This document shows positions 1 to 55,834 of a DNA stretch of 55,834 nucleotides, piece after piece. Below the pieces are notes generated by a model. That model did no database searches and was not told the origin of the DNA. It saw only the letters and a list, made by a program, of their open reading frames with translations. Numbering within the stretch: position 1 is the stretch's first letter; every line of letters begins with the position of its first letter. A program made the translations under genes and the position numbers. This DNA is from Candidatus Aquitaenariimonas noxiae (GTDB taxonomy: Bacteria; Omnitrophota; Gorgyraeia; Aquitaenariimonadales; Aquitaenariimonadaceae): NCBI GenBank assembly GCA_002780005.1, contig PEWV01000016.1:1-55834 (forward strand). The letters run 5' to 3'.

Positions 1-700
1 TAAACTTTTGCGAGATCCTGCGCATGTCCATTTCCCTTGAAATGCCGGAATCAAACATAAGAATAGAAAGATCTTCAGGGAAGCTGACTATTCCTTTAGG
101 AACCTCGGGCGAATTGCCCATAACTACGATCTCGCCTCTTTTACCGTAAGAAACTATCGCGTGGTCTGCGATGCCGCATGCCTGGCCGCAATATGTGCTT
201 TCGGCAAAACCATTATAGATGAGGTCGCTAAGCGGTTGATGCAGGCCGAATATTCTGTCTATAGCATAGTTTAAGCCCATTACAATAGATGACGATGAGG
301 AGAAGCCGGCTTTAGGCACATCACTTTCTCCTACATAAACACGCAGGCCTGAAAATTGCCTTTCCCCGAAATACTTCCCCTGGTAGAATGCGATTATTGC
401 GCGCGCGAACATATCCCAGTCGCGAGTCCGGTCTGTAGGAATATAGCCTGCCTCTTTCTGCTTTTGAGACCAGACATCCCATTCCAGAGGACTGTTTATC
501 TTCTCGGTGCCTTTTACCCCGTTGTCATTTATGCTGAAGTCTCTATGCTCGTATTCCGTATCGGCATTTTCCAATACAACTTTGTCATCGTTCGATCGCT
601 GAACAACCATGAATGTTTCCTCTTCAAGGGCCATGTTGACCGCGTCGACCATAAGCCCGGGCGCGTCAGGATGGCCGCCAAATACTCTCAATCTGCCCGT
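1..700 (-). other. GHMP-kinase (galactokinase-like) module at the visible C-terminal end of giant A
   Basis: Seen: an N-terminal substrate-loop-like motif GRLRVFGGHPDAPG (near 640-690), corresponding to the GRVNLIGEHTDYNGG type of sugar kinases. It is followed by the GHMP phosphate-binding motif KAGFSSSSSIVMGLN (near 270-315), and then FDSGISREMDMRRISQ at the edge, which resembles the D-(S/T)-G-(V/I) motif of galactokinase/fucokinase. Family knowledge: GHMP enzymes phosphorylate sugars or isoprenoid and amino-acid alcohols with ATP. The His-Pro-Asp substitution (GGHPDAPG for GEHTDYNG) makes the substrate uncertain. The module continues beyond the window. Confidence 0.75.
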
Positions 701-3700
701 GGTAGATACTACTACTACCGGCTTTGTCATATCATATATACCCGTTTCTCGAGCGCCTTCCAGTGTGCGCAGGTACGCCTCTTTTTTTGCCGCTAAAAGC
801 TCGGGATTATCCCCGTAGATCTCGACTAAAAACTCATGAAAGCCGCTAGTCTCTGAATTTCTCACTACTTCCAGCCACTGAGGTATGGTATACTCGGCTA
901 CCAATTGCCCTGCCTGATCTATCGCGACAAATTTGCTCCTTACATATGATGTAGAGACCATTCTTTCAATGCGTATTTCGTATTCATCCGGGCTTTCAGT
1001 TGCTTCCACAGGATTATCCAGGCGCGCTATTAAGTTCGCTAAGAAATTGACTTGTTCGCGCGGCGGGAAATGTTCCATAAGCTGGGTAAGTCTATATTCA
1101 TCTATATAAATATTACGCCCTGTTCTTTCTTCATTACTAAATCCCTGCATTCCTCCTACAGGAATACTTTTTTCCCTTTCTCCAGCAACGGCCATTCCCC
1201 GGCCTACATGCGCAACAACTCCGGATATACCTTTTCTCGCGCATGCCGCTTCGAGTCCGGGTATAACTATAACATTTATGTTAGGGTCGGCGCCTATTCT
1301 TTCTTTCGCCGCTTCTAAAATAGGCCTGAATCTATTTTGAATTTCTGTATTCATTCTGACATTGCCTATGTCCTGGCCGTTCGTAGCTGCGGCATAAGCC
1401 TTGATCTTTTCAGGCGGTTGCGCGAGAAATCCTTTAATGACATCCGCTATAACTTTATGCCCTCCTCTTGTAACAGTAAACGTATAGCCGTTCGTGCTTA
1501 CTAATCTTACAGTACCTCCGAAACGCCGCGTCGCCTTTTTAGATTCAAGCGTATCCGCTAAGTTCCAGAGGGCTGTTGTAATGCGGCGCTGGGGCGTATA
1601 AGTATCAGGCATAACAGGTTCATCGGATATTAAGGTAGAATTGCTTAACCCTACCGGCCTTGCATTCGCCTCAAGAACTACAGGTATAATTTCAATTTTT
1701 CCGTCAGGCCGCTCCTGCACGTCAAGGGCTATATCTATTCCTAAAAATTCAACCATATCCTCTTCGCTCAAATCTTTATTTATGGCGTGAGCCGCATCCT
1801 CCGCGGTCTTTTTTATAGCCGCGATATGCTCTCTTGTTAGCGGTAGGAGCACCCATTGCCCGTCTCTTTTCTGATAATAAATACTTTTAAGGGTGGTATT
1901 TATATCCCGGATATCAGCGCCGCGCGCTTTTGATACAACAACTTGATCAGGGTCATTTGCTACTTGGGCATAACCTGATTCTGCTAAGAAATCATTATGG
2001 TCCCAACCGACATTGACCCTTAGGACGAGCCTTCTGTAACCTTTGCCTGATTCGCCTTGAGCAAAATATCGGGCGTTTCCAACGGGCCTCTGTAATAATA
2101 TATCCTGTCCGGTCGACAAAAGCTGCGCCACATAATCTATGGCCGCGTTTCTATCGGTACTTGAAAAATATTCGATACCCTCTCCCTCTGTTCCTATATT
2201 TGGCTTGACAACAACTTCGAGGCGAGCTGCGTCGCCAGAACCTATTACAAAATTTGCCAATTGTCCGCCTATCGCAGCCGGATCAGTACCAGCAGGGACA
2301 AGGATCGTGAGAGGGACATTTGCCGCACCTCTTATTAATCCGGATGATTTCATTTTATCGTCAACGCGGCTTGAGGTTTCTGCAGGATTCACCTGCGGTA
2401 TTTTACAAAGCGCGAGGTCATGGGATATATCCTGCGCGACCTGTATCTCTATTTCCTTTGGTATGTTTGTCATCATAGCGAGATCACACGCCGGGTCGAG
2501 CTCAAGAGGCCTTGGGAAGTCGACCTCTTTTAATACCTTGCGTTCATGGTCATATATTATCGCGCGTTTGACTAAAATTTTGTCTTTCTTTCTCTCTATC
2601 CAGCCTTTATCCCACAGGATACCAAGAACATCTTCATCAAGGGTACCATGTTTTTCTTCATCATAAATAGAGCTGTCGGCAATAAGAGCGGATATAAGAT
2701 CAGTTGCGCCATCAAGCGTTCCGCATATAACTGCTAATTTTCCCCTGTCACTCCCTATGAGACGCTCGAAATCCCCGACGTTCAATTGGCCTTCAACGAC
2801 TCTTAATGTCTGGCGAGTAGGCGATTCTATTTGTCCAACTGTTATTTCAGCGACTCTTCGCGAAAACGTATCAGACCACCCTGACCTCAAGGCAACAGGG
2901 ATCCTTCGGTCTGTCCCGAATTCACCTGAAGCAACAAGGACCTTCTGTAATTTTTCTCTGTCACGTTTTAATATACCTGCGGCTTCCTTTATAATTCTTG
3001 CGCGGGTTCCCGGGTCTTTTAAACCTTCCCTTATTTGCCCTATATCTCCAAGGCTCTGTTGAAGCTGACCAAATAAATAAAAATTCAATACAAGGCTCAG
3101 ATCATCTTCTGCAACAGCGTCTCTTCCTTCCTGAGATAATACTTGTCTTGTTTGCTCTAACGCGCTTGCGATCGGATCTTCCGGCATTACCGGGGCCGGG
3201 GCAGTAGGCTCAGGCGCAGGCGGAGGCGTAGCCGTCGGTCCTTGGCCTGGGATCACTGTGCTGGGCGGTTCCAATCCTCGCTTCGCGAGGTACTTATACC
3301 CTCTCCTCGCCAGCCTGTTCCAAACCGGTATAACAAGTTCACCTTGGTCCATACCGAGTTTTTGCAACTGCTGCTGGTGGGGCCGTATAAGCCCAAATCC
3401 GCTATTTAATTCAATAACGCCTATTCTTACCTGTATTTTTCCTTCACTTATTAACTTTACGATATTGGTTTGCGAGGCGTCTAAAAATCTTTGCTTTCCT
3501 TCTTTGTCATAAATGAAAAATGCGACATCGCCTTCTATAGTAGGCGCGAAATGTATAATACTCGGCTTTGAACGCGGCGTCCTTTTGTAGATAAGATAAG
3601 GCATAAAATCAAAAAGCCCTACCATCATACGGGCGTACGGCACATCCCCGCCGTCCAGAGACGCTTTCAGTTCAGGGAAACGAGCCTGAACATCCGGCCT

Positions 3701-6700
3701 TTGGACAAATTCAGGGGCATAATCCTCCAATGCTTGAAGACAGCCGAATGTAACCCTTTCCAGTTCGTCCGCTACAATTTTTGCAAATTCCGGCTTTATT
3801 ACACGCTCCGGAGTTCCTTCAAAAAGCCTTCCTCCTCTTCCGTAGTTGGCAATGGGTTCTGTATTGGCTATTAAAGCGAACGCGGCTATTGTCCTGTCGT
3901 CGGCGTCTGATTGAGTCGGAAATGCCCTCATGAACCAATATAAGGGCGTAGGCGGGATTTTATTTAATTCTATAGGCCTGCCTATTTCTGCAAACTCGTC
4001 GACTAATTCATTGTATAGAAAATCTCTTTTTGCCAGCTGAAACGGAGAAGAGGTCAGGAATACCTGAACTATACCGTCATCGGCAGAGGTAAAACTCTCC
4101 GCAAAATCTACCATCTCCTCAAACGTCTTTTCATCGATCTGCTCTTTCTCGTTTACGACCACAAATCTCTGCGAACCTCTGCCGCCTGACTGTTCACTCG
4201 GTTTATATATGACTGCGCGCATACCTGTTCCGATACAACTATTTTGGACAAATTTTCTCAATACGCGCTCTATTTCCGCTTTCGGCGTATCTCTCGGTAT
4301 CTCTGCCTGAGGTATACTGTCAACTCCGCCCTTGGCAAGCAGTTCTCTTAATACTGTTTTCATATAATTCATTCTCTCGGCGATCCTGCTCCACGCCACA
4401 GGCAGGCCGTCATCTTCATACCTGCCGCTTACGTGATTATAAGAAGTAAAATGATTCATGGTACTGCCGATTATCGGTCTTGCGGATGGATTAAACTGCA
4501 GAATAGTAAATACACCTTCTTTATTGGCTTCTTCTACTGCAGTCGGTTCTATGCCAAGAGCACGAAGTTGCTCCGGGTTCATAAATGTAAGCGATGCAGG
4601 AGCATAATATAAATATTGACCTTTGCGGCCTTTTCGCTTGTCAGCGACTCTTGCAGGATACTGGGTAACGCCTGTGCACATTTTGTATAATCTGCCGCCG
4701 ATCTCCACTCCTTCCCTTTGCAATCTTAAGTTTTGGCGTACACCTGCCAAAGTGGTCGTGTTCCCGGGAGGATAAGACACTGCGGCATAAATGGAATCCT
4801 GCCAGCCTATTGCCAAGGGGTCAACATTCTTTGCTATGCGCGGGAGCGGGAATCTATCGTGTATAAGAACTATTGTGTCTCGCAATGCACGCATATTTTC
4901 CCAGAATATCTCAGCATCCGAGACCGGCTGATCGTATACATAAAGTATCCCTGCTTTTCCTTTTGTATAATCTCCCAATAAATCCTCAACGTATTCTTGA
5001 TTCTTGTCTTTCAAGGCTGTTTTTGAGATTACAAGGGCTCTCATATAATCATGGATCCAGCGGTAATGCTGGAATGAAAGCTGCTGCATCCTCTCCCTTA
5101 ATGCCGGATCCCTGAAGTAGTCACTTTCAAAACCGTAACCGTTCGTGCATAGATAATGAAAGAGGTATGGTGGGTAATCGAATTCATGAACATTCATAAC
5201 GCCATCACAATATTCCGAAAGAACGTTAATGAGCTCATTGGGGTTTTCTACGTGTACCGTCTGGTTCAGGAGATATGCCTGGTCTATCAATGAGCCGATA
5301 TTTGCTACGATAGTAAGCTTTGCTTCATCCCCCATAATGCCTGCGTATTCGGCAAGCCTTCCGATACTGCCACCCCTGTTTTTGTCATGATCACCTCTCA
5401 AGCGTCGGTATTGACGGACCGTGATAGGTTTCCCATCGAAGAATACCGCCAGATCATCTTTTAGTTCCTTCTTTAATGGCTCTTCTCCTGGGAGCAGTTC
5501 ATCTACATACCGCTCGCAAGCTGCTCTTCCGTAAGCCAGGAATTCGCCAAAATTAGAAAAAATCGTTTTCGGATCTATCGTAGAAGTGGCCAAGAGATTA
5601 GGCCAGTTCTCAACTATACCGTTTGCCTGGCTAAGACACGCCTCACCTGTAAGCTCTGCTTGCGCGCTTATTCTTTCATATGCAGTATCAAAGGCATTAC
5701 GCACCTTCGCTTCTTCGCCCTGCCTCTTCTGCTGTAATTTTCTCTGCCCGATCTCATCTGCCGCCGTAAAAACCGCTAATTGTCCTTCCTTTGTAGTACC
5801 TCTAAACACTGTGCGCTCTTCAGCGTATTCTTCTGTAGTCAACTCATGCGCAGGCGTAGCAAATAACGTTACTCCTTTAGCGGCGGCCCTTCTGCCTGTG
5901 GCCTCTTCAAAGGCCCTTTGATATTCCGCTATTACCGGCTCGGGTAAACCATTTAAGATCCATCTTCCTCCGAGCGCAAGCCACATTTCAAATGAGAAAT
6001 CTTCCAATTTAGGGCTTTTAATAAAATTATCCAGGGCTTTCTTTGTCTCGTCATATCTGGCAACACTCGCCCCGATCTGTTTTGCAACTTCTCTCTGGGA
6101 TTCGATAGTCATGCGCATAACTTGGTGGGTCTGGCTCAGTTGCGACGCCCACTCTGTAAGTAACGCGCGCGCCTGCTCCCTGTCACCTGTCGCAATAGCT
6201 TTGTGGACCGCTGCCGCATTCTGCCTTGATTCCTCTACTTCTCTGCGCCATCCCTCTATTTTATCGACGCCTATATCCAAACACGCATATGTTCCGCCCA
6301 GGGCCATCCATTCGCGTATGCGATCCCAGTCAAGTAGCGGTCCTTGCGACTGCTGCGTAGAATCGATCAAAACAAGGTCACTGTTTGGATTCCCTATTTT
6401 CATGCACTGAGCAACTCGCGGCAGGTCTCTTAAAAATTGTTTTAACTCGTCATGCGCCGAATTAAGGACTATAACATCGCAACCCTGGTAATCCCTCCAA
6501 AAATCATTTCCTACGTTCTTGACCGAGGTTGCAAGGGTTACCATTTCTCCTTTTGTAATTTCGGCTATTTTTGCTTTTACCTTCTCAACATCTGCCGGCG
6601 ACGCCTTTTTTGCAAGTTGCGCAAGTTTGGATTTGATAATAGACCAGTTGAATAAATCCGTGGTCCCGGAGACTTTTGCATTTGCTATGATCTGGTCTTC

Positions 6701-9700
6701 GGTTAATTCTGCTATGCCAAATTCGGCAAAACCTAAATTTCTTAACCTTGCTTTTATTTTGTCGGCGTCTGTCTTGAGCTCTCCGTCCATAAATTGGTCC
6801 ACATCCGGGACGAACGGGTCGCTTAAAACAATTTCACCGGGTATCGGTATGGTTGTCTCGTCGCCTATTAGCTCGTCGACAAGCCGTGTGATCTCGGCGA
6901 ATTCTTTATATTCGGGCGAATTTGTTATTTCTCTATATTGTTGGGCAAGGGTTTTATATTCATCGGTACCTGTCTGGCCGGCGGTTTCTAATTCTTTCAT
7001 CCTGCTTTCTATGTCGTCGACTTTTTTTATAAGCCCACCCATATAGTTTTTGACCCTCTTCTGCTGTTTTGTAAGAAGAAGGAACATGTACCAGTTCGCA
7101 GACTCCCTGTAATCAGAGACTTCGCCCTTGTAACTCGCCTGCATGCCTATTTTTATCCTGTCCGGAGATGTGAGGTCAGCTGCTTCCCCGTGAATCCTTC
7201 TTGCCCTGGAAACCGCTTCAAATATATTTCTTACCTTATTTACAGCGGCGGTATCATTTATTTGACGTTCAACCTTAAGTATCTTTGTAGCCCATTGCGC
7301 TAACTGCATGGCAAATGTGTCTAACCTATCCATGCCTGCTTCGCCGCGGGCGGGCACAAGTTTATCCATAAGAAATACGATAATATCAAAACTCGGCATC
7401 CATTCCGTATCTCGGATATCGCCGAAGTATTGCCGAACTTCCTGATCCTTTGAAAGCTCTTCCCTTGCCCACACCTCCCATTCCGCAGTGTTGGCAAAAT
7501 CAGATTTTACTGCAAGTACACGGCTAGCTTCCTGTTTTATATGCTCTCTTTTTTCGCTTGGAACGCCAACAAGTTCCAGAATTTGATCATTTGTCATTTC
7601 GGTCATAAGTATTACAAAAACAGGTTCTTTTGTAAGGCAATACCCTGCCACCATTGCTGAAGCCCAGATAAGAAAATGCGATTCTTTTCTCGTGTTCATG
7701 GCGTCTCTTAAATCCCTTCCATCCATGCTGAACGCCTGGGCGAGGGTACCTACATAAGTAGCTGCGGCATGCTCGATATCTCTAACTGTATTTTCCAAAA
7801 CTTTAGCTGTCCCGGCTTCTCCGGTATCGAATATGTGCGCGCAAGGTATGGAACTATTGGCAAGCTCGACCAACAAAAGCGAGTCTTCTACGCTTTCGGG
7901 CTCGCCTCCGATAAACTGTCCGTATTTCGAAGTAACCGAAGAAACTTCATTAGGGCCAAACCATATGCGGCTCGGTTTTACTACAAAATTAAATCTTCTC
8001 TTTACGCCCTGCTCGGGAATGTCTTCTGAAGAAACGCGATACGGCCTTGTGTCCAACTTTAATTCATCGATAGTTTCCCTGGCAGCCGTAAGATGGCGAT
8101 ATGTAATATAGTTCTTAATATAATTACGCGCCCTGAGCTGTAAATCCCTCCTACCTTCTAAAACGTTTCCATAAGCTGCACTATAAAGAGCAGCGTTAAA
8201 AGCGTCTGTTTTTCCTTTTCTGGCCTTCAGGAAATTCATAATATCCTGTTTTGTAGCTTGAGATTCGGAAATGCCTTTTCTAGCCAGATATTTATCGTAA
8301 TCACTTTTTAGGCCTGCTGTTTTAATAAATTCAGTGAAAACTTTTCGCGCAAGTTCATCTGATTGCATGGCTCCGGCGACTTCGCCTTCCAGCCCGGACT
8401 CCCGTATCACTGCAAGATTTGCCACATCTGCGGCAACATCTCTATATTTTCTTAAAAGTGTTTCTATTGCTTCATCCCTTGTGATTTTTTCTTCTTCCAT
8501 GACCGAGGCAAGTTCGGCATCTAAGAGATAATGGCCGAATACTTCCTTTACTGCCTCGCCTATTTTTCTTCTATATTCATCTTCTTTAAGGGCGACTCTC
8601 GCTTGCGCTTCGGGTGATGCGTCCACTGTCGCAAGGTCGGTCATTACTCCTTCAAGAACATGTTGTATTACCTCTGCAAATGTTCCGCCGACCGTTGTCT
8701 CTAATTGATACGCAAACATGGGCCACCCGTTCTGCTCGGAGTTTTTTATAGCTTCGTAACAATAAGGGGCTATTTCGAGAAGGATTTGTTCCATATTCGA
8801 CCAGTCTATAAATGCTTTTCCCTCTTTTGACTTTACGGTGAGAGACGCATTTTCTGAATAGAAACTGGAATACGGGACTGCGTATTTCGGGTCAGGGGCT
8901 ATATCGATATTTGAAAGGGCCTCTGTCCTCAATTCTTCGACTTGTTCATCACGCTCTATATAAATTCTTCTTCCCAATAAAAGCCGCGCTATATGATGCC
9001 CGCTACGCGGGGAAAAGCGCTGGGCAAAGAATGTGAATGCCGCGTCTATGAATTCAGCGTCGTCAAGGCTATATTGCAATTCATTGATCGCCTTTTCGGT
9101 ATCGGACCTTAAATACCCTACGATCTTATTTAATCTGTCTACCTGGCTAAGTAAGGCGTCTCGTTTCTTTTTTTGTAAAACTCCTCCGAAGTCCTTTCTT
9201 ACCCGCACCCTGAGCTCACCTACCCTTTGTTCCATTTTGGCGAGCAATTCGCTTCTCGTGCCTTCAAAACGCCTGCCCATTCTTTCAACTTCAGCTACTG
9301 TAACGCGTTCTTTTGCCGTCAACTCGTTAAGGTCGTGAATTAAGATGTCAAATTCTCCGAACATCGAGTCAAAATCGTCTATAAGAGCCCTATACTCCTT
9401 ATCAACGTCGGAAACTCCTGACACTACGACCTCTCGCATAAATCTTATCGCTTCAGCGATGTTGGCTGCCGCCCTTCGCATGTCATCATTTACAACTGCG
9501 AATTTTGCCGCGGATAATATCGTTGCCTGCGTATGGGAAACCCTTGAACCTCTTTGGGCAGTTACGATATAGCCCATCCCATTAAGCGCTTCGGCAAGCC
9601 GCCTGTAATAAACTCTTGCCTTTGCCTCGTCAAATGAGTTTTTCATAGCATCAAATAAGGCGGTATTTGTATCGGTATGGAAATCATCTCCCCTCTTCTC

Positions 9701-11257
9701 GGCTGCAAGCAATACTGCTTCTGCCTGCTTTAAATCAAAGGGAAGTTCTCCTGCTAGTGAGCGCGCGCGCAGTGCCTGTATCGTCCTGTCAGCCTTACGC
9801 CGCTCATCAGTGGAAGCTTTTGGCAGGCGAGGATATGAAGAAAGAAACGCGTGAAGATAATCACAGCAATCATATTCGCTTGTATCAGTTAACATTTTTG
9901 TTAAGGCATCCTGCTTCGTTTTAGGAAGAGCGGTAAAATAATCCATCATGGCCCGATGGGCGTCAAGCGAAGTATAACCTTCAAGCCGCCTGTAGCTATA
10001 GAAAACTATACCCATGGAGATCATGACTTTTAAACCTTCAATTTGCTTGGGCGATGCGGCCTGGATAGCCCTTGAATCGATCCTTAAAACCGCTTTTGAA
10101 TCCTCACCTGCAAAGAAACCGTCAGACGTGTACACATCCATAAGGTGATCGAGATTATCAACGACTTCTATCTGTAAAAGGATCCCGTGTTCCCTCATAT
10201 ACGCGAGCGGCGCGTCTGTGACTGCGCGGGTGCCTTCATTTCTTGATAATAAATTAAATAGATCCTCATCTAACAAGCCAAGCGCTGTTGAAACCCTTTG
10301 ATCGCCAGGCGTGCCTGCCTGACTGCTTATCTGGCGATTCTCCAGATTTACATCTATTTTTGCAAGCCTTACTCCTTTATTATCTGCCTTAGGAACTTCA
10401 AGCGTCAAAGGCAGGCCTTCTTCTGCCCTTTTCGTGCGTTCAGCATCGCTAAGCTCGAGGTCCTCTGTAGATTTTTTTGTGAATACCAAAAGGTCCTGCC
10501 TTGCGGCCACATTCCAGGTGTTCATTAAACGTCTTGCCATAAGACGCTGGGCCTGTTCGGGTTCGTTAATTCCTTTTACTATAAAGTCCCTGAAATTATT
10601 TCCGTGGTCTATAACATTAGCGAGAAGGAGATCCGTAAGGTCATTGTATGATTTAAGGTCTTTTTCTTTTAAAAGTTTGCAGAATTCGAGCGTTTTTATA
10701 AGTGCATCTTCTTCGTTCAAACCCAAACGGTGATAAAATTCATGTAAAAGTCCGATCGCCATCAATATTGAAAGGCTTCCCTCGTGTTTCTTGCCAAGCG
10801 AGCGCGCTGTATCAATATCTACTCTTATCCTGAAGTTATCCCCTTGCTGTAAATCTTCACTTGCCGGCGATATATCCATTAACACATCGTGGTCCTGCAA
10901 AAAGTCGACAGGCAATTCTATGCCTTCGGCAACGATCCTGCCGGTCGCCCCTCTTACGATTTCTTCGCCTTCATATTTTGCTAAAATTGAAAGGGCCTTG
11001 GATAACAGTTTAGCGGTTTGGCCTACCTGGTGGGCCGTCATATTGGTCGGCCGTTCGGTGATCGCGGGCTTTGTTACGCTCGCTGTCGCTAGCCCTCCTT
11101 GGCCTATTACGATCTTGGCGCTTGCTACCTTTGTTCCTTCCTCTACTATCCTTCTTCCTGTTCGTTTATCTACGCGGCTAACAGGCATTGTCTGGCGCTC
11201 TCCCATAGCCTGAGCTATCCATTTATCTATTAGGGGTGCTTCTGCCAAACCTTGCAT
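1..11257 (-). CDS. Giant A: mosaic protein with HExxH, two ATP-grasp-like and one GHMP-kinase-like module (3' end outside window)
   Basis: A single minus-strand frame is open from about 11329 to base 2 (about 3,750 codons from the ATG at 11257) and has no stop inside the window, so its C-terminus lies beyond the left edge. I checked the frame at about ten widely spaced points (HEFYH near 10740, ATP-grasp motifs near 4190 and 2190, GHMP motif near 290) and it is the same throughout. Order from the N-terminus: HEFYH zinc-peptidase-like motif near residue 172; a long helical part; an ATP-grasp-like segment with KPSEQSGGRGSQ near residue 2355; a Pro/Thr/Ala linker near residues 2670-2690; a second ATP-grasp-like segment; a domain shared with giant B; a galactokinase-type GHMP module. 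The ATGs at 11257 and 11290 lack a Shine-Dalgarno and overlap the 114-codon signal-peptide ORF in another frame, so the true N-terminus is probably that ORF. Overall function unknown. Confidence 0.85.
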   Translation of the reverse strand, partial: MQGLAEAPLIDKWIAQAMGERQTMPVSRVDKRTGRRIVEEGTKVASAKIVIGQGGLATASVTKPAITERPTNMTAHQVGQTAKLLSKALSILAKYEGEEIVRGATGRIVAEGIELPVDFLQDHDVLMDISPASEDLQQGDNFRIRVDIDTARSLGKKHEGSLSILMAIGLLHEFYHRLGLNEEDALIKTLEFCKLLKEKDLKSYNDLTDLLLANVIDHGNNFRDFIVKGINEPEQAQRLMARRLMNTWNVAARQDLLVFTKKSTEDLELSDAERTKRAEEGLPLTLEVPKADNKGVRLAKIDVNLENRQISSQAGTPGDQRVSTALGLLDEDLFNLLSRNEGTRAVTDAPLAYMREHGILLQIEVVDNLDHLMDVYTSDGFFAGEDSKAVLRIDSRAIQAASPKQIEGLKVMISMGIVFYSYRRLEGYTSLDAHRAMMDYFTALPKTKQDALTKMLTDTSEYDCCDYLHAFLSSYPRLPKASTDERRKADRTIQALRARSLAGELPFDLKQAEAVLLAAEKRGDDFHTDTNTALFDAMKNSFDEAKARVYYRRLAEALNGMGYIVTAQRGSRVSHTQATILSAAKFAVVNDDMRRAAANIAEAIRFMREVVVSGVSDVDKEYRALIDDFDSMFGEFDILIHDLNELTAKERVTVAEVERMGRRFEGTRSELLAKMEQRVGELRVRVRKDFGGVLQKKKRDALLSQVDRLNKIVGYLRSDTEKAINELQYSLDDAEFIDAAFTFFAQRFSPRSGHHIARLLLGRRIYIERDEQVEELRTEALSNIDIAPDPKYAVPYSSFYSENASLTVKSKEGKAFIDWSNMEQILLEIAPYCYEAIKNSEQNGWPMFAYQLETTVGGTFAEVIQHVLEGVMTDLATVDASPEAQARVALKEDEYRRKIGEAVKEVFGHYLLDAELASVMEEEKITRDEAIETLLRKYRDVAADVANLAVIRESGLEGEVAGAMQSDELARKVFTEFIKTAGLKSDYDKYLARKGISESQATKQDIMNFLKARKGKTDAFNAALYSAAYGNVLEGRRDLQLRARNYIKNYITYRHLTAARETIDELKLDTRPYRVSSEDIPEQGVKRRFNFVVKPSRIWFGPNEVSSVTSKYGQFIGGEPESVEDSLLLVELANSSIPCAHIFDTGEAGTAKVLENTVRDIEHAAATYVGTLAQAFSMDGRDLRDAMNTRKESHFLIWASAMVAGYCLTKEPVFVILMTEMTNDQILELVGVPSEKREHIKQEASRVLAVKSDFANTAEWEVWAREELSKDQEVRQYFGDIRDTEWMPSFDIIVFLMDKLVPARGEAGMDRLDTFAMQLAQWATKILKVERQINDTAAVNKVRNIFEAVSRARRIHGEAADLTSPDRIKIGMQASYKGEVSDYRESANWYMFLLLTKQQKRVKNYMGGLIKKVDDIESRMKELETAGQTGTDEYKTLAQQYREITNSPEYKEFAEITRLVDELIGDETTIPIPGEIVLSDPFVPDVDQFMDGELKTDADKIKARLRNLGFAEFGIAELTEDQIIANAKVSGTTDLFNWSIIKSKLAQLAKKASPADVEKVKAKIAEITKGEMVTLATSVKNVGNDFWRDYQGCDVIVLNSAHDELKQFLRDLPRVAQCMKIGNPNSDLVLIDSTQQSQGPLLDWDRIREWMALGGTYACLDIGVDKIEGWRREVEESRQNAAAVHKAIATGDREQARALLTEWASQLSQTHQVMRMTIESQREVAKQIGASVARYDETKKALDNFIKSPKLEDFSFEMWLALGGRWILNGLPEPVIAEYQRAFEEATGRRAAAKGVTLFATPAHELTTEEYAEERTVFRGTTKEGQLAVFTAADEIGQRKLQQKRQGEEAKVRNAFDTAYERISAQAELTGEACLSQANGIVENWPNLLATSTIDPKTIFSNFGEFLAYGRAACERYVDELLPGEEPLKKELKDDLAVFFDGKPITVRQYRRLRGDHDKNRGGSIGRLAEYAGIMGDEAKLTIVANIGSLIDQAYLLNQTVHVENPNELINVLSEYCDGVMNVHEFDYPPYLFHYLCTNGYGFESDYFRDPALRERMQQLSFQHYRWIHDYMRALVISKTALKDKNQEYVEDLLGDYTKGKAGILYVYDQPVSDAEIFWENMRALRDTIVLIHDRFPLPRIAKNVDPLAIGWQDSIYAAVSYPPGNTTTLAGVRQNLRLQREGVEIGGRLYKMCTGVTQYPARVADKRKGRKGQYLYYAPASLTFMNPEQLRALGIEPTAVEEANKEGVFTILQFNPSARPIIGSTMNHFTSYNHVSGRYEDDGLPVAWSRIAERMNYMKTVLRELLAKGGVDSIPQAEIPRDTPKAEIERVLRKFVQNSCIGTGMRAVIYKPSEQSGGRGSQRFVVVNEKEQIDEKTFEEMVDFAESFTSADDGIVQVFLTSSPFQLAKRDFLYNELVDEFAEIGRPIELNKIPPTPLYWFMRAFPTQSDADDRTIAAFALIANTEPIANYGRGGRLFEGTPERVIKPEFAKIVADELERVTFGCLQALEDYAPEFVQRPDVQARFPELKASLDGGDVPYARMMVGLFDFMPYLIYKRTPRSKPSIIHFAPTIEGDVAFFIYDKEGKQRFLDASQTNIVKLISEGKIQVRIGVIELNSGFGLIRPHQQQLQKLGMDQGELVIPVWNRLARRGYKYLAKRGLEPPSTVIPGQGPTATPPPAPEPTAPAPVMPEDPIASALEQTRQVLSQEGRDAVAEDDLSLVLNFYLFGQLQQSLGDIGQIREGLKDPGTRARIIKEAAGILKRDREKLQKVLVASGEFGTDRRIPVALRSGWSDTFSRRVAEITVGQIESPTRQTLRVVEGQLNVGDFERLIGSDRGKLAVICGTLDGATDLISALIADSSIYDEEKHGTLDEDVLGILWDKGWIERKKDKILVKRAIIYDHERKVLKEVDFPRPLELDPACDLAMMTNIPKEIEIQVAQDISHDLALCKIPQVNPAETSSRVDDKMKSSGLIRGAANVPLTILVPAGTDPAAIGGQLANFVIGSGDAARLEVVVKPNIGTEGEGIEYFSSTDRNAAIDYVAQLLSTGQDILLQRPVGNARYFAQGESGKGYRRLVLRVNVGWDHNDFLAESGYAQVANDPDQVVVSKARGADIRDINTTLKSIYYQKRDGQWVLLPLTREHIAAIKKTAEDAAHAINKDLSEEDMVEFLGIDIALDVQERPDGKIEIIPVVLEANARPVGLSNSTLISDEPVMPDTYTPQRRITTALWNLADTLESKKATRRFGGTVRLVSTNGYTFTVTRGGHKVIADVIKGFLAQPPEKIKAYAAATNGQDIGNVRMNTEIQNRFRPILEAAKERIGADPNINVIVIPGLEAACARKGISGVVAHVGRGMAVAGEREKSIPVGGMQGFSNEERTGRNIYIDEYRLTQLMEHFPPREQVNFLANLIARLDNPVEATESPDEYEIRIERMVSTSYVRSKFVAIDQAGQLVAEYTIPQWLEVVRNSETSGFHEFLVEIYGDNPELLAAKKEAYLRTLEGARETGIYDMTKPVVVVSTTGRLRVFGGHPDAPGLMVDAVNMALEEETFMVVQRSNDDKVVLENADTEYEHRDFSINDNGVKGTEKINSPLEWDVWSQKQKEAGYIPTDRTRDWDMFARAIIAFYQGKYFGERQFSGLRVYVGESDVPKAGFSSSSSIVMGLNYAIDRIFGLHQPLSDLIYNGFAESTYCGQACGIADHAIVSYGKRGEIVVMGNSPEVPKGIVSFPEDLSILMFDSGISREMDMRRISQKF
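1060..1470 (-). other. Domain shared by giants A and B (copy in A)
   Basis: Seen: motif series NGQDIGNV, INVIVIPGLEAAC, GRG, RNIYIDEYRLTQLM, QVNFLANLIARLDNP, ESPDEYEIRIE. The same series occurs in the same order in giant B (12290-12700). Even the DNA is alike: catctatataaatatt occurs in both at the IYID motif. No named family recognised; predicted alpha/beta. The copy in A lies between the second ATP-grasp-like segment and the GHMP module. Confidence 0.75.
1600..2420 (-). other. ATP-grasp-like segment 2 of giant A
   Basis: Seen: LEVVVKPNIGTEGEGI (near 2175-2220) fits the ATP-grasp beta-strand/Gly-rich loop, and FLGIDIALDV...IIPVVLEANARPVGLSN (near 1640-1770) fits the metal-binding strand pair GxDxxxD....vlEvNxRPG. 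Known: ATP-grasp enzymes form carboxylate-amine or thiol bonds through acyl phosphates. The substrate is not deducible. Boundaries are approximate. Confidence 0.6.
3330..4400 (-). other. ATP-grasp-like segment 1 of giant A
   Basis: Seen: CIGTGMRAVIYKPSEQSGGR (near 4190-4245), followed by GSQRFVVVNEKE, resembles the lysine strand and Gly-rich loop of ATP-grasp folds. The C-terminal metal-binding Glu/Asn pair is less clear than in segment 2; VRIGVIELNSGFGLIRP (near 3395-3450) is the best candidate. The segment ends before the Pro/Thr/Ala linker at about 3180-3250. Partial or divergent domain; moderate confidence. Confidence 0.45.
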
Positions 11258-11567
11258 TCTCGCGCGCGTCGGCCTCAGTAATATCGTCATTATATAAATC
11301 AACAATCGCCGCAATAACTGTTTCCTGGTCTAAAGGATCGCTGACTTCGGTTTCGATATCGGCTATTACCGGACGAAGCAATTCGGCTATGGCTCTTCCG
11401 GCAGCTACAACTTCTCCCTCTGCAGGGCCGTGAAACTCAGGACTGGGCGCCAAGGTGCCGGAACGATTATTTAAAGGAATGTTTCCGTATGAGGTCTGCT
11501 GAAATGTGAAGGTAACGAGAATTAATACCGAAATTACCCGATAAAAAATTTTCCTTTTTGGTAACAT
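11223..11567 (-). CDS. Signal-peptide ORF, probably the frameshifted 5' end of giant A
   Basis: 114 codons. The N-terminus is a Sec signal peptide: basic MLPKRK, a hydrophobic core, then FTFQQTSYGN. It matches the start of giant B (AAFLFQQLSFAE). After about 80 further residues the frame stops at 11225-11223, inside a stretch where the frame of giant A is already open (from about 11329). A good Shine-Dalgarno (AAAGGAAAGG) lies 5-6 bases before this ATG, whereas giant A's own ATGs have none. I infer one gene interrupted by a one-base change (an extra base relative to the fused frame) somewhere in 11226-11329, from assembly error, mutation or, less likely, recoding. The alternative is a small exported protein coupled to giant A. 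Confidence 0.7.
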   Translation of the reverse strand: MLPKRKIFYRVISVLILVTFTFQQTSYGNIPLNNRSGTLAPSPEFHGPAEGEVVAAGRAIAELLRPVIADIETEVSDPLDQETVIAAIVDLYNDDITEADARENARFGRSTPNR

Positions 11568-11611
11568 GTATCCTTTCCTTTAATAATATTTTTTCGTTAT
11601 ATTTATTAAAG

Positions 11612-14600
11612 TTACGCTGCCTTCAGGAATTCTATAGCTTCTCTATATTCTCTAAATCTCTCTTGCAGCTCGCCAGATGGCCGCTCGATAGGCGGGAGTG
11701 TTATCGCAAATACCCTTTGTTCTCTTCTTTTGGCTATCGCCTCTACGACATCTGCGATCACGCCGTGCACTGATATAAGCTGGCCTTCAGACGGAGCTTG
11801 AGGTATGCCTACATATATGTCGCGCGTTATGCTCTGCATTTGGGCGATCTCAGCTTCTACATTGGCTGTAGGGTTCTCGATTAAACCTATCTGGGCCTGA
11901 GGAACTCCCTTGCTTCTTAAGTGCCGCACTATATTATCTATTCTTTCCTGTCTTGTTGCTTCGGGTGCTGCAGTTACAACTTCAACCAGGGGAAGATTAA
12001 GCCGCTCTATTATTTTTTGTTCGCTTTCGTTCTCCGCGTCCACGATAACGCTGAATTGCGCGCCTGATTGTTCCAGCTTCTCAAGCGTCTCGCGTATCCC
12101 GATATTTTCCATTATAAACCGAGCAGGAATAATAAGCCCTATCTTGGCCAGCTGTAATTTTCCTGCCTCTTGGCCTGTGGTAAGCGCAGCAAGGGCGTCA
12201 ACGTTTGCTTTATCATCTGCTGAGAGAATGTCTCCTGCCGGCCGTCTTATTTTTACTATGGCTTCGTCTACCCGGTCGAATCTGGCTCTCGCGTTTTCTG
12301 TGGGGACTTCTTTCTCGATCCTCGCTTCATAATCATCCGGCGCTTCTCCGTTTTGAATAGGTTTATCAAGGTGAGTTATCAAATGGGTGAAAAATTCTAC
12401 CTGCTCATCAAGCGTTCCAAAATCCATAAGCTCGTGATATCTATTTGCATCTATATAAATATTCCTTCCAACGCCCTTGGGCAGTAACCCGCGGCCTTCC
12501 TGGCTGACTATTCCAGGCACGCCGACATTCTCGCAGGCATCTTCAAAACCCGGAATAATAATAATGTTTGCGTCAGGGTTTACTCCCCTTTTCTCTAGTT
12601 CGGCTAAAACAGGCGCGAATCCTGCTGCAGCGCCATTGTCCAATGCAACTTTGCCTATATCCTGCCCATTGACAACTATGGCGTGAGCATTGCTTTTTAC
12701 TGGATCTTCAAGTAAATAAGCCGTAACGCCTGCAACTTTATCGTGTTCATCGGCATCTAAGGCGGTAGACTGGTCTTTTGCTTTGGCGAGTCTAACAGCT
12801 CCGGTAGGTTGGCGGACGTCGGCGTATAGTTCTTGCGGTTGGGATAAAAACAGCCTCAGGTCAGAATCAGGTTGGCCGAGGAGCCTAGTAATAAAAGGTT
12901 CAAATTTTGGAAAATTCATCAATGCAATAGCGCTTTGCAGCCCGCCCGGGCCTCCCGGTAACTCAATTATTCCCCGTTCTCTTTTTTCTTGAGTACTCAT
13001 CCTAAATACGCTTTCTCCCTCTCCTAAGCGTGCTGGCGGTTCTATCTTCTGTCTGACACCTTCCAGGCCGGCCTCTAGAATAGCCCAGAATTTGGCGTGG
13101 ATATTACCGCATGCATCCGGCACCCTATACTCTATTCTGGCTGCCGGCGCATTGCTTCCGTCAGCAGGAACAGGAAATTCCGGGATTCTAACCGCTGCGG
13201 AGCGATTTTTTGTGCCCATAACCAACGCTATAGGAGCTTCGTATCCGGGACGTAGACGCATAAAAGAATTCGGATCGGGGTTTGTAAGCCTCAATATAGC
13301 GCCTCCGTATGTTAACAAGCCTCCAATATAAGACTCGGCTACATTTGAAAGATAGTAGTTTTGAGGATTGTTCGGAAGGAAAAACACGTTATCGCCTGCT
13401 TTATACTGCACCCCGTTTATTTCCATGTCTCGCACAGCCATTAAGGACTGATGGATATGCATACCGCTGCCATTTTCACCGGTAATAGGCTTAGGCATGA
13501 AGCACGCCTCTAAACCGTTTTGTTTTGCAACTGCCTTAACTATATGTTTATAGAGGGCTGTTCTATCAGCGCTCTCAAGGGCCGGGCCATGTTCATAAGG
13601 TATCTCATACTGCCCCGGCGCCACTTCATTATGGACATATCGAAGAGTGATGCCGGCACTTTCTGCACTTACAATTATATCATCGAATACCTTTTGGACA
13701 TCCAAAGGCGCTCTTCGCACATCATCATAATATCTGCCGACATCAGCGGTCGCCCGCACAGTAAGCTTACCTTGCTCGTCTTCAATCCTTCTAAAAAAGA
13801 ATACCTCTGGCTCAGGCGACATATAAGGAATATATCCGAGCCCCTCATCTTGTTCTGCCATTATCACTGTCTGTTTCAGTTTCGTTCTAAAATCTCCTTC
13901 AAACGGCCTGCCGTCAGGATCTATTATTTCCACCTGCATCACAGCTTCTATCCTGTCTCCTCTTGGCGTTCTATATCTAACAAAAGTCAAAGAATAAGGG
14001 TCTGCCTTTACTTTAAAACCTTTTTTGCCTCTTAGGGTAGGCAGATATTGCGCCATATCCTCGGGAAGAACAAAACCATCCCCGAAAACCTGAGGCAGGT
14101 CAGAAGATTCTATCGGTATCATAGTCATTTCTTCTGTCCAATCGGAAAGCGCCAGTTTTATAGCTGAAACAGGGTATTTCCCGGATGTCAACAGATCCAT
14201 AGCCTGCTCGGATGCCTTTTGTATATCGGGTTCTTGTTTTAGTCTGGCTATCTCCTCGCTAGCTATTTGTTTTGACCTAACCTGATGTTCTATGCCGATT
14301 TCATGCGGCACATTTTCTAAAGGAATTTTTGCCTCCGCATCTATTTTAGCCACAAGTCTTGTCTCGGGTGAACCCGGACTTATATGTTCTTCATAGATCA
14401 TTAATGATTGGGGAACAAAGCTCGCCACAAAATCACTCCCAAATATTTCTGCAAACATTGTCCGTTTCCCGTCCACAGATATCGAAGACGGCACAGAAGA
14501 CCCGTCAAATCCTATTCCTTCTCTTAGAAGCCCTCTAGTAGACTCATTGACAGGCATCTTTACAGATTTGCGTTGTCCTTTTAGCTTACCCTCGGGATCT

Positions 14601-17600
14601 GTGAATCTTACTTCAAGCTCTTCTATGCTTTTACCGTCATATTGTTGATTAAGCGCATCTACTACCCCGTTCATATCCGCTGGCGTATCAATAGGGAGCG
14701 GCTCATATTCCAGCAATCTCTTATGTAACGCATTAATTACAAAATCAGTGACCGCTTCGGGATATTCTGCATACACTCGAGCTATAATTTCAGCTCCTCT
14801 AGCTAGTTGCGGTTTGGATTTATAAAGCCCGGGGTCATTGATATGCTCTATTATAGCGGCTATCCTATCGCTGCCTTCAAGTTCAAGTAAGCGGGCGAAT
14901 TTCCCATCTTTATCAAGAATGTTATTACCTCTTAAAACCTCTATCGCATGTTCCCTGCCTCTTTCATCAAGCAGATCCAATTCTTCTTTCAAAATAAATA
15001 TCTCGGCAAGCGCTTCTCTCACTGCTTTTGCGTCAAGCGTTTCTCTCATCTCCGAGGCGAATATGTGCAGGTTTGGGTCTTTGTGTAGCATCTCATCTGA
15101 GAGCATCGCCTCTACGGTCGGCTCTATCTGTCTAAAAATAATCCTCCTTCTTGCCCTCGCCTTAGTTTGCATGTCTAGGCGCGGGGATGTATCAAGGGCG
15201 TCTATGCTTTCCCTTAACAAATATTCTAACGTCGCGAGATCAATTCTTCTTAAATTTAATGGATGAGCATCCGGATCTCCGCCGCGTTCAATGTTATGGG
15301 CAGCTTGTTGATCTCTTGGAACGGGAGAAGCTTTTAAATCCCGGATATTCCTTGCCGCCATAAGCGTGGCGAATTTTACTAACTCTCCGCCGCGGCGTCT
15401 CATTCCCCTGTCTTTACTTGTGGTCATTCTATAGATCATCTCTCTAAAAAGGGCTATATCGTCTCTTGCTAAATCCCAATCCCAAACAGTGGCAAAATCT
15501 TCTTGCGGTATGGGTTTTGCTATACCTCTTTTTACTTGAAGGCCTGCCAGCGCATATACGATAGGAAACTCGATATGGCTATATTTAAGCCAAGATGTCA
15601 CCAAAGGATGCAAGATTTCATGCAAACCTTCTGCTGCGACCATATTGTCGTCAAGAAACAGGTTGATATTCAAAATAATTTTCTGTTCCCATTTCCCCCT
15701 CTGATAGTAATGCGCCGGCCTCCTGGAACCCCATTCCAGGACAAATGTGGCGTGCGGGTCCAATTCATATTTAACGGCAAAAGGTGCTAATTGTTCGCGA
15801 ACTACCGGCAAAATGCTTCGGAAAAATAGACTAATTGTTGCTGGAGGCGCCAATTGAGCAGCATTAGATACACTGAATCTCTCTGTTAACACTTTGCGCA
15901 TCTGATTTACCATGTTATTGAAATCTTCGGGATACTCTCGCATCACCTGCATCATCAAAGCGTGTTCTACTTTTGGCGGTGTGTTTGGGTCAAGGGTAAA
16001 ATTTACAAACTGTAATCTTCTGTGATAGGAAACGGATTCTTCCAGTTCAATACCTGAGCCTTCAGTCCTATCCTGGCCTTTGGCAAAACCGGCTTCAGCA
16101 GCAGTCGTTACCTCTCTTTCTCTCAATTCAATCAACCGCTGCCTTGCTTTTTCTACTACATCGTCCATATCGTCTTTTGTCGCGAGTTTTGGGGAAATAC
16201 CTGCTGCTTTAGCTGATGCTGTAAGCTGCGCTAATTTTAATAGCTCTAGATTAGGCTGCTCTATCCCAGCTCTAGGGTGTACCGTATAACTTGAATTTAT
16301 ATCGAATAATTCGTGAAGATTCGCTGGCGGATTGTTCCGCATGGGCTCTGGAAGGCGTTCAACCAGTTCCCTTCTCAGACCAACCTCTCGCATTGCGGCC
16401 TCTATAGCAGGGGCGATTTGTCCAAACAGAGGTGGTATTTGTCCATTATCCCTAACTTTTTCTAAATAATATTTAGCTATTACCTCCTCTAAATACATTC
16501 TATATGAATCTGCACCATAGGTCTCTTCAGAATATTCTCTGTATTCTTCTTCGAATTTGACTTTAAAATCAGGGTCTATTTGCCTGATTTGCACATCCAT
16601 CGTGCCTAAAATTCTATGTAGGGTAGGTAATTCGAGCGTGCGCAGCATATTGTGGATTCTTTCGTGAATGAGCCCTCTTCTAATAATCGCACCTGGCTTT
16701 ACTACAATACCCCTTTGCGGGTCACTCTCGACTTCGGCTATTAGCCGAGCAAAGCTAAGCCGGGTTCTCAGAGGAGAAACGTTGAAATCAATTGGCATAC
16801 CAGTTGCGGCTGCTTCATACCACATTACTCCCTTTGCTAATTCCGCTACTTCGCTTTCGCTTAGATCCAACGGACCGGCCAAAAGGTCGCGTATCTCTTT
16901 TTTTAAACTGTCCTCAACAGTTACAATCTTTGCAAGACCTCTGGGCGTGTCAGGATTACGTGCCAAAAATTGAGATAAGCCCATTTGCGCAAACCAATTA
17001 TTATAAAGCCCTAATAACTGGCTGTCTTCAATCTCAACACCTTTTGCCCTTTCTCGTGCAACAACGGCGTGACGTTGCGTAAGACTGGAAACTATTGGTT
17101 CCAATCTTTTGTAGGATTCTCTCAAGAAGGCAACTTGCAAGTATCTTTCTCTGACTGTTGGTTCTATTGCCATATCCTTTGACGCTTGCAGAACGTCGGA
17201 ACGGACGCTTTCCATAATCTCCCCTGCCAATCTCAACTGTTCTCGGTCCCACTCGGGCAACGTAGTGCTATATTGCTCAATAGCATTTTCAAAGAAGGCG
17301 ATCCTTGTGACTTCTTTGTTAGTCAAAAGACGTATCAATCGCTCTGCCCTGACAATTCTATCATTGGGAAGTTCGGCATTCAATATATCAGAAATCGCTA
17401 TTCTCAGCTGCTTAAGCTTGCCGGCCGGCATCATATTCAATGCCCCCGTGGCCAATAAGTCATCCCATGTCTCATCTATATGCCGGGCAACCTCTGTAAA
17501 TCCTGCGTCTAACTTTCTCTGTTCTATCTCACTAACGTCATTATATTTTCGATAATCTTTGAGTAACCAGTATAATTCGCCGGATAATTCACCTATGGTT

Positions 17601-20600
17601 TCAGATACGTCATTAATTGCAAGGGTGGTTTCCAAGGCGAGTACTTGTAGCGGCACAATGGTGAGAATGGGCGCTAAATCGTCGCTCACACGAGGTATGG
17701 CTAAAATTGCACCTCGAGCTTCTGGCCTATCAGCCAAAAATTCCCTTACGCGCCTTTCCTCGTCACTGCCCGCGTAGACGATACAAATCGGCGTGCCCTC
17801 GCGCCCGACTATCTCTCTCAAATTAAGAAATGCCTTATCAAAAACCGAGCTATCGGTGAGCAGCACAACGCAATATCCTTTTAAACGTTGGTCTGCTGTT
17901 GCCGGGAAGAAAGAGATCGGCCCGTGTTTCATTTCTCCCAAATTCTGACCCTCGGCCAACATATAGGTCAACTCTTTAAGTTTGAGTGCTCCTTCCAATG
18001 CTACCGCATACAATCTTTCCTTCCCGCCTCTTCCAAAATATATAATCGCCTGCTCTCCCTTTATTGCTTGAGCAACGCGCTTCGCCCAGTTGTCTTCACG
18101 GCTGGGTGACAGGTCTTCCAGAATACCCTGAATCATTCCAGGTATTGCTACAAGTTCGTCCAACCGTCTTCTAGCATCAGCCGGCGATAGAGTCCCTCTA
18201 ACCAAACCAAGCCATATAGAAAGCTCGTACAGCATAGCTTCCTGGGCAGTATGCGCTTTTGAAGAAGCGACTCCTTTTTCTGCCTTAGCATATGTTTGTA
18301 ACAGTCCTCCGTCGTTTTCCGTCTTTTCTCCTATATCTGTCACTCCTGGTCTATTTATGATGCTGATGAATTTGATGCCCAATGCCTGACCGATATTTAT
18401 TATATTTAAGGTATCTTTGGTTCCGCCTGATTGCGAGACCGCTATTCCCAATGTCTCGCTGGCTTCCTGCTGCAATCTCCTAAAAGTAGCAAGTTCTGGA
18501 ATATTTCTATACCTTTCATCCTTTTCTATCTTTTTTAATGCCTTTATTAAAACGACTAAATCTTCTACTTCCGCCTTTACTTTGAATAATTCACCAGGGA
18601 AGTGTCTTTCTATCTCCTCTGGACTCATAAACTCACTCAATGGAACGCCGCTTTCTTTTAATGCCGCGAAAATATGCCGCAGTTGCGCATCAATCATATC
18701 TACATACTCGCTACCGCTATATACATCCGCACTTGTTCCGGTCATGTTTTCCATAGCGGTCTGCATGGCTTTTATTGCGTGGCCTGATGTCCCGCTGGCT
18801 GCTCCCAAAATGCGCTTGAACCCCCTTATTTCATCAATGGACAATCTAATTCCTGCTGGCATAACGCTGCTTCTTTCGGCTTCCTTTGGGTTTTTTACCC
18901 ATCTGGTTATTCCATTCACACGGTCTTCCCTTATACCCGTCTCTAGCAAGCCCTCGGGCAACGTTTCTTGACCCGTTAATTCCCTATATAAACTTATAAT
19001 CTCCTTGTTCGTCGGAAGTCTTCTCTCATCAATTACTATCTGATACAAACGATTTCTAAATTCAATTGATTTCCTGACTTCGTCTTCTGACAAGTCGACC
19101 GGCAGCCTGCCTGGATACAAAGATGGCGGCACATATCCAAAAATGGTTGCAGCTAGTGAATATGGTTGATAATAAATCTCTTGGGCAAAATAGTACCTCT
19201 GATCTGGTTCTTTTGCGTACGCATATTCCTCTGGATTTAGCTCTGTTACCTTATAACCGCTTGCTCCATGGGGCACAGTCTTTTGCGCTATTGCCTGAGT
19301 AATGGCATTGGGTGTTATTTGTGAGACGAGTTCGATGTTGCCGGCTTGCATTCTGCTTATAGTGGCGCTGTCTTCTGTGAGCGCAGCGATATCTCCATCT
19401 TTTACTTTTTGGCTATATCTAGTCCAGTTTACAATTCCCCCTGCCTCAGATGCGAAGAAATTACCAATTCTGGCCCCTTCTCTATTTTCGCCCAAACCGA
19501 TGTATAGCGGCATGTCGCTTTTGACAAAACCGAAAGCTGTGTCTGGATAATCAAGACTGGTTATAACGACTGCAAAATACCCTTCCATTTTTTCATATGC
19601 CATTGCAATAGCTCTTAAAAAGTCATTTTTCGAACTATGAGGGGTACTGTATCTATAGTAATAGTAAACGAGCGCACCTATGGTCCATGCGTCTGTGCCA
19701 ATGGCGATTGGTCTTTTAAGGGCATCGTCGTTGCGATTGCTGGCTTCTTGGGATAACCAGCTATCAATTTTATCGTAGTTGGTAACGTCTCCATTAAAAA
19801 TCGTGTAAACGGGATGTATCCCAGAATCTTCTGCGGGCGTTATCACGATAGGATGTTGATTGTCCGGCGTAGCGGGGGAAGTTGTAGGCCATCTCAGATG
19901 TATCATTCTGACTTTAGCATCACCGGTCTCCTCCGAAGGAAGCTCATCTATCACAGGCTTCAGATCGTCAGCGCCTCCAAGAACTGCAATCCTCTCGCCA
20001 AAGGCCTTGCCGCTTCTTACTCCTATTATAGCGCCTCCGGCAGATTGATACCCTCGATGCTCATGTTCTTTAGCACCTACATACATAGTTGGCTTTGGAT
20101 CGAGACCACCTTCATTCAGGCTCGGTCCAACATGACAGAATACGCCGCAATCTCCGCGGTCACCATACTCATCGCGCTGCTGCTCTGGCAATAGGTCAGA
20201 AACCCGCAACAACTCTACAACTCGCAGTATTTCTTCTGGAATAGAACCTGCTTCAAACCCTTCTGCCTGTGCTATTGGTAATATATCAGCTATTTCAGCC
20301 TCAATCAGCGCATCTAGGTTAAACCGAAGTGCTGGACGTTGTCTTGTGTACGTATCCTTCCACGTCTGACATGCCTTTTCCAAGGCAGCTGCAAGATCCT
20401 CCGGCGAAAGCATTCCTTCATGCTCTTTTCTTATCTTATCTACTATGGCCTTTAAAAACTGGCCTACCGCCTCCTTCGCTATAGCCTCTTCATTATCTAC
20501 GGCCCCCTCGACTTCGAAAGCTGAGTTGGTAGCAATGTTACTTGCGCCACTCGAAGGCTTGTCAGAACTTTTATAATAAAGCTCGGCAAACGAGAGTTGC

Positions 20601-20668
20601 TGGAACAAAAAGGCAGCTATAATTAATAACGACATCACATTAAAGGTTTTTTTTCTGAATATACTCAT
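11612..20668 (-). CDS. Giant B: exported GlmS-like / glutamine-synthetase-like fusion (3018 aa)
   Basis: Residues 1-29 form a Sec signal peptide ending FLFQQLSFAE. Residues 170-1040 are a complete GlmS-like unit: class II glutamine amidotransferase, then two SIS sugar-isomerase domains. Residues 1040-1985 are helical and carry two HExxH motifs (HERIH at 1335, with EEVIA about 60 residues later; HEILH at 1683). Residues 1985-2590 are a glutamine-synthetase-like unit. Residues 2656-2789 are the domain shared with giant A, and the rest is an alpha/beta C-terminus. A usual GlmS is about 600 residues and a type I GS about 450, so both carry insertions. The start lies 4 bases after the stop of the 532-residue gene, whose end contains an AAGGAGAG Shine-Dalgarno. 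The pairing suggests glutamine made by one module and consumed by the next, but location outside the cytoplasm (no ATP) makes this uncertain. Confidence 0.9.
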   Translation of the reverse strand: MSIFRKKTFNVMSLLIIAAFLFQQLSFAELYYKSSDKPSSGASNIATNSAFEVEGAVDNEEAIAKEAVGQFLKAIVDKIRKEHEGMLSPEDLAAALEKACQTWKDTYTRQRPALRFNLDALIEAEIADILPIAQAEGFEAGSIPEEILRVVELLRVSDLLPEQQRDEYGDRGDCGVFCHVGPSLNEGGLDPKPTMYVGAKEHEHRGYQSAGGAIIGVRSGKAFGERIAVLGGADDLKPVIDELPSEETGDAKVRMIHLRWPTTSPATPDNQHPIVITPAEDSGIHPVYTIFNGDVTNYDKIDSWLSQEASNRNDDALKRPIAIGTDAWTIGALVYYYYRYSTPHSSKNDFLRAIAMAYEKMEGYFAVVITSLDYPDTAFGFVKSDMPLYIGLGENREGARIGNFFASEAGGIVNWTRYSQKVKDGDIAALTEDSATISRMQAGNIELVSQITPNAITQAIAQKTVPHGASGYKVTELNPEEYAYAKEPDQRYYFAQEIYYQPYSLAATIFGYVPPSLYPGRLPVDLSEDEVRKSIEFRNRLYQIVIDERRLPTNKEIISLYRELTGQETLPEGLLETGIREDRVNGITRWVKNPKEAERSSVMPAGIRLSIDEIRGFKRILGAASGTSGHAIKAMQTAMENMTGTSADVYSGSEYVDMIDAQLRHIFAALKESGVPLSEFMSPEEIERHFPGELFKVKAEVEDLVVLIKALKKIEKDERYRNIPELATFRRLQQEASETLGIAVSQSGGTKDTLNIINIGQALGIKFISIINRPGVTDIGEKTENDGGLLQTYAKAEKGVASSKAHTAQEAMLYELSIWLGLVRGTLSPADARRRLDELVAIPGMIQGILEDLSPSREDNWAKRVAQAIKGEQAIIYFGRGGKERLYAVALEGALKLKELTYMLAEGQNLGEMKHGPISFFPATADQRLKGYCVVLLTDSSVFDKAFLNLREIVGREGTPICIVYAGSDEERRVREFLADRPEARGAILAIPRVSDDLAPILTIVPLQVLALETTLAINDVSETIGELSGELYWLLKDYRKYNDVSEIEQRKLDAGFTEVARHIDETWDDLLATGALNMMPAGKLKQLRIAISDILNAELPNDRIVRAERLIRLLTNKEVTRIAFFENAIEQYSTTLPEWDREQLRLAGEIMESVRSDVLQASKDMAIEPTVRERYLQVAFLRESYKRLEPIVSSLTQRHAVVARERAKGVEIEDSQLLGLYNNWFAQMGLSQFLARNPDTPRGLAKIVTVEDSLKKEIRDLLAGPLDLSESEVAELAKGVMWYEAAATGMPIDFNVSPLRTRLSFARLIAEVESDPQRGIVVKPGAIIRRGLIHERIHNMLRTLELPTLHRILGTMDVQIRQIDPDFKVKFEEEYREYSEETYGADSYRMYLEEVIAKYYLEKVRDNGQIPPLFGQIAPAIEAAMREVGLRRELVERLPEPMRNNPPANLHELFDINSSYTVHPRAGIEQPNLELLKLAQLTASAKAAGISPKLATKDDMDDVVEKARQRLIELREREVTTAAEAGFAKGQDRTEGSGIELEESVSYHRRLQFVNFTLDPNTPPKVEHALMMQVMREYPEDFNNMVNQMRKVLTERFSVSNAAQLAPPATISLFFRSILPVVREQLAPFAVKYELDPHATFVLEWGSRRPAHYYQRGKWEQKIILNINLFLDDNMVAAEGLHEILHPLVTSWLKYSHIEFPIVYALAGLQVKRGIAKPIPQEDFATVWDWDLARDDIALFREMIYRMTTSKDRGMRRRGGELVKFATLMAARNIRDLKASPVPRDQQAAHNIERGGDPDAHPLNLRRIDLATLEYLLRESIDALDTSPRLDMQTKARARRRIIFRQIEPTVEAMLSDEMLHKDPNLHIFASEMRETLDAKAVREALAEIFILKEELDLLDERGREHAIEVLRGNNILDKDGKFARLLELEGSDRIAAIIEHINDPGLYKSKPQLARGAEIIARVYAEYPEAVTDFVINALHKRLLEYEPLPIDTPADMNGVVDALNQQYDGKSIEELEVRFTDPEGKLKGQRKSVKMPVNESTRGLLREGIGFDGSSVPSSISVDGKRTMFAEIFGSDFVASFVPQSLMIYEEHISPGSPETRLVAKIDAEAKIPLENVPHEIGIEHQVRSKQIASEEIARLKQEPDIQKASEQAMDLLTSGKYPVSAIKLALSDWTEEMTMIPIESSDLPQVFGDGFVLPEDMAQYLPTLRGKKGFKVKADPYSLTFVRYRTPRGDRIEAVMQVEIIDPDGRPFEGDFRTKLKQTVIMAEQDEGLGYIPYMSPEPEVFFFRRIEDEQGKLTVRATADVGRYYDDVRRAPLDVQKVFDDIIVSAESAGITLRYVHNEVAPGQYEIPYEHGPALESADRTALYKHIVKAVAKQNGLEACFMPKPITGENGSGMHIHQSLMAVRDMEINGVQYKAGDNVFFLPNNPQNYYLSNVAESYIGGLLTYGGAILRLTNPDPNSFMRLRPGYEAPIALVMGTKNRSAAVRIPEFPVPADGSNAPAARIEYRVPDACGNIHAKFWAILEAGLEGVRQKIEPPARLGEGESVFRMSTQEKRERGIIELPGGPGGLQSAIALMNFPKFEPFITRLLGQPDSDLRLFLSQPQELYADVRQPTGAVRLAKAKDQSTALDADEHDKVAGVTAYLLEDPVKSNAHAIVVNGQDIGKVALDNGAAAGFAPVLAELEKRGVNPDANIIIIPGFEDACENVGVPGIVSQEGRGLLPKGVGRNIYIDANRYHELMDFGTLDEQVEFFTHLITHLDKPIQNGEAPDDYEARIEKEVPTENARARFDRVDEAIVKIRRPAGDILSADDKANVDALAALTTGQEAGKLQLAKIGLIIPARFIMENIGIRETLEKLEQSGAQFSVIVDAENESEQKIIERLNLPLVEVVTAAPEATRQERIDNIVRHLRSKGVPQAQIGLIENPTANVEAEIAQMQSITRDIYVGIPQAPSEGQLISVHGVIADVVEAIAKRREQRVFAITLPPIERPSGELQERFREYREAIEFLKAA
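12290..12700 (-). other. Domain shared by giants A and B (copy in B)
   Basis: Residues about 2656-2789: NGQDIGKVAL, ANIIIIPGFEDACENVGVPG, GRG, GRNIYIDANRYHELMDF, QVEFFTHLITHLDKP, EAPDDYEARIE. Aligns motif by motif with 1060-1470. No named family recognised. Confidence 0.75.
12899..14716 (-). other. Glutamine-synthetase-like module of giant B
   Basis: Seen: beta-grasp motif LLREGIGFDGSSVP, metal motif SPEPEVFFF, HNEVAPGQYEI, KPITGENGSGMHIHQSL, DPNSFMRLRPGYEAP and KNRSAAVRIP. These are the ordered signature motifs of GS (ATP + glutamate + NH3 to glutamine). The metal- and ATP-contacting Glu, His and Arg residues appear kept. Differences: His to Asn in the usual HHEVAPGQ motif and an insertion of roughly 150 residues between FDGSS and PEPE. 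Most like the GS types with HEVAPGQ and GSGMHVHQS. Confidence 0.85.
17549..20161 (-). other. GlmS-like module of giant B (glutamine:fructose-6-P aminotransferase fold)
   Basis: Seen: GDCGVFCHVG (Cys174), EHRGYQSAGGAII (canonical YRGYDSAGVA), MIHLRWPT (canonical GHTRWAT), IFNGDVTNY (canonical VHNGIIENY) and IGTDAWTI (canonical SDTE). Then the SIS1 loops GAASGTSGH and SQSGGTKDTL, and SIS2 FGRGGKERLYAVALEGALKL, KELTYMLAEGQNLGEMKHGP and LAPILTIVPLQVLALETTLA. Known: GlmS converts fructose-6-P and glutamine to glucosamine-6-P, with the N-terminal Cys as nucleophile. Odd: the Cys is internal, not residue 2, so hydrolysis of glutamine would need cleavage between Asp173 and Cys174. Confidence 0.85.
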
Positions 20669-20672
20669 GTGG

Positions 20673-22271
20673 TTACTGCTTCTCTCCTTCGGAAAGGATT
20701 TCTTCGAATGGCACTTCTTCTCCTGATAAGATCTTCAGATATGGGCTTTCCGTATCCAGCTTTGTGATGCGGGGGGAAATTACTACATACGAAATACCCT
20801 TATCTTTTAACAGTTTCATTATACCTTCCGTGTGATATCCTCCGGTTATCAGCGCCGATATCTTAACTCCGTCCTGATCCATCTTATTTAGCGTATTGTT
20901 AATAAGCGCGACTTCTCTTTTTTTAGCCATTATGTAAAAATTTTCGAGCGTCGGCAAAAGTTCGTCTATTGCCTTTACATTCGGATTAGGCGAATAGGCA
21001 AGCGCGTATCGCGATGCCTGCTGTTCTATAAAATTTATAAAAGCTACAGATTGGAATTGATCCTTATTTTTCATGAAGTATTGGGCATCTTCCGTAGACA
21101 GCGAAATGTCCATCAAGCCGTTCATTAGCTTTATATTTTTCGTCAGGTCTGTGAGCGTTCTCTGGTCATCATTCGTATAAAGCTTTGATCTTATATCATC
21201 CTCTAAGGTCGCTATTTCTTTAAACAAGTCGCCGTTGTCCACCTTTGCGTAAGACACGAGATAGTCTATATAGGAATTTAGATTTTTGTAGTCAGAAACT
21301 TTTATTTTTGCCTTCACGGCGAGATCCCTCAGATAAGTATAATACTCGCTTGCGCTTATCTTCTTGGTTTTGTAAGACAAGCTTTTCAGGAAAAGGTCAG
21401 AAAGTTGGTCTTGGGATAGTTTTTTCTCGAGGGCGTTTATAAGATTTGTGCGCTCCCCGTCTACCTTATCGAAATCTATCCCTTTTTCTATATCCAGCAC
21501 GCTCGTGAAATGAGAGAAATTATTATACCTGGCCAGGTCTACTTTCTTCCCTTGCGCAACTTTATTCAAATAAACGCAGAAATCCACAAATTTTATCTTG
21601 TCCTCTTCGTAGTCGCTTATCTTTTTATCCAATTCTTTTAAGTCATTATTGTATATATACCCTTTTAGCCTATTTAAGTAGCTTTTTATCTCGCCGCAAA
21701 CCTGCTTCGCAGAACCCCTGACAGGCAATGTGGTGGTAAAACACTTCAGGTTCTCGAGATAGTAATCTTTATTCTCAACTCCGTATAGGGTGATGGGTTT
21801 TTTTGTGGTTATGGCGAGAAGTTCGGCTCCGCTTATTTTGCCCTTTTTCATAAAATATGTGGCTACTTCTTTCTTTATGTCTTCGTCTGGAAAGGTATTA
21901 AATAGCGAGGTATCTATCTTGCCTGCCGAACCTTCGACCGCAACAAGGATGAGACCCTTTCTATCCATAAGCATATCGAGGATCTTAGATATGTTTGATT
22001 GGGCTTCATAATTACAATGGGCATCTTGTATATGTATAATTATCTTATCAGAATTGCCTTTGAAGGAGTTTTTAATAAGGCCGAGGTCTTCAGGGATGCC
22101 GATGTCCTCTAGGCCGAATTGCTGCGGTTTTGCTTCTGAGGCTTTAGCTGGTTTTTCGGCACTAAACGTATCGTCCAGTATAGCATACGTGGGACAGGAT
22201 AATAAAAAAACTCCCATTGCCAAAAAGGATATAAGCCAAAAATATCTAAACAAGTTTCTATATTTCAGCAT
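20673..22271 (-). CDS. Secreted 532-aa protein heading the giant-protein operon (unknown function)
   Basis: N-terminal signal peptide or lipoprotein-like segment (WLISFLAMGVFLLSCPTYA). The mature part begins with IIIHIQDAHCNYEAQSN, then LVAVEGSAGKIDT, ITLYGVENKDYY and, near the C-terminus, ALITGGYHTEGIMKLLKDKG followed by VVISPRIT. The pattern of an early H/D-containing strand, a VEG motif and a late H-containing GGYHT loop recalls ChaN/EreA- or TraB/TIKI-type folds with scattered His/Glu active sites, but I cannot assign a family. It is the first gene behind the promoter at 22393-22421, has an AAGGGAG site just before the ATG, and ends 4 bases before giant B. It is therefore co-transcribed with giants B and A and may help export or mature them (inference). 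Confidence 0.85.
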   Translation of the reverse strand: MLKYRNLFRYFWLISFLAMGVFLLSCPTYAILDDTFSAEKPAKASEAKPQQFGLEDIGIPEDLGLIKNSFKGNSDKIIIHIQDAHCNYEAQSNISKILDMLMDRKGLILVAVEGSAGKIDTSLFNTFPDEDIKKEVATYFMKKGKISGAELLAITTKKPITLYGVENKDYYLENLKCFTTTLPVRGSAKQVCGEIKSYLNRLKGYIYNNDLKELDKKISDYEEDKIKFVDFCVYLNKVAQGKKVDLARYNNFSHFTSVLDIEKGIDFDKVDGERTNLINALEKKLSQDQLSDLFLKSLSYKTKKISASEYYTYLRDLAVKAKIKVSDYKNLNSYIDYLVSYAKVDNGDLFKEIATLEDDIRSKLYTNDDQRTLTDLTKNIKLMNGLMDISLSTEDAQYFMKNKDQFQSVAFINFIEQQASRYALAYSPNPNVKAIDELLPTLENFYIMAKKREVALINNTLNKMDQDGVKISALITGGYHTEGIMKLLKDKGISYVVISPRITKLDTESPYLKILSGEEVPFEEILSEGEKQ

Positions 22272-22392
22272 CTACTCCCTTTTTTCTCACTTATCTTATT
22301 GAGTTTCCAAAAACTTTCTTAATTTCTAAAATTACTATATCAATAATATCAATCGGAAGTTATAAGCATTTGCCTTATGGGTTTGTAGTAAA

Positions 22393-22421
22393 ATTATACC
22401 TCATTCTATATGCAAAGTCAA
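22393..22421 (-). promoter_or_regulatory. Sigma70-like promoter of the giant A/B operon
   Basis: On the minus strand TTGACT (22421-22416), a 17-base spacer, then TATAAT (22398-22393). Start of transcription expected near 22386, giving a 5' UTR of about 115 bases before the ATG at 22271. The leader holds a weak hairpin (ATAAG...CTTAT) but no riboswitch I recognise. Confidence 0.75.
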
Positions 22422-22477
22422 GGGAAAATACCAACTTTTTTAACTACTAACACCTATCTAAAAAGCCTCGAAATATC

Positions 22478-22505
22478 TTGACAAATTATATTAAACATGT
22501 ATCAT
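22478..22505 (+). promoter_or_regulatory. Sigma70-like promoter of the HAD phosphatase gene
   Basis: TTGACA (22478-22483), 16-base spacer, TATCAT (22500-22505). The ATG at 22516 lies only 11 bases after the -10 box, so the transcript would be leaderless or nearly so; no Shine-Dalgarno is present. Confidence 0.6.
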
Positions 22506-22515
22506 ATTTGACCAT

Positions 22516-23166
22516 ATGAAAGTTTTGATCTTATCTGATTTCGACGGGACAATAACAACAAAGGATACCCTAGTAGAACTGCTGGATATCTATGCCTACC
22601 CAAAATGGCACGCCATAGCCGGGCTTGTTGCTAGAGGGAAAATGGGTACGCGCGTAGCCTTGAGGAAAGAGTTCTCTTTATTTTATCTGCCTAAGAATCA
22701 ATATCTATCTTTTTTAAGAAAGAAAATAAAAATAGATCCGTATTTTAAATCGTTTGTAAAATTCATACGCAATAAAGGAGCGAGATTAGTAATACTAAGC
22801 GGCGGCTTTTCTTTGAATATTAGTCAGACTCTTAAGAAATATAAGTTAGGGAAGATGCTGTTTTATGCTAATAAGCTGCTATTCAAAAATGGAAAATTTG
22901 AAATAGTGTACACACACCCCGGGAACGGGTGTAGGCAATGCGGGAATTGTAAAAAAGACCGCCTCTTGCAATTCAAGAAAAAGGGTTATTATATAGTGTA
23001 TATAGGAGACAGTGTAACGGATCATTGTCCTGTCAGAGAGGCTGATCTCGTATTTGCCAAATGGAATCTTGAAATATACTGCCGTAAAAGGAAAATACCT
23101 TATATACTATACAAAAACTTCAACGATATAAAAAATTACCTGTCCAAGAATCTTCTAACAAAATAG
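22516..23166 (+). CDS. HAD-superfamily phosphatase (SerB/MtnX-like, HAD-IB)
   Basis: 216 residues. Motif I is LSDFDGTITTKDT (nucleophile Asp plus acid/base Asp), motif II LSGG near residue 95, and motif IV YIGDSVTDHCPVREADLVFA. An insertion GCRQCGNCKKDR with three Cys, before motif IV, is typical of the MtnX/phosphoserine-phosphatase-like HAD-IB group. Known: such enzymes hydrolyse small phosphomonoesters (phosphoserine, methylthiopentenyl phosphate, others). Substrate not determined. The gene stands alone between divergent and convergent neighbours, probably leaderless, with a strong hairpin right after its stop. Cytoplasmic; no signal peptide. Confidence 0.85.
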   Translation: MKVLILSDFDGTITTKDTLVELLDIYAYPKWHAIAGLVARGKMGTRVALRKEFSLFYLPKNQYLSFLRKKIKIDPYFKSFVKFIRNKGARLVILSGGFSLNISQTLKKYKLGKMLFYANKLLFKNGKFEIVYTHPGNGCRQCGNCKKDRLLQFKKKGYYIVYIGDSVTDHCPVREADLVFAKWNLEIYCRKRKIPYILYKNFNDIKNYLSKNLLTK

Positions 23167-23192
23167 CCCCATGCATTTTCATGCACGGGGCT
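23165..23192. terminator. Hairpin terminator between convergent HAD and DUF4954 genes
   Basis: AGCCCCATGCAT - TTTC - ATGCACGGGGCT, a 12-bp stem with one wobble pair, overlapping the HAD stop codon. U-rich sequence (ATTTTGTT) follows on the minus strand, so it best terminates the nagB-DUF4954 transcript and may act for both. Confidence 0.7.
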
Positions 23193-23240
23193 ATCCTAAT
23201 CCCTAACTACTAGCTACTAACTACTATCTACTAATCACTA
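23193..23240. repeat. TAACTA-type short repeat tract
   Basis: About 40 bases of imperfect CTAACTACTAGCTACTAACTACTATCTACTAAT reiterations between the terminator hairpin and the DUF4954 stop. Related tracts occur at 35848-35876 and, shorter, at 22440-22460. Confidence 0.7.
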
Positions 23241-25145
23241 TACATTTTTCGGAACCTTCGACAGGCTCTTCTCTATTTCCTTCTTAATACGCTTCGTCTC
23301 GGCGTGGGTCTCTTTTACAAAGCTATCGTCGCTCGCCTTGGGATGCGCCTCAGGATAGTCGTCTATTATCCTTGCGCCTCTAATGTCATCCTTTTCCTTT
23401 GAAACCTGGACGTTCTTTGCTATTTCTTCTTGCATTTCACCCAATAAGCGCAAATTGTCCCGTATGCTATTCTCTTTCAGCTCTGTATTTAAGAGCTTTC
23501 TTTCATGCTCCCACCTTCTGTCTCTCGTAGGAGTACCTAGAAGCGTCTTGAGCCTCCCCTTCTTATGCGTAGAAAGGTATTCTTCCACCTTCTTCTTCAA
23601 CCCGCAAAGGGCGTGATACCTTATATAGAACGTATAGGCATTTACTCCGCTCTTACGGCTTGATTCCAGCATGTAATTTTTACCTACGCCTTTTATATCG
23701 TTCTCGGTATAGACCCGTTTTATGAGCTTTATATTTTCGAGCCTTGAACGGGCATCGATCATCATGTCAACGATTTCAGGCCTGAAAACTTCAAAAACTA
23801 TCTCGCTCCTTCTGGCCTTATTTCTTTTCTTGTATTTGCCTTCGTTTCTCTTGATCGTGAATATGTTGTCGCTCAATACCCAACCCGGCATAATTTCGTT
23901 ATACGCGGGGGATATGCCGTCAAATCTTTCGGCAGGCGAATTGATAAGAGAGAACGGAAACGCGACTTTCTGAGGCAGGCCATTAACAGCTGTAGAAATG
24001 ATCGAATAAGGAGACCTGGTAAAATCTGAAGGAAATTTTATGTTTGACCCGAGACCAAAGAAGGTGCCTTCACCCGCCCATAGCTCCTGGTCAGGGGCTT
24101 TGGAAGTATGGTTACTGCCTACATTAGCGCCATAACCGACGTTTCCTTTGCCATCTGGCCACAGCGTAGCGATCAATAAAGCTTGGTGGTGAAATCCTAC
24201 AAAAGGTCCTACCAGGCACGCGGTAACTTCGCCCTCTGCGATACCAGTATTGGCTCCTATTATGGAATCTGTGACCTTTCCGTGTCTCTCGACATGGGAG
24301 TGCTCCGTCAAAACGGAATTCACCACAATAGCCATTGAGGTAACTTCGCATCCCCACTGGATTATTGATTTCGTCACAAATGACCCGTGTAAGATCTCGG
24401 TCTTTTCTTCAGAGTTGCTCAAAATTGTGCAGTCCTTGATCATTCTGGCGTTGTTGACTACGGCACATTGCCCTACATACGCGTTGCACACTTCTGGCGT
24501 ATTCTTAATGGTGGCCCCGTCCTCTATAATGCCTTTCGGGGAGCTTACCCTCTTTATATATTGTTCCACTAGGCCATCATACTGCTTGAGAAGTGTTTTA
24601 TCTGCCCTGGACGTAGCTATCTTTGCCGCTATATCGACATTGATCTCGGCAAACGTCTTAACTTCTCTGCCGCCTGTCTCTATCGCTATTGAAATCTCCC
24701 TGCCATTTCCAAAGTTCGAATTTTCCTCGCAAACTATAACTCCATTATTAAAAAGGACTGCGTCTTTTTTGACTATGTAGTTAGAGAGAAGCTTTACGTC
24801 GCTTATTAAAACATCGTCCTCTATTATGGAGTCTGATATTGCGCTGTTGTAAATACCTGAGGGAAGAAGTACGCCTTTTTCGATCTCGACATCTTTTAAA
24901 AACCTGCCTAAAACAACCGCACCCTGGAAGGATGAATTTTTGATTCTTTCGGGATTAAACCCTCTTATCACGCGCACTTTACGCCAATCGTCTGACGTAT
25001 TACCGTTACCCTTAAGAATCTTGACCTGCTCTTCGGTAAGCGGAATCGGCTTCCTCTTTTCTTTTTTCACAAGAGAGATACTTCTGATAAGTTCGGATTT
25101 ATTTAAGATCCTTTTAAAATCGTCTAAAATCTTTTCCTTAACCAC
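23238..25145 (-). CDS. DUF4954 family left-handed beta-helix protein
   Basis: About 635 residues from the GTG at 25145. Matches from memory the DUF4954 layout: start LTEEQVKILKGNGNTSDDW, then SFGNGREISIAIETGGRE, irregular hexapeptide-repeat LbH coils (CNAYVGQCAVVNNARM, DSIIGANTGIAEGEVTACLVG) and NVGYGANVGSNHTSKAPDQE. Such LbH proteins resemble acyl- or nucleotidyl-sugar transferases, but the family has no established reaction. The GTG start is chosen because AAGGGGG lies 6 bases upstream and the codon overlaps the nagB stop (GTGGTTAA). An upstream in-frame ATG at 25184 lies inside nagB. Partner of nagB in one operon; a role in amino-sugar or nucleotide-sugar metabolism is inferred. No signal peptide. 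Confidence 0.85.
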   Translation of the reverse strand: MVKEKILDDFKRILNKSELIRSISLVKKEKRKPIPLTEEQVKILKGNGNTSDDWRKVRVIRGFNPERIKNSSFQGAVVLGRFLKDVEIEKGVLLPSGIYNSAISDSIIEDDVLISDVKLLSNYIVKKDAVLFNNGVIVCEENSNFGNGREISIAIETGGREVKTFAEINVDIAAKIATSRADKTLLKQYDGLVEQYIKRVSSPKGIIEDGATIKNTPEVCNAYVGQCAVVNNARMIKDCTILSNSEEKTEILHGSFVTKSIIQWGCEVTSMAIVVNSVLTEHSHVERHGKVTDSIIGANTGIAEGEVTACLVGPFVGFHHQALLIATLWPDGKGNVGYGANVGSNHTSKAPDQELWAGEGTFFGLGSNIKFPSDFTRSPYSIISTAVNGLPQKVAFPFSLINSPAERFDGISPAYNEIMPGWVLSDNIFTIKRNEGKYKKRNKARRSEIVFEVFRPEIVDMMIDARSRLENIKLIKRVYTENDIKGVGKNYMLESSRKSGVNAYTFYIRYHALCGLKKKVEEYLSTHKKGRLKTLLGTPTRDRRWEHERKLLNTELKENSIRDNLRLLGEMQEEIAKNVQVSKEKDDIRGARIIDDYPEAHPKASDDSFVKETHAETKRIKKEIEKSLSKVPKNV

Positions 25146-25914
25146 TATAATCCCCCTTAAGGTTACTCGCCGCGTCCTTATCAATTACGAAAGTCACGTT
25201 CTTGTGCTCTCTCAATAAGGATGCAGGAACTTTTTCGGTTATCGGACCTTCTAATGATTTTGCTATCGCATCTGCCTTAGAAGCCTTGTCGGCTATCAAC
25301 AAGATCTCTTTTGCTTCCATTATTGTTCCATTACCCGTGGTAAGCGCCTGGCGGGGAACATCGCTTGCGCTAGCAAAGAATCTCGCATTATCCTGGATGG
25401 TCTTCTCTGTAAGATCTACGACTCTCGTACGGGAAGCTTTGGGAGAACCCGGTTCGTTAAACGCGATGTGGCCGTTTCCGCCGATGCCTAAAAGCTGAAT
25501 ATCGATTCCGCCCGCCTTCTTAATAGCGTCTTCGTATGCCTTGCACTCTTTTGCAGCGTCTTTTGCCTTCCCGTTCAGAACGTGGGTATTCTCTTTCTTT
25601 ATATTGATATGGTTAAAGAGGTTATCGTTCATAAAATAACGATAGCTCTGGTCGTGGTCACTGCTTATTCCGAGATACTCATCGAGATTATAGGTTATGA
25701 CTTTTGAAAAATCCAACCCTTCCTCTTTGTGCATCCTTATTAATTCCTTATACATCTTTACAGGTGTTCCGCCTGTGGCTAACCCTAATACTATATTGGG
25801 TTTTTTGCGAATCCTATCAGCAAATATCCTCGCTGCCTCCTTTGACATTTCTTCGCTTGTCGCTCTAATGATCACTTTAACATTACTGTTTTTGGTTTTA
25901 ACTGCTGTTTTCAT
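25138..25914 (-). CDS. nagB: Glucosamine-6-phosphate deaminase
   Basis: 258 residues, the usual NagB length. Motifs: VLGLATGGTP (phosphate loop), YNLDEYLGI (with catalytic Asp), LLGIGGNGHIAFNEPGSP (signature with catalytic Asp/His/Glu region) and AREA-like helices. Converts glucosamine-6-P to fructose-6-P and ammonia in the cytoplasm, the reverse in effect of GlmS. AGGGGAGG lies 7-8 bases before the ATG. First gene of a two-gene operon with the DUF4954 protein. Its presence between the giant hexosamine-type proteins supports amino-sugar metabolism as a theme of this region. Confidence 0.95.
   Translation of the reverse strand: MKTAVKTKNSNVKVIIRATSEEMSKEAARIFADRIRKKPNIVLGLATGGTPVKMYKELIRMHKEEGLDFSKVITYNLDEYLGISSDHDQSYRYFMNDNLFNHINIKKENTHVLNGKAKDAAKECKAYEDAIKKAGGIDIQLLGIGGNGHIAFNEPGSPKASRTRVVDLTEKTIQDNARFFASASDVPRQALTTGNGTIMEAKEILLIADKASKADAIAKSLEGPITEKVPASLLREHKNVTFVIDKDAASNLKGDYSG
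25152..25158 (-). promoter_or_regulatory. Ribosome binding site deciding the GTG start of the DUF4954 gene
   Basis: AAGGGGG on the minus strand, 6 bases before GTG (25145-25143), within the last codons of nagB. Supports translational coupling of the two genes. Confidence 0.75.
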
Positions 25915-25974
25915 TTTTACTGCCTCCCCTTTCTTTGGTTTTTTTAGCTTTTATAACTAAAGGATTGAGCCATC

Positions 25975-26003
25975 AAAATACCATAATTGAAATAAATTGT
26001 CAA
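25975..26003 (-). promoter_or_regulatory. Promoter of nagB-DUF4954
   Basis: Minus strand TTGACA (26003-25998), 17-base spacer, TATTTT (25980-25975). Divergent to the promoter at 26074-26102; the 246-base gap 25915-26160 is otherwise A-rich with nothing else recognised. Confidence 0.6.
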
Positions 26004-26073
26004 GAAAAAAAATCGAAAAAACTAAAAAAATACGGGTATTTGGGAATAAAAGGAAAGAAAATCCAAAAAAGTC

Positions 26074-26102
26074 TTGACAATTCTAGTTTTATCGGGCATA
26101 CT
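26074..26102 (+). promoter_or_regulatory. Promoter of the HTH-secreted protein operon
   Basis: TTGACA (26074-26079), 17-base spacer, CATACT (26097-26102). Leader of about 50 bases; AAAGGAG precedes the ATG at 26161. Confidence 0.6.
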
Positions 26103-26160
26103 TCCTTTTACCCCATTTTTGGCACATAATAGCGAAATATTATAATAAAAGGAGTTAAAA

Positions 26161-26397
26161 ATGGCTAAAATGATCATGGATGTGAACGAGGTAGCTAAAT
26201 ACCTTGGGTTTAGCTCAAAGAAGATCTACCGTTTAGCCGAAACCAAGCAAATTCCGGCAAGCCGCGTTGGCAGGCAGTATAGATTCTTAAAAAACATAAT
26301 AGACGACTGGCTTAAGGATATGTCGATCTCTTCGCTAAACGAGCTAAAGATCTCTCAAATCCAAGAAAGGACAATTAATGATGAAACCGAAGGATAA
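26161..26397 (+). CDS. Small HTH_17/excisionase-type DNA-binding protein
   Basis: 78 residues. MDVNEVAKYLGFSSKKIYRL, then AETKQIPASRVGRQYRF and IIDDWL form the typical winged-HTH of MerR/excisionase-like HTH_17 proteins. AAAGGAG sits 6 bases before the ATG. It is first in an operon and overlaps the next gene by 20 bases, so a role as local regulator of the secreted-protein genes behind it is likely (inference). No integrase or att-like repeat was seen nearby, so excision function is unlikely. Confidence 0.85.
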   Translation: MAKMIMDVNEVAKYLGFSSKKIYRLAETKQIPASRVGRQYRFLKNIIDDWLKDMSISSLNELKISQIQERTINDETEG

Positions 26398-27052
26398 AAA
26401 AATGACCGCAAAATGCTTAATTCTGGCTTTGGTTACGGGGCTGACTATGGCATCCCCTGCTTTTGCCGCAGGCAGGACTGAGATCATGGCAAGGGCAACA
26501 GTTCCTTCCTTTGGCACCTACAGCTTTGAGGGTGTACTTGCCGGAGACGTTACAAAGCCGGGTTTATGCGAACTTGGAACTATAACTGTAAAAGGCACAT
26601 ATAACGGTCCGTACCCATGGGTAATGCGGATATACACTGATAATCTGAATTTTGCAGGCGCCGGTGAAGGTTTCGGCACGGAAAATTCGGCCGGTCTTGT
26701 CTCAAAGGATGGGAAATACACTTTACCGCTTCAGGCTAATTGCGCTAACTGGGGTATGGACGAATGGCTTAGGATACCTGACCTGAACGAAGAAGGATAT
26801 AAACCATACTCTCCAACTGCTGAGGTCGGTGTGGGAACACATACCGATCGCATAATAACCGCCATAGACCCGAGAAATGCCGACTGGGTATCAGGACCCG
26901 ATAGGGTCTTGTTTACCCCGGATGATAACATTTTGGGCGACATCACCATGGAAACTCCGTTCGATATCAAATTCAGGACAAACATAGGGCCTAATACCCC
27001 AATGGGAAATTACGAAGGCAGGATATATATAGAAATTGTACCTGCTCCTTAA
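26378..27052 (+). CDS. Secreted beta-rich protein, paralogue of the 27903 gene's C-terminal domain
   Basis: 224 residues; signal peptide CLILALVTGLTMASPAFAAG. The mature part is beta-rich with PWVMRIYTDN, GLVSKDGKYTLPLQ, IDPRNADW, TPFDIKFRTNIGP and NYEGRIYIEI. The same motifs in the same order make up the second half of the protein at 27903-29006. ATGs at 26378 and 26402 each have an AAGGA-type site; the later one gives the tighter signal peptide. The layout (beta-sandwich subunit next to an Ig-fold chaperone-like gene and a barrel gene) suggests a surface subunit, but no named family is recognised. Confidence 0.85.
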   Translation: MMKPKDKKMTAKCLILALVTGLTMASPAFAAGRTEIMARATVPSFGTYSFEGVLAGDVTKPGLCELGTITVKGTYNGPYPWVMRIYTDNLNFAGAGEGFGTENSAGLVSKDGKYTLPLQANCANWGMDEWLRIPDLNEEGYKPYSPTAEVGVGTHTDRIITAIDPRNADWVSGPDRVLFTPDDNILGDITMETPFDIKFRTNIGPNTPMGNYEGRIYIEIVPAP

Positions 27053-27073
27053 TCTAAGAAAATAGGTGAAAAA

Positions 27074-27898
27074 ATGCGCATTTTAATAATTTTAAGTATA
27101 CTTATAGCGTCATTAGCGGCTCCTTTGTTCGCGGCCGAAGTGGACCCGTCAAAACTTGAGCTATCGCTCACCCCGGGTAAAACTTCCGAAACGATAATAA
27201 CAGTAACAAACTGGATGGATTATTCTGTGAAGGTAAATATAAAAACGGATGCCTATAGATACATATTCACAGAAAATACAATACCGCCAAAAGAAGGAAC
27301 AGGCGAGTTGCCGCCTTGCCAAAGTTGGCTAAAGTTTCAACCCAACCAATTTGAGTTAAGCCCGAAAGCTTCTATGCGCATAAAGTGCGTTATTAATGTC
27401 CCTCAAGGCGCAAAAGAAGAACACGTTGCCTCTATCTTATTTGACGAGGAAGGCTTGGTCACTACGTATGACAAATATCCTGATAAGCCTGGTAATATAA
27501 CCCTTAAGGTCATCCCCCGTTTTACTATACCTCTATATATATCTATAGAGGGTAACAAGGTAATAGATGCCGATATATCTGATATGAAAGTCGTAGAAGG
27601 GCCTTCGCTTGGCACTAGCATTAAAACCGAAATAACATTGCATAATAAAGGAACCGTGCATCTCAGGCCCTCCGGAACCCTTTTGTTCATGGATTCCAAA
27701 GAAAATATAATTAAAACGATGAAAATAGGAGAATGCCTTCCCCTCTTCCCTGATTATAAGGAAAAAATACCTGTATATTGCCCTGTTATGCTCGAGCCGG
27801 GAAGTTACTCGGCCGTTTGCACAATAGATATAGGCGGCGGAAAGCTATTGCAGAAGAAAACTGATTTTACCATAACAAAAAGTTACGATATGAAATAG
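27074..27898 (+). CDS. Secreted Ig-fold protein, chaperone-like (PapD/DUF916-like)
   Basis: 274 residues; signal peptide ending APLFAAEV. The mature start PSKLELSLTPGKTSETIITV, TVTNWMDYSVKVNIK, WLKFQPNQFELSPKASMRIK and EEHVASILFDEE follow the pattern of periplasmic Ig-like domains in pilus chaperones and DUF916-type proteins (first strand, conserved F.L.P.... turn). A second beta-rich half follows (TLHNKGTVHLRPSGTLLF-like strands). It is flanked by two related secreted proteins and upstream of a predicted outer-membrane barrel, which fits a chaperone or adaptor role. Assignment is by pattern only. Confidence 0.8.
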   Translation: MRILIILSILIASLAAPLFAAEVDPSKLELSLTPGKTSETIITVTNWMDYSVKVNIKTDAYRYIFTENTIPPKEGTGELPPCQSWLKFQPNQFELSPKASMRIKCVINVPQGAKEEHVASILFDEEGLVTTYDKYPDKPGNITLKVIPRFTIPLYISIEGNKVIDADISDMKVVEGPSLGTSIKTEITLHNKGTVHLRPSGTLLFMDSKENIIKTMKIGECLPLFPDYKEKIPVYCPVMLEPGSYSAVCTIDIGGGKLLQKKTDFTITKSYDMK

Positions 27899-27902
27899 GC
27901 TA

Positions 27903-29006
27903 ATGAAAAGAATACTTTTTATACTAATAATTTTGGCTGTCTTTTCTTTTATAAATCCTGCGGCTGCCTTGGTGGTTCCGCCTAAGAATTTAAAAATTAT
28001 ATCTTATAATTACCCGACCCATTTTATGCCCGGAGAGCTGGTTGATTTTACTGTTATATTTAAAAACTATGAACCTAATGCGCAGTGGGGAGAAGTTGAT
28101 ATTGTTCTCACAAATCACTCCACAGGGGCAGAGGTAACCGGATATCCTATAGACAGCGCAATGCCGGCAGCCGGCGCTACCGCTACGCTGACAAACTTTC
28201 AACAACAAATACCACTTCCCGCTCATAAATGGTCAGCAACCGAAGGGTTGTATACAGTAACATTGTTATTATATGATGGAAATGGCAATTTGGTTCATCG
28301 CATTTTTGGCGCTGAACCCATCCATGTAGGTCAAGCAACAGATTATATATCCGCGTTCCCGGGCGTCATAGACCTCGGGGCAGTGCCTTACGGAAGATAC
28401 ATGTATCCTAACCCGATAAAGATAAACTGGTCATTTTACCTCAAGAATCAATTAAGAAAAGACCAGCCCTGGTATATGCGGATTTATACGGATAACGGCG
28501 CAAAATATAGAGGAGTAGAAGGCTCTCTTTACAGGACCAGAAAACTTTATACCACATCAAGGAAATGGGTCCGCACGAGCGCTGAAGGCGGGAGCGGAGG
28601 GCTCGTATCAACTGACGGGCAATATCTGCTTCCGTTAAAAGTTTGGTGCCTCAATTACGGGCCTGACTGGGATGAGATAGGGTGGAATCCCACTCTTTTA
28701 GGTCCTCCTCCGGTAACAGATGACTATGTCTGGAAGGGGCCTCTTTTAAATGACGGTAAAAGAGACACAGACAGGAGCGCGTGGGCCTGGATACCGGATT
28801 ACGCTGATATGGGCATAGACCCGAGAAGCTGGCGCCGTTTAATAGGCCAGGATCCATACACGAAAGAATTTGTAACAGATAATAATCCGACAGGCGACTT
28901 TACGTTGCCAAGTCCGTTTGATATATACCTGGCGACCGAGACATCTCCTGCAACGGTCAAGGGAAGATATATGGGGAAACTTATACTCGAAATTTATACA
29001 CCATGA
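27903..29006 (+). CDS. Two-domain secreted protein: Ig-like domain plus 26378-type beta domain
   Basis: 367 residues; signal peptide FILIILAVFSFINPAAA. First half: Ig/CARDB-like (YPTHFMPGELVDFTVIFKNY, SATEGLYTVTLLLYDGNG). Second half mirrors the 224-residue protein: PWYMRIYTDN, GLVSTDGQYLLPLK, IDPRSW, PSPFDIYLATE, MGKLILEIYTP. Four bases separate it from the preceding gene and its stop overlaps the next start, so it is one operon. Possibly an adhesin or terminal subunit joining the two domain types (inference). Confidence 0.85.
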   Translation: MKRILFILIILAVFSFINPAAALVVPPKNLKIISYNYPTHFMPGELVDFTVIFKNYEPNAQWGEVDIVLTNHSTGAEVTGYPIDSAMPAAGATATLTNFQQQIPLPAHKWSATEGLYTVTLLLYDGNGNLVHRIFGAEPIHVGQATDYISAFPGVIDLGAVPYGRYMYPNPIKINWSFYLKNQLRKDQPWYMRIYTDNGAKYRGVEGSLYRTRKLYTTSRKWVRTSAEGGSGGLVSTDGQYLLPLKVWCLNYGPDWDEIGWNPTLLGPPPVTDDYVWKGPLLNDGKRDTDRSAWAWIPDYADMGIDPRSWRRLIGQDPYTKEFVTDNNPTGDFTLPSPFDIYLATETSPATVKGRYMGKLILEIYTP

Positions 29007-31231
29007 AGAACCTAAAACCTATAACCTATAATCTAAACGCCGTCTGCCGTACGCGGTTTGCGGTTCGCGGCTTGCGGTTCGCGACATCCCTTCTCATATC
29101 TATTTTTGCCTTGTTATATTGCAGAACTTCCTTTGCTGCTGAGGCGACATATGTTGCCCAAAGAGATGAAGCGATAAATAATACCGTAACAAAACTGCTG
29201 CAGGGTCAAAGTAGCCCCCCCATCCTCGAGACAAGCATAGAAGGGGTAAAAAGAGAAACTACAAATATCGACTACCTGCAGGCTGAAGCTTATTATCTAT
29301 ACACCCAGGATAGGTTTGAAGAAGCGATATCAAGATGGGAAGAAGTCCTAGCGCTTGATGAAGAAAATAAAACAGCTGTTTATTATATTAAGGAAGCCAA
29401 AGCAAAAATTGACGCGCAAAACAAACCATACGCAGTAGTGGAAGAAGAAAAACTGGGCATCAAATCAATGAGGCAGAAAAAACTCGGACCGGCACGCGGT
29501 CAGTATCCTCACACAAGGGCAGGTTACGACGAAATAGCGACAAATTATGTGCCCGGAGAAAACAGATACTTTGACCATTCGATTTCGGTCATGCGAGATA
29601 CGCAGCAATACGCGATAAGGACAAAAAGGGAAACTACATCTTTTGCTGAAAATATCAGGGCTGATACTTCGTTCGGCAATTACAATTCAAACTTCACGGC
29701 AAGCTGGCTTTATGAAACCGGAGAGCGGGATGACCTGAGGTTCCCGCGGTATGTTAATTACCTATTGGCGAATAATAATGTCCGTTTTATGGTAGGCGAT
29801 AGTTCTAATGCCTTAAGCAGATACGTCCTAAACGGCATTAACTATAGGGGCCTTAACCTTATGGTAAATACTGATGAAACAAGATATCCTATAGATAGGT
29901 TCAATATTTTATACGGCGCGGGCAAATCTTTCGACACGCAGTCAGAGGAATATTTCTATCCCATCGAGGTATTCGGTGCGAGAAATGAAATCGAAATAAA
30001 CCCAAGATATAAGCTAGGCACGTCTTTCGCCTACCAGGCGCACCAAGACAAGATCACGAGGGTCGACCCCTTGTTCACGCCGAAAAAAAATACTGTCTTG
30101 TCGTTCGACCAATACTTCAAGCCGTTCGACTGGTGGGTCTTAAGAGACGAGATCGGCTATAGCGTCACAAACAGCAACACCTCTGACGAAAACGTGCCTA
30201 CGGTAGAGGACTGGGCTCATTATATAACTTCAAATATCTTGAGAGAAAAATGGCAACTATATAATGTATATGAATACGGCGGCAAGAATTTTATAGGCCT
30301 GAACGGCGAGCCCCGCTTCCTGCACAATCTTGTGTTAAACGATAAAGAGACTTTCGAAAATATATTCATATACACACCCTTCGACGAACTATTATTTGAG
30401 TTGCAATACCACCGCACAAGAAACAATCTGGGTAAGGAAGAATTAAAAGAAACTACAAAAGAAAATCTGCTCAAAGCCATGCTAAGAATAATGCCGAGAA
30501 ACGGCCTTCCTGCAATCGGCCTAAAAGGTTCAATTTTGCGGACAAACTCTATACCCGGATCTTTAGATATTTCGGATCCGCGGTACTCGAGCGACCTAGG
30601 AATGGAATTGACAAAAACGCTTTACGGGATAGACTGGAACGCGGGTTATACATACCAACACTCCGCAGAGGTTCTGAACAATGCCTTCTGCAATTTCTAT
30701 AGAAATATTTACTCAATCGGGGGCGGCAGGTCTTTTTTAAACGATATCATATACGTAAACGCCGTTTACTCTTTAGCCGATCTGGACATACTGGCCACAA
30801 ACGGCAGCAGGACAAGCTCTGCCATCGAGAACAGGTTTGACGCTTCCACCTCATGGCGGTTGTGGGATTCCTTGAACCTTTCTTTAGGATATAATTATTT
30901 CAATAGGCGGGATTTTACCGGGGCGTTCGACGACCTAGACAGCCACACCGGTTCTTGCGTGTTAAGTTGGCCCTATACCAAGGAATTTGTTAATAAACAG
31001 AAAATGATAATAACCCCTTATTTGAGTTACTATTACACCAAAAACGATGAATTTACCCAGGCCTGCAGGAGCTATTTCGCAAGCAAGCTCGATACCGACT
31101 ATTATCTGAACGAAGACCATAAAATAAATTTTATGCTGGAATATAAAAACGGGGTCGATACAAGCGCGTTAGAGCAAGAAGGCGACGAGGTTCGTTTTAT
31201 GGCGAGTTACGTTTCGACTTTCGGGATTTAA
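29003..31231 (+). CDS. TPR plus predicted outer-membrane beta-barrel protein
   Basis: 742 residues. The N-terminus MKNLKPITYNLNAVCRTRF precedes a signal peptide (SLLISIFALLYCRTSFA). A TPR-like pair (AEAYYLYTQDRFEEAISRWE, EVLALDEENKTAVYYIKEA) is followed by about 550 residues of alternating aromatic/polar strands, e.g. LNLSLGYNYFNRRDF and IITPYLSYYYTKND, as expected for an outer-membrane barrel. It ends MASYVSTFGI. Its ATG overlaps the preceding stop (ATGA). By position it could be the outer-membrane pore or usher of the system. Not an FimD homologue by any motif I can see. Confidence 0.8.
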   Translation: MKNLKPITYNLNAVCRTRFAVRGLRFATSLLISIFALLYCRTSFAAEATYVAQRDEAINNTVTKLLQGQSSPPILETSIEGVKRETTNIDYLQAEAYYLYTQDRFEEAISRWEEVLALDEENKTAVYYIKEAKAKIDAQNKPYAVVEEEKLGIKSMRQKKLGPARGQYPHTRAGYDEIATNYVPGENRYFDHSISVMRDTQQYAIRTKRETTSFAENIRADTSFGNYNSNFTASWLYETGERDDLRFPRYVNYLLANNNVRFMVGDSSNALSRYVLNGINYRGLNLMVNTDETRYPIDRFNILYGAGKSFDTQSEEYFYPIEVFGARNEIEINPRYKLGTSFAYQAHQDKITRVDPLFTPKKNTVLSFDQYFKPFDWWVLRDEIGYSVTNSNTSDENVPTVEDWAHYITSNILREKWQLYNVYEYGGKNFIGLNGEPRFLHNLVLNDKETFENIFIYTPFDELLFELQYHRTRNNLGKEELKETTKENLLKAMLRIMPRNGLPAIGLKGSILRTNSIPGSLDISDPRYSSDLGMELTKTLYGIDWNAGYTYQHSAEVLNNAFCNFYRNIYSIGGGRSFLNDIIYVNAVYSLADLDILATNGSRTSSAIENRFDASTSWRLWDSLNLSLGYNYFNRRDFTGAFDDLDSHTGSCVLSWPYTKEFVNKQKMIITPYLSYYYTKNDEFTQACRSYFASKLDTDYYLNEDHKINFMLEYKNGVDTSALEQEGDEVRFMASYVSTFGI

Positions 31232-32127
31232 TACCTGATAAGTTCGATGTCCCTGTCTATTGTAAGTTCAGCCTCTCCCCTTTTCTTTTTATTTATAAGC
31301 GTATTCGCCTCGGAAAGGGGCATATATCTTGTAGGTTTCCCATCTATGGCTATTATCCTATCTCCGGTTTCAAATTGAGATTTAGATCCTGCGATAATGT
31401 TCGAGATTGTCCCTATAGTCAACCCATCGTATTCCATTGCGAGCGGCAGGGTATAAAGTTTTTTTAAGTTCAATAATTTAAAATACCATGGCACGCGTAG
31501 CGGTTTGAAGGTAGCTTTGCGCTCTACGGTAAGCCTTACAGGAGTATTTGGTTCACCGATCAATTTGTCGACCGCTTCCTTTTCATCTATAAATTTTGCG
31601 GATCTATCCCAAAAAGATATTATTGAATCGCCTTCTTTTAGTTTTGAATTTTTTATTACCGTCTCTTTTACAACACAAAAATCTCCGCTTCTCGCGATAG
31701 AAATACCGAGTTCTTTTTTCAAAGTTAAGAGGGGTTCCTTGCCATCCCATTTCTTCGCATTTTTTATCCTAACGTCATTTAGATAAAGCATGGCATCTTT
31801 TGGTCTTTTGTAACCGGGGTTTAATTCGAGAGACTTCTTATAGAACCTCTCCGCGCGCTCGAAATCTTTCTCTTCTAAGAACCTGTTTGCTATATAATAA
31901 TAATTTTGCTCCAGATCATCGAAGAAAATCTCATCTATATCTTTATTAAGAATAATCTTTTCGCCCTCACGAGTGCTGAAAACGACCCTGTCTTTGTGCT
32001 CCTCCACTACGAGTCCTTTTATAATATTACCGTTGTTCAAGTATATCGTATCGGCAAAAATTATCCCCACCAACCCGATCGATACAGCCGATACTATAAA
32101 TAAATTTAATAAAAGTTTCATTTTCAT
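31228..32127 (-). CDS. Exported protein with SH3-like strand domain, TPR and two PDZ domains
   Basis: 299 residues; signal peptide SAVSIGLVGIIFA. Then DTIYLNNGNIIKGLVVEE (small SH3-like domain common in such periplasmic proteins), a TPR (YYYIANRFLEEKDFERAERF), and two PDZ-like halves (KLKEGDSIISFWDRS; SQFETGDRIIAIDGKP). No protease triad, so probably a scaffold that binds peptide tails. Last gene of the HD-GYP operon; its start overlaps the TIM-barrel gene (ATGA), and its stop shares TTAA with the convergent barrel gene. Confidence 0.85.
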   Translation of the reverse strand: MKMKLLLNLFIVSAVSIGLVGIIFADTIYLNNGNIIKGLVVEEHKDRVVFSTREGEKIILNKDIDEIFFDDLEQNYYYIANRFLEEKDFERAERFYKKSLELNPGYKRPKDAMLYLNDVRIKNAKKWDGKEPLLTLKKELGISIARSGDFCVVKETVIKNSKLKEGDSIISFWDRSAKFIDEKEAVDKLIGEPNTPVRLTVERKATFKPLRVPWYFKLLNLKKLYTLPLAMEYDGLTIGTISNIIAGSKSQFETGDRIIAIDGKPTRYMPLSEANTLINKKKRGEAELTIDRDIELIRY

Positions 32128-33059
32128 TTCTTTTGGTTAATTAGTTTTTTGTAGCTGGAATAACAATGGATCGCGATGCCTGCAAAGCTCTTACGCCCTT
32201 CGTATGCGTTCGCTATCTTCTTTATCTCCCTTTCCATGGCTGCCTCATCCGAGTTCCCGAATGTTACATATTCAGGATAAAGGTCTTTTTGCGTCTCCTG
32301 GCCTATGTACACCTTCTTCCCCACGGTATCAGCATAATCTATCTCGCTTTTTGCGAGTTCTATGGAACCATTGGGGCCTTCGGCAAAATTCCTATAATCC
32401 ATTATAGCTATAATATCAATCGTATCCAATATATGATGGCTGACCGGCTTGGCTGAGCCATGCCACTTAATAGTCATTGATGGATCATCATCGTACCAGA
32501 AAGGTACATCCGTTGCATAAACTACTTTTGATTTCTCCATATCAATTAGATCCATCACGCTCCTGTGTAAATCAAGATACCATTTTAAGAGAAGACCTCT
32601 TTTATCTTCCCACGGCTTGCCCAAACCGTAAGGCTCTACATTGCTATGTATGCCGTCAAAACGTTCTTCTTTTTTACTCTCTCTATTAAATTCCAAAACT
32701 TTGCCCACCCACTCCAGGGGCTGTTTATGGTATCTTTCGATAGACCAGCGTGGATCCCCGGCCAGGGCGTGGACCTTTATGCCGTTTTTGTGAGCAACTG
32801 CGTTGAACAGCCTATAGGAAGGCTTGGCGCTTTCGCCGAAGTTGTACGCAGATATATAAAGAAGGTTTATATTTTTTGATTTACAAAAACTTATTAACTC
32901 ATGGGTGGCTTCGGAAGAGTTAGGTATGTGAACATCCCATACCCACATGGCCCTTGGCGGTTCATCCGCGCGCGAAACTCCTTCGAAAGATACAAGCGAT
33001 AGAGGGGTCATTACGAATAATAAGGCTACAAAAATAAATAAAACAAGTCTTAATTTCAT
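32124..33059 (-). CDS. Secreted TIM-barrel glycosidase-like protein with altered acid residue
   Basis: 311 residues with a signal peptide. PPRAMWVWDV (strand 1), HKNGIKVHALAGDPRWS, FDGIHSNVEPYG, IIAIMDYRNFAEGP, VYIGQETQ and FAGIAIHCYSSYK align one by one with the barrel in the 772-residue protein upstream (MWVWKTD, GIKVEALTGNPVWS, MDGISLDVEPY, AALMDYYDTP, VFVGVETQ, FGGVAIHFYDSYK). The acid motif is DVE in the paralogue but NVE here, so catalysis may be lost or changed. Starts within the preceding stop (ATGA). Confidence 0.8.
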   Translation of the reverse strand: MKLRLVLFIFVALLFVMTPLSLVSFEGVSRADEPPRAMWVWDVHIPNSSEATHELISFCKSKNINLLYISAYNFGESAKPSYRLFNAVAHKNGIKVHALAGDPRWSIERYHKQPLEWVGKVLEFNRESKKEERFDGIHSNVEPYGLGKPWEDKRGLLLKWYLDLHRSVMDLIDMEKSKVVYATDVPFWYDDDPSMTIKWHGSAKPVSHHILDTIDIIAIMDYRNFAEGPNGSIELAKSEIDYADTVGKKVYIGQETQKDLYPEYVTFGNSDEAAMEREIKKIANAYEGRKSFAGIAIHCYSSYKKLINQKK

Positions 33060-33736
33060 TTCTCCAGCATAAGGTCATCGATATAAACCGCACCTGACCC
33101 TTTCCCCTCGGGGAAGCAGGTGCTCTCAAAATTTATTGAAATGGACGCGAGCATCGATTGGTCTATGAAGAAATCCTCGAGCGGCACCCTGACATACGTC
33201 CATGCAGCAGGCATTTTATTGCCTTCTATGTATTTAATCATCTCGTCGCTTTTAAAGGAATCACCTATTTTGTCCCAATGTCTGTCGGCGAGACCCACGT
33301 TAAAATTTTCGCTTCCGTTCTCGCCTCTTAACCAGAAACTGATGTACTTATATTCGCTGCCGTCAAAATACCTGCCGTCTTTATCGTTCTTGAGAATCGT
33401 ATAATATCCGCACCATCCGCCCACGCCGTAGGGCCCGCCCTCATTTGCTTTTTCATATTTCAGAAAAAGTACGGTAGTTGGCTTTCCGTCTCTCGAGTCC
33501 TTCTTGTGGGAGATCATTACCTTAGACGGGGCTTGAACATAAACATTCGCTCTATAGCCAAGTCCGTTAATTATCTCGTCTCCCTCAAAATCGTCTATGA
33601 CTAAAGCCTCTTTTGACTCTGCGAATGCGGGGCTTTTATCCAGTTGATGCACGTTAATACTCATAACACATATTATGCTTAACAAACATAAAAAAGTAAA
33701 AATAGAACAAAAAACTACGCCCCAGAATTTCCCCAT
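33056..33736 (-). CDS. Exported single carbohydrate-binding-type domain protein (CBM11/CIA30-like)
   Basis: 226 residues; N-terminal membrane/signal segment ending AFAESKEA. One jelly-roll domain: LVIDDFEG, GGWCGYYTILK, YKYISFWLRGENGSENFNVG, LADRHWDKIGDS, VRVPLEDF, GAVYIDDLML. Very like the next protein upstream (33750-34364), probably by tandem duplication. GGAGGT 6 bases before the ATG. Likely binds polysaccharide outside the cytoplasm. Confidence 0.85.
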   Translation of the reverse strand: MGKFWGVVFCSIFTFLCLLSIICVMSINVHQLDKSPAFAESKEALVIDDFEGDEIINGLGYRANVYVQAPSKVMISHKKDSRDGKPTTVLFLKYEKANEGGPYGVGGWCGYYTILKNDKDGRYFDGSEYKYISFWLRGENGSENFNVGLADRHWDKIGDSFKSDEMIKYIEGNKMPAAWTYVRVPLEDFFIDQSMLASISINFESTCFPEGKGSGAVYIDDLMLEK

Positions 33737-33749
33737 ATTACTACCTCCA

Positions 33750-34364
33750 TTATTCCAGCTTTAAATCATCTATATAAATTGTTCCCTTTCCTGCGCCGCC
33801 AGGAAAGCAATCCAATTCAAAACAAACGGATATTGACCCTAATTCCTTAAAATCCAAAAAGAATACGTCAAGCGGGATAGTGGCCTTTTGCCATTCTTTT
33901 GTAACACCGCCGGAAGGCAGATACTTGCCTATTTCTTCGCTCTTCACTGAATCTCCAACCTGATCCCAATGCCTGTCCGCTAAGCCTACCTTGAAATTCT
34001 CAGCCCCTTCTGCGCCCTTCACCCAGAATGTTATCGCCTTGTAGGAGCTTGCGTCAAAATACGTCTCGCCTTTTTTAAGTATCGTGTAATAACCGCACCA
34101 GCCGCCCTGGTTGTAGGGGCCGCCTTCGGCCTTTTTGTCATATTTAATCATCAGGGCGTTGCCGCTATCGCCGTAATGCTCTGTCGGCGATTGGATCGCG
34201 AGCGCCCTTGAAGGCGCCTGCTGATAAACTGAAGTTCTTCCGCCTAAGAGGTTGGTATTTTTGTTAAAATCATCTACTAATAATTCCGCATAAGAAATTC
34301 CGCATACAAATAATACAAAAACAAATAAGAAAATGCCAGCGATGCACGTTTTTACATTTACCAT
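33750..34364 (-). CDS. Exported single carbohydrate-binding-type domain protein (CBM11/CIA30-like)
   Basis: 204 residues; signal peptide ending CGISYAELLVDDF. Domain motifs GGWCGYYTILKKG, AITFWVKGAEGAENFKVG, LADRHWDQVGDS, GGVTKEWQKATIPLDVFF and GTIYIDDLKLE. Strong AGGAGG site 4 bases before the ATG. Tandem paralogue of 33056-33736; 13 bases apart. Confidence 0.85.
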   Translation of the reverse strand: MVNVKTCIAGIFLFVFVLFVCGISYAELLVDDFNKNTNLLGGRTSVYQQAPSRALAIQSPTEHYGDSGNALMIKYDKKAEGGPYNQGGWCGYYTILKKGETYFDASSYKAITFWVKGAEGAENFKVGLADRHWDQVGDSVKSEEIGKYLPSGGVTKEWQKATIPLDVFFLDFKELGSISVCFELDCFPGGAGKGTIYIDDLKLE

Positions 34365-34595
34365 AATTCCTCCTTTTAAACTACAATATGTTATTTATAA
34401 CTAATAAATTAAATTCGAAATTCGAAGCACGTCCCGCCTATGCCAAACATTAGGCATGCATGCGCGGGATCCCGCTTTGGCGGGAAAAATTTGAACATTA
34501 AGATTTCGAATTTGTTTTGATATTCGATATTCGTATTTCGGATTTTATATTATATACTATAATTCCTAACGGGACAAGGAAAAATAAGCCGTTTT
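34365..34595. repeat. Intergenic repeat element: TTCGAA-type repeats flanking a palindrome
   Basis: 231 bases between two operon genes. AAATTCGAAATTCGAAG (about 34411-34427) and TTTCGAATTTG...ATATTCGATATTCGTATTTCG (about 34504-34540) flank a GC-rich palindromic core (CCCGCC...GGCATGCATGCGCGGG; TCCCGCTTTGGCGGGA). The element lacks coding potential and a U-run terminator in the operon direction. It resembles mobile or REP-like intergenic elements. Confidence 0.6.
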
Positions 34596-35834
34596 TTACC
34601 CGCCCTGGTCCCATTCTTTCAACACATCTTCTTCTGTTTTTCTGTAGAATTTCAGGTCGTCTATGTAAATAACCCCTTTGCTTGATTTATAAAAATTTAT
34701 CACGAACGAGCTCATCTCGATCAGGTCCAAAGCCCCGAAGTTTTTTAATGGGATATTTACCTCCTGCCATTCTTTGGTTACACCGCCGGGCAAATATTTT
34801 TCCACAGGGCCGGCCTTCAGTGAATCTCCTATAATGCTCCAATTTTTATCGGCCATCCCTATTTCGAATGTCTCACTACCTTCTTTCCCTTTTACCATAA
34901 ATGAAACAGATTTATATAAAGTAAGGTCGTAGTAATCGCCGTCTATCTGGTTTAAAAGAGTGTAATAGCCGCACCATCCGGACCCTTTTTTGTCAAAAGT
35001 CAATTTAAGGCTTTTTTGACCGCTATATTTTTCCTCCGCGCTAAGTTCGTAAGCGCATTCGGAGGGCAGCCTTTTATAAGCGTTGGTCTTATTTCCAAGA
35101 AGGTTTACTAGGGAATGATCAAAGTCGTCGAGCAAAAGATACCCTTTTCCCTTGATCTCCGATTCCCTGTCTACCATGGCTTCGGTGTGAAAACGAATTT
35201 GGTCTATCCAGAAAGTCCCTTTTCCGGCTTCTGTAAATTCAAAAACTAAACTATAGATCTTTGACATGTCAGGCCCGTAAAAATCAGATAGCGGGATCTT
35301 TACCATCTGCCAATCTTTCGTGATACCATTAGGTAGATACCTATAAACAGAACCTAGATATACCGCGTCTTCTCTCTTGTTTGAAATAGTATCGTTTGCG
35401 CCTATCTCAAAAACCTCGCCGCCGTCTTTTCCTTTTATCATGAAAGTTAACGTCTGACATTTTCTTAAGTCAGCCAAAAGTATTATATACGCTCCGCAAA
35501 AAGATAAATCCTTTGTTTCCTTTTTATACATTATCTTAATTGATTTTATTTTTAGCTCAGGCTTCGATTGGGACTCGTCCAAAGATTCCGGTAAGAATTC
35601 GGGTTCCCCTCCTTCGTAAAATACTTTCAAATCAAAAATAATGCCTATCTTGCTTGGCGGCAGGGCAAAGCCTCCTAGCCTTCCCCTGTAGCCGAACATT
35701 TTTTCTTCCTCGAAAAGCACTGTGCCTTCGGGAAGAGGCGGTAAATCCATTATTTTTGCGGTTTCAGCTAACACGAGCTGGGCCAGTATTACTATATTAA
35801 TAACTATGCTTAAGAAAACTACTTTTTTTAACAT
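34596..35834 (-). CDS. Exported protein with two carbohydrate-binding-type domains
   Basis: 412 residues; N-terminal signal segment (VFLSIVINIVILAQLVLAET). The first domain is divergent (LSFCGAYIILLADLRKCQTL, GTFWIDQIRF); the second is typical (LLLDDFDHSLVNLLG, SGWCGYYTLLNQIDG, VSFMVKGKEGSETFEIGMAD, GVIYIDDLKFY). No catalytic domain. Between the large hydrolase-like gene and the two single-domain genes in the same operon, it probably helps bind the same glycan. Confidence 0.85.
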   Translation of the reverse strand: MLKKVVFLSIVINIVILAQLVLAETAKIMDLPPLPEGTVLFEEEKMFGYRGRLGGFALPPSKIGIIFDLKVFYEGGEPEFLPESLDESQSKPELKIKSIKIMYKKETKDLSFCGAYIILLADLRKCQTLTFMIKGKDGGEVFEIGANDTISNKREDAVYLGSVYRYLPNGITKDWQMVKIPLSDFYGPDMSKIYSLVFEFTEAGKGTFWIDQIRFHTEAMVDRESEIKGKGYLLLDDFDHSLVNLLGNKTNAYKRLPSECAYELSAEEKYSGQKSLKLTFDKKGSGWCGYYTLLNQIDGDYYDLTLYKSVSFMVKGKEGSETFEIGMADKNWSIIGDSLKAGPVEKYLPGGVTKEWQEVNIPLKNFGALDLIEMSSFVINFYKSSKGVIYIDDLKFYRKTEEDVLKEWDQGG

Positions 35835-35847
35835 CTTTTCACCCCTG

Positions 35848-35876
35848 ACCCCTAACTATTAGCTACTAACTACTTA
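35848..35876. repeat. TAACTA-type short repeat tract
   Basis: CCTGACCCCTAACTATTAGCTACTAACTACTTAA between the 772- and 412-residue genes; same type as the tract at 23193-23240. Confidence 0.6.
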
Positions 35877-38170
35877 AGTTCCAGTATCCCAAACGTCGTC
35901 GGATCGCCCCAGACCCTATTAACCGAACTAGACATCAAACACTTCTGCGGCATATTCTCGCTATCGGTATCGCTTGCGTCCACGCTAATGCCCAATTTAA
36001 TGCCCTGATACAGCTTAAGCGCGGCTTCCTCTGCCGCCTCGGGGCTGCCCTGCGTATATTTTTTCTGCAATACAACTTCTTTGGGGATTTTTACTTCAAT
36101 AATATAACCGCCTTCTCTTTTTTTAGCTCCTATCTGGATCGCATTCTTCACCTCATCTTTTATATTCGGCGTCCATATTACCACTTCCGGCAATAAATTA
36201 TTGAAGTTGCCCGGGCTAAAGCCAAACTGAAAATCATCGTTCGAGTTAATCGCTTCATTATAATCACCCTTTAAATCAACATCCAGCCAGAATTCTATAT
36301 GATCGCCTTCCCACATGTCAGCACCGGTTTTATTCTGGAATAAAACATCGTCAGTGACGTCAAACGCAAAATAGAGAGCGTCGCCCTCCCACATACTATA
36401 GGCCTTGAAACTCAAATCCTTAGTGCCGAGCCATGCGCCCTGGCCGTACACGACATTATCCTTATATTCTACTGCATAAGTATTCGAGATGTCCCATTCC
36501 GATAAGTCTCCGTCTATCTTTACTTCTTTCAAGCCTTTACCGAACGAATTAATTGTATAAATATCTGCCGGCCTATCTTTAAGCGGCACATTCCTTCCTC
36601 TGGTCAGGGCCTTGTAGCTATCATAAAAATGAATAGCTACCCCGCCGAAAGAAGCCTCGTTCTTATATACCTCGATAGTATCATGGAGCACCTTTTCCAT
36701 TTCTTCCCAGCCTTCCTCAAAAAAGGTGTTGCGCGGTTTGCCCTGTTTCATCTCAACAAGATTTTGGGTTTCCACGCCCACAAAAACTGTTTTATTCATC
36801 TGCTTGGCCATATCGATATGAAAACGGGCCTTCTCGATAATTTCATCCGGAGTGTCGTAATAATCCATAAGCGCGGCGTAATCTATATACCCAAAAACTT
36901 TACGTCCAAACTCTCCGCCGTCTTCCTTGTCGTAAAAAATAGGTATAGCCATCCCGAAATTAAATTTCTGCCCGTAGCTGTCTATCGTTTCTTTGATCTT
37001 CTTTAGAAGCTCCAAATAATCAGTCTTGATCGTCTCTTTGTTCGTTGTCCATTCCTGAGTGAGGTACGGTTCAACATCTAACGATATGCCGTCCATTCTT
37101 TCGTTCTCAGGCCTTGATTTGTTAAATTCGAGAAAACCTTTTATCCAACTTAAGCATGTTTCGTGATATTCTTTTAAAGACCACACAGGGTTCCCTGTCA
37201 ACGCCTCTACCTTTATGCCTCTGGAGTGGCATTCTTTTAAGAATTCTGCCAACTTCACCGAATACTCGGGCCCCTCTTCGGTAGGAGTAGCCCCGAAGAA
37301 AAGATATATCACATTAATATCTGTCCTTTTGCAAAAGCCAAAGAGCTCGTCTTTTTGTTTTTTGTTGGAGACGGGGTCTGTTTTCCAAACCCACATGCTG
37401 CGCTCAGTCTCTTTTCCGTATACGGAAACGGGCAGATTATAATCTATTATCTTGCCTATTTCCGGGTCTTTGATGAATTTTACATCATCAACATAAATTT
37501 TTCCTTTGGTCTCGTACCTGAACCAGAAAACAAGCGAACCCATGCGGCTTAAGTCTATTTCCGAACCGACCTTCGCAAGAGGAACTTTTACTTCTTGCCA
37601 CGTCGTCGAGACACCCTTCGACAAAAACGCCGTCACCGGCCCTGCGTACACAGCATCGATCTCTAGATCTTGCATTTTAGCGTCAGCAAAACCTATGTCG
37701 AATTTTTCGTTACCCTCAGAGCCTTTAACCCAGAAAGATAAAGCGTTATAAGGCGTTACGTCTATATCATTAAGAAGCGTGTACCAGCCGCACCATCCCG
37801 CCACGTCGCAAAAATCTATGGCGAGCCCGAGGCCCTGCTTTCCCCTTTTTTCCTTATCTGTTTTGGTAATGACGCAATAGCTGGGACGTCTGGCAAATGT
37901 GCCGTGAAAAGCGCCAAGGGTTGTGGAGCGTTCGGAAAATACGCCCATCGTTCTACCTTTGTCAAAGTCATCTACTATAATCTCGGCGGGAGGTGTAGCC
38001 TTTTGTCCTGCTACAGCCGCCCCTTCTGCCGATGTCACCTCTTGCGGCTCTACGACAGATCCACCCTGCATCTCTGTCGATACTTGCATCTCTTCAGAAA
38101 AAAGAGGCCGGATCGCAACAAGCGAAATAATAAAAAATACGGCTATTATTCTAACGCCGATTTTATTCAC
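35870..38170 (-). CDS. Secreted CBM - TIM-barrel glycosidase-like - CBM9-like protein
   Basis: About 766 residues from the GTG at 38170. Signal peptide (VRIIAVFFIISLVAIRPLFS). Residues about 60-240: jelly-roll domain (IIVDDFDKGRTM, GWCGWYTLLNDID, GKIYVDDVKFI). Residues about 250-550: TIM barrel with MWVWKTD, RMDGISLDVEPY (GH18-like D..DxE pattern), ALMDYYDTP and GVAIHFYDSYK. C-terminal 200 residues: CBM9/DOMON-like (VKIDGDLSEWD, DALYFAFDVTDDVLF, MWEGDHIEFWLDVD). GTG chosen because AGGGAG precedes it by 6 bases and it overlaps the HD-GYP stop (GTGAATAA). A TTG at 38188 is in frame but lacks such a site. Likely extracellular polysaccharide hydrolase; substrate unknown. Confidence 0.85.
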   Translation of the reverse strand: MNKIGVRIIAVFFIISLVAIRPLFSEEMQVSTEMQGGSVVEPQEVTSAEGAAVAGQKATPPAEIIVDDFDKGRTMGVFSERSTTLGAFHGTFARRPSYCVITKTDKEKRGKQGLGLAIDFCDVAGWCGWYTLLNDIDVTPYNALSFWVKGSEGNEKFDIGFADAKMQDLEIDAVYAGPVTAFLSKGVSTTWQEVKVPLAKVGSEIDLSRMGSLVFWFRYETKGKIYVDDVKFIKDPEIGKIIDYNLPVSVYGKETERSMWVWKTDPVSNKKQKDELFGFCKRTDINVIYLFFGATPTEEGPEYSVKLAEFLKECHSRGIKVEALTGNPVWSLKEYHETCLSWIKGFLEFNKSRPENERMDGISLDVEPYLTQEWTTNKETIKTDYLELLKKIKETIDSYGQKFNFGMAIPIFYDKEDGGEFGRKVFGYIDYAALMDYYDTPDEIIEKARFHIDMAKQMNKTVFVGVETQNLVEMKQGKPRNTFFEEGWEEMEKVLHDTIEVYKNEASFGGVAIHFYDSYKALTRGRNVPLKDRPADIYTINSFGKGLKEVKIDGDLSEWDISNTYAVEYKDNVVYGQGAWLGTKDLSFKAYSMWEGDALYFAFDVTDDVLFQNKTGADMWEGDHIEFWLDVDLKGDYNEAINSNDDFQFGFSPGNFNNLLPEVVIWTPNIKDEVKNAIQIGAKKREGGYIIEVKIPKEVVLQKKYTQGSPEAAEEAALKLYQGIKLGISVDASDTDSENMPQKCLMSSSVNRVWGDPTTFGILELK

Positions 38171-38822
38171 TTTCTTCTCCCTTATCAAGAACTAAAAGAA
38201 AGGCCTTAACTATCTCGGGGTCAAACTGGGTCCCGGAACATCCCTTAAGCTCTTCTATCGCCTTTTCTTTTGGCAATGCCTTCCTGTAAACCCTGTCACT
38301 CGTCATGGCGTCGTAGGCATCCGCGCAGGTTACGATCCTTGCCGACAACGGGATTTCCCCGTTCTTCATTTCAGGAAAGGGGTATCCGCCTCCGCCGTAC
38401 CTTTCATGATGATGCAAAACCGTTGGGGCCAGGTCCTTTAAAGATTTTATCCTGCTAACGATCTCGGCCCCGGAATGGGTGTGAGTCCTTATCTCGCTCC
38501 ACTCTTCTTTTGTAAGTTTGCCCTTCTTCTGCAATATGCTCATATCTATGCTCATCTTCCCTATATCGTGAAGCAGGGAAGAATGTTTAACAATATCTTT
38601 TTCCTTCGCCGAGAGGCCCATCTTTTTTGATATGGCACCGGCGTATTTTGACACATTTTTAGAATGGCTGTGTGTATAACTATCGCGTCTATCCAATATC
38701 TTAGAAAGCAATTCCAGCGAAGCGTGATAATCCCTGTCAAACTGCGTGATAAATCTATTCGTAACTTTTGTAATGAGTTCGATATAATCTTTTTTCTTAT
38801 TATCATTATCAAGCCATTCCAT
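38163..38822 (-). CDS. HD-GYP domain protein (cyclic-di-GMP phosphodiesterase type)
   Basis: 219 residues. TRFITQFDRDYHASLELLS start, DRRDSYTHSHSKNVS (metal His), LLHDIGKMSID (HD), TVLHHHERYGGGGYP (GYP region), ARIVTCADAYDAMTSDRVYR. Known: HD-GYP enzymes hydrolyse c-di-GMP or related signals. Here the usual DG in HHExxDGxGYP reads GG, but metal ligands look intact. No receiver or sensor domain and no signal peptide, so a cytoplasmic stand-alone enzyme. AAGGAGG lies 7 bases before the ATG. Heads the operon of glycan-binding and glycosidase-like secreted proteins, suggesting second-messenger-linked control of surface polysaccharide (inference). Confidence 0.92.
   Translation of the reverse strand: MEWLDNDNKKKDYIELITKVTNRFITQFDRDYHASLELLSKILDRRDSYTHSHSKNVSKYAGAISKKMGLSAKEKDIVKHSSLLHDIGKMSIDMSILQKKGKLTKEEWSEIRTHTHSGAEIVSRIKSLKDLAPTVLHHHERYGGGGYPFPEMKNGEIPLSARIVTCADAYDAMTSDRVYRKALPKEKAIEELKGCSGTQFDPEIVKAFLLVLDKGEESE
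38177..38182 (-). promoter_or_regulatory. Ribosome binding site deciding the GTG start at 38170
   Basis: AGGGAG on the minus strand, 6 bases before GTG (38170-38168), inside the last codons of the HD-GYP gene. Confidence 0.65.
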
Positions 38823-38850
38823 CTACCGGCCTCCTTTTTTTATTTCCCAA

Positions 38851-38856
38851 ATTGTA
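38851..38856 (-). promoter_or_regulatory. Possible -10 box for the HD-GYP operon
   Basis: TACAAT on the minus strand about 30 bases before the ATG. No convincing -35 box 16-18 bases upstream. Weak call. Confidence 0.3.
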
Positions 38857-38899
38857 TCACTTTTTGATCTTTATTTCTACTTTTTTAATAGGAGGCTTG

Positions 38900-38931
38900 A
38901 AAAAATGTGCCCTGCACTTTTGGGTGCAGGG
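38900..38931 (-). terminator. Intrinsic terminator of giant C
   Basis: On the minus strand CCCTGCAC - CCAAAA - GTGCAGGG (arms 38931-38924 and 38917-38910), followed by CACATTTTTTC. Downstream of the giant C stop and before the HD-GYP gene. Confidence 0.75.
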
Positions 38932-38950
38932 TCTAAGATTTAATTTAAAT

Positions 38951-39059
38951 TTTCATGTAGGCAACTCGCCTATCAGCCGCTTGGCAGAGCTGATAAGCGA
39001 GTTACCCGTTCCCCGCCCATGCGGGGCTGGAAGTAACCTACTCACATGCCTACATGAAA
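38951..39059. ncRNA. Palindromic multi-stem element after giant C (candidate structured RNA or REP-like repeat)
   Basis: Outer arms TTTCATGTAGGCA (38951-38963) and TGCCTACATGAAA (39047-39059) are perfectly complementary. Inside, AACTCGCCTATCAGC (38963-38977) pairs with GCTGATAAGCGAGTT (38989-39003) with one mismatch, and CCCCGC pairs with GCGGGG (39011-39026), flanked by GTTAC/GTAAC. This gives a closed junction with two inner arms. It begins 17 bases past the giant C stop. Not a tRNA and not a riboswitch class I recognise. Confidence 0.55.
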
Positions 39060-39075
39060 AAGATCAAGTCAAACT

Positions 39076-42000
39076 TTATGCGCTGATCTCGGTGCGCAAT
39101 TGTTCTTGTATACGCTGCCGCTCCTTCTCGAGCTCTCTATTATACCTCTGGCCTTCAACCGTATCTGGTTTGAATATCTGCCCCTTTGATTTATTTAGTT
39201 CTTCGGCAATATCCGGAGGTATCTGGCCGTCATGAGCTAATCGTTCTATTACCTTCTCATAGTATTCTTCTTGCTCAGGCAAGACACCAGTTATCATGCC
39301 TGTAATAAGGCCGACAAGTAATGCTCGTCCGCCTACAAAGTCTATAACTGTTTCTTGCGGAGGCGCAAGGATGTCGCGTATGATATCTTGCATTTGTTGT
39401 TCATTAAGAGCCGCGGGATTAATGGGGATGGGGCGGTCTTGGCACTTTTGCACAATCTCTCCGTGAATTATAATGTTACTACGGTCAAAAAGATCGCTGA
39501 TCCCCATTATATTAAGATATGTATATAAGTTCTCATCCTTTATCCTTGGATCTGTTATTACAAGGACGTCTCTTATCGGATCTGCCTCGCCTTCAAGCAT
39601 GCCCATCTGTATCCTACGGTTCATGATCCTTGCCTTAAGTCCGGGATTACTTTCTAGTAAAGCCGATGGAACAACCGCTATCTTCGGCTGGGTCGCGTCT
39701 AACCCTCTGGCCTGCGCGCTGAAAGCGTATGTCGCATAAGCCTCACATCCTGCCAAGGCGAGGGCATCGATGTTGGACATAGCGTACTCCGCATTGCTTG
39801 AAGTGATCTTTTTCTGCAGATTCCCATCGTTCATAATTTCTACGAGCGCTGTGCGGCTTAGATTGTCTAGCTTGCCTGTTATAAGCGCAGGATGGTCTTT
39901 TAAGAGCAGGCACAGATCAAGTTCGTCCAGGAGCGGGTCCAGGGCCTTTTCTATCGTAGCTACATCATTTGTATCTACCACTAATCCGACTTTCCCCTGG
40001 TCTCTTAGTCTTCTAACCATGTCTTCCTGCTTATCGCCCGTCTCAAAACGGACAATGCTTATATTTCTTCCTTCAAGCTTTTGTTTAATGAGCCCTTCTA
40101 TCTGGTCTGCGTTTTCAAAAGCAGGTATTCCTATAGTAATTACTCCTGCCTCGGCTAAAGTCGGCGCCGGAACAGGTGCTTCCGGCCTAATGGGCACAGT
40201 CCCGGGCTCAGGCTCAAAATCAATCGGGATAGTCTCAATAGCAAATTTCCCCGACTTCAGCATAACGGCTCTTGTCATAAAGTTCGAACCTGCCTCATCA
40301 ATATATGTGTCCTGCCCTTCAAGGGCCTTACGCCTTGAAATTACATCCCGCACCCCGTCTCTTGCCTTATCGGTAATATCGGTTAACGGCAGGCCGGCCG
40401 CATCCATCCTGCTCTTGATAGAACCTTCAAGATGATTCATATCAAAATATTCATATAAAAATCCCGTTACGATCCATGCCCCTGTGCCTTCAAGTAGATT
40501 AAACCTTACATTAGGATAGGCGCGGTAATAATTTTCTGTTCGCGTTCTTTCTATCCCGGCTATTTCTAAAGATCCTGTATCTTTGGCGACATAGATATCG
40601 CCTTTTTTGGACATAACGATCCGCAATCTTTCGCCACTCTTGCTCTGGTCCCGGGCAAATTGTAATATTGAATCCGTAGTCCACAGTGTAAATATTCTCT
40701 CCCTTCCTGTGCTTGGAACCAAATTGATATTGCGGTCCTGTATGAACTGCGCTACATCGGAATGACCAAGATCCACGACTTCTCCGCCGTCAATCGTAAA
40801 ACCTCCCAAAACTCTATCGCCGCTAAAGAGCCCTGTGAAGGCCGCTTCACCGGTTACATTTGCAAGCGGCATGGAGCCTTCGGGCGCTTGCGATATGAAA
40901 GGTACTTCTAAAAATCTTGGATTAAATCTGTCTCTTGCTATATTTAAATCGATATCATGCTGGGCGCCGTCGTCAATTAATAAAGCGGCTACGGCCTGGC
41001 GGGTTTGGCGTGAACCTGCATCAGATGCGGCCGCGATAGAACTAAGGATTCCTGCTGTCCGCGCCGAATATTTATCTTGATTAGGCCCGTTGGCCACCCT
41101 TAACGCTGCTTCATATACCATAACATCAAACCAGCTCAAATCAAATATGCTGTTTACAATGGCCGGCGTGAATAACGCAAGCTCCGGATATCTGACGGAT
41201 ACCTTTATAAACCCTGCGATCACAACAGCGTAAGCAAGATAAGCCCTGTTCCCTGGAGCACCCTGTCCTAAAATATCATAAGCATCCGCCACGTTGAAAG
41301 CTTCAACTTGTCTCGCCAGATTTTCAATTATAAGTTTTGCCGTTTCTTTACCCTGCGCCGTAGCAGCCAGGCTTGATATAAAGGTAAGGATACCTGTATA
41401 ATTCAACGTTATATTGTAATAGTTGGTCAATTCAGCACGAATGATCCCCTCTTCCATTCCCTGCCCTTGTAAATATGAAACTATCCCCTGAAGAGATCTG
41501 ACGACAGCAGACTGTAACTCAGGATCCTCAACACCGATACCGCCCATATCCGCGATCAAATTGTCAACTATACGGATTGTTTCGGCCTTTCTGTTTATAT
41601 ACCATCTAAGCCGTAAACCAAGTTTCCCGCCCTCATGATACTTTAAATCTTCATCTCTGTAGTTCTGTTCTTTGAACATTTTTTGTTGCAATTCGCGAAC
41701 GATTTGGTGGTCTTCCCCGCCGCGGCATATTACTTCGTGAACTATGTACTCTATAGCCTCGTTTGGAGTTAGATTAGCCAGTAATTCTCTGTCAAGATAA
41801 ACAGTATTACCTTCTCTTAACCCCAACATAAAATGATTCTGAGCTTTAACAACTCCGCCGGGCACTGTGTATAGGCTCATATTGCCGTCTCTTAAGGCAT
41901 TCAGATCGGTTATTGCCTGCGCTATCCTGTCGTTCTGCGGTTCTGCGCTAAGCGCAGTGATTGCTCTGTCGATCTCTGTCCTGTCAAAATTGGTCAGTGT

Positions 42001-45000
42001 ATATCCTTGCCTGTCAGCCTCGGAGGCTTTAAATTCCGTTTTAAGCGCTTCTTCGCTCTCTCCTGCCGGCACCTGCATGATCTCACCGTCGCTAGGCGCG
42101 GCTGGCGCAGTAGGCGCAACTTCTGCCTCTACGGGCAGGCTTTCTACTGCCCCCAGAAACTCTTCTGCAGTGCGGAATCTCGTAAACTCCTCATCGCTAG
42201 TATCAGCATAAGGAACTTCGCCCAGCGCTTTTGCGAAGAATCCCTTCCATTGCTCATTCAATATAATGCCGTCTGCCTCTAAATCGCTCAAAAATTTCTC
42301 AATGCCACCGACTTCGTATCTATCGTCAAACTGTTTTCCTGCCAGGGCGAGAATCATATGCGCTGCTAAAAGGAATATATCCGATGAGGGCGCCCAACCA
42401 CTCATTTGCCTTCTGACATCCCAAGGGCAGAGCTTGAATATGTCACCTGACTTAAACAAAGAACCATTGTCGTCATAATCATCCACTTGGACAAAATTCG
42501 TCGGCACCTGGTGCTCGGTTTCGGCGCTATTTATAAACCAAGCTCCTCCGAAATCATTTAAAATAACGCGGCCATTATCGCAGATCCAAATATTCTCGGG
42601 TTTGACGTCGGCTATGCACACACCCATCTCATGCAGGTGCCCCATGGTCCTGGCCACCTGAAAACCGATCTCCCTAACCTGCGCCATAGTAAAATGTTCG
42701 CCTCGCGACAGTCTTGTAAAGAGATCCGCCCCATCCGGGTTCGGCCGCATGCAGAGATATGCGCATCCGTCAGCCGGGTCGACCGCGGCCGGATACGCAC
42801 GCTCTGTGACTCCCAACCTTCCCCAATGCATGTAATAATCCAGCAGGATCCTTTCTTCTTTTTCTATTCTTCCGTTGTTCCTTTGGTCCTTGATCTTTTT
42901 GATAACGATATTCTCACTCGGCATGGTCGGGTTTTCCAGGAACAATATCCAGGCATCATCTATATCGCGCGTGCCCAATATATTGGCCAGCCTATAACCG
43001 TGGAATTGCGGCTGCTCCATAAAAGACCTGATGGAGGGACTGATATCAAGGAGCTCATGGTGAGTCGTTCGCGGCGTGGCCGCAAGAGGCGCCGATCCGC
43101 CTCGAACAATAGGTTCCTGAGCAAGCGACGCAGTTGTTTCCGGCGTAGCTTCCCGATAACCACGGAGAAAACCTGCTACGGCCTTATCTGCTGTTCGGGG
43201 TGCGAGGCCCAGGGTGTCACGAATCATGCGCTCAAACCCCACGAGGTCTCTATCTATCTGCATCTGTCTTGTAAGAGGACTTGCACGGTCAAAGTCAAAC
43301 AAAGTGACTTTTCTTTCTTCCAGATTGACTACTACATGCGACGCTCCGATATCATAAATCCCTATGCCTACCGCATAATGGTAGAAAGCTACTTCCTTGC
43401 CCAGATCAGTCCATATCCACTCGTTCTCCGGGCGCTCGCGCTCTTCGGCAGACATACTTCTGCCTTCTCCTTGCTCGAGCGCAAATCCCTTTAATATTTT
43501 TCCGGGAATTTCAGCGACCAAAAGGACCTGATACGTCTCTTCGCCATGTTGTTGTGTCGTCACGACCTTTCGCGGAGCCTTGTAGGCAGGATAGCAATCA
43601 GGCCTCAGCGCTTTGGCTCTTCCTATAATGTCTATCTCGGAATTGTGCCCCCAGGCGGTAAGCGCGACCGATTCCCCGAATTGCGGAAACTTTGCGTAGA
43701 CCCTGGCTTCGCCGGCATCGGTTGTAACGGTAAAACGGCCTGTCCTTATATATGGCTCCTCTGACTCGACATCCCGTTCGGTCCATTCTGTGTCGTGGGT
43801 TATGTTCAATATGCGGTGTGCGCCGGGTAGCGTCGACCGTATAATACTGTTTTCGCTGTCAAGGTCGCCTAGCAGAGCTTCTGCGACACACGAAGAAATC
43901 CATCCCGGCTGCCATTGTTCCGCTTGCTCAAGGATATGTTGACGCACATCCGGTGCTACTGATGGTCCTGCTAGCGCTGCGGGTGCTGTTGGTGCCGGTG
44001 CTGTAGGCGGCGTTGTCGACGGTGGTGTTGCCGGCGGTGGTGTTGCAGGAGGAGTTCCTTCTATAGCCTTCAACTCCTCTCCTGTTCTAGCGACTAATTC
44101 AGCACGGACCGCTTCAGCCTGGTTCCTGGGGCAGTTAGCTGTCAGGTATACCCTTATTCTTATGGGTTCTGTACCTGACTGGCGGAAACTTACCCAACCT
44201 GCGCGCCTCCCATCTTTATATAAGTGGACATAAAGTTCATTTGGTGTTACATATCCATCAGCCGACTTAGCAACTACAAATTGGTCAGCTACCTGGACAA
44301 AATCTTCTTGTTGGGTAGCCATGTCACCGAAACCTTCCTGTATAATTTTCATCAGGTCGTGATAGTATGGATTCTGTTCCGGACTCTTTGCCCTGCTTGT
44401 CTCGTTCAATCTTGAAATTAATTCGCTGCCTTGTTCTGGGGTCGTGGCTGTCAAATCTGCGTGCGGCCCAAGGTAAGGATATGCCCTGCTGATTTTGACT
44501 GTAGTAAGTTCTGAAAGTTTTTGATGTTTATTCAGTGTGCGGCTAAAAAGGAAAAGAGCTGTTACTATACCGTCGCCTGTAGTCTGATAATCTGAAAGAA
44601 TAGTGTGACCGCTCTGCTCGCCCCCTACCACGTAACCGTGTTTTTCCATTTTCTCAACGACGAAGCGATCGCCTACCCTGGTAAGCTTTACGTTAATACC
44701 CGCATCTTCCATGGCAGCGACAAGGCCCATAGTCGCCATTATTGTAGCTACAACCGAATTACCTTTTAGCCTGGATTCTCCGTGTTCGTCTACTTCTTCT
44801 TTCAGGCACAACGCTATCGCTCCGAGGCTTCCGTCTCCGTCTATCTCAATCCCGTCCTCATCTACGAACATTATTCTGTCACCATCTCCGTCAAAACCCA
44901 TTCCTCCCATTACATCTTTATCCTGATCCCTTAATTCTATTATCTTAGCGCTAAGGCGCGCCGTGCTCTGGGAACCGCTCTTCGCGGGGTTTCCTTTTTG

Positions 45001-48000
45001 GTCAACAGAACCGTCATCCTGGGCATTTATCATGCTTCCTCTTGGCGCATTATCCAGTTGGCCGTCTATAGAGGTGTTGATTTCTACCACTGTCGCGCCC
45101 AAATCCCTGAACATTCTTGGTGCGAGTCTACTTGTCACGCCGTTGGCCGAGTCTATTACTATTGTTTTCCCTTCAAACGGCATCGCTTGCCCGCCCATCT
45201 CTTGCCTGAAACGTTCTAGGAAGTGATCTACATACGCTTGACCGGCTTCTGTCATTTCATTTATAGCTCCGCCGGCTACTATTCCCGGAATTGCAATGCC
45301 TTGAGATATCATATAGGTATTCTGTTCCAGCTCTACTGTTTTGGCATCTGGGATCTTTTTACCCGCAATAAATCCTTTTATTCCGTTCTCTTTCCATCCA
45401 AGATGAGAACCTGTGACCGTAATACCTATAAATCTTTTAGCGTTTGATTCATACGCAAGCACAGGCGTTGGGATAGGCTCTCTTACAATATATACTGTTC
45501 CGCCTTGGGATACTATCCCTTCTGCTAATTTTTCAATTAACTCTATCGTTGAAGGACGGTTGTCTCCGCCGAGCATGAACGGTGTTTCTCTTCCGAATGT
45601 TCTGACATAGGCCTGGCCGTGATAGAATGCCTGTTCATGTGTCATGAGGCCGTATCTTATTAACAATTCCGAATCGCCCGGTTCCTCTGGCCCAATTTTA
45701 CCTTCCCGAACAGGCCCCGCCATTACGTTTCTGCGACCTATGGCTTCTGCGGGTGTTAAGATTTTTCCTCTCATACCATCTGTGCCGACCATTTTGCCTT
45801 TGATCACACCTAACCTGGTATTTATTTCAGGACCAAATACTTGCGCAGGGTTAACCCATTTACCGTTATTCATCTTCCATCGGCCGGATTCCAGATTGCG
45901 AGTATAAATCTCAAGGCCTCTTTCCAGCTGAGCTAAACGGCCCTCTAATTTTGTCCTGTTAGCGTCGGAAAGCTCTCCGGCAAGCTGACCTCTTATAATA
46001 TCTATTTCCCGCTGTACAAGCTGAATACCAAGCCTTAAAGAACCTTCAACTAACTTATCCGCTCTATTTTTTTCTCCCGCAGGCAATAAGTCCACTATTC
46101 TTTCGACCATTAGCCTGACGCTTTCTGGTTCCTCGTCAAAAACCGCTCCTATCCTGTGTTGCCTAGGACTTAATGTATTGGCTATGGTCCCGGGGAGCAC
46201 TATACCCCAGACCTCTTCTGACACGTGAGAGAACGGCATGAAAACCGTAACCCCGGTTTGCTCTGGGAGGTCAAGCATACTTATATCCGGATGATCGTAT
46301 AGATTTATTACATTTGTATCCGGGTCTATGATCGCGGCAAAGGCAAAAGCTGTCCCCTTTAAGCTGGCGCCGTCAGGGCCGAGTTCCCCGCCGTAATTAG
46401 CGAAAATCGTTCTGCCGGATATAGTTATAGGATTAGCCAGCTCGGTTAAAACAGAGCGGTTGCCCTGCTCATCTACTATCACATAGCCATCAGGAGCAAT
46501 AACGCTCGCATAAACCTGTCTCGAATCATCTGTGACGCCCGCGCCAAACCAGCTCTTGCTAACTTCGCTTGATATTAGGCAGTGGTCAGCTGTAACGCTC
46601 TTCTCGACATTTGCGCCGGGCAATAATTCATTATGCGCCCCTATCTTACTGTGAGTTATCTGGCTTCTCTCGGCAACGGTCATATCTCCTATCTCAGAGT
46701 TAATTAACAATACGTCGGTAAGCTTAACTCCTTTTCCGATAACAGCCCTGGCTATTTTTACATTAAACCTGCGCAGCGAGGCGTGAGGCTCTGTCGCGGC
46801 TGTAGTCTTTTCTACAAACTTCCATCCTTCAACGGTGTCAGTCGTTATAACGATCGAGTCTTTTATAACTGTATTATCTCCGACTGTGGAATCTATTATT
46901 GTGCTAGCGCTTATATTGCAACCTGCCCCTATTATCGTACCTGCAAAAAGAAGTACATTGGCGCCGATAATTGTACCCTCGCCTATCTCGGCCGTTTCAT
47001 CGACAACTGTGCTGGAAGGATCAGTAAATTCTACACCCGGCCATTTTTGCTTAACGTACTCAGTTCCTTTCTCGTCTGTGATCTGCGCGATCGTGGGCAA
47101 TACAGGAGGTAATTCTAGGGCCGCTTCGGCCTCCGGCTCAGCTTGAGCCTTTGGCGCAGCCGGTTTTACTATTTCTTCGCCGGGTACCTGCCATTCAGGA
47201 TTGTTAAGCGCTGCCAAGTAAACAGCTTTTCCTCGCTCTAATTCCTGTCTTGTATATATTGAAGCGCCGCCTTCATCTCTGGGGCCCTTTGTTAATTCTT
47301 TTCTGATCATGGCAAGTCCTAAACCTATCGAGCCTTGTATTAGTCTATATATATCGTTTTTTCGGCCTTCAGGTAATAATTTCTGTGTTTTATTTATAAA
47401 ATTCATTAAGATACCGGGTTTACCTCCGCTAGCCTCGTCCAAAAGTATAAAACCTATTCTATGTTGAAGCCCTGCTTCCGTCCCCTGAACAAGACTGAAA
47501 GGCATGACTTCACTAATGTCGGAGCCGCTTATTCTGCCCTTTACAAATCCGGCAAAATGAATAGTTACATCCCCTTCTATTGTACTGTTTATTGCCGTAA
47601 AGGCCGTACGTAAAGAGGCGCGACCTTTAATAGTAGTCCCTCCGCCGATATTTGTCAGATTCGGAATATTTTCGAAGACACCTTCTTCGCCCAAAACAAC
47701 CTTTTCAATCTTCCCTTCTGCATCCCTTTCAATTAAAGAAAACGATACAACAGGATAGGAGTTTGGGAAATTTGCACCTTCTATTACAGCGCTATAATGC
47801 TCGGAGACAACTCCATCGCCTACTTTAGCATCTTTAATCCTGCTGCCTATCGTAACATTATTACCGATTTCCGAGTCATACACTTCAGCGGCAAACCTAA
47901 GGGTGCAATTATCACCTACCGTACTATTTCTTAATTCTCCTCCTATAGCTGTAGCAAACTTGCCTATCTTAGAATTCTGGACTTCCATCATTGTAAGCTC

Positions 48001-51000
48001 TGACCCAAGCCCTACAGAGGAATTTATTATTGCCGAATATTGAACAAATACGCCGTCATCCAGGGTTGAATTTTCTATTCTCACAGTATTCAATTGACAG
48101 TCGCTGCCTATAACACTTTCACCTACGATCTCTACTCCGGCATAAATTATATTTCTTTCGCCTATGCCACACTTCCCTCTAATCTTTACTCCGGGATAAA
48201 CTACAGTTCCTTTGCCTATAACACTTTCACCTCTGATCTCTACTCCTGTATGAATTACAGCTCCTTCGCCTATTTTTACTGTGGGATCTATATTAAGCCT
48301 AGCGCCTAATGGGTCGAGGAATGTCACCCCGGGATAACGTTTTTCCAGTTCCATTCGGGCGTGTTCCTTCATAACAGATTCAATAACCCCTAGCCACGGC
48401 GCCATTTCTCTTTTTATGTCTTCTGCATTCCTGCCGGCTAAGTATTGTCTTATTGTTACCTCGTCATATACCCCTTCTCTCTTTGCGTAGTCTATAGCTT
48501 CTGAAATGAGAATTCCCCTATTAACATAGGAATGTGATTGTCTTATTTTTTCAGCAATTTCTGGATGTTCTGCCGATATTAAAGCAATTATTTCTTCTTT
48601 TCTTGGGGCAGTTAAACTTCCCAGTAATAATCTATAGAATTCCTGGTCGTCAAAATCATTATCACCGGCTAAGGTTATTAGATACGCAGCTTGTCTGGCT
48701 GGCGGGAGCGCTTGGAAGGCATCTATTTTGGCAATGTCCAAAATTATTTCTTCGATAGCCGGAGGAGCCTGGTCAATAACCCCTGCTTTCACAAGCTTCC
48801 TTAATAACATATGCCATAACTCTTCTTCTATCTCTTTCGCGATCAAATCGCTGGAATAAGTCGCTAATAAATCAACGTCTATGTATATCGTATTATCTCC
48901 GACATGGGCCAGGTGCTCGTTGCCAGCGTAGAATTCGACCTGCAGAAGCTCGCCGGCGAGCTCCGGGAAGTTCGCTATTGTATCGGCTATTACGGCCCGC
49001 GCCGCCCTTGCCCTGCTTAAAACCGTTGCCTGGTCAAGATAAGGATACATCTGACGCAAGCGAGCTACGATCCCGCTCTCAAGGCCTGTCTCGGTCCCGA
49101 GTATTATATCAGTTACTTCAACCCTGCTCATAAGTTCGGGGGTTACGCCGGCTTCTCTTTTCATTTTGATACCTGTGGTTCGGGTCTCTTCTTCTTCAGG
49201 TTCTGGCCGCGGGACCATTGGCCCCCCAAACATCATCCTATAGACCTCACCGCCGGCCCTACTAGCGCCGGCAATAAATTCTCCTATCCTCAAAAAAGGT
49301 CTCCATAAAAGTGCCCTTAAAATAATATCTATATTAAGGATTACAGGAACTCCTATTAATACCAATAGAGTTGCTTTAATCCACCCCCATAAAGAATGGG
49401 GTAAGATCCATAACCACGCGGCTTTCAAAGCGGCTCCTAAAGATATGAATGCTGTTTTAACCCAAGCTGCGCCAATAAGTTTCACTAAGAAGCCTGCCGT
49501 AGCCGCTGCAGTAGCCGGATGTATCAGTAATATACCTAATACAGCCCCTATTAGCAGCAGGCACCCCACTCCTCTTACTATTCTGTTATTGTTATTAAAC
49601 AAGCCTGCGGATGCTGTGGCGTATATAGTGATAAGGCCCACAAGGAATGGCAACCCTTTCCAAAGCGCTTTCAAGATAGCAGCTCCTGCATTATATAAAA
49701 ATCCGACTATATGAGGCCAGTTTCTGGCTGTATCTGACACTCTTTGTAAGGAATCTAAATTGGATAGTTGGTCGCCCATAGGCGACAATAAGTAAAACGT
49801 TATCATGAAAGCCAGTACCACTGTAGCGAAAAATGCGACAGCTATTATCCTGTTTGTTGCCTTGCGATCTGCGGCGTTACGCAGATTATATCTTACTTCA
49901 ATGAATATCCTCATAAGCGATCCTAACATAATTAAAAATGATAGCGCTTTATAAATAAGGGCAAGCGGAGGAAGCAGACCAAGCCCAGCTATTGCCATTA
50001 TCGTAGCTGCAGCTGTTATAATTGTAGCGACTGCAGAGAAGGCTCTTAACCTTGGCGAACTTGTGCCTAACATATATAAAGATCCAACCACTAATCCGGC
50101 TACTAAAGCCATAAACGCGGCAGGTATTAAAAGCAAGCCAAAATGGCTCAAGGCAGACCATGTGAAGAAGAATACGAATATAGGATTTAGCACTACAACT
50201 TGCCTTACCCTCACCTGCTTCATAGCGGTCTCTCTGTCCGCAGCTATAACAATACCCCGCCTTTTGAGCGCCTCTTCTGCGCTACTCACTGCACGAGGAG
50301 GAGATATAACAGTAGCTGCCAAGTAACGATACGGACGTAGTATAAAATGATAAACTACCCACATGCCTCCCGGAAGGAATATTTCTCTTGATACATATCC
50401 GGCAGAACGATAGAATGATGTAATAAAGGTAAGCCCGGCTGTTAATTTAATAAAACCTGCCAGGAATCCTCCTACATAAGGAATAGATATTGGAAATCCC
50501 CATATTTTTACAAAAGGAACGGCTACAATTGCAAAAGTAACTTTCATGACAAACAAGATCCCTGCTACTGCTTGCATTACCATCCCGCTTGCAACAGCAA
50601 GGCCTAACTTGCCTAATATGATTCCAACTACCCAACAGCCAAGGGCGCCAAAAGAACCCACTATAATCACAATCCCGACTATCGCAAAAGTCGCGCCCAC
50701 GATGAATTTTCCTGGTTGAGAGAACAAGTCGATTAAGTTAAAATAAAGCGTAAGAGGCCAATGAATGGCTCTTCCGAAAGCATACAAAGCGCCGCTAACC
50801 GCTCCCTGAAGCCGTGGAGACGCTCTAAAAATAGCTCTTGTTAGCCATGACCATGTAGGCCTTAAAAACCCGCGCCTTGTTTGTACAGGCGCAGGCGGTT
50901 GCGCTACAGTCGGAGCGCCTTCTTCGGGGGCAGCAGCTTCCTCGAGGGCAATTTCCGCAGCGCCTTCTTCGGGGGCAGCGGCTTCTTCATACAGTGACAT

Positions 51001-54000
51001 TTGCGCTGCGGCTTCGGGTGTAAACATTATTATGCGCACATCTAAAATCTCAAACTCTTTTTGGAAATCTCTCCAAAATTTATTAACAGCAGGGGTACGT
51101 TGCCAAGTATTATAAAAAGGCCTGAGATTTCTCGTAATAAATTCTGATAGCTGAACGCCTCTAACGTTATGCGTGATTGAGGTTATTAATTCTCGCGCCC
51201 TACGTTCGACATCCGGATTAGCAGCCCGCAATAACCGCAACGCGGCTTGGTCTTCATTATGAATAGCGACCGCAGCAGCAACGACTTCGGCTTCAGGATA
51301 TTCCCTGGCAAATGAGAAAACGATCATAGGATCGAGAGGCCAATTCTGGCCTGTCCCGTCTACATTAGCTTGCCTTGCAGCTACCAGCCTTATGAGATCA
51401 TGCATAGGGCCAAAGGAAGGTATATTCTCTGCCAAATTTCTCCAAACCATACCCATTCTATAAGCCCTGCCCAGCCCCGGGACAAACCCGCTTACAATGT
51501 CACCATACATCCTCTGCAAAGTATTTGCGAAGAATAAATAATTCACCCAGCCTGACGCTGAGTCTGTGCCCATTGCACATTCGTCACCCCAGGCTTGAAC
51601 TGACTGCAGGGCTAATACATCGCGGTATAAAGATGCAAACGAAGTGGCTACGGGAGCGGCCTGTAATACAGCTATTGCCTGCCTGGCTTCATCCTTCACC
51701 GCTGTTGAGCGGTCATCGTTAACAACCCTTTCGAGCGCTGGAATCGCTGCCGGATCTCCGAGGCTGACGATCTTCCTAATGACTCTTATTCTATTTGCCA
51801 AACGCGGGATAACTCTCGGATCAAGCGTGTCTAGCAGGCCTTGAAGCTCAGCGCTTGGAATCGCAGGCCTTACAGCCCTATTCCTATTGAGTATAGCCGC
51901 ATCCGGTGAAGTCCCCATACCTGCAAGAGTCTGTTCTATTCCCCTTGTAACCAGCATGTTCGCGAATGCCCTTGTTACGGAATTTGTATTTCTATGGAGT
52001 TTCTCAAAAGCCATCCTGAACATTACTTTCCTGTTCAATGAGGAACCCGGCACAACAGGATCAGCTTCAGGCGATGCGCCGATATACAAGCCTATAAAAG
52101 TATCTTCTACTAACTGGCCAAAACCTCTGCTCATATATGATTCGAGCGTTTTATTCAATCCTGACATTGGAGATGCCAAAGGCGACATACCTGCGTATAA
52201 ACGTATAGTAGTCAAAGGAAGTTTTTCGCCAGGCACTGTCAATTGAGTAGGAACAAGAGGGCGAGGCACTAGCGGAATTCTCATTAAAAGTTTACCCGGA
52301 GCTATAGGCAGCGGGCCGACAGATGTCCAGTATTGGATAGTATCATAGAAACCAAATCTCTGTAATAACGGAACAGGACTAAAGAGATAGCACATGGTTT
52401 TCATATCATCACTCAATAAATTAAAGCTCTGCCGTTCCACATCTTGCAGCAACGCAAAAATGAGGAAAGGAAGCACTGTAGCCGCGCCTGTTGTTGTTGT
52501 TGTAGTTGCAATCACTCCGTCTTCGTCGACTGTTACAGCGTGCCTATCCCGCACAGCTTCTTCTAAGTCAGCTTCCGTGATGGGTGTAATTTCTGTTTCT
52601 TCGCCTGCCTGCATGGAATACATTACGTTTATCATCGCAACCCATGCCGCTCTATCTTCGGGTTTCATATCTGTGAAGCTGTCGACAAAACCGTTCCATG
52701 CTATCAGAAGCGCATCAGAAATAGCATTAGGATTCATAAATTCTACATGCCCTGTCTCGATAGCAGTAGAGCTTAAATTTATACGCTCTAATATATCTCT
52801 AGGCGTTAGTATAATTCCCATATTTCTGTATAAACCTACTGGAGTTATATCTTGCCCTCTGGTAGCCCTGAGTAATGCTTGTCTGCCGCCGGCTTCTCGC
52901 TCGGCAGCGGCAATTCTGTTTTCAAGAAATGCCCTGTATTGCGCGTGCGGGCTTGCCGGATCTGCACCTGGTGAAGAAATAGCGTCAAGAAAAGTGTCTA
53001 TATCATTACCAAAATGATCAAACAGGTCGTTCATATTAAGATCGTTACAGGCTCTTGCCATATCGTGCAGCGGCTCAATAACCTCGGCTTGCAACTCGGC
53101 TCCGTATGTCCTGCTGAAAGTTGGCTGTTCGGTAGGTTGCGGCCCTCTGATCGTTTCTGCTGCGCGGTGCGCTAAAATCGTCCCTCTGCCTTGGTCAGGC
53201 GCTTCACCGCCTATTGCCTCGTTTCCTTTTAGCATTTCATTCAAGGTATCAGTAGAGGGTTCTATGTATGTGTTTGCGATAAGCCAGTCGGAATAGGCCC
53301 GCTGATGTGCCTGCACAAGGGGATTGAAACCGGAATGTCTTTTGACATAATAGTCATATGGGTCTACCCTACATGAATGATAAACCGGCACCTTCGGAGC
53401 ACTCTTCCTGAAATCCGGCCTATCCTCATCCCTATCAAATATTCCGCTGTATGTTTTTATTCTAAAATTTAAACCCGCTGAGAACGGGAATCTATTCCTT
53501 AGCAAAACAAGCATATGCTCAAAAGTGTTTTGGCCTGTGTGTAAACCTTTAAATCTTGGGTCCTGCACAGAAACTGTAAGTAGTATATTTCTATCACCGA
53601 TTACCGGCATCCTGGAAACACCGCTGTCATCGGCTGTATACATATAAATCTCATCTAAAAGTATTCCGCTTTCGCTGCATAGATCAATTAACGCTTGGAA
53701 CATATCAGCAAACATGTCATTTTCGCTTGTCCGGCCTTCAACCTCCATCATTTGATCGACGATTCTTCCCGGCGGCAATCTCCCGCTTGATATATCAAAA
53801 TCTCCCCAAATCCAACTTCGTAAAAATCTAAAAGAGCCGGAGAAAAGGCCTATCAAACCTCTCCAACCGCTTCCGAAGTGAGCAGATGAGCCGCCCAATA
53901 TCTCCCTTGCGCCAAGCCTCCAACCGCTAATCCTGTTTTCTGTTCTCTCTCCAAAAGGAAGTTCGGGAGGGCCTATGTGCCACACCCGCCTGCTGCCTGT

Positions 54001-55834
54001 GCCATGATAGGCCAATCTTGCAACCCTATGGCCTACTGCTAAATCCCTGGCTGCTATTCTATAGACTATTTCTGCTAATCTCTTATTTAGCCTTTCGTTG
54101 TAAGCTTCCACTTTTTCGTTTTCTTTCCTATTTAACTCTGTCCTCTCTTTGTAAGCTTTGTCGCTTTCGCCTTCTCTTCTAGGGAGCTTCGACTGCCTTC
54201 TTTCCCTATCAAGTTGCCTTCTCGCCTCACGCTCAACTTCTCTAGGGTCATACAGCGCAAAAATCATTTGAATTATAAACAATTTCATATATGCCCAAAT
54301 ACTTACAAAGAGCGGACCGAATATCCTTGATGAGTAAATCTCCCTGAAAGATGGAATCGTATAGAAACCAAGCCGAATTCCGGGTATACTCGCAAGAGGC
54401 TTTCCATCCACGCCCGTAACTTTGTAGAGAGGAGATTGTTCGTACAGATTCCGAACTGCATCCCTAGCCTCCCTATCCAGTTCTTCATATGAAAGCAATT
54501 CTGAGGGCAATCTTTCAGGAGCAACAATTTCATTTATGTTTCTTTGCTGGATGTTGGTTTGAACATAATACTCATCTAACACTTCGTTTGTCTCTTCATC
54601 TTTCACTAAACGATACGTGCAGCCAAACAGGCTGGGCACTATATTATTTCCTGCTGTGCCGTTACCGAATTCCCTATAAAGGAATTCGTCAAAAGGCCTT
54701 ACGTCCGCAGGGTCTATGTAAGCCCTGAAAAATCTGTAGGCTGTGGCAAGAAGTGTGGATAGGCCTTGCTCAAACTCGATCTTACCTTGCAAGAGCGCGT
54801 TACCTGAAGTTAGGTCACCGGCTGCAGGTTGGCCATAAGAAGAAAACACATTCACTGCAATTTGCCCGAACCTATCTAATTCTGCAAATGGCCTCTGGAC
54901 ATTTGCGAAGTGACTTAATACCCTTGATAATTCGCGCTGCGCCGCAGGTACGGCTATATGGCCCAACAAAGCCGGGTTAATCCCCTGGATCTGAGTCACT
55001 ATGTTGATATTCGGATCTGCTGATACAATGACATCATTTGCGGTAAAGTTTGCGTTTCTTGCTAAATACTCATAAAGCTCGCTATCACTTTGTATTCTGT
55101 CTAAGGCGCATTCGGCTCTTAAACGAGCTAACGCATCCTCAGTTAAACAGACAGGCGCTAAACCAGAGCTAAATTCCGACTCTCTAGTTACTTCTCCTAT
55201 TCTATTTGCCGCATCTTGAGCTTGTATCCTTTCATCAAATCGCAAGCCGTGCAGCAGCAGAATTTCGTGCGGCACCACTATTATAGTGGCATCAACGTCA
55301 GGCAATGTAATTGGATCCATGCGTATTCTTGTTCTTGGAACGGTTTTTGTTGTTCCCACTTGTTTTCCGTCTTTGTCATACTCTACAAGTTTTTTATGAA
55401 CTACGCCGTCTTTATCTTTATATTCTACCCTTTCGAGTATAACGCCTTTATCATCATATTCTACAGCTGCGGGACGCCCATCAGTCGGCGCAGGTATTGT
55501 TGTAGCCATAAAGGCATGGGTATCGCCGAATAAAAGTTGCAATACGGCGTTTATTGACTGAACTTTTGTCTGGCCCATCGGTTCATACTCTATTGCCCAT
55601 AAATAATCTCCTATAATAATATTCATAACAGGCCCAGGGGCGCCGCATAACAGGCCGAATGTATCCCTGCTTCCTATTGCAAGCGACCCTTCCTCTCTTA
55701 TATTCCCCAGGCATATGACCCTTCTAATAATAGACGAAGAGCCTTCGGGAGAATACGTCTGCTGCTCAGGAAGTTCGCTTCCGTAGAATGCTCGAAGCGG
55801 CCCAGGCATTCTTCCTGCATTTTCGGTGGCTGTC
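39076..55834 (-). CDS. Giant C: membrane-anchored mosaic with GlmU-LbH x2, GlmM, kinase-like modules (5' end outside window)
   Basis: One open minus-strand frame to the right edge. The ATG at 55809 gives 5,577 residues, but upstream codons (TATENAGR) are open too, so the gene starts outside the window and no signal peptide is seen. Numbering from that ATG: 1-1650 mostly unrecognised, with one membrane segment near 490-510, a charged coil near 515-570 and HEAT-like repeats near 1335-1395; 1650-2160 a block of about 12-14 membrane segments; 2300 a YID module; 2485-3320 two tandem GlmU-type LbH plus helical units; 3330-3920 GlmM-like; PT-rich linker; 3960-4200 APH-like; 4260-4560 protein-kinase-like; 4665-4705 a degenerate HExxH module; then an alpha/beta C-terminus. 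The modules suggest envelope amino-sugar chemistry; no single function assigned. Confidence 0.9.
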   Translation of the reverse strand, partial: TATENAGRMPGPLRAFYGSELPEQQTYSPEGSSSIIRRVICLGNIREEGSLAIGSRDTFGLLCGAPGPVMNIIIGDYLWAIEYEPMGQTKVQSINAVLQLLFGDTHAFMATTIPAPTDGRPAAVEYDDKGVILERVEYKDKDGVVHKKLVEYDKDGKQVGTTKTVPRTRIRMDPITLPDVDATIIVVPHEILLLHGLRFDERIQAQDAANRIGEVTRESEFSSGLAPVCLTEDALARLRAECALDRIQSDSELYEYLARNANFTANDVIVSADPNINIVTQIQGINPALLGHIAVPAAQRELSRVLSHFANVQRPFAELDRFGQIAVNVFSSYGQPAAGDLTSGNALLQGKIEFEQGLSTLLATAYRFFRAYIDPADVRPFDEFLYREFGNGTAGNNIVPSLFGCTYRLVKDEETNEVLDEYYVQTNIQQRNINEIVAPERLPSELLSYEELDREARDAVRNLYEQSPLYKVTGVDGKPLASIPGIRLGFYTIPSFREIYSSRIFGPLFVSIWAYMKLFIIQMIFALYDPREVEREARRQLDRERRQSKLPRREGESDKAYKERTELNRKENEKVEAYNERLNKRLAEIVYRIAARDLAVGHRVARLAYHGTGSRRVWHIGPPELPFGERTENRISGWRLGAREILGGSSAHFGSGWRGLIGLFSGSFRFLRSWIWGDFDISSGRLPPGRIVDQMMEVEGRTSENDMFADMFQALIDLCSESGILLDEIYMYTADDSGVSRMPVIGDRNILLTVSVQDPRFKGLHTGQNTFEHMLVLLRNRFPFSAGLNFRIKTYSGIFDRDEDRPDFRKSAPKVPVYHSCRVDPYDYYVKRHSGFNPLVQAHQRAYSDWLIANTYIEPSTDTLNEMLKGNEAIGGEAPDQGRGTILAHRAAETIRGPQPTEQPTFSRTYGAELQAEVIEPLHDMARACNDLNMNDLFDHFGNDIDTFLDAISSPGADPASPHAQYRAFLENRIAAAEREAGGRQALLRATRGQDITPVGLYRNMGIILTPRDILERINLSSTAIETGHVEFMNPNAISDALLIAWNGFVDSFTDMKPEDRAAWVAMINVMYSMQAGEETEITPITEADLEEAVRDRHAVTVDEDGVIATTTTTTGAATVLPFLIFALLQDVERQSFNLLSDDMKTMCYLFSPVPLLQRFGFYDTIQYWTSVGPLPIAPGKLLMRIPLVPRPLVPTQLTVPGEKLPLTTIRLYAGMSPLASPMSGLNKTLESYMSRGFGQLVEDTFIGLYIGASPEADPVVPGSSLNRKVMFRMAFEKLHRNTNSVTRAFANMLVTRGIEQTLAGMGTSPDAAILNRNRAVRPAIPSAELQGLLDTLDPRVIPRLANRIRVIRKIVSLGDPAAIPALERVVNDDRSTAVKDEARQAIAVLQAAPVATSFASLYRDVLALQSVQAWGDECAMGTDSASGWVNYLFFANTLQRMYGDIVSGFVPGLGRAYRMGMVWRNLAENIPSFGPMHDLIRLVAARQANVDGTGQNWPLDPMIVFSFAREYPEAEVVAAAVAIHNEDQAALRLLRAANPDVERRARELITSITHNVRGVQLSEFITRNLRPFYNTWQRTPAVNKFWRDFQKEFEILDVRIIMFTPEAAAQMSLYEEAAAPEEGAAEIALEEAAAPEEGAPTVAQPPAPVQTRRGFLRPTWSWLTRAIFRASPRLQGAVSGALYAFGRAIHWPLTLYFNLIDLFSQPGKFIVGATFAIVGIVIIVGSFGALGCWVVGIILGKLGLAVASGMVMQAVAGILFVMKVTFAIVAVPFVKIWGFPISIPYVGGFLAGFIKLTAGLTFITSFYRSAGYVSREIFLPGGMWVVYHFILRPYRYLAATVISPPRAVSSAEEALKRRGIVIAADRETAMKQVRVRQVVVLNPIFVFFFTWSALSHFGLLLIPAAFMALVAGLVVGSLYMLGTSSPRLRAFSAVATIITAAATIMAIAGLGLLPPLALIYKALSFLIMLGSLMRIFIEVRYNLRNAADRKATNRIIAVAFFATVVLAFMITFYLLSPMGDQLSNLDSLQRVSDTARNWPHIVGFLYNAGAAILKALWKGLPFLVGLITIYATASAGLFNNNNRIVRGVGCLLLIGAVLGILLIHPATAAATAGFLVKLIGAAWVKTAFISLGAALKAAWLWILPHSLWGWIKATLLVLIGVPVILNIDIILRALLWRPFLRIGEFIAGASRAGGEVYRMMFGGPMVPRPEPEEEETRTTGIKMKREAGVTPELMSRVEVTDIILGTETGLESGIVARLRQMYPYLDQATVLSRARAARAVIADTIANFPELAGELLQVEFYAGNEHLAHVGDNTIYIDVDLLATYSSDLIAKEIEEELWHMLLRKLVKAGVIDQAPPAIEEIILDIAKIDAFQALPPARQAAYLITLAGDNDFDDQEFYRLLLGSLTAPRKEEIIALISAEHPEIAEKIRQSHSYVNRGILISEAIDYAKREGVYDEVTIRQYLAGRNAEDIKREMAPWLGVIESVMKEHARMELEKRYPGVTFLDPLGARLNIDPTVKIGEGAVIHTGVEIRGESVIGKGTVVYPGVKIRGKCGIGERNIIYAGVEIVGESVIGSDCQLNTVRIENSTLDDGVFVQYSAIINSSVGLGSELTMMEVQNSKIGKFATAIGGELRNSTVGDNCTLRFAAEVYDSEIGNNVTIGSRIKDAKVGDGVVSEHYSAVIEGANFPNSYPVVSFSLIERDAEGKIEKVVLGEEGVFENIPNLTNIGGGTTIKGRASLRTAFTAINSTIEGDVTIHFAGFVKGRISGSDISEVMPFSLVQGTEAGLQHRIGFILLDEASGGKPGILMNFINKTQKLLPEGRKNDIYRLIQGSIGLGLAMIRKELTKGPRDEGGASIYTRQELERGKAVYLAALNNPEWQVPGEEIVKPAAPKAQAEPEAEAALELPPVLPTIAQITDEKGTEYVKQKWPGVEFTDPSSTVVDETAEIGEGTIIGANVLLFAGTIIGAGCNISASTIIDSTVGDNTVIKDSIVITTDTVEGWKFVEKTTAATEPHASLRRFNVKIARAVIGKGVKLTDVLLINSEIGDMTVAERSQITHSKIGAHNELLPGANVEKSVTADHCLISSEVSKSWFGAGVTDDSRQVYASVIAPDGYVIVDEQGNRSVLTELANPITISGRTIFANYGGELGPDGASLKGTAFAFAAIIDPDTNVINLYDHPDISMLDLPEQTGVTVFMPFSHVSEEVWGIVLPGTIANTLSPRQHRIGAVFDEEPESVRLMVERIVDLLPAGEKNRADKLVEGSLRLGIQLVQREIDIIRGQLAGELSDANRTKLEGRLAQLERGLEIYTRNLESGRWKMNNGKWVNPAQVFGPEINTRLGVIKGKMVGTDGMRGKILTPAEAIGRRNVMAGPVREGKIGPEEPGDSELLIRYGLMTHEQAFYHGQAYVRTFGRETPFMLGGDNRPSTIELIEKLAEGIVSQGGTVYIVREPIPTPVLAYESNAKRFIGITVTGSHLGWKENGIKGFIAGKKIPDAKTVELEQNTYMISQGIAIPGIVAGGAINEMTEAGQAYVDHFLERFRQEMGGQAMPFEGKTIVIDSANGVTSRLAPRMFRDLGATVVEINTSIDGQLDNAPRGSMINAQDDGSVDQKGNPAKSGSQSTARLSAKIIELRDQDKDVMGGMGFDGDGDRIMFVDEDGIEIDGDGSLGAIALCLKEEVDEHGESRLKGNSVVATIMATMGLVAAMEDAGINVKLTRVGDRFVVEKMEKHGYVVGGEQSGHTILSDYQTTGDGIVTALFLFSRTLNKHQKLSELTTVKISRAYPYLGPHADLTATTPEQGSELISRLNETSRAKSPEQNPYYHDLMKIIQEGFGDMATQQEDFVQVADQFVVAKSADGYVTPNELYVHLYKDGRRAGWVSFRQSGTEPIRIRVYLTANCPRNQAEAVRAELVARTGEELKAIEGTPPATPPPATPPSTTPPTAPAPTAPAALAGPSVAPDVRQHILEQAEQWQPGWISSCVAEALLGDLDSENSIIRSTLPGAHRILNITHDTEWTERDVESEEPYIRTGRFTVTTDAGEARVYAKFPQFGESVALTAWGHNSEIDIIGRAKALRPDCYPAYKAPRKVVTTQQHGEETYQVLLVAEIPGKILKGFALEQGEGRSMSAEERERPENEWIWTDLGKEVAFYHYAVGIGIYDIGASHVVVNLEERKVTLFDFDRASPLTRQMQIDRDLVGFERMIRDTLGLAPRTADKAVAGFLRGYREATPETTASLAQEPIVRGGSAPLAATPRTTHHELLDISPSIRSFMEQPQFHGYRLANILGTRDIDDAWILFLENPTMPSENIVIKKIKDQRNNGRIEKEERILLDYYMHWGRLGVTERAYPAAVDPADGCAYLCMRPNPDGADLFTRLSRGEHFTMAQVREIGFQVARTMGHLHEMGVCIADVKPENIWICDNGRVILNDFGGAWFINSAETEHQVPTNFVQVDDYDDNGSLFKSGDIFKLCPWDVRRQMSGWAPSSDIFLLAAHMILALAGKQFDDRYEVGGIEKFLSDLEADGIILNEQWKGFFAKALGEVPYADTSDEEFTRFRTAEEFLGAVESLPVEAEVAPTAPAAPSDGEIMQVPAGESEEALKTEFKASEADRQGYTLTNFDRTEIDRAITALSAEPQNDRIAQAITDLNALRDGNMSLYTVPGGVVKAQNHFMLGLREGNTVYLDRELLANLTPNEAIEYIVHEVICRGGEDHQIVRELQQKMFKEQNYRDEDLKYHEGGKLGLRLRWYINRKAETIRIVDNLIADMGGIGVEDPELQSAVVRSLQGIVSYLQGQGMEEGIIRAELTNYYNITLNYTGILTFISSLAATAQGKETAKLIIENLARQVEAFNVADAYDILGQGAPGNRAYLAYAVVIAGFIKVSVRYPELALFTPAIVNSIFDLSWFDVMVYEAALRVANGPNQDKYSARTAGILSSIAAASDAGSRQTRQAVAALLIDDGAQHDIDLNIARDRFNPRFLEVPFISQAPEGSMPLANVTGEAAFTGLFSGDRVLGGFTIDGGEVVDLGHSDVAQFIQDRNINLVPSTGRERIFTLWTTDSILQFARDQSKSGERLRIVMSKKGDIYVAKDTGSLEIAGIERTRTENYYRAYPNVRFNLLEGTGAWIVTGFLYEYFDMNHLEGSIKSRMDAAGLPLTDITDKARDGVRDVISRRKALEGQDTYIDEAGSNFMTRAVMLKSGKFAIETIPIDFEPEPGTVPIRPEAPVPAPTLAEAGVITIGIPAFENADQIEGLIKQKLEGRNISIVRFETGDKQEDMVRRLRDQGKVGLVVDTNDVATIEKALDPLLDELDLCLLLKDHPALITGKLDNLSRTALVEIMNDGNLQKKITSSNAEYAMSNIDALALAGCEAYATYAFSAQARGLDATQPKIAVVPSALLESNPGLKARIMNRRIQMGMLEGEADPIRDVLVITDPRIKDENLYTYLNIMGISDLFDRSNIIIHGEIVQKCQDRPIPINPAALNEQQMQDIIRDILAPPQETVIDFVGGRALLVGLITGMITGVLPEQEEYYEKVIERLAHDGQIPPDIAEELNKSKGQIFKPDTVEGQRYNRELEKERQRIQEQLRTEISA
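42140..43030 (-). other. Protein-kinase-like domain of giant C
   Basis: Seen: NIVIKKIKDQ (VAIK lysine), KEERILLDYY (helix C), VCIADVKPENIWICDN (catalytic loop: His and Arg of HRD lost, Asp, Lys and Asn kept), ILNDFGGAWF (DFG intact) and APSSDIFLLAAHMILALAGK (APE..SD region). The Gly-rich loop is unclear. Could be active with an atypical HRD, or a pseudokinase. Confidence 0.75.
43200..43950 (-). other. Aminoglycoside-phosphotransferase/kinase-like domain of giant C (degenerate)
   Basis: After the PT-rich linker: ARVYAKFPQFGESVAL, YQVLLVAEIPGKIL, GIGIYDIGASHVVVNLEERK and VTLFDFDRASPL. The last two resemble the HGDLHxxN...DFD loops of APH/fructosamine-kinase folds, with HGD replaced. Probably a kinase fold without normal catalysis. 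Confidence 0.4.
44060..45815 (-). other. GlmM-like phosphoglucosamine mutase module of giant C
   Basis: Seen: MVGTDGMRGK (canonical FGTDGVRG), ITVTGSHLGWKENGIKGF (active-Ser loop; canonical ISASHNPxxDNGIKFF, Ser kept, NP lost), MGFDGDGDRIMFVDEDG (metal loop), VVGGEQSGHTI (sugar loop of the GlmM type, EQ rather than EM or EE) and FRQSGTEPIRIRVY (phosphate loop). Converts GlcN-6-P to GlcN-1-P if active. About 585 residues against the usual 450; insertions add the difference. Confidence 0.88.
45850..47050 (-). other. GlmU-type beta-helix plus helical unit, copy 2
   Basis: WPGVEFTDPSSTVVDETAEI, then GEGTIIGANVLLFAGTIIG and further hexapeptide coils. These are followed by a helical tail (HRIGAVFDEEPES, LLPAGEKNRADKLVEGSLRL) and ending IYTRNLESGRWKMNNGKW. 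Same plan as copy 1. Confidence 0.75.
47190..48350 (-). other. GlmU-type beta-helix plus helical unit, copy 1
   Basis: YPGVTFLDPLGARLNIDPTV matches the start of the GlmU acetyltransferase half (GVTxIDPxxxxIDxxV). Coils with [LIV]-G-X4 hexapeptides follow, then HRIGFILLDEAS, a helical tail (LLPEGRKNDIYRLIQGSIGL) and YLAALNNPEWQVPG. No GlmU uridylyltransferase half (GGxGTRM) seen. Confidence 0.8.
48106..48266 (-). repeat. Three 54-bp tandem units in the first beta-helix
   Basis: GCCTATAACACTTTCACCT starts at 48106 and 48214, with GCCTATGCCACACTTCCCT at 48160: spacing 54 bases, i.e. 18 residues, one full beta-helix turn. DNA-level similarity shows recent coil duplication. Confidence 0.75.
49300..50880 (-). 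other. Multi-spanning membrane block of giant C
   Basis: Residues about 1650-2160 contain roughly 12-14 hydrophobic segments, e.g. FIVGATFAIVGIVIIVGSFG, AVAFFATVVLAFMITFYLL and GVGCLLLIGAVLGILLIHPA, separated by short loops. It splits the protein, so the two flanks lie on the same or opposite sides depending on parity. No transporter signature recognised. Confidence 0.8.

Follow-up and report, generated by a model that had tools for sequence, protein, structure and literature searches.

Giant open reading frames (ORFs) of over 20 kb have been described from the Omnitrophota (PMC10066038), and most of the giant proteins already known from this phylum lack recognisable domains. According to PMC10066038 and PMC12057145 (citing West-Roberts 2023), the reported giants agree with the proteins presented here in phylum, size and exported or membrane character; these texts mention adhesins, modules related to carbohydrates and a small number of annotated domains, whereas the giants presented here carry sugar-phosphate enzymes of metabolism that retain most of their catalytic residues. 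The literature searched, the scope of which excluded bioRxiv preprints, yielded no account of hexosamine enzymes in giants of the Omnitrophota. Described counterparts of the individual modules are bacterial GlmM (TIGR01455; structures 6gyz, 3pdk and 7ojr), GlmS (TIGR01135) and the acetyltransferase domain of GlmU, a left-handed beta-helix. Here we present a description of a giant mosaic protein, giant C, together with giants A and B of the same contig. The mosaics are best read as very large, mostly Sec-exported proteins assembled from divergent versions of enzymes that act on sugar phosphates and nucleotide sugars, and several of them are readable as chains of central-metabolism enzymes.

The window, i.e., the whole stretch of DNA analysed (55,834 bp), is identical with contig C66 of a draft genome of 1.93 Mb (81 contigs, 97% complete). 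Gene style, giant ORFs and published descriptions suggest a member of the Omnitrophota. The relatives used for comparison (labelled G) belong to the same class as the source genome, none of them to its own family. The three giants, their modules and the ChaN-like, DUF4954 and NagB genes lie on the reverse (-) strand. Giant C (39076-55809) is an ORF of 5,577 aa (5,585 aa to the contig edge) that is cut by the contig end, so that its true N-terminus is unseen. It is stop-free over 16.7 kb and shows coding-type G+C at the three codon positions along its full length; compared with the 20 kb of reported giant ORFs, 16.7 kb are visible of a frame that the contig end truncates. Parts of the N-terminal region (50890..55809, aa 1-1640) resemble a giant fragment of G029 (aa 989-1188, 30% identity); this fragment of 1,352 aa was the only match when 147 relatives were searched with the N-terminal region, and no close orthologue of giant C was found among them. 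Parts of the C-terminal module (39457..40149, aa 5221-5451) are also found in giants of G061, G007 and G046.

The first-pass annotation had described giant C as one mosaic chain of a membrane block, beta-helix units, a GlmM with four recognisable catalytic loops and kinase-like domains, and this outline was confirmed: the ORF is real and all of these parts are present. The membrane block (49312..50712, aa 1700-2166) is a cluster of about 10-12 hydrophobic segments, located by hydropathy only. Both of its flanks are rich in K/R, a positive charge that would put the two of them on the cytosolic side. The kinase-like domains are two in number, a Kdo/APH-like kinase-fold region (43090..44037, aa 3925-4240), which is weak and below cut-off, and a Ser/Thr-kinase-like domain (42130..42957, aa 4285-4560), in which IKK, ADVKPEN and DFG are present and the Pkinase profile matches at about aa 4350-4440 with an E-value of 1.1e-11.

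The GlmM-type phosphohexomutase module of giant C (44095..45798, aa 3338-3905) matches the PGM_PMM domains I-IV at about aa 3388-3906 (domain I, E 7e-14; domain III, E 1.6e-26), with domains I, III and IV above and domain II below the cut-off. The TIGR01455 glmM model scored 225.7 bits, which does not reach the equivalog cut-off of 447.55 bits. All four catalytic loops were found. The metal loop (DGDGDR), the sugar loop (GGEQSGH, fitting GGExSGH) and the phosphate loop (RQSGTE, fitting RxSGTE) are complete, whereas the serine loop is altered to TGSHLG in place of SASHNP, with Ser-His kept, Ala replaced by Gly and the invariant Asn replaced by Leu. The module retains 55 of the 65 near-invariant columns (at least 95% invariant across 119 GlmMs), and 31/47, 28/66 and 27/94 of the less conserved columns, a drop with conservation that corresponds to the pattern of a constrained enzyme. 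An AF2 model built from 34 sequences reached a pLDDT of 80.7 and a pTM of 0.84, and the top Foldseek matches of this model in the PDB were all GlmM structures. The four-domain fold, the metal, sugar and phosphate loops and Ser-His are thus common to bacterial GlmM and the giant C module, but the latter scores half the equivalog cut-off, has SHL for SHN, contains insertions and is located inside a 5.6-kaa membrane chain. These features show a GlmM-like module that appears to be under active-site constraint, i.e., a putative enzyme. Its nearest relative is the product of a free-standing gene in G027 (35% identity, 60/65 columns retained), which immediately follows a beta-helix gene; the G027 pair shares module order and mutase subtype with giant C but consists of two separate genes of ordinary size. 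In a class-wide search this subtype was detected in G000 and G027 only, and a wider contig scan, which may omit near relatives of the window, yielded ordinary bacterial GlmMs.

Regarding the beta-helix part, two left-handed beta-helix units (unit 1, 47110..48372, aa 2480-2900; unit 2, 45805..47094, aa 2906-3335) are tandem duplicates with 26% identity over 431 aa (E 1e-19). In profile searches both match Hexapep, LbH and GlmU models, the GlmU models aligning to giant C by their C-terminal part only. The structure model of unit 1 (LbH1) was confident only within the beta-helix core and was too uncertain for a fold search. Like the GlmU acetyltransferase domain, the units form a left-handed beta-helix with GlmU-like hexapeptides; in contrast to GlmU, they possess an additional C-terminal helical part common to both, alignment revealed no counterpart of E. 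coli GlmU His363, Tyr366, Asn377 and Asn386, and GlmU profile models detected no uridyltransferase domain in front of the units. The units had been termed 'GlmU acetyltransferase-type'. Their number and fold stand, but a GlmU identity fails because the catalytic His, the ligands and the uridyltransferase are absent, and a role as GlmU acetyltransferases, including the implied activity, was accordingly rejected.

Giant B (11612..20668, 3,018 aa) has a signal peptide-like N-terminus and combines a GlmS with a glutamine synthetase. The glutaminase of the GlmS is split; one part of it (19322..20149, aa 174-449) starts with an internal Cys174 that aligns to Cys1, and two SIS domains (17630..18811, aa 620-1013) represent the isomerase. 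Of the GlmS residues inspected, 15/15 are kept: Cys1, Arg26, Arg73, Trp74, Asn98, Gly99, Asp123, Ser347, Gln348, Ser349, Thr352, Glu481, Lys485, Glu488 and His504, among which Cys1, Glu488 and His504 are GlmS catalytic residues (PMC9272926). Regarding Lys603, a catalytic residue of the C-terminal tail, two alignments place different giant B lysines at this position. Invariant columns are kept at 92/146 (63%), compared with 38/114 (33%), 29/99 (29%) and 26/135 (19%) elsewhere, whereas the score of 216.4 bits does not reach the equivalog cut-off of 418.05 bits. Giant B thus keeps glutaminase and isomerase residues of GlmS but differs from it by the position of Cys1 at 174, by large insertions, by the signal peptide ahead and by the glutamine synthetase in the same chain. 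Because the Cys1 equivalent is internal, glutaminase activity would require cleavage. The glutamine synthetase module (12953..14626, aa 2015-2572) has retained E129, E131, E212, E220, H269, R321, R339, R344, E357 and R359 among its metal and substrate residues. Of the positions inspected in the metal, glutamate and ATP sites, K352 alone is changed, to Pro; D50/S53 were not placed by the alignment, and a DGSS motif is present upstream.

Both a stand-alone GlmU (contig C56, 446 bits) and an Arch_GlmM-type mutase (contig C24, 505 bits) are encoded elsewhere in the source genome, each above cut-off; the first-pass annotation had named such genes as one half of what would speak against its proposal. 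The GlmM name of the C24 mutase rests on the model score. This mutase may serve phosphorolysis, because it is placed after a gene that we take to be GH94-like, an arrangement also found in G061, the mutase of which is 52% identical in a matching gene setting. A stand-alone glutamine synthetase is located on contig C14. A stand-alone GlmS was not found by profile search of the source genome (draft, 97% complete); among the 147 relatives, 127 yielded a GlmS match above cut-off.

GlmS-like segments within frames of 2,634-3,838 aa occur in 6/16 relatives (G016, G048, G061, G073, G094 and G029) picked because no GlmS passed the cut-off. If the source genome is included, GlmS-like giants were found in 7/17 genomes without stand-alone GlmS versus 2/22 genomes with it (G018 and G022); the one-sided Fisher p of 0.024 is uncorrected for phylogeny, with 4/7 positives from one family. 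Some of the stand-alone GlmS absences may be assembly gaps. The internal Cys1 is aligned in four giants (B and those of G016, G061 and G073), and in the aligned parts of the relatives' GlmS giants most residues at Cys1, Arg26, Arg73-Trp74 and the sugar-phosphate loop are conserved, apart from some substitutions.

Synteny around the GlmS-like giants of relatives (NagB, DUF4954, HAD, ChaN-like) is partly conserved; in G061 the HAD, DUF4954, NagB, ChaN-like, HD and carbohydrate genes stand in the same order as in the window. The DUF4954/GlmU-like beta-helix protein (23238..25184) and NagB (25138..25914) are 64% and 78% identical to the products of the syntenic G061 genes, respectively. The exported protein encoded at 20673..22271 (532 aa, no Pfam match) is presumably ChaN-like; its homologue in G061 is fused on as the N-terminus of the GlmS giant, which contains two beta-helix units in the same chain. 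A mutase segment is found in a giant of the same G061 cluster, and another in a G048 giant adjoining the GlmS giant, and from these arrangements the modules appear to move between neighbouring giants. The stretch 31228-38188 is a series of carbohydrate-related genes for exported products with internal domains that repeat, and G061 has kept this series as well. Giant A (2..11567; giant frame from 11314) runs off the contig and contains UDPG_MGDP_dh and GHMP-kinase segments. A signal-peptide ORF (11226-11567) overlaps its start in another phase, so that an indel or a break of the frame is suspected near 11,270. A module of 37% identity is shared by giant A (aa 3262-3468) and giant B (aa 2618-2803).

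Signal peptides were called by a rule of hydropathy and charge, not by SignalP. Signal peptide-like starts were recorded for 11/14 giants of relatives, for giant B and for the ORF at 11567 before giant A. None of the control ORFs passed the rule (0/135 GlmM, 0/19 GlmS), whereas 14/46 smaller ORFs on the same contigs did. Since the N-terminus of giant C is missing, its export is predicted from its neighbours. Many giants of relatives show ALRP or a similar LR (LRP-like) motif directly after the signal peptide.

Judged from these sequences, giant C may be part of a locus of exported mosaics that is conserved in the Omnitrophota, and the sugar-phosphate modules of these mosaics would be enzymatically active in the envelope or extracellularly; we propose this tentatively. 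The glutamine synthetase of giant B would feed its own GlmS module, the internal cysteine of which would be freed by cleavage, and the GlmS would form glucosamine-6-phosphate, from which the mutase of giant C would produce glucosamine-1-phosphate. For the beta-helix units, a structural role or a non-canonical acyltransferase function is conceivable, the kinase-like domains might target sugars or the chain, and the membrane block would anchor giant C. Outside the cytoplasm, little ATP, glutamine or hexose phosphate is to be expected, so that catalysis there would call for an unusual setting. Against export and enzymatic function stand the K/R-rich flanks of the membrane block, which would indicate cytosolic placement, the change from SHN to SHL and the unreliable alignment of Lys603. 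It is improbable, although conceivable, that in several Omnitrophota families the first amino-sugar step is no longer carried out by a stand-alone GlmS but by an exported chain of several thousand residues (here accompanied by a glutamine synthetase of its own), that internal cleavage frees the catalytic cysteine and that a mutase in an adjacent giant takes over the product, which would make an extra-cytoplasmic pathway. The combination of most active-site residues being kept despite strong divergence with export signals is the surprise. If active, the modules would represent primary amino-sugar chemistry of unexpected location and format; if inactive, they would be an unusually well-preserved reuse of enzyme folds as building blocks.

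The latter case, in which folds are recycled in surface or adhesive giants that at most bind ligands and catalyse nothing, is rather unlikely but deserves weight. It agrees with the SHL of the GlmM, with beta-helix units devoid of catalytic residues and with the literature, which takes Omnitrophota giants for coats or adhesins (PMC10066038). Mutase modules of several other giants, which are much weaker and without recognisable loops, point in the same direction; loop patterns in other giants are mixed, with all four loops in those of G010 and G004 and partial or no loops in others. This is opposed by the GlmM, GlmS and GlnA catalytic residues, which are kept far above the background of diverged modules, and, in several lineages, by an internal Cys1 and sugar-phosphate loops that have been retained. 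The first-pass annotation had instead seen most of the UDP-GlcNAc route in the window and suggested a possible membrane-bound hexosamine assembly line, which would be cytosolic and formed by giants B and C with NagB. Giant B does contain a GlmS and a glutamine synthetase, NagB and a DUF4954 beta-helix gene lie between giants B and C, and GlnA, GlmS and GlmM modules in neighbouring giants, the lack of a detected stand-alone GlmS and the K/R-rich flanks would suit such a line. However, neither a uridyltransferase nor the acetyltransferase residues are present, stand-alone GlmU and a GlmM-type mutase occur elsewhere in the genome, and signal peptide-like starts are found on B, before A and on most giants of relatives; because the last two steps are missing and the export signals conflict with it, the assembly line is unsupported and we regard it as doubtful. 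Export signals would equally suit metabolic effectors that act on or in a prey or host cell, where ATP and hexose phosphates are available, as would the host-associated traits reported for the phylum and the raised giant-protein peptides in attached V. archaeovorus cells (PMC10066038); but the conserved linkage is to carbohydrate genes and nothing ties the source genome to a prey, which makes effectors quite unlikely. That assembly or binning errors joined unrelated genes is suggested by the draft state in 81 contigs and the probable frame break in giant A, but is very improbable, since 16.7 kb are stop-free with coding-type composition and independent genomes show giants and a gene order of the same kind.

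Other giants with sugar-phosphate modules were encountered among the relatives. L049 (G010:C49) is a further mosaic of this kind, the 3,860 aa of which include complete phosphoglucomutase domains as well as starch-synthase-like ones. In the one-contig genome G023, a mutase segment (L207, C1, at about 1.18 Mb) belongs to an open frame that extends over 45,379 aa, which is longer than the 39,678 aa reported for V. archaeovorus (PMC10066038) and shorter than the 85,800 aa cited in PMC12057145.
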